Origin: a virus
Direction: 5' to 3' (one strand)
Length of the DNA: 20,424 nucleotides
IMG/VR virus record: IMGVR_UViG_3300032087_001370
Coordinates: 1-20,424 of that record
In this document: positions 1 through 20,424 of the stretch, in pieces
Layout of the letters: every line of letters starts with the position of its first letter
Numbering within the stretch: the stretch's first letter is position 1
Program-made: the position numbers and the translations under genes
The notes under the pieces: model-generated
Told to the model about the DNA's origin: nothing
The model's input: only the letters and a program-made list of their open reading frames with translations
The model's database searches: none

Positions 1-157
1 GATGGTCTTCGTTGTATGCAATCATAAATGCCTCGACCAATACTTCATACACCGGTCTAAACTCTTCACGCTTTATCCAAGCTAGTCCAGACTTTGTACG
101 GGCTTTACAATCAATACGATAAGCTACATCTAATTGTTTCTCTGTATAGAGTAACAT
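1..157 (-). CDS. Hypothetical phage protein, N-terminal 52 residues (runs off left edge)
   Basis: An open frame starts at the ATG at 157-155 and stays open to the window edge. The visible product is 52 residues, beginning MLLYTEKQLDVAYRIDC and containing KREEFRPVYEVLVEAF. Its ATG shares one base with the TAA of the endolysin gene (TAATG), the same coupling seen at two other junctions in this operon, which supports the start although no strong Shine-Dalgarno is visible. The visible part looks like a soluble, helical, charged protein with no signal peptide or membrane segment. I do not recognise a family. Its place after the lysozyme gene makes a late function (lysis or packaging) possible, but that is only context. 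The 3' end lies outside the window. Confidence 0.75.
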   Translation of the reverse strand, partial: MLLYTEKQLDVAYRIDCKARTKSGLAWIKREEFRPVYEVLVEAFMIAYNEDH

Positions 158-609
158 TAGACTTGCTCAAGAACCATAGCTTGTAGCTCTTTACTACGTC
201 TACCTACTTGATGAAACCATTTACTATCTTCCATTTGTCTAGCCATTTCTTTCCAGTCATGGTTTTGACAAGCTGCTATCATGTTACGAAACTTTGAAAG
301 TCTTGAACCACCTAGATTAAAACACATATTAACTATGACTCTTTGAATAGGCTCTGGCAAGTTTTGAAAAACATGGTCACCACCGATAACGTGGATAGCT
401 TCCATGTAATGCTTGTCAAAGTCTTCCTCATAGTACATGTCTACCACTTCTTGACTTACAGGTGTACCTATTTCCCATCCGTATTCAGGGTCACTAGGTT
501 GACATAGATGTCCAACACCAAGAGTTTTATAGCCAAGACTATCTTCATAGATTGCTAAGACTTCGCCTTCGTGTCTCTTGATTTCAGCTTTACATAATTC
601 TTTATTCAT
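157..609 (-). CDS. Endolysin: T4-type lysozyme, glycoside hydrolase family 24
   Basis: This enzyme cuts the beta-1,4 bond between N-acetylmuramic acid and N-acetylglucosamine in peptidoglycan to release progeny. The catalytic triad of T4 lysozyme (Glu11, Asp20, Thr26) is matched in residue and spacing: Glu in RHEG, Asp nine residues on in YEDSLG, Thr six further in KTLGVGH. The downstream helix VNMCFNLGG is also typical of the family. The product is 150 residues from this start; T4 lysozyme is 164. There is no signal peptide, so it would need a holin. An in-frame ATG at 639 would add ten residues (MKVYQLNSKK) and overlap the upstream gene by 23 bases. I prefer the ATG at 609 because it lies just after the upstream stop and leaves the catalytic Glu at residue 14, close to T4. 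Neither start has a good Shine-Dalgarno, so the start is uncertain while the function is not. Confidence 0.93.
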   Translation of the reverse strand: MNKELCKAEIKRHEGEVLAIYEDSLGYKTLGVGHLCQPSDPEYGWEIGTPVSQEVVDMYYEEDFDKHYMEAIHVIGGDHVFQNLPEPIQRVIVNMCFNLGGSRLSKFRNMIAACQNHDWKEMARQMEDSKWFHQVGRRSKELQAMVLEQV

Positions 610-616
610 TTTTTTA

Positions 617-1177
617 CTATTTAATTGGTACACTTTCATCTAATAATATATAAGTATCTTCAAACTTTCTTGCTGAAGCAGGTTGATTTTTTAAAGCGAA
701 ATTAGTTGGGTTTGTCCTTAACAATTTAATATTGTTTTCCAACAAAAATTCTCTTACAGTTGGACCCACTCTTGTAACATATTTATCTTCACCTAATTGA
801 TTTTTAAAATCTGTAAGTAGTTTGGCTTTTAATTTGTCATTTGCTCCTAATACTGAGGATGAAGAAGGTGTTTTAGATAATTCATTTATTCTTTTGTCTA
901 AATTAACAAGTAATTTATCTTTTGGTTTTGCTGTGTTTAATACTTGATTTTGTCCTATTTTTAATAAGTTTTGTAATTTAGATATATTAGAGGTATCAAT
1001 GTTAAATAAATTTTTCTCATTATATCTAGCATATTTAAGTGCATCTTGTTTAGCTTTAGTAGTAAAAATTGCACTTTGTAATCTTTCACTAGGATTTGCA
1101 AGTTGAAAATTAGCACTCTTTATTTCTGTTAATTGTTCAGAGCGTGGTAAACTTCCATGATAAACTGTTTTAGGTAC
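617..1177 (-). other. Possible ADP-ribosyltransferase-like domain at the C terminus of the 1559-residue protein
   Basis: Residues about 1374-1559 carry the order of motifs found in phage-borne, polyvalent-type ADP-ribosyltransferase domains. These are VYHGS (candidate His1380 for NAD binding), then AIFTT followed by DALKYAR (candidate Tyr1422), and a final strand EDTYILLD just before the C terminus, with Glu1546 or Asp1547 as candidates for the third catalytic position. The segment follows a low-complexity Gly-rich hinge near 1310-1370, consistent with a separate domain. This is a motif-level match by eye. The intervening region is Lys/Asn-rich and long, and activity cannot be judged. Confidence 0.5.
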
Positions 1178-4100
1178 ACTAGCTTTTTCAATTACTTCTT
1201 CACCAATTTCTTTAACAGCTTTACCACCTTTAAGTATTCCAAGTCCTGATAAAAATTCTAAAATAGGAGCAACAGGTTTTAAACCTTGCTCTTCTAATGT
1301 TGGTACCCCCTCTGGTAAAATATCTTGTCCTTTTCCTAGAAAACCACCGCCTTCAAATCCTAATCTACTCATCTGCTCTTGGTAAGGTTCACCAGTAAAC
1401 GGGTCAACTCTATCGGCAGGGTTTTCTTTTGTGAATGGTACGTCTGGTCCTTCTATTAGACCGCCTGTTGCATACCCAAGCATTGAATTTTGCGGTTCTT
1501 CTTCTTCTAAAATATTTTCTACTCTAGGAACAACTTCTTCTAATATAGGAACTACATCAGCAGCTTCTCTTACAGTTGTACCTAAACCTTCCATAAATGC
1601 TTCCATCAGAGTCTCATCATCCTCTGCAACAAAATCTGGCTTTGTAACTATTTCTGCCATGTCTTCCATGTAGCCTAACACCGGTGCAATCTGCTCAGTT
1701 ACACTAGAACCATAGTCTGAATATTTAAATATACCTCTAAGCTTATCAATTAAATAAGTATTTAATCCTGAATAGGATAAAGCTTCTCCAGTTTTTTGCA
1801 ATAATGTTTCATCGTTTACACCTTCTTTATATTTTTCATTAGGTGATAAAGCTACTTGAGCCTCTCTAACACTTGCAAAAACTGGTATCGCTGCTGCTAT
1901 TCTTAAAAATAATGCAGCATCTCCTTGCTCAACTCTTGCAATTAACGCATTAGTCTGTGATGTTTTAGCTTGTGCCCATGACATAAAACTTCCTAAGAAT
2001 TTTACATACGGATCTTTTGATTGAGTAAATAATCTTCTATTACCCACCAACGGAATAATTGCATCTCTGTTGGCTGACATAATTCCTGCTTTCTTTAAAT
2101 ATGATCTTGCCATATTGTCTTGTAACGCATCTTCTATGGTTTTAAATTGACTAATATATAAAAAGTTTTCTCTTGATAAACCAAGCGTATCCATTTCTTT
2201 CAATAACGCTTGTTCAGATTTTAAAAATTGTTTAGTCTTACCACGCCCTACTAAGTTTGCAATATCCATAGCTCGGTAAACACCTGCATCGTATGCAAAG
2301 TTTCTAGCAATTCTTGTAACCCTACCAAGCTGTACTGCTTCAAAAAATCTTCTAGTAAAGTCAGTCATTCTTCTTTGGTATTGTCGCATACCAAGTGTAT
2401 CGCCTATTAATAATACATCTGATAATTCTCTTGATAAAACATTATCGTGAATATTATTCCCTAAAAACCTATCTACATAAGTAGCATCTCTACCTTTAAC
2501 TTGTTTTGTTCTTTGATTTAATGCAAGTCCTTCTTTTGAAAGTGGAACAACTTTTCCTTGTCTTGCTTGTATTTGTGTTAGTGCTGATTTTGCAGCAGCC
2601 TTATAACCGCTGTTTGAAAGTGTTTGTAACCAATCACCCATACTTGGTAAAGCTACAAATGTTAGTCTTGTTGTGGCTAATCCAGTTTGTAAAAATGTTG
2701 CAAGTGCTCTAGCTGCATCTCCTGTTGGCATTCTTTCAATGTGATACACACCAAAAAAAGCTTCCAAAGAATCTTTAATTTTTTTCTTTTCCGCTGTTGC
2801 TGCTGCTTTGACACCCGGTACATTATTAAATAAATCTTCTACAGTTTTATATTTATCGTCTTGATTTCTTATGGTATTATTTACTAATCTCAAATATCTT
2901 TTATTTATATCTGTAAATATTTGTTTAATATATTCTCCTCGTGCACCAAATTGTTTTGCAAATTCTGCAATATGTACGCTATTTTTTAGTAATGTTTGAG
3001 TGGTAAGCAATGGATTGCTTTCAAATAAATCTGCTACTGAAGCCCTAGCTTCTTGATCAAATAAAGTTCTATCTTTATCAAAATGTTTTGCAGCTTGTAA
3101 AATAAAATCTTCATCTCGTGGAACAAAGTCTTTATATTTTTCTCCAGCACTATTATTAGTTTTAAATAGTATATCTTCATTGTCTGAAAAAATAGAATTG
3201 GTTCTAACTCTTGATGCAGTTGCTAAATATCCCTCTGCTAATTTTCTACTATCTTTATTTAATGTAGGATATGTTTGTCTAATAAAATCTTTATCTTTTA
3301 ACTGAGCCTTCGTAAGTGTTTTTTTAATATTATCGTTTTGTAAACTAAATGCTTCGCTTAATCTTTTAATATTAGTTTTATAATTTGCAATATCAGAAGC
3401 TTCTGATGTTAAAATTTGAGTTAATCCATAAACATCTTGCTCAATAAAATCTATTCCTCTAGCTTTTATATAGTTTTTAAAGTCTTCATTATACTTATCT
3501 ATGTCTAAAGATAATTTTTCTGCTTCGTTATAGCGTGGATGTAATCTATCTTGTGATGTTAAAAATGAATGTTTTTCAGAAACCAACCCCCTATTATTAC
3601 TTATCTTACCAGCTAATATTAAAATATCATCATCGTATTTACTGAACATATCCGCTGCTCTGTTATTCCAATATGCTAATTGATTCATTGCCTCAACTTC
3701 TACTGGATTAACAGGAGATGTTTTACCCAAGGCTATACCACCACCAAACGGTTGATACATTCGTGTACCAAACTTATTGGCTACTTCATCAGACCAACCC
3801 ATTAAATCTTGAATATGAGAACCAGCTGTAAAACTTTTTAATGTGTTGTACCAAGATCTTTTAAATCCTGCAATAAATTCTTCGTTAGCAGCATTCTTAG
3901 CTTTAACAGGAATTAATTCAAAAGGTTTACTTTGAATAATTTTTTGAACTTTACCAAGTGTAGCACCCATAAGTGCAAAGGTAATCATTCGTCCATTACC
4001 TTCATCTTCTTCGGTAAAACTTGCACCAATACCACCACCAATTAATCCACCAAACAATGGTCTGGTCAATTCTTGAGTTAAAGCTCTAGCAAGTCCTTCA

Positions 4101-5296
4101 TTTAATACACCACCTTTTTGTGCATTAATCATGCTCTTTTGATAAACATCTAATAAATTATCCGGTATTTCTTTAGTATAAATATTTTCAAGCTGTGTAT
4201 TTAATTTATAAATATCATCATTTAATTTAGTTCTTTCAGCTTTTAACTTTTTAACTTCTAACGGATTATTAAATAGTTTAGAATATGTATTATAATCCAT
4301 ATCCCAACTTAAATCTGTATCTAAGGATTTACGTTTTAATCGAGAAGTTTGATTATTTATTTTTTTAATTTCTTCACGTATTTCTAATTTACGTTCTTCA
4401 ATTTTTCTAATTTGTAAATTTACAAAGCCTACATTATTAACAGACTCTTGGGTTTCTAAAAGTGTTTGTTTCCCTACTTGCTCTAACGCTACCGGATTAC
4501 TAATTTCAATATCTGAAATTTTTGTAGGGGCTGGAATATTTACTTCTTTATCAATTTTAGAACCAACACTATTATGTGTCGGAACTTTTTCTCTAATTAC
4601 TTTATTATAAAGAGATATACCTGCTTCACCAATAATACCTCCAGCTATACCAGCTCCTGCTCCCAAAGCAACCACTTCAGGTCTTACTTCACCATATAGT
4701 GCTTCATCACGTATAGCTAAATCAGCAGCACCAAACGCACCTGCTGCTCCGATACTAGCAACTTTACCAGCTTTTGCAATCTTTACCCAAGGCATTAAAA
4801 AAGTTGCTGGATCTGCTAAAGCCAAACCCATTCTACCTGCGGTTACACCGGCAGTTTCTTCTCTTCCTCTAAACTCAGGAAATTCTTCAAATATTTTTTC
4901 TTGTCTTTCTGCTTCGATTCTTGCTCGTGCTTCTTCATAAGTTTCATTTACGTCTAATGCTGAACTTACCACAGCCTCTCCAATTCTAAATAAACTTCCA
5001 AGCACAGTAGGTTCTTGAGCTGCTCCATAAGCAAACTCTCTAGCGAAAGATATTTGGGGTTCTTTAGAACGATTGAAATAGCCAAAACTTAAAGGCTCTG
5101 ATGGCTCTTTTAAAGTTGGTTCTGGAAAAGCAGGAGAAGTAATTTCTGTAACAGCAACTTCTTTATCTCTGTTAAAATAACCTTCCTGTAAATATTCAGG
5201 TTTAACTTGAACCGGTTCTGGCATTATAGGCTGTTTCTCCTGTTCTTCAGGAGATTCTTTCCGATTAAAGTAACCGTAAGTTAAAACTTCAGACAC
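617..5296 (-). CDS. Large internal virion / DNA ejection protein (T7 gp16-like position) with ART-like C terminus
   Basis: A 1559-residue product, probably packaged in the capsid and ejected at infection. The start is GTG at 5296 with AAGGAT six bases upstream. The N terminus has three GYFNR boxes at residues 8-12, 39-43 and 72-76, separated by Pro/Glu-rich linkers. Hydrophobic Gly/Ala-rich stretches follow at about 152-192, 205-226 and 405-450 and could insert into membranes. A long helical body contains FLGSFMSWAQAKTSQ around residue 1130, a type of sequence I associate with large phage internal virion proteins. A GGLIEGPDVPF and NPADRVDPFTGEPY segment lies near 1290-1320. The last about 186 residues look like an ADP-ribosyltransferase fold. 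No N-terminal lytic transglycosylase as in T7 gp16 is evident. It is the last of the putative ejection genes and lies next to the lysozyme gene. The virion role is inferred from size, composition and order; similarity to gp16 is positional. Confidence 0.72.
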   Translation of the reverse strand: MSEVLTYGYFNRKESPEEQEKQPIMPEPVQVKPEYLQEGYFNRDKEVAVTEITSPAFPEPTLKEPSEPLSFGYFNRSKEPQISFAREFAYGAAQEPTVLGSLFRIGEAVVSSALDVNETYEEARARIEAERQEKIFEEFPEFRGREETAGVTAGRMGLALADPATFLMPWVKIAKAGKVASIGAAGAFGAADLAIRDEALYGEVRPEVVALGAGAGIAGGIIGEAGISLYNKVIREKVPTHNSVGSKIDKEVNIPAPTKISDIEISNPVALEQVGKQTLLETQESVNNVGFVNLQIRKIEERKLEIREEIKKINNQTSRLKRKSLDTDLSWDMDYNTYSKLFNNPLEVKKLKAERTKLNDDIYKLNTQLENIYTKEIPDNLLDVYQKSMINAQKGGVLNEGLARALTQELTRPLFGGLIGGGIGASFTEEDEGNGRMITFALMGATLGKVQKIIQSKPFELIPVKAKNAANEEFIAGFKRSWYNTLKSFTAGSHIQDLMGWSDEVANKFGTRMYQPFGGGIALGKTSPVNPVEVEAMNQLAYWNNRAADMFSKYDDDILILAGKISNNRGLVSEKHSFLTSQDRLHPRYNEAEKLSLDIDKYNEDFKNYIKARGIDFIEQDVYGLTQILTSEASDIANYKTNIKRLSEAFSLQNDNIKKTLTKAQLKDKDFIRQTYPTLNKDSRKLAEGYLATASRVRTNSIFSDNEDILFKTNNSAGEKYKDFVPRDEDFILQAAKHFDKDRTLFDQEARASVADLFESNPLLTTQTLLKNSVHIAEFAKQFGARGEYIKQIFTDINKRYLRLVNNTIRNQDDKYKTVEDLFNNVPGVKAAATAEKKKIKDSLEAFFGVYHIERMPTGDAARALATFLQTGLATTRLTFVALPSMGDWLQTLSNSGYKAAAKSALTQIQARQGKVVPLSKEGLALNQRTKQVKGRDATYVDRFLGNNIHDNVLSRELSDVLLIGDTLGMRQYQRRMTDFTRRFFEAVQLGRVTRIARNFAYDAGVYRAMDIANLVGRGKTKQFLKSEQALLKEMDTLGLSRENFLYISQFKTIEDALQDNMARSYLKKAGIMSANRDAIIPLVGNRRLFTQSKDPYVKFLGSFMSWAQAKTSQTNALIARVEQGDAALFLRIAAAIPVFASVREAQVALSPNEKYKEGVNDETLLQKTGEALSYSGLNTYLIDKLRGIFKYSDYGSSVTEQIAPVLGYMEDMAEIVTKPDFVAEDDETLMEAFMEGLGTTVREAADVVPILEEVVPRVENILEEEEPQNSMLGYATGGLIEGPDVPFTKENPADRVDPFTGEPYQEQMSRLGFEGGGFLGKGQDILPEGVPTLEEQGLKPVAPILEFLSGLGILKGGKAVKEIGEEVIEKASVPKTVYHGSLPRSEQLTEIKSANFQLANPSERLQSAIFTTKAKQDALKYARYNEKNLFNIDTSNISKLQNLLKIGQNQVLNTAKPKDKLLVNLDKRINELSKTPSSSSVLGANDKLKAKLLTDFKNQLGEDKYVTRVGPTVREFLLENNIKLLRTNPTNFALKNQPASARKFEDTYILLDESVPIK

Positions 5297-5302
5297 AGTG
5301 GT

Positions 5303-5308
5303 ATCCTT
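5303..5308 (-). promoter_or_regulatory. Ribosome binding site for the GTG-started 1559-residue gene
   Basis: AAGGAT on the minus strand lies six bases before the GTG at 5296 and overlaps the TAA stop of the upstream gene. It supports GTG as the real start and suggests coupling of the two genes. Confidence 0.7.
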
Positions 5309-7208
5309 ATTGTTTGGCTAATAACGAAACGTCTTCACCTTTTAAAGTTGCTAAAACTATTTCAATTTCTTCGGGTGTGGCATTTTGATCAAGATTATAT
5401 TTTTTTAGTAAAGCAGATTTACCACGAACATAAGAAGATCCTTGTGCAAGTTTTTCGAGTCTTTCCATATCGAACTGCATTTGTTTTGTATTATATAGTT
5501 CTTTGACCTCTTCCATACCACGTGAAGCTATCTTAGAACGTTGTTCATCTATATATGCATCTACATCGTCTTGAGACATCTGTGGCATTTGTACATCTTG
5601 TGATGTTTGATTTACTTTTTTCTTTTCTTGCATTTGTAAATTTTGTAAGATTGGTTCAAAAATTAAATCAATTTTCTCAACGTCATCAGGATAGTTTCTT
5701 TTTAATTCGTTAATTGTTTCTTGTCTTTGTATGGGGTTTAATGAAGTAAATTTATTACTCTCTGCCCAAGTTTCTATTTTAATTGGATTAAATTCAGTAT
5801 CATTTTCCTCTTCAGGTTTTTCTTGTCCTTTATCTGCATTAACATTTGCAGCATCACTACTTGTTGATTTTCCTCGTATTAAAAAATCAGAGCCGGGGGG
5901 TATAAATAAAATATCATCTTCATTCCACAGTTGCTCTGCTGTATAAGGAACCGTCTTTCCTAAAATTTTAAAACCTTCTGTGTCTATTTGGTTCATCTTA
6001 AGAAATCTTCCTTCATCACTCCAAATTTGTAATGCTCCATGAATTGATTCTGCTCCTACCAGTGGCTGCTCATTATTTTTTAATAAATTATAATTCATAG
6101 ATAAAATTTGTACAGCTAATGCATTTTGAAATACATCAGATGAAATTGGATTGACTATTGTGTCCTCTCCTTCTTTACTTAATGTTTTAATGTTTTTAAA
6201 TTGTTCAGCTTTAATATTTACTGAAACCGTATTACCTTCTATTTTTTCAGGAATAGTATTTAAATTTGAAATAGTTTCTTTTGCATCAATAATTTCAATA
6301 TTAAATGGTAGGTTAAAAAAGTCTTTATTTACTTTACCTTCTTTAGTTTGTAAAACTTTTAAATTATTATTTCTTTGCTGTAGAACGTCCTCATAATTAA
6401 ATCTTTTTTGAGATTTGATTGCAGCACCATTTAACAACTGTTCTTGAGTATTGTTAATACCAGCCTCATAGTTTAAATCTAATAAAGTTTTTGCAGTATT
6501 TATTTTACTTCTAAAATCATTTCTTTCTTTTTGAGCTTTGTTTAAATTCTCCATTAGCTCTATTTTCTCTGCATTTGTTGAAACTAAGTTTCCTTCTTCA
6601 TCTCGTTTTGTTCTAAAAATTCTATTAAAAGCTGATCTTAATAATCCTTTTTTAGTTGGATCATCTTCTACCGCAGCAAGTGCAGCTAGGTATTCATTTT
6701 TAGCAGCTTCATTATATTTTGTAAACGTTTCATAAGTATTAGTAGGGTCTTTTCTTAAAAGATCTAATTCAACTTTTAATCTATTTTTTTCAGCATCAAA
6801 TACATCTTGTAATAATTTTCTTTCCGCTGGACCGTAGTTTGCTCTATTACCCCAGCTAATATCATTATCAAAAAATTCTGGATTACTATCAATACGTTTA
6901 GCAACTTCTTGATTTAAATAAGATTCACCTAACTGGTCATATTTTTTCAAACGATCTCTGTTTTCTCTAGCACCGTTCCATTCTTCTTTATTGTTTTCAA
7001 AAATATCTGCATATCTTACTTTGACATCCGCTGCTGCATCTACAACATCTTGTTTCTGTTGTTTTTGTAATTGTCCAAAGCTTTCGGTTATAGCAGACAA
7101 TAGTAAAGCTTTGTAAAGTTCATCTTTTTCATTTTTCTTTTTTCTAGATAACAAAGTTCCAGCAACTTGTCCAAACTGTGAACCTGATAAATAATCTTCT
7201 TGTGCCAT
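5307..7208 (-). CDS. Putative internal virion protein, helical, 633 residues
   Basis: The product is rich in Lys, Glu, Asn and Gln, with long predicted helical stretches and no signal peptide or clear membrane segment. The N terminus (MAQEDYLSGSQFGQVAG) is followed by RKKKNEKDE and a Gln/Lys helix around residues 45-60. The middle (about 90-260) is heptad-like and charged, and about 330-460 looks more globular (LGKTVPYTAEQLW, ILFIPPGSDFLIRG). The C-terminal part after residue 480 is again helical and contains QMQEKKKVNQ. I recognise no family. It sits between the 238-residue gene, with which it shares TAATG, and the giant 1559-residue gene. That slot matches the middle ejection protein (gp15) of T7-like phages, and the Gln/Lys-rich helical make-up fits. 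A GGGAG-type Shine-Dalgarno precedes the ATG. The virion role is inferred from context only. Confidence 0.62.
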   Translation of the reverse strand: MAQEDYLSGSQFGQVAGTLLSRKKKNEKDELYKALLLSAITESFGQLQKQQKQDVVDAAADVKVRYADIFENNKEEWNGARENRDRLKKYDQLGESYLNQEVAKRIDSNPEFFDNDISWGNRANYGPAERKLLQDVFDAEKNRLKVELDLLRKDPTNTYETFTKYNEAAKNEYLAALAAVEDDPTKKGLLRSAFNRIFRTKRDEEGNLVSTNAEKIELMENLNKAQKERNDFRSKINTAKTLLDLNYEAGINNTQEQLLNGAAIKSQKRFNYEDVLQQRNNNLKVLQTKEGKVNKDFFNLPFNIEIIDAKETISNLNTIPEKIEGNTVSVNIKAEQFKNIKTLSKEGEDTIVNPISSDVFQNALAVQILSMNYNLLKNNEQPLVGAESIHGALQIWSDEGRFLKMNQIDTEGFKILGKTVPYTAEQLWNEDDILFIPPGSDFLIRGKSTSSDAANVNADKGQEKPEEENDTEFNPIKIETWAESNKFTSLNPIQRQETINELKRNYPDDVEKIDLIFEPILQNLQMQEKKKVNQTSQDVQMPQMSQDDVDAYIDEQRSKIASRGMEEVKELYNTKQMQFDMERLEKLAQGSSYVRGKSALLKKYNLDQNATPEEIEIVLATLKGEDVSLLAKQ

Positions 7209-7924
7209 TACGCTGCTCCCTTATCTAATAAACTTTTTAATTGTGGACTTTTTTCTTTTACCTGCTCCATAATTTCTTGTGGTAATATATTATTATCCAT
7301 ACTAACATTTTTTACAGATGGTGAATTTTTTATTTGTTCAAAAACAGTTTTAAATTCATTAATTTTATTTTGAACATCTTCCTCATCTTCATCAAATTCA
7401 TCTAAATCATCATTATCTATATTGTATTTAATATTTGCTTCTTCACCTATTGCCATCATTAAATACATAGTTGGCTCAATTAATAACAACATTACATCAG
7501 GATTTATTTCTCCTTCAAAAAATTTAGCATACAACACAGCACTTGCTAAATCTCCAACAGATGCTCCGTTTGCTAAAGCTTTGACAATATTTTTCATTGC
7601 TTCTGGCTGCAATAATAATTTAGTAATTTCATTTAAAGCTTCTCTAGGATTAGAAAAAGTAGCAGGTTTTTCCCAAGGATAAGGCGTGTCAGGATTATTG
7701 GTTAAACTTTGACCGGGAATAGATGCACCTGTTCCAGACATACCAACAAGTTCATCCAATGATTCTTGATTAAACTTTCTTTCTCCTCTAACTTTAGGAC
7801 CACGTTCTGGTGCAATTTCTTCAATATCAAATCCTGCATCTAATGCATCTAGTAAAATATCAGCTGATGCATCAGAAACATTTTTAGATATGATAGGTTT
7901 AGGTGGTCGTCTATCTTTAGCCAT
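7208..7924 (-). CDS. Hypothetical protein in the ejection-protein block, acidic C-terminal half
   Basis: A 238-residue product with no recognised family. It begins MAKDRRPPKPIISKN, a basic Pro-rich start. A central helical part (about 85-155) is moderately hydrophobic, including VMLLLIEPTMYLMMAIGEE, which could pack in a core or touch a membrane. An acidic run, DNDDLDEFDEDEED, lies near 170-185, before a Lys/Gln-rich tail. The ATG shares one base with the previous stop (TAATG) and has AGGAG seven bases upstream, so it is probably translated by coupling. It lies between two putative ejection proteins and may be a chaperone, scaffold or minor internal virion protein; the sequence does not decide which. 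Confidence 0.6.
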   Translation of the reverse strand: MAKDRRPPKPIISKNVSDASADILLDALDAGFDIEEIAPERGPKVRGERKFNQESLDELVGMSGTGASIPGQSLTNNPDTPYPWEKPATFSNPREALNEITKLLLQPEAMKNIVKALANGASVGDLASAVLYAKFFEGEINPDVMLLLIEPTMYLMMAIGEEANIKYNIDNDDLDEFDEDEEDVQNKINEFKTVFEQIKNSPSVKNVSMDNNILPQEIMEQVKEKSPQLKSLLDKGAA

Positions 7925-8676
7925 TATGCTACTCCTAGTGTTTCTTGTCTAAATAATTCTGCTGATGCTTGGAATCCGGGATCTCCTGTGCCATAACCAA
8001 GTTGTCCATAAACATCGTTTAATGATATTGTTGTAGTTGGTGCATATACTGCAAGAGGATCTAGTGGACTTCTTCCTTCTACTGCTAATCCAGCCATTTC
8101 ACCAGTAGGGTCTCCACCTAATAGTTCTTGAGTAGCATATCCCGTAGCAACTCCACCAATAACTTGTTTTCCTACTTCTGATATAAATTCACCAGTACCT
8201 GTTTGCCAAAAACCACCTTTAGATGCTGTAGTACTTGCTGGAGCTGGAGTCGTAGGCGTAGGTGTTGTAATTCCAGTAAAGTCTGTAACTGCCCTAGCAC
8301 CACTACCAATAGCTGAACCAACATATTCAAAAGGTTTTGATATTAATTGTGTAGCTGTGTTACCAAGTTTTGCTAATCCTGTAGCACCTTGTCCAAATAA
8401 AGTTCCACCAGTTATCGCAGCACTTTTTGTCATCATCCAGTTTCCAAAAGTTGCCAATGGACCGGAACCAGCCAAAGCTGCACCTCCCGTAAAGGCACTA
8501 AGAGCTGCACCTCCCGTTACCACAATAGCTCCTATGGTAGCAATAGCTTTAAATAGTTTACTTTTGGTAACTTTCTTTACAACTTTACCAACTTTTTTAA
8601 CTACTTTTTTAATTCCTTTACCTACTTTCTTTACAACTTTTTTTAAAGCTTTTCCTATTTTACTAAATAATCCCAC
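7924..8676 (-). CDS. Putative membrane-active internal virion protein with Lys-rich amphipathic N terminus
   Basis: A 250-residue product started at GTG (8676), four bases after a strong GGAGGA. Residues 1-44 form four 11-residue units dominated by Lys and Val (two are KKVVKKVGKGI and KKVVKKVGKVV), predicting a cationic amphipathic helix like that of membrane-active peptides. A hydrophobic Ala/Gly/Val stretch follows at about 44-72 (AIATIGAIVVTGGAALSAF) and can span or insert in a membrane. Thr/Pro-rich linkers lie near 137-152, followed by a Gly-rich C-terminal half. I recognise no family, but the organisation fits the small ejection proteins (T7 gp14 or P22 gp7/gp20 roles) that enter the outer membrane first. 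It could also be an unrelated membrane protein of the virion. Gene position among the internal virion genes supports the ejection reading. Confidence 0.65.
   Translation of the reverse strand: MGLFSKIGKALKKVVKKVGKGIKKVVKKVGKVVKKVTKSKLFKAIATIGAIVVTGGAALSAFTGGAALAGSGPLATFGNWMMTKSAAITGGTLFGQGATGLAKLGNTATQLISKPFEYVGSAIGSGARAVTDFTGITTPTPTTPAPASTTASKGGFWQTGTGEFISEVGKQVIGGVATGYATQELLGGDPTGEMAGLAVEGRSPLDPLAVYAPTTTISLNDVYGQLGYGTGDPGFQASAELFRQETLGVA
8545..8676 (-). repeat. Four 33-bp units encoding Lys/Val 11-residue repeats
   Basis: The first 44 codons divide into four 11-residue units: MGLFSKIGKAL, KKVVKKVGKGI, KKVVKKVGKVV and KKVTKSKLFKA. Units two and three are identical at nine of eleven residues but use different Val and Lys codons, so the protein pattern is held while the DNA has diverged. 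Confidence 0.8.
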
Positions 8677-8677
8677 G

Positions 8678-11600
8678 TTATCCTCCGATAATATCGCCTG
8701 TTATAGAACCTATCAGACCTTTTATATCATTTAAACTTGAACCATACCTTGAAGGGTCACTCGCTAGTGCAGTGTTTACAAGTTGTGCAATTCTGTTTCT
8801 TTCATTTTCAGATGCTCTAAAATCATAATCTGCTTGATCTCTAAGTTCTTGCCATAAAAATGACATAGCTGTTTGAGACATGGCAAAAGCATTCTGAGCA
8901 TTCTGCATATTAATTTGATTCTGCATTGCAGTATTCGCAGTATTAGCCTGTCTTCTCCACTGAACATTAGAAGCTTCAACAGCTGCTCTATTCTGTGCGT
9001 TCCATTGATTTCTTGCAAAATCTTGATTAGCATTAAACTGATCAACTTGCGTATTTAATTGTGCATTAAATTTTTCAACGTCTGCTAATCTTTGTGCATC
9101 TCTAGCAGCAGCAGCATTAGCCTGTGTAGCATTAAACTGGTCAATTGCATTAGCTTGTGAAGCATTGAACTGACTCATCTGAGCTGCAAGACTTGTCATA
9201 AACTGATTAGTCTGTTGTTCGTTAGCAGCATTAAACTGACGTGATGCATTGGTTGCAGCTTCTGCTGATAATATTCTTTGTTGTTCTTGTTGAGCTTTTA
9301 ACATGTTTGCTTGTTGAGCATTGCTAAGATTTGTCATATCCATTTGTAAAAAAGCTTGAGCATTCTGTGCTGCAAGTTTTGTGCGTTGGTCAAGCGTTGC
9401 TAAATCTAACTGAGCCATAGCTGTAGCATTTTGCATAATAGCTTGTTGGTCAGCGTTAAAGTTTGACAATGTTACAGTCTGCATAAACTTACTGTTAGCT
9501 AACTCAACTTGTTGCTCATTGGTAAACTTAGCCATATCCATGTTAGCAACCATGTTAGCATTTTGCATAGCTCTTTGTTGGTCAACATTAAGTTGAGCTA
9601 AACCCATTTGTTGAGCTAACTCACCATTCTTAATATTGATATTCATCTGAGCATTAAGGTTGGCTAACTCAGTTTGCTGTGCAGCATTAAGATTTTCTGA
9701 TGAAGCTTGATTAAGAGCTGTCAAGTTTGCAAGTCTCATCTGTTGTTCATTGCTTAAATTAGCAAGGTCCATTTGCTGTTTAAATCCAGCATTCTTAGAT
9801 AAGAAATCAGCAGCTACTTGCATCTCGGCTAAACGTTCTTGATTAACCGCAGCTTGGTTAGCTCCTTGTACTTGAGCTTCTATTTGAAGTTCTGCAAGAT
9901 TTACTTGTTGCTCGTTACCTAAGTTTTGAGCATTCATTGCCTGTTGGTTTTGAGCATTAAGAACAGCTGCTTGTTGTTGATTTTGCAAGTTAGCTATTCT
10001 TGTTTGCTGCTGTTGCTCTGCTGTAGTTATTACAGCTTGTTGCTCAAACTGGCTCTGCATAACACCCATCTGTTGAGCAAACTGTGCAGTCTGTGATGCA
10101 GCTTCTTGACGGTTTGCCAAGTTCTGCATTCTTAATTGTTGTTGTTGATTTGCTTGTTGTAAATTAGCTTGTTGTTGATTACTAAGATTCTGTGTAGCTC
10201 TTTGCTGTAATGCACTTGCATTGCTTTGTGCAATTGGTAAAGCTGTTTGAATGATAGCATTAAACAATGCATCTCTACCAACTGTTGAAGCAGTTAAACC
10301 TCGCTGTGCCATGTTTTGATTAACAGCATCTACCGCAGGTCTAGCCCATAGTGGTATTTCTCCATCTTCCATCCCACCTAATAATGTTTCAATCTGTGAA
10401 GATACTAAAGCTTCTGTAGGTAATGCAGCAATTGCAGCTTGTACTTCTACTGGCTCGGTATCTACTTGTGCTTCTACTGTTGCTGGGTCTTGAACAATAG
10501 CAGCAGATATTTCTGGTGGTAATGCTGCGGTTTGTGCAACCATTTCAGCAGCAGCACCTTTAGCAGCGGTGCCTTTAACTGCTCTTTGTTTAGCAGCATC
10601 GTAACCTACCATACCCACTATCTGAGATGCTTGTGCATCCGGTGCAGCTTGTCCTGTTAAAGCAGCACGAGTCTGTGCTTCGGCTTGTGGAGTTTCTGAA
10701 ATCTGTGCAGCTACTCCATCTACTTCAGGAACAAAAGCTCCTGCTGAGATAACTGCATCAACTGTTTCAGCCTTTGCAGCGTTTGCAACTTTCTGTGATA
10801 TTTCAGCAGCTTTTGCAGGTCCTGAAAGTTTTCTAATTTCATCTACTTTTGCAATAGATTCAGGTGATAGTTCTCCTAATGCAGCTTGTACGTCTGCTGT
10901 TTGTTCGCTAACAAAAGCATCGTATTCTGCTGGTTGAAAGCTTGGAGGAAGTTGTCCACGTTCTACCATTTGTGCAGTTGTTACTTTTTCTGCTGGAGTT
11001 ACCCCAGCCTCAAAAGCTTGTGCTTCTGCTGTAGGTCTCATAACAGTTCTACGCTGTCTTATATCTTCTCTGACTCTTTCAGCTTCTGGAATAACAGCAG
11101 CCTCTGGAACTTCTCCTCTCGCAGCAGCCTCTGCCATTTGTCTTGCAACATCTTCTTGTCTTTGTTGTTCTACTTGTTCAGGGCTTGGTGTTGGGGCTGG
11201 AGTCGGTGCAGGTGTCGGAGCTGGTGCTGGTGTAAATGTAGGTGTATATGGAAACTCTATCATCTCACCAGTTTCAGGATCAATTCTTGGTGGTCTACCA
11301 AACTGATCATAAGCCTGTTGTCCAGCTTGTGCAGCTGCTTCTCTAATAGCATTAGGATCGAAATCAAAAAGATTTGGCTGCATAGTTACCCTATCTTGAT
11401 TTGCTCCGGGTCTTGGTGCTTCTATTGGTGGTCTTTGTGTTCCTTCAGCTGGAGCAGGTGTAGGACTTGGTTTAACACTAGGACTCGGTGCAGGTCTAGG
11501 TGCAGGTGCTGGACTTGGTGCTGCTCCTCTTGTTGGGTCTTCATCACCTCTTATCGGTCCTCTTCCACCGCCTCCGGGTGTAGGAGCTGGTGCTGGTTGA

Positions 11601-11842
11601 GGTCTTCTTGGCTTCACAGGTTTTGGTTTAGGCTCATTTGGCTTTCTAACAGGTAAAGACCCATCGCCTATACTTTGACCTTTAGGTGGAACTACATTTC
11701 TAGGTGGGTCTATTTCAGGGTTTGGTCTCAAACCTTTAGGAGGCATTCTACCTCCAACAGCTTTAGCCACACGTCCACCTTTGGACATGTCAACTCTCCC
11801 ACCAGTAGTTACTCTAGTTCTGTTACTTTTCTTTTTTGCCAT
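8678..11842 (-). CDS. Giant hendecad-repeat virion protein, Pro-rich N terminus (putative ejection protein)
   Basis: A 1054-residue product with no recognised homologue. The start is the ATG at 11842 with AGGAAAG six bases upstream; a GTG at 11869 would add nine residues but lacks a Shine-Dalgarno. The order is: a basic head with three GGR boxes (about 14-32); Pro-rich tracts (about 34-148 and 199-221, with PAP/PTP repeats); an Ala/Glu-rich part (about 230-540); 44 consecutive 11-residue repeats (541-1024) rich in Asn, Gln and Ala; and a Gly-rich 30-residue tail. The repeats predict a very long helix or right-handed coiled coil. It is the first large gene after the fibre and small genes, and its stop abuts the Lys-rich membrane-active gene, so an internal virion role is the best contextual guess. 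A fibre or tail-needle role cannot be excluded. The overlap of 20 bases with the upstream small gene suggests coupled translation. Confidence 0.68.
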   Translation of the reverse strand: MAKKKSNRTRVTTGGRVDMSKGGRVAKAVGGRMPPKGLRPNPEIDPPRNVVPPKGQSIGDGSLPVRKPNEPKPKPVKPRRPQPAPAPTPGGGGRGPIRGDEDPTRGAAPSPAPAPRPAPSPSVKPSPTPAPAEGTQRPPIEAPRPGANQDRVTMQPNLFDFDPNAIREAAAQAGQQAYDQFGRPPRIDPETGEMIEFPYTPTFTPAPAPTPAPTPAPTPSPEQVEQQRQEDVARQMAEAAARGEVPEAAVIPEAERVREDIRQRRTVMRPTAEAQAFEAGVTPAEKVTTAQMVERGQLPPSFQPAEYDAFVSEQTADVQAALGELSPESIAKVDEIRKLSGPAKAAEISQKVANAAKAETVDAVISAGAFVPEVDGVAAQISETPQAEAQTRAALTGQAAPDAQASQIVGMVGYDAAKQRAVKGTAAKGAAAEMVAQTAALPPEISAAIVQDPATVEAQVDTEPVEVQAAIAALPTEALVSSQIETLLGGMEDGEIPLWARPAVDAVNQNMAQRGLTASTVGRDALFNAIIQTALPIAQSNASALQQRATQNLSNQQQANLQQANQQQQLRMQNLANRQEAASQTAQFAQQMGVMQSQFEQQAVITTAEQQQQTRIANLQNQQQAAVLNAQNQQAMNAQNLGNEQQVNLAELQIEAQVQGANQAAVNQERLAEMQVAADFLSKNAGFKQQMDLANLSNEQQMRLANLTALNQASSENLNAAQQTELANLNAQMNINIKNGELAQQMGLAQLNVDQQRAMQNANMVANMDMAKFTNEQQVELANSKFMQTVTLSNFNADQQAIMQNATAMAQLDLATLDQRTKLAAQNAQAFLQMDMTNLSNAQQANMLKAQQEQQRILSAEAATNASRQFNAANEQQTNQFMTSLAAQMSQFNASQANAIDQFNATQANAAAARDAQRLADVEKFNAQLNTQVDQFNANQDFARNQWNAQNRAAVEASNVQWRRQANTANTAMQNQINMQNAQNAFAMSQTAMSFLWQELRDQADYDFRASENERNRIAQLVNTALASDPSRYGSSLNDIKGLIGSITGDIIGG
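8681..8686 (-). promoter_or_regulatory. Strong ribosome binding site deciding a GTG start
   Basis: GGAGGA lies four bases before GTG at 8676 and within the last codons and stop of the upstream gene (ATCGGAGGATAA). No better start is nearby, so GTG is taken as initiator. Confidence 0.75.
8771..10222 (-). repeat. 44 tandem 33-bp units encoding Asn-led hendecads, no indels
   Basis: Residues 541-1024 can be cut into 44 consecutive 11-mers without a single insertion or deletion. Examples are NLSNEQQMRLA, NLNAAQQTELA, NFNADQQAIMQ, NASQANAIDQF and NAQLNTQVDQF. Position 1 is Asn in most units, positions 6-7 are often Gln-Gln and position 10 is often hydrophobic or Gln. The last 15 units shift to Phe, Trp or Ala/Thr at position 11. 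Conservation is at the protein level; the DNA units are diverged. Confidence 0.85.
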
Positions 11843-12053
11843 TCTTTTCTTTCCTACGTTTAAGTGCACCTAGCACTATCATTATGACTGGACCGCCATG
11901 TTCTTTAGATTTCCTAGGCTTTAGACCGTGTTTAATTCCACGTAACAAACGTAACATGCCTTCAGCTTTTTCAACTGATTTAGCTTCAGCCTTCTTTACC
12001 CAGCGTTTACCACGCTTTACAAAGACTGTTCGACCTTCACGCTTGTATGGCAT
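11823..12053 (-). CDS. Small, strongly basic hypothetical protein (76 residues)
   Basis: The product starts MPYKREGRTVFVKRGKRW and is full of Lys and Arg, including RLLRGIKHGLKPRKSK and a C terminus RRKEKNGKKEK. One short hydrophobic stretch (PVIMIVLGAL, about 55-64) could be a small membrane-touching helix. AGAGGT lies about eight bases before the ATG. The 3' end overlaps the start of the hendecad-repeat gene by 20 bases. Small basic proteins of this kind are frequent in marine phage structural modules; I know of no assigned function. Nucleic-acid or envelope binding would fit its charge but is only a guess. Confidence 0.65.
   Translation of the reverse strand: MPYKREGRTVFVKRGKRWVKKAEAKSVEKAEGMLRLLRGIKHGLKPRKSKEHGGPVIMIVLGALKRRKEKNGKKEK
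11849..11855 (-). promoter_or_regulatory. Ribosome binding site choosing the ATG start of the hendecad-repeat gene
   Basis: AGGAAAG sits six bases before the ATG at 11842. The alternative upstream GTG at 11869 has no such site, so this element decides the start. Confidence 0.7.
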
Positions 12054-12072
12054 AGTCTATACCTCTATTTTA

Positions 12073-12312
12073 CTATCTTTCAAACAATTTGTCAAGCTTT
12101 TCATCGATTTTTTGTACACGCTCCATAAGCATTTCAAAATCGTCTTTAAGCTCTTGCTTAGTTACATATTCTTTTGCAAGTTCTTCACGGGTCCTGTTCA
12201 GCAGTATACCGATACGTTGTATCTCATTGCTGTTCTGTCTAATACTATAAAGTAATGGAGCAAGAACAAGCGTTATAAAAACGTTCCAAACGATATACGC
12301 TGACAGTTCCAT
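12073..12312 (-). CDS. Small membrane-anchored coiled-coil protein; candidate holin or spanin component
   Basis: A 79-residue product with one N-terminal hydrophobic segment at about 5-24 (AYIVWNVFITLVLAPLLYSI). The rest is a charged heptad-rich helix (REELAKEYVTKQELKDDF then VQKIDEKLDKLFER), so it looks like a single-pass membrane protein with a coiled-coil stalk. This topology is shared by i-spanins and some small holin-like proteins. With a soluble lysozyme elsewhere in the operon, a membrane lysis partner is expected, and this is the only small one-segment membrane protein in the window. It is, however, about 11 kb from the lysozyme gene, and no outer-membrane lipoprotein partner was found, so a virion or assembly role remains possible. 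The start lies two bases after the previous stop without a clear Shine-Dalgarno. Confidence 0.68.
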   Translation of the reverse strand: MELSAYIVWNVFITLVLAPLLYSIRQNSNEIQRIGILLNRTREELAKEYVTKQELKDDFEMLMERVQKIDEKLDKLFER

Positions 12313-12314
12313 GA

Positions 12315-12566
12315 TTAACTATTTGCAGTAATGTAAGCGTTGCCTGTAGAAACAGCATCGGTATATGAAGATTTGTCGCTTGAATCAGCTACCACTTCTT
12401 CATAAGCCAAAATGATTTCAAGATGGTCAACATTACGCTGAACCATATCGTTGATATCGCTTTGTTCCATGCCTTCTACATTCCAAGAGCCATCGTTTAC
12501 ACCATTTATCAAGCTAACAGAATCATCTGCTGCTGATAGAATTTGTGTTACATCTCTTTCTTCCAT
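12315..12566 (-). CDS. Small acidic hypothetical protein (83 residues)
   Basis: The product is acidic and soluble-looking, beginning MEERDVTQILSAADDSV and ending DAVSTGNAYITANS. It contains NVDHLEIILAYEEV, a likely helix, and SDKSSYTDAVSTG. It has no membrane segment and no recognised domain. AGGAG lies eight bases before the ATG, inside the last codons of the fibre gene, so it is probably translated by ribosomes finishing the fibre. Position directly after the fibre suggests, without proof, a fibre assembly helper or small virion protein. Confidence 0.65.
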   Translation of the reverse strand: MEERDVTQILSAADDSVSLINGVNDGSWNVEGMEQSDINDMVQRNVDHLEIILAYEEVVADSSDKSSYTDAVSTGNAYITANS

Positions 12567-12569
12567 GTT

Positions 12570-15500
12570 TTATTCTCCTAATTTAGATTTAAGTTCTTCT
12601 ACTTGTGCTGATAATTCTTTAACAGCGTTTATTAATACAGGTATAAATTTTGAATAAGTTAATCCATAATTACCATCATTATTTATATCGGTAAGTATAG
12701 CTGTTTCATCTTCTGCTTTATATCCGTATTCTCTTTCGAGTTGTTCAACATCTTGAGCTAATAAGCCACCATGTAGTTGTGATTTTTTATGAGTTCCGTC
12801 AGGTGTAATGCTTAAATCATCAGAGTAATCTGACCGCATATCCCATCTATAAGTAACAGGAGTTAATTGATTAACAAATTGTAATCCCATTGTTAATGGC
12901 TCTATATCTGTTTTATCTCGTTTATCTGAGGTTACAGTCCAATCTACTTTAATATAAGAGTTGGTAATATTATTATCGCCAAGAACTATATTATTTGAAC
13001 CTGTTGTTATTGAGCCTGATGGAGAAGCTGTACGCCCTGCATCTCTACCAATCAAAACATTATTGTCGCCTGTACTAATTTCATATCCTGCTGCCCTACC
13101 AACAATTGTGTTTTGTCCTGCGGTTGTACCTTGTGCAAGAGCAAATTCTCCTATTGCAACATTATCACTTGTAGTTGTTAATGCACTTCCCGCCTCATAA
13201 CCTATGGCGACATTACTACTACCAGTTGTAAGAGCATCTAAACAGTTATAACCTATTCCCACATTAGCTGTACCTGTAGTGTTTACCTCCAATGCACCAT
13301 GTCCAACTGCTACATTATTTGATGCTGTGGTATTAGCACTTAAAGCACTATTACCAACCGCTACATTGAAGCTTCCTGTGGTGTTGGCATCTAAAGTATT
13401 AACACCAACAGCAATATTACCTGCACCTGTAGTGTTTGCTCCAAGTGCATTATATCCAAAAGCATTATTACTATTTGCAGTAGTGGCAGCTACAAGTGCA
13501 TCTTTACCAAAAGCAGAATTAAATTGACCTGATGTATTTGCTGTAAGTGCATCCATACCAACTGCGGTGTTGTAACTTGCGGTATTAGCTCTAAGTGCAT
13601 CTTTACCTACAGCAGTATTGTAATTACCAGTTACATTTAAAAGTAAAGCTGATTTACCTAAAGCTGTATTCTCTGAACCAGTAGTATTGTTAGTTAAAGC
13701 ACCATTTCCTACTGCTGTAAGAGAACTAGCGGTTGTATTACTTGCTAAAGCGGTATTACCAACAGCCACATTCTCAATACCTGTAGTGTTTGCTGTAAGT
13801 GCTTGATAACCAACTGCTGTGTTATTATTTGCTATCGTATTAGCAGTTAATGTTCCGTGACCTAATGCAACATTTGCAACTCCTGTAGTATTTGCTGCTA
13901 AACTATATGCACCAACTGCAACACTTTCATTACCAGTTGTGTTTACTGCAAGTGCTGTCCTACCGACTGCGACATTGTTTGAAGCGGTGGTATTGGCTGA
14001 TAAAGCAGCATAACCAATAGCTACATTATCGTTTCCTGATATATTAGCATCTAAAGCTTGTGAGCCGATACCTGTATTTCTAATTCCAGTAGTATTATCA
14101 CCTAATGCTAGGCGACCCAAAGCTGTGTTTTCAGTACCTGTGGTGTTTGACCCAAGTGAACTGTAACCTATTGCGGTATTATTGCTTCCAGTTGTATTAG
14201 CATCTAAAGTTAAACCACCCACGGCTGTGTTGTTTGTACCAGTTGTGCTTACAACCATAGAGCCATAACCAACCGCAGTATTATACATATCAACATTTGT
14301 AGCGGGTTCTTGATATCTTAAAGTTGCATAACCAACCGCAACACTTCTATCTCCAATAGTATTGGTTTCTAAAGCTAAAGGACCTAAAGCAACATTCAAA
14401 TTACCTGTGGTGTTTGCATTTAAGGCATTATATCCTGCTGCAAGATTGTAATCAGCTGTGGTATTTGCTGATAAAGCACCTCTACCTAGAGCTGTGTTTT
14501 GACTTCCAGTAGTATTGTCATCCAAAGATGCATAACCTAATGCTGTGTTATTATTTGCTGTTGTGTTTGCTGCTAAAGCTGCATAACCTACTGATGTATT
14601 ACTTGCACCTGTGGTGTTTGCTCCAAGTGAGTTATAACCAACTGCTGTGTTAGCGTTTGCGGTGGTATTGGCATCAAGTGCATTTGCACCTACAGCCACA
14701 TTCTGAGCACCTGAAGTGTTATCTGTAAGTGCAGCGTAACCAACAGCTGTGTTGTTATCTGCTGTAGTGTTAGCATCTAAGGCTAAAGAACCAACTGCTA
14801 CATTTGAAGTACCTGTAGTGTTTAACAATAAAGCACTTTTTCCAATAGCTGTGTTGTTATCTGCAGTTGTGTTTGCTGACAAAGCTAACTGACCAATAGC
14901 TATATTATTACTGCCTGTGGTGTTAGCGTCTAAAACCCTATCTCCCACGCCTGTATTATTAGCACCTGTAGTGTTTGCTGAAAGAGCAAGATATCCTACT
15001 CCAGTATTACTACTAGCAGTTGTTGCAGCATCTAAAGCAGCATAACCTAAAGCTGTATTATTACCCCCTGTCGTATTCCTTGCTAATGAATTGTGACCAA
15101 GAGCAGTATTGTTTGCACCACTAGTATTATCTGTTAATGCAGCATTACCAATAGCAGTATTGTTATTACCGCTAAGAGAACCATCATCTAAAGCAGTATT
15201 ACCAAGTGCAACATTATTAGAACCAGTCGGATAATTACCATCAAGTTTGATAGTTCCATTCACATCTAAGGTTGCGGATGGGTTTGTTACATTTATACCA
15301 ACATTAGCTCCACCAATATTTAAACCTGATGTGGTGGTTTCAAAATAAGAATGAACAGCTCCATTTTTTGCAAAAGTTAGTTGTCTAACAGAAGCAGTAT
15401 CATCTCTAGCTAAATTAATGTAACCTCTTCCAATTTCTGCGGTATTTAAATCTGCTGGAGTACCACCAGCTCCAACTGAAGTAAAATCTCCGCTAGTTAT

Positions 15501-17702
15501 AACTCCAACAACTGATAAAGTATTTGAAGGACTTGTAGTACCTATACCAACATTACCTGAAGAATCGATACGCATTCTTTCTGTAAGCGTATTTACACTA
15601 GCAGTTGAAAAGGTTAAATCTCCATTTGGATAAGTTCCTGCATTATTAGAAACTGCTTTAATTCTTGCTCTTACAAATTCTGTTACAGAAGCATCATCAA
15701 TTCTAAAATCAATACTACCAATCCCATCACCTGCTACCCAAGTTCCTGTAGCACTTTCTGTAAGTGATAAAGTTGGGAATGTAGTATCGCTTGAAATTTC
15801 TAGTAAAGATGCAGGACTACTCGTTCCAATCCCAAGACTTTCAGCACTTGCATCCCAAAATAGTTTTGCGGTTGTGCCTGTATCTTCGTAGAAGGAGATG
15901 TCTCTGTTACCATCTATTTTTAGTGCAGGGTTTAAATCTGTTTGGTGGTCAGCAGAAAAACGCAAACTGTTATTGCTTGATGTGCCGTCTGCACCAGCAT
16001 CAAAAGTGATAGAACCTGTATTACCATCGCCACCATTATCAGCCTTGGCGTACATTCCAATAGTTACAGCTTCGCCTGTAGTGCTGTTGCGTACTTTTAA
16101 AAGTTGACTTGTAATTGCCTCTGTATCTGTACCATCAACAGTCAAACCATCAGAAGTTACTGTACCATCAACATTTAAACTTGTATCAGCTTGTAAAGTT
16201 GTAAAACTACCAGCAGCAGTTGTTGTACCACCAATCACAGTACCGTCAATAGTACCTCCATCAATATCAGGAGTATTAACATCAGGGCTTGTAAGTGTTT
16301 TATTTGTTAAAGTCTGGGTACCGGTAAGTGTAGCAACGGTAGAGTCTATAGCAACTGTTAAAGTGTTAGTAGCTCCTACAGTATCAATACCTGTACCACC
16401 GGCAATAGTCAATGTCTCACTATCTAAGTCTATAGATAATGCACCACCGGTATCACCTTGAAAGTCTAAATCTTGTGCTGTGACTTGGCTATCTACATAA
16501 GCTTTGACAGACTGTTGAGTCGGTACAAGCGTTGCAGAGTTTGATACCATGTTGTCTTCATCGACAAAAGCTGTAATGGTTATGGTGCCATCTGACAAGT
16601 CTGTAAAGGTTACAGCACCTGCACTAGTACCACCGATAGTAACACCATCAATCGTACCACCATTAATATCTGTTGTAGTTAATACAGAACTTGCTAATGT
16701 TACAACGCCTGTAGTATCGGCTATTGAACCTGCTGAAGTTCCATCTTTAGCTTTTAAATTAGTAACTTCAATGTTAGTAGTATCTACAGTAGTAGCATTA
16801 ACAGTTGTAATGTTACCTGTGGTGGCTGTAGCGGTTGTAAAGCTACCAGCAACTGCGGTAGTTCCACCTATAACAGTGTTATCAATAGTACCAGCATTGA
16901 TATCAGCTGTATCGGCTACAAGGCTGTCAATATTGGCTGTACCATCTACATAGAGATTTCTCCATTCTTTTGTAGAGGTTCCTAAGTCGTAAGTGTCATC
17001 AACATCCGGTGTAATGTTTGAAGCAACGTCTGCTCCAATAGTAATGGTATCTGTATCGGCATCACCAAATGTTAAGTTTCCAGAGATTGTAGCATTACCA
17101 GTAACAGTAAGATTACCTCCTACTGATAAGTCGTTTGTGGTGGTGACGTTACCAGTAAGTGTTGATGTACCTGTAACAACTAATGTAGAGCTAAGTGTAG
17201 TTGCTCCAGTAACTGCTAAAGTGCTTGATAAAGTTGTAGCACCTGTTACAGCCAATGTAGAACTTAATGTAGTTGCACCTGTAACGCCTAGTGTAGTTCC
17301 AATCGTTGCAGCTTCATCAACAGTCAGTGTATCAATTTTAGCTATACCATCTAGGTAAAGATTCTTAAACTCAAGTGAGCTTGTACCTAAGTCGATGTCG
17401 TTATCTGTGACAGGAACGATAGCACCATCGGCAATGTACAACTGCTGGACAGGAGCAGAAGCTACTTCAATGTAAAATTCTATGTAGTTATTTGTAGTAT
17501 CTATAAGGACTTTATTGTTTGGTGAAGTTTCTCCTGCATCACCAATTAATCCTATTACTGGACCTTCAGCGGTTGTACCGTCATGTTTATGACCGTTTGT
17601 ATTGCTAAAAGCATTTACAAGTTGGTTGTATTCATCGTTAAATAAAGCTGCGGTAATGGTATCGCCATCAACGAATGAACTTTGTCTAATATATCCTGCC
17701 AT
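12570..17702 (-). CDS. Giant tail fibre with YadA-head-like repeats and self-cleaving S74 chaperone
   Basis: A 1710-residue receptor-binding fibre, probably trimeric. Order: an N-terminal attachment part (1-100); two modules of the type DLGTSSLEFKNLYLDG (about 103-122 and 236-257); 12-residue TLAVTGATTLSS repeats (137-185); three GGTIDG...IGGTT...GSFTT modules between about 260 and 510; GIGTSSP/GIGTTSP segments (about 620-800); about 44 units of 17 residues like NNTALGYAALDANTTG (829-1578), resembling the left-handed beta-roll heads of YadA-type adhesins; and a C-terminal peptidase S74 intramolecular chaperone (1592-1710). The S74 Ser-Lys dyad is in SDKRDKTDI (Ser1592, Lys1597), and LLAQDVEQLEREYGY is the usual second motif. 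Autocleavage before Ser1592 would leave a shaft of about 1591 residues. AGGAG lies eight bases before the ATG. The gene follows the stabilization-protein gene. Depolymerase activity is not indicated. Confidence 0.92.
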   Translation of the reverse strand: MAGYIRQSSFVDGDTITAALFNDEYNQLVNAFSNTNGHKHDGTTAEGPVIGLIGDAGETSPNNKVLIDTTNNYIEFYIEVASAPVQQLYIADGAIVPVTDNDIDLGTSSLEFKNLYLDGIAKIDTLTVDEAATIGTTLGVTGATTLSSTLAVTGATTLSSTLAVTGATTLSSTLVVTGTSTLTGNVTTTNDLSVGGNLTVTGNATISGNLTFGDADTDTITIGADVASNITPDVDDTYDLGTSTKEWRNLYVDGTANIDSLVADTADINAGTIDNTVIGGTTAVAGSFTTATATTGNITTVNATTVDTTNIEVTNLKAKDGTSAGSIADTTGVVTLASSVLTTTDINGGTIDGVTIGGTSAGAVTFTDLSDGTITITAFVDEDNMVSNSATLVPTQQSVKAYVDSQVTAQDLDFQGDTGGALSIDLDSETLTIAGGTGIDTVGATNTLTVAIDSTVATLTGTQTLTNKTLTSPDVNTPDIDGGTIDGTVIGGTTTAAGSFTTLQADTSLNVDGTVTSDGLTVDGTDTEAITSQLLKVRNSTTGEAVTIGMYAKADNGGDGNTGSITFDAGADGTSSNNSLRFSADHQTDLNPALKIDGNRDISFYEDTGTTAKLFWDASAESLGIGTSSPASLLEISSDTTFPTLSLTESATGTWVAGDGIGSIDFRIDDASVTEFVRARIKAVSNNAGTYPNGDLTFSTASVNTLTERMRIDSSGNVGIGTTSPSNTLSVVGVITSGDFTSVGAGGTPADLNTAEIGRGYINLARDDTASVRQLTFAKNGAVHSYFETTTSGLNIGGANVGINVTNPSATLDVNGTIKLDGNYPTGSNNVALGNTALDDGSLSGNNNTAIGNAALTDNTSGANNTALGHNSLARNTTGGNNTALGYAALDAATTASSNTGVGYLALSANTTGANNTGVGDRVLDANTTGSNNIAIGQLALSANTTADNNTAIGKSALLLNTTGTSNVAVGSLALDANTTADNNTAVGYAALTDNTSGAQNVAVGANALDANTTANANTAVGYNSLGANTTGASNTSVGYAALAANTTANNNTALGYASLDDNTTGSQNTALGRGALSANTTADYNLAAGYNALNANTTGNLNVALGPLALETNTIGDRSVAVGYATLRYQEPATNVDMYNTAVGYGSMVVSTTGTNNTAVGGLTLDANTTGSNNTAIGYSSLGSNTTGTENTALGRLALGDNTTGIRNTGIGSQALDANISGNDNVAIGYAALSANTTASNNVAVGRTALAVNTTGNESVAVGAYSLAANTTGVANVALGHGTLTANTIANNNTAVGYQALTANTTGIENVAVGNTALASNTTASSLTAVGNGALTNNTTGSENTALGKSALLLNVTGNYNTAVGKDALRANTASYNTAVGMDALTANTSGQFNSAFGKDALVAATTANSNNAFGYNALGANTTGAGNIAVGVNTLDANTTGSFNVAVGNSALSANTTASNNVAVGHGALEVNTTGTANVGIGYNCLDALTTGSSNVAIGYEAGSALTTTSDNVAIGEFALAQGTTAGQNTIVGRAAGYEISTGDNNVLIGRDAGRTASPSGSITTGSNNIVLGDNNITNSYIKVDWTVTSDKRDKTDIEPLTMGLQFVNQLTPVTYRWDMRSDYSDDLSITPDGTHKKSQLHGGLLAQDVEQLEREYGYKAEDETAILTDINNDGNYGLTYSKFIPVLINAVKELSAQVEELKSKLGE
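12573..12929 (-). other. Peptidase S74 intramolecular chaperone domain of the fibre
   Basis: The last 119 residues begin at the cleavage Ser of SDKRDKTDI and continue through TPVTYRWD, GGLLAQDVEQLE and a final helical NAVKELSAQVEEL. In the known family (for example endosialidase tailspikes) this domain trimerises the fibre and then cuts itself off using the Ser-Lys pair, here five residues apart as expected. Confidence 0.9.
12575..12579 (-). promoter_or_regulatory. Ribosome binding site of the 83-residue gene inside the end of the fibre gene
   Basis: AGGAG lies eight bases upstream of the ATG at 12566 and is formed by the final Leu-Gly-Glu codons of the fibre gene. Confidence 0.7.
12969..15218 (-). 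repeat. About 44 tandem 51-bp units encoding 17-residue YadA-head-like repeats
   Basis: Each unit encodes a variant of N-N-T-A-[VLI]-G-x-x-A-L-x-A-N-T-T-G-x. The array occupies about 2.25 kb. Most units are exactly 17 residues. Exceptions are a 16-residue unit near 13575-13622, a 21-residue unit at 14286-14348, an 18-residue first unit and an expanded 23-residue unit near the end. DNA units are similar but not identical, so the array is not a recent expansion. Confidence 0.92.
17148..17294 (-). repeat. Short 36-bp tandem repeats in the fibre N-terminal region
   Basis: About four units of 12 residues (TLAVTGATTLSS and variants) at residues 137-185. The three central units are nearly identical in protein and close in DNA, a more recent duplication than the 51-bp array. 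Confidence 0.8.
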
Positions 17703-17706
17703 TTAA

Positions 17707-19314
17707 TTATCTCCTACCTGAAGGTATGTAATCTATGTATAAACCGTTTATAATGTATGGTGCTTTTGTATCGTTAGTAATAAAAGTAAAGTTATTACTT
17801 GTCCCACTTCCTTGTAAAGGTATCCTTACCATCGGAGCAGCTGCTGCACCAAATACATTTGTTCCAAATACAGCACTACCAAACAGCGATGAAGGATTAA
17901 CCGTTCCTAACAAATAATTACTCGTTGGTTGTGGTATAGTACTGCTGTTGTATTCAAACCTTACTTGAACTTCTGGTGTTACCAAACCTTCTGCTGCTAA
18001 CGACACTTTCAAATAGTGTAAAGTTTTTAACGTTCCTAAATCTCCGTAATCGAAGTCGGGAGTGGCGTACCTAGCCAAGATAGCAGTGCCATCGAAATCA
18101 TTGCCAGAATCATGTACAAACACATAACCTGTATTATTCCCGTGATAATATTTTTCAACACCTGTACTATCGAATCCCGAACCTATTCCTGTTACTTCTA
18201 ATCCTCTTGTTGTTGACCATTCAAATCCGTTTGGTCGTAATGTTCCTATAATTCCTCTTTGTGCACCTTGCACTGCATTGACATTACTGTAATATAATCT
18301 GTATTGTGACTTCTCTCTCATCACCAAACTGGTTATGGTATAGTCATTAATGTTTTGAGCAACCAATGTCAAGATAGGCTGTATAGCTTTTGACACGGTA
18401 CCAAGCTCAACGTCACCAATCCTTGCGGTACCTGCAACGGTTCTTATACCATCCGGTGCAAGGAATACCAAGTCACCACCAATTTCTTGAATGCTGTGAC
18501 CTGATAAACATCCAATGTTTTCAGCAATTGATATAATAGCTACGGTTTGAGAATCGTCAATGTTGACAAGCTTGTGAATACTATTCTCACAAAAAACTAT
18601 CAAGTCTGCACGGAATCCTCTAATTCCTACTATCGTATCTGAAATAGTAATAGCTCCTGCACCAGCACCGCTAAAGTTATCAGGGTCGTTGTGTACGCTG
18701 TAGTATACGGTAGTCTCGTTATCCTCTACACCAGCTGCAATAAGATGGTGGTCATGTGAAGTAATATATTTTACTGTTGCATTGGCTCCGTTAGGGGCTA
18801 CTTCTTTTGTATAAAATGTTCTAGTGTTTAAAGCTCCTGTTCCTTCCATTCTAAATGAAAAGATGTCTTCGGATTCATCGGCTATAAAAATTTCACCGTA
18901 ATCCATTCCAGCACTTTCAAACAAAGCAAACTGAGCTTGTCCTTGCCCAGTTCTTGTAGCAACTGCTTGACCTGTAAAGGTTGTATAATTATCACCACCC
19001 ACAGAAGAAATTCTATTTATTTGTAACCAAGTAATTCCATCTTGACTAAAATAAATTCCATTACCTCCAACTACTACTACACCATCAGCATAAGGTTTAG
19101 CACCATAAATAGTACTTGCACTTCCAGTAGGCTGTGTAGCACTACCTTCACCAAATTTAGTATAACCGCTGATACGTCTGTATCCACCTTTAATAGACAC
19201 TTCAAAGTTTTGAAGCTCTGTTGCTACTCCGGGTCTACGTAACAAATCTAATTGGTTAGAAGCGGTTACTAGACCACCTTCACATGCAAGTGTAAACGGT
19301 TGTGAACGTGCCAT
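17707..19314 (-). CDS. Tail tubular protein B / head-to-tail stabilization protein-like tail hub
   Basis: A 535-residue product that likely forms the tail hub or nozzle under the portal and adaptor rings. The N terminus (QLDLLRRPGVATELQNFEV, then GGYRRISGYTKFG) is the pattern I associate with phage tail proteins of the P22 gp10 / T7 gp12 functional class: a statement of wells and bound features followed by a beta-propeller-like body. Repeating strands such as DGVVVVGGNGIYFSQDG, DLIVFCENSIHKL and GDLVFLAPDGIRTVAG fit propeller blades. MREKSQYRLYYS near residue 330 is also typical. T7 gp12 is 794 residues and P22 gp10 472, so the length is in range. It directly follows the gp11-like gene and precedes the fibre, the order of T7 genes 11, 12 and then other late genes. 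No strong Shine-Dalgarno is seen before the ATG, only seven bases after the upstream stop. Confidence 0.8.
   Translation of the reverse strand: MARSQPFTLACEGGLVTASNQLDLLRRPGVATELQNFEVSIKGGYRRISGYTKFGEGSATQPTGSASTIYGAKPYADGVVVVGGNGIYFSQDGITWLQINRISSVGGDNYTTFTGQAVATRTGQGQAQFALFESAGMDYGEIFIADESEDIFSFRMEGTGALNTRTFYTKEVAPNGANATVKYITSHDHHLIAAGVEDNETTVYYSVHNDPDNFSGAGAGAITISDTIVGIRGFRADLIVFCENSIHKLVNIDDSQTVAIISIAENIGCLSGHSIQEIGGDLVFLAPDGIRTVAGTARIGDVELGTVSKAIQPILTLVAQNINDYTITSLVMREKSQYRLYYSNVNAVQGAQRGIIGTLRPNGFEWSTTRGLEVTGIGSGFDSTGVEKYYHGNNTGYVFVHDSGNDFDGTAILARYATPDFDYGDLGTLKTLHYLKVSLAAEGLVTPEVQVRFEYNSSTIPQPTSNYLLGTVNPSSLFGSAVFGTNVFGAAAAPMVRIPLQGSGTSNNFTFITNDTKAPYIINGLYIDYIPSGRR
17711..17715 (-). promoter_or_regulatory. 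Ribosome binding site of the fibre gene
   Basis: AGGAG lies eight bases before the fibre ATG and is built from the last Arg codons and stop of the stabilization-protein gene. Confidence 0.7.
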
Positions 19315-19321
19315 AAATTAT

Positions 19322-20089
19322 TTAAAAATATCTTCTATCGTCTGTCATAACTCTTGGAGTTGGATTCATAAGATTAGACTTCATATGTTTCATAGCCTTC
19401 TTATGGTCTTCAAGAGCAAATGCAGCTTGTTGTGGGCTTTCTTTAAACTGCCACACATAGTAACGTACTCGTGATGTGATAACGTTACTATATTGTTCGG
19501 GGAACACTATGGTGTCCGTGTAAGCACTAAGCTTTGTTGGCTTAGTAAATGCATAAAAATGCACATTATAAACTTTATCAGGAATTGGGCTTAAGCCAAA
19601 CTTCCTTGAGTCAGGTGATTTAATAACTCGTATTGGCTCACCATAAGCCTGTGTATCAGCATCGTCAGCATTCTCGCTGTCTCTGTAATATCTTTTCCAA
19701 TCTTCGTGATTGATAAACTTTAAACCTTTAGAGACATACGGTGCTGTTTCACCACTAACATTAATCGTGGTGAGATAAAAATCATCCCAGTCTATAGAAC
19801 CATAATCGTCTGCTAGACTTGAACTACCAGCTTTAAGCAGATACCATCTTGTACCTGCTACGGTTGCTACTGTTACGTTACCATAGAAAGGGTCAGTAGC
19901 ACCACTAAGACCTGCTGAAAGGAACGGTAATTGTGGTTCTTCGTTTGCTATATCAAATATAGATTTATTGACCGCATCCTTGACAAACTGTTGAAGTCCT
20001 GTAGCACTTGCAAAGTTTGCAGCTGTCAATGGAATTTCATTGAGTTCTCTTAGAACTTCGTTAGTTATATCAAGATATGTTGTAGCCAT
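19322..20089 (-). CDS. Tail tubular protein A / head-tail adaptor (T7 gp11-like)
   Basis: A 255-residue product that probably forms the ring joining portal to tail. The N-terminal helical part (LDITNEVLRELNEIPL, then FVKDAVNKSIFDIANEE) and the C-terminal helices (FPEQYSNVITSRVRYYVWQF, ending in TPRVMTDDRRYF) resemble tail tubular A proteins of T7-like and marine podoviruses. The middle third (about 55-190) is beta-rich and longer than in T7 gp11 (196 residues). It is followed seven bases later by the stabilization-type protein, the gene 11-12 pairing of T7-like phages. The ribosome binding site is weak. Confidence 0.82.
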   Translation of the reverse strand: MATTYLDITNEVLRELNEIPLTAANFASATGLQQFVKDAVNKSIFDIANEEPQLPFLSAGLSGATDPFYGNVTVATVAGTRWYLLKAGSSSLADDYGSIDWDDFYLTTINVSGETAPYVSKGLKFINHEDWKRYYRDSENADDADTQAYGEPIRVIKSPDSRKFGLSPIPDKVYNVHFYAFTKPTKLSAYTDTIVFPEQYSNVITSRVRYYVWQFKESPQQAAFALEDHKKAMKHMKSNLMNPTPRVMTDDRRYF

Positions 20090-20101
20090 TTAAAAAATCT
20101 C

Positions 20102-20290
20102 TTAGTTAGCTTTAGCTTTAGGCATTTCTCCATGAGCATAATGAACTTGTCCACCTTTCATAAGCTCACGTCTAGCAGCTTTGTTACCATCAGTAATTCC
20201 ATCGACTTTCTCGACTTCACCACCCATTGAGTAACCCATCATTTTTTTCTTGTAGCCACCGCCCATCATTTTTTTTCTTCCGTATTTCAT
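20102..20290 (-). CDS. Small Gly/Lys/Met-rich hypothetical protein (62 residues)
   Basis: The product begins MKYGRKKMMGGGYKKKMM and continues with GYSMGGEVEKVDG, GNKAARRELMKGGQVHYAHG and PKAKAN. It is basic, with no membrane segment. AAGGAAG lies five bases before the ATG. It is the first gene after the capsid terminator and directly before the gp11-like gene. Small proteins of this composition are common beside capsid genes of marine phages; function unknown. Its GG-x-V boxes recur in the hendecad-repeat and 1559-residue proteins. Confidence 0.75.
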   Translation of the reverse strand: MKYGRKKMMGGGYKKKMMGYSMGGEVEKVDGITDGNKAARRELMKGGQVHYAHGEMPKAKAN

Positions 20291-20295
20291 AATTT

Positions 20296-20302
20296 CTTCC
20301 TT
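20296..20302 (-). promoter_or_regulatory. Ribosome binding site of the 62-residue gene
   Basis: AAGGAAG lies five bases upstream of the ATG at 20290, just after the terminator T-tract, supporting initiation on transcripts that read through. Confidence 0.65.
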
Positions 20303-20304
20303 TT

Positions 20305-20331
20305 AAAAAGTGGGGAGTCCGAAGACCCCCC
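20305..20331 (-). terminator. Intrinsic terminator with UUCG tetraloop after the capsid gene
   Basis: On the minus strand an 8-bp GC-rich stem, GGGGGGTC pairing with GACTCCCC (one G-U), closes a C(UUCG)G tetraloop and is followed by AC and five T. It starts 13 bases after the stop of the putative capsid gene. Because the late genes continue downstream in the same direction, it probably terminates only part of the transcripts. Confidence 0.88.
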
Positions 20332-20344
20332 GAGTTATCAACAA

Positions 20345-20424
20345 TTAGTCGATTAAGTAGAAAGCACCTACTAAGGCTTCGTCTCTAAGGACTTTAGAAC
20401 CATATACATGCAATCCTCTAACGA
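20345..20424 (-). CDS. Probable major capsid protein, C-terminal 25 residues (runs off right edge)
   Basis: The frame is open to the window edge and ends in TAA at 20347-20345. The visible residues are VRGLHVYGSKVLRDEALVGA followed by FYLID. An ending in which a Gly-Ser-Lys-Val-Leu-Arg strand is followed by Glu-Ala-Leu-Val and a hydrophobic strand is typical of phage major capsid proteins. The strong terminator immediately after it and the gp11-like gene shortly downstream match the position of T7 gene 10. The identity rests on this short tail and on context. Confidence 0.62.
   Translation of the reverse strand, partial: VRGLHVYGSKVLRDEALVGAFYLID

Follow-up and report, generated by a model that had tools for sequence, protein, structure and literature searches.

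The array gene and its surroundings

The window, by which we mean the whole 20,424-nucleotide stretch of viral DNA analyzed here, carries on its minus strand a gene (8678..11842; ATG at 11842, alternative GTG at 11869) for a protein of 1054 residues, of which full-length relatives are known. Its N-terminal region (residues 1-436; 10535..11842, minus strand) is variable, rich in proline and alanine and mostly predicted to be disordered, and it is short or absent in small homologues. A conserved helical domain follows (residues 440-536; 10235..10525, minus strand), which stands out by its invariant columns and a pLDDT of ~68-82, and which includes W499, RGL514-516 and the PIAQ anchor at 536. Next comes an array of 42 unbroken 11-residue units, or hendecads (residues 537-998; 8849..10234, minus strand), delimited by lag-11 autocorrelation and a circular HMM, and the protein ends in a C-terminal tail (residues 999-1054; 8681..8848, minus strand), at which end the homologues of phages CRP-3 and CRP-738 have an S74 chaperone domain. 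Within the array, one aromatic residue per 11 residues forms a Phe/Trp ladder (F870, F881, F892, F903, (R914), F925, F936, W947; 9002..9235, minus strand) that resembles the marks of tape-measure proteins (TMPs). Searches of the profile libraries Pfam, PHROGs and NCBIfam and of PDB sequences gave no match for the array protein. A single PDB match with E below 0.001 falls within a proline-rich stretch and was discarded, as were the PDB matches of the A2 profile, which amount to TolA-like low-complexity similarity. An Rfam search of the window gave no match either. A copy of the array protein with 100% identity is encoded by a second IMG/VR record, IMGVR_UViG_3300031977_000306 (38,050 bp), and the two records therefore probably come from one virus population.

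The array gene heads a cassette of five genes plus a lysozyme gene, and it does so in the position that ejection proteins occupy in podoviruses. The second gene (7924..8676, minus strand) encodes 250 residues with a cationic amphipathic N-terminus and then a hydrophobic segment, as seen in the sequence, and it too has relatives. The third (7208..7924, minus strand; 238 residues) is the best-conserved partner, adjoining the array gene in nearly all relatives. The fourth (5307..7208, minus strand; 633 residues) and the fifth (617..5296, minus strand; 1559 residues), a large protein of virion type, were assigned by homology, and a phage lysozyme (157..639, minus strand; PF00959, E=4.6e-8) completes the set. 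Among relatives, the recurring order is the array gene, small genes, and then genes for ~160-240, ~370-930 and ~800-1670 residues; this order is kept in HMO-2011, HTVC103P, CRP-345, Slicky01, MQM1 and phiM6, with varying sizes and small extra genes. The ejection-protein context proposed in the first-pass annotation is thus borne out, since the array gene lies inside a cassette of that type.

The large fifth protein differs in make-up between relatives. Its homologue in HTVC103P has a C-terminal lysozyme domain (E 8.5e-9), so that a single gene of that phage (17883-22895) encodes the lysozyme together with the large cassette protein, whereas the window has it as a separate neighbor gene, and the syntenic counterpart in HTVC033P has an LPD38 polyvalent-protein domain. 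In the window, the first 80 residues of the 1559-residue protein contain three near-identical GYFNR(K/D/S)KE-like motifs, possibly a docking motif. An ADP-ribosyltransferase at its C-terminus, suspected by eye, found no support.

Upstream of the array gene lie a tail fiber gene with an S74 domain, a tail protein gene and a gene for an SU10-type adaptor, as in short-tailed phages. The adaptor (19322..20089, minus strand; PF24175 SU10_adaptor, E=1.6e-10) marks the phage, by this profile match, as being of podovirus type. The 1710-residue tail fiber (12570-17702, minus strand) contains dozens of NNTA(V/L)GxxALxANTTG-type repeats of ~21-24 residues, with the S74 domain at its end; by eye, these repeats look like YadA-type head repeats. 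Between the fiber and the array gene, a 79-residue protein (12073..12312, minus strand), conserved in many relatives at this place immediately upstream of the array gene, combines an N-terminal membrane segment with a coiled coil and is a candidate holin or spanin, or a candidate partner of the array protein.

Two members of the family provide a link to ejection proteins for which there is experimental evidence. In CRP-3 and CRP-738, an S74 domain follows the array, and this domain finds matches in DNA ejection proteins from Salmonella phage 7-11 and its relatives (by tblastn) as well as in phrog_4287, which is also matched by gp21 and gp22 of Kuravirus SU10. The SU10 proteins gp20-24 are virion components that are no longer there once the genome has been released (PMC9509320). 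Beyond the S74 domain, profile comparisons of the four neighbor proteins with the SU10 and 7-11 ejection proteins gave no similarity, and the pre-array domain did not align with the same ejection proteins. The C-terminal half gave a 91% match to the S74-bearing set, which was rejected, being due to the S74 rows only. Assignment of the array protein to the ejection-protein class is therefore supported by context, namely gene order, protein sizes and the S74 domains of two relatives, and not by demonstrated homology. A search of the available literature found no report of virion proteomics for the HMO-2011-type group.

An eleven-residue register kept across the family

The first-pass annotation had described 44 hendecads over residues 541-1024, which correspond exactly to positions 10222-8771 on the minus strand when counted from the ATG at 11842. 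Its account of their composition is reproduced, with N at position 1 in 28/44 units, Q at position 6 in 21/44 and at position 7 in 29/44, and an often hydrophobic position 10 (L, M, I and A being frequent). Over the same residues, identity at lag 11 is 0.230, compared with 0.116 after shuffling (z 8.5). Lags 22, 33, 44 and 55 also peak (z 9.5, 8.5, 10.0 and 7.3, respectively), and none of the remaining lags up to 60 exceeds z 1.6. Lags 7 (z -1.9) and 18 are at or below expectation, indicating the absence of heptads. A circular 11-state HMM recovers a single unbroken array of 42.0 units over residues 537-998, with no phase shift inside it even at a shift prior of 1% per residue. Forty-two of the 44 units are thus backed by the model, and the last two, at ~1003-1024, are off consensus; the spacing of 55 (5 x 11) residues between W962 and R1017 is nonetheless retained by most relatives. 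The consensus unit is roughly N-A/L-Q-N/A-x-Q-Q-hydrophobic-x-L/M/Q-A/F. Because Tandem Repeats Finder reports no 33-bp array at the hendecad region, the repeat is old, not recent, at the DNA level.

Similarity searches place the array protein in a family that lacks annotation and occurs in marine podoviruses of the HMO-2011 type. Among annotated phages, tblastn finds relatives in 26 records, nearly all of them labeled hypothetical protein, from HMO-2011, HTVC103P, HTVC104P and HTVC115P, HTVC033P, Roseobacter CRP phages and Vibrio CHOED to Aeromonas MQM1 and 1233, Pseudoalteromonas Slicky01, Sinorhizobium phiM6 and Rhizobium phages. IMG/VR adds more than 550 related stretches among the matches listed, and contigs from bacterial MAGs or single cells another 13 relatives. 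The carrier is a common type of marine short-tailed virus of bacteria.

For comparison across the family, we used 180 non-redundant relatives. Arrays are complete in 171/180 proteins and form a single unbroken segment in 162/171; eight of the nine others have a short extra N-terminal match, and the array of CRP-3 is shifted by 2 near its end. Array length varies five-fold, from ~16 to ~84 units. The 42-unit class of the window has 33 members by anchor distance, HMO-2011 types have 24 units, another class has 25, and even two Pelagibacter phages differ, HTVC033P having 17 units and HTVC103P 32. The arrays of phiM6 and CRP-1 have ~22 and ~29 units, respectively. An alignment-free measure of register is the spacing between two anchors, the proline of the PIAQ.(D/N)A motif that immediately precedes the array and W962, close to where the array ends. 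In 150/152 proteins, this spacing is congruent to 8 modulo 11, with observed values of 162, 173, 184, 217, 228, 239, 305, 316, 360, 426, 536, 646 and 866; the exceptions, CRP-3 and phiM6, are each congruent to 10 modulo 11. The earlier statement that the array is free of indels is therefore right for phase and wrong for length.

The constant register is not inherited from one single length, since a tree of the flanking segments requires 19 length changes, an approximate count (the tree search was quick and its rows include shared array ends), and 15 length classes need at least 14. Units have been gained and lost whole, and the register has been kept across the family. Above 316, most anchor-distance classes are spaced by multiples of 110 residues. 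The longest arrays (L102, L120 and L103; 61-84 units) contain a 55/110-residue super-repeat, seen as a super-period at both 5 and 10 units (compared with shuffled units, z reaches 9.8).

Conservation is concentrated in the same parts of the protein. In comparisons with four relatives, in which all 462 array codons align gap-free, dN/dS is 0.09-0.20 for the array and 0.09-0.18 for the pre-array domain, compared with 0.36-0.63 for the N-terminal Pro/Ala-rich part and 0.31-0.75 for the tail. The array and the domain preceding it are the constrained parts and are under strong purifying selection. Together with the constant anchor distance, this supports the earlier suggestion that the register is real and selected.

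Composition and selection bear on two further explanations. As 35% of array residues are N or Q, and as pLDDT is low in places, one might take the array for a linker of disordered or low-complexity sequence in which the period survives as a relic of past duplication. This is hardly credible, as the 462 residues include no proline and only six glycines, purifying selection is strong, long helices are predicted in two members, and a relic would not need to keep its register through ~18 length changes. Alternatively, the product of this late structural gene could be an internal scaffolding, head-core or DNA-organizing protein that is retained in the head, and long helical arrays do occur in scaffolds as well. 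We consider this very improbable: the array is near neutral (24 K+R and 32 D+E) and therefore gives no sign of DNA condensation, and its gene, as a member of the ejection cassette, follows the tail genes.

Predicted helices and a possible path for DNA

The helices proposed earlier are predicted for the window protein and for one homologue by AlphaFold2. The monomer model of the window protein has helices across almost all of the array, one of them 210 residues long (819-1028), with an array pLDDT of ~35-82 and a pTM of 0.27. The model of a 24-unit homologue, based on 47 aligned sequences, is helical throughout, with one helix of 124 residues, an array pLDDT of ~38-86 and a pTM of 0.28. Both models include array stretches with a pLDDT of 35-50. 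The predicted fold of the array is thus helical, and such monomer models speak against disorder and say nothing on packing. A Foldseek search of the window model against the PDB returned no match with E <= 0.001, which is expected at a pTM of 0.27.

When the array is plotted on an 11/3 helical wheel, its hydrophobic residues cluster into two faces that lie opposite each other (~129 and ~298 degrees); the amides are found at positions 3 and 7, and most charges lie on the side of positions 5 and 9. This is what the wall of a barrel might look like. The wheel was convincing at first, but we dropped it as proof of a barrel and take it as a hint only, because permutation of the 11 positions gave P values of 0.14-0.17 for hydrophobicity and 0.035 for charge. 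A single hydrophobic core stripe, either heptad or of the a/d/h hendecad type, is absent from the array (first-harmonic power ~0.01).

The missing stripe is of importance for the idea that the array protein forms an external fiber or whisker, held together as a trimeric coiled coil. S74 domains usually chaperone homotrimeric fibers, two homologues have such a domain, and the array gene comes after the tail-fiber gene in the window. However, S74 domains are equally present on ejection proteins, the array gene lies inside the ejection cassette, and the hydrophobic residues form two opposite faces instead of one core, with lag 7 below expectation. An external fiber is therefore improbable.

We think it probable that the array protein is an ejection (pilot) protein, which is packaged and expelled and which, as a helical rod, helps form the path of the DNA across the envelope. 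It would be produced alongside the virion proteins, packed inside the head, and released via the portal ahead of or together with the DNA. Its 42 hendecads would form an alpha-helical rod of great length, almost straight and rich in amides. A number of these rods would associate side by side, the four following gene products and the lysozyme would join in, and the assembled proteins would serve as a transient path for DNA through the envelope. The array would act like the repeat part of a siphophage TMP or like the phiX174 H tube. The 11-residue period, corresponding to three turns, would keep the faces of the helix aligned with those of neighboring helices along the full length. This would account for gain and loss of whole units, because an indel of any length other than a multiple of 11 would turn the whole of the helix that follows. 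Packaging, ejection, oligomer formation and DNA contact are what we infer for the protein; the array may fold back, be wound up in the head, or have a role as ruler or leader.

If straight, an array of 42 units would measure ~69 nm and one of 84 units 139 nm, for a family range of 26-139 nm at 1.65 nm per unit. The first-pass annotation had considered a conduit of ~70 nm spanning the periplasm. Such a conduit is disfavored, as the five-fold range of ~16-84 units among relatives speaks against a tube sized to the periplasm, and as array length does not track envelope width, given the 17 and 32 units of the two Pelagibacter phages. Another reading, possible in our eyes but doubtful, has short-tailed marine phages pack a tape-measure-like helical protein that builds a modular, length-quantized DNA injection tube outside the head, with an ejected length of ~26-139 nm that changes in whole steps of 11, often 110, residues.

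Whatever the exact arrangement, the family offers a natural series of lengths, ~16-84 units, in which register is strictly kept. How the length of a transient injection conduit is set, and whether ejection proteins work as rods, tubes or rulers, is a question of long standing that can therefore be tested by adding or removing whole units.

Relation to tape-measure proteins, phiX174 H and podoviral ejection proteins

The closest precedent for the array is found in siphophages. In some long-tailed phages, the TMP contains 11-residue repeats that differ in number and bear W/F marks, and in one prophage TMP, 825 residues make up 75 units that align in parallel without gaps (PMC3271669). It is believed that such TMPs are ejected and form a channel for DNA, and replacement of a repeat by 11 alanines in the TMP of TP901-1 had little effect, suggesting that periodicity outweighs side chains (PMC5099701). 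Like these proteins, the array protein has a long unbroken tandem array, whole-unit copy changes, aromatics at one register position and predicted helices. Unlike them, it belongs to a short-tailed phage without a tail tube, its units are rich in Asn and Gln, its gene is part of an ejection cassette, its runs of F/W marks do not exceed 6, and there is no sequence similarity: tblastn finds only its own family, and no TMP profile in PHROG, Pfam or NCBIfam matches.

The likeness could go further, in that the array may serve as a leader strand or ruler in the head, portal or tail channel, leading the DNA out while being coated or chaperoned via its Phe/Trp ladder, so that no tube wall in the envelope is needed. 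Such a tape-measure-like pilot would fit the combination of 11-residue units, aromatic marks and whole-unit copy changes, which is a TMP hallmark (PMC3271669), as well as the length classes 110 residues apart and the super-repeats of the longest arrays. It would also fit the distribution of aromatics, since 32-45% of units have F or W at position 11 in the C-terminal two fifths of the arrays and hardly any do so in the first two fifths, with runs at spacing 11 of 4-6 in most members as compared with a shuffled mean of ~1.6. On the other hand, a short-tailed phage has no tail tube to measure, and the TMP pattern of seven consecutive F/W marks (PMC3271669) occurs in 0/181 proteins, the longest run being 4 in the window and 6 overall. 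With TMP sequence and profile matches lacking as well, we regard this alternative as unlikely.

The H protein of phiX174 forms a decameric alpha-helical tube with hendecads and a lumen lined by Asn, Gln and Arg (PMC7354561). It shares with the array protein amide-rich hendecad helices (H units are of the QKELTKMQLDN type), and it delivers the genome across the envelope. The two differ in that H has 3 hendecads, a transition and then 11 heptads in a 17 nm tube of an ssDNA microvirus, whereas the array protein has 42 hendecads and no heptads. There is no homology between them, and the barrel is known for H, whereas the array protein is known from its sequence and from monomer models.

With the podoviral ejection proteins (T7 gp14/15/16, P22 gp7/16/20 and SU10 gp20-24; PMC8954989, PMC9509320), the array protein has in common its place in the cassette, the order of the genes, in relatives a large partner that bears a lysozyme or polyvalent-protein domain, and, in two relatives, an S74 domain as in gp20 of phage 7-11. 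It differs from them by the lack of detectable sequence similarity except for S74, and the proteins of phages 7-11, AH02 and DB2 with which it was compared are without an 11-residue array. The same array is found in its direct homologues HMO-2011 gp25, HTVC103P gp59, CHOED gp13, MQM1 gp18 and phiM6 gp25, all listed as 'hypothetical protein', which have ~22 to 32 units compared with 42 in the window, and in which the N-terminal region is variable.

The earlier view that no phage ejection protein of such architecture has been described overlooks the siphophage TMPs (PMC3271669, PMC5099701) and the hendecads of phiX174 H (PMC7354561). As these precede it, the array protein does not make a category of its own and is instead a new form, in short-tailed phages, of something already described. 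What is new is that abundant marine podoviruses have a TMP-like array in their ejection cassette, and this suggests that one design rule, an 11-residue, three-turn helix, is common to TMPs, the pilot tube of phiX174 and a probable ejection protein of podoviruses.
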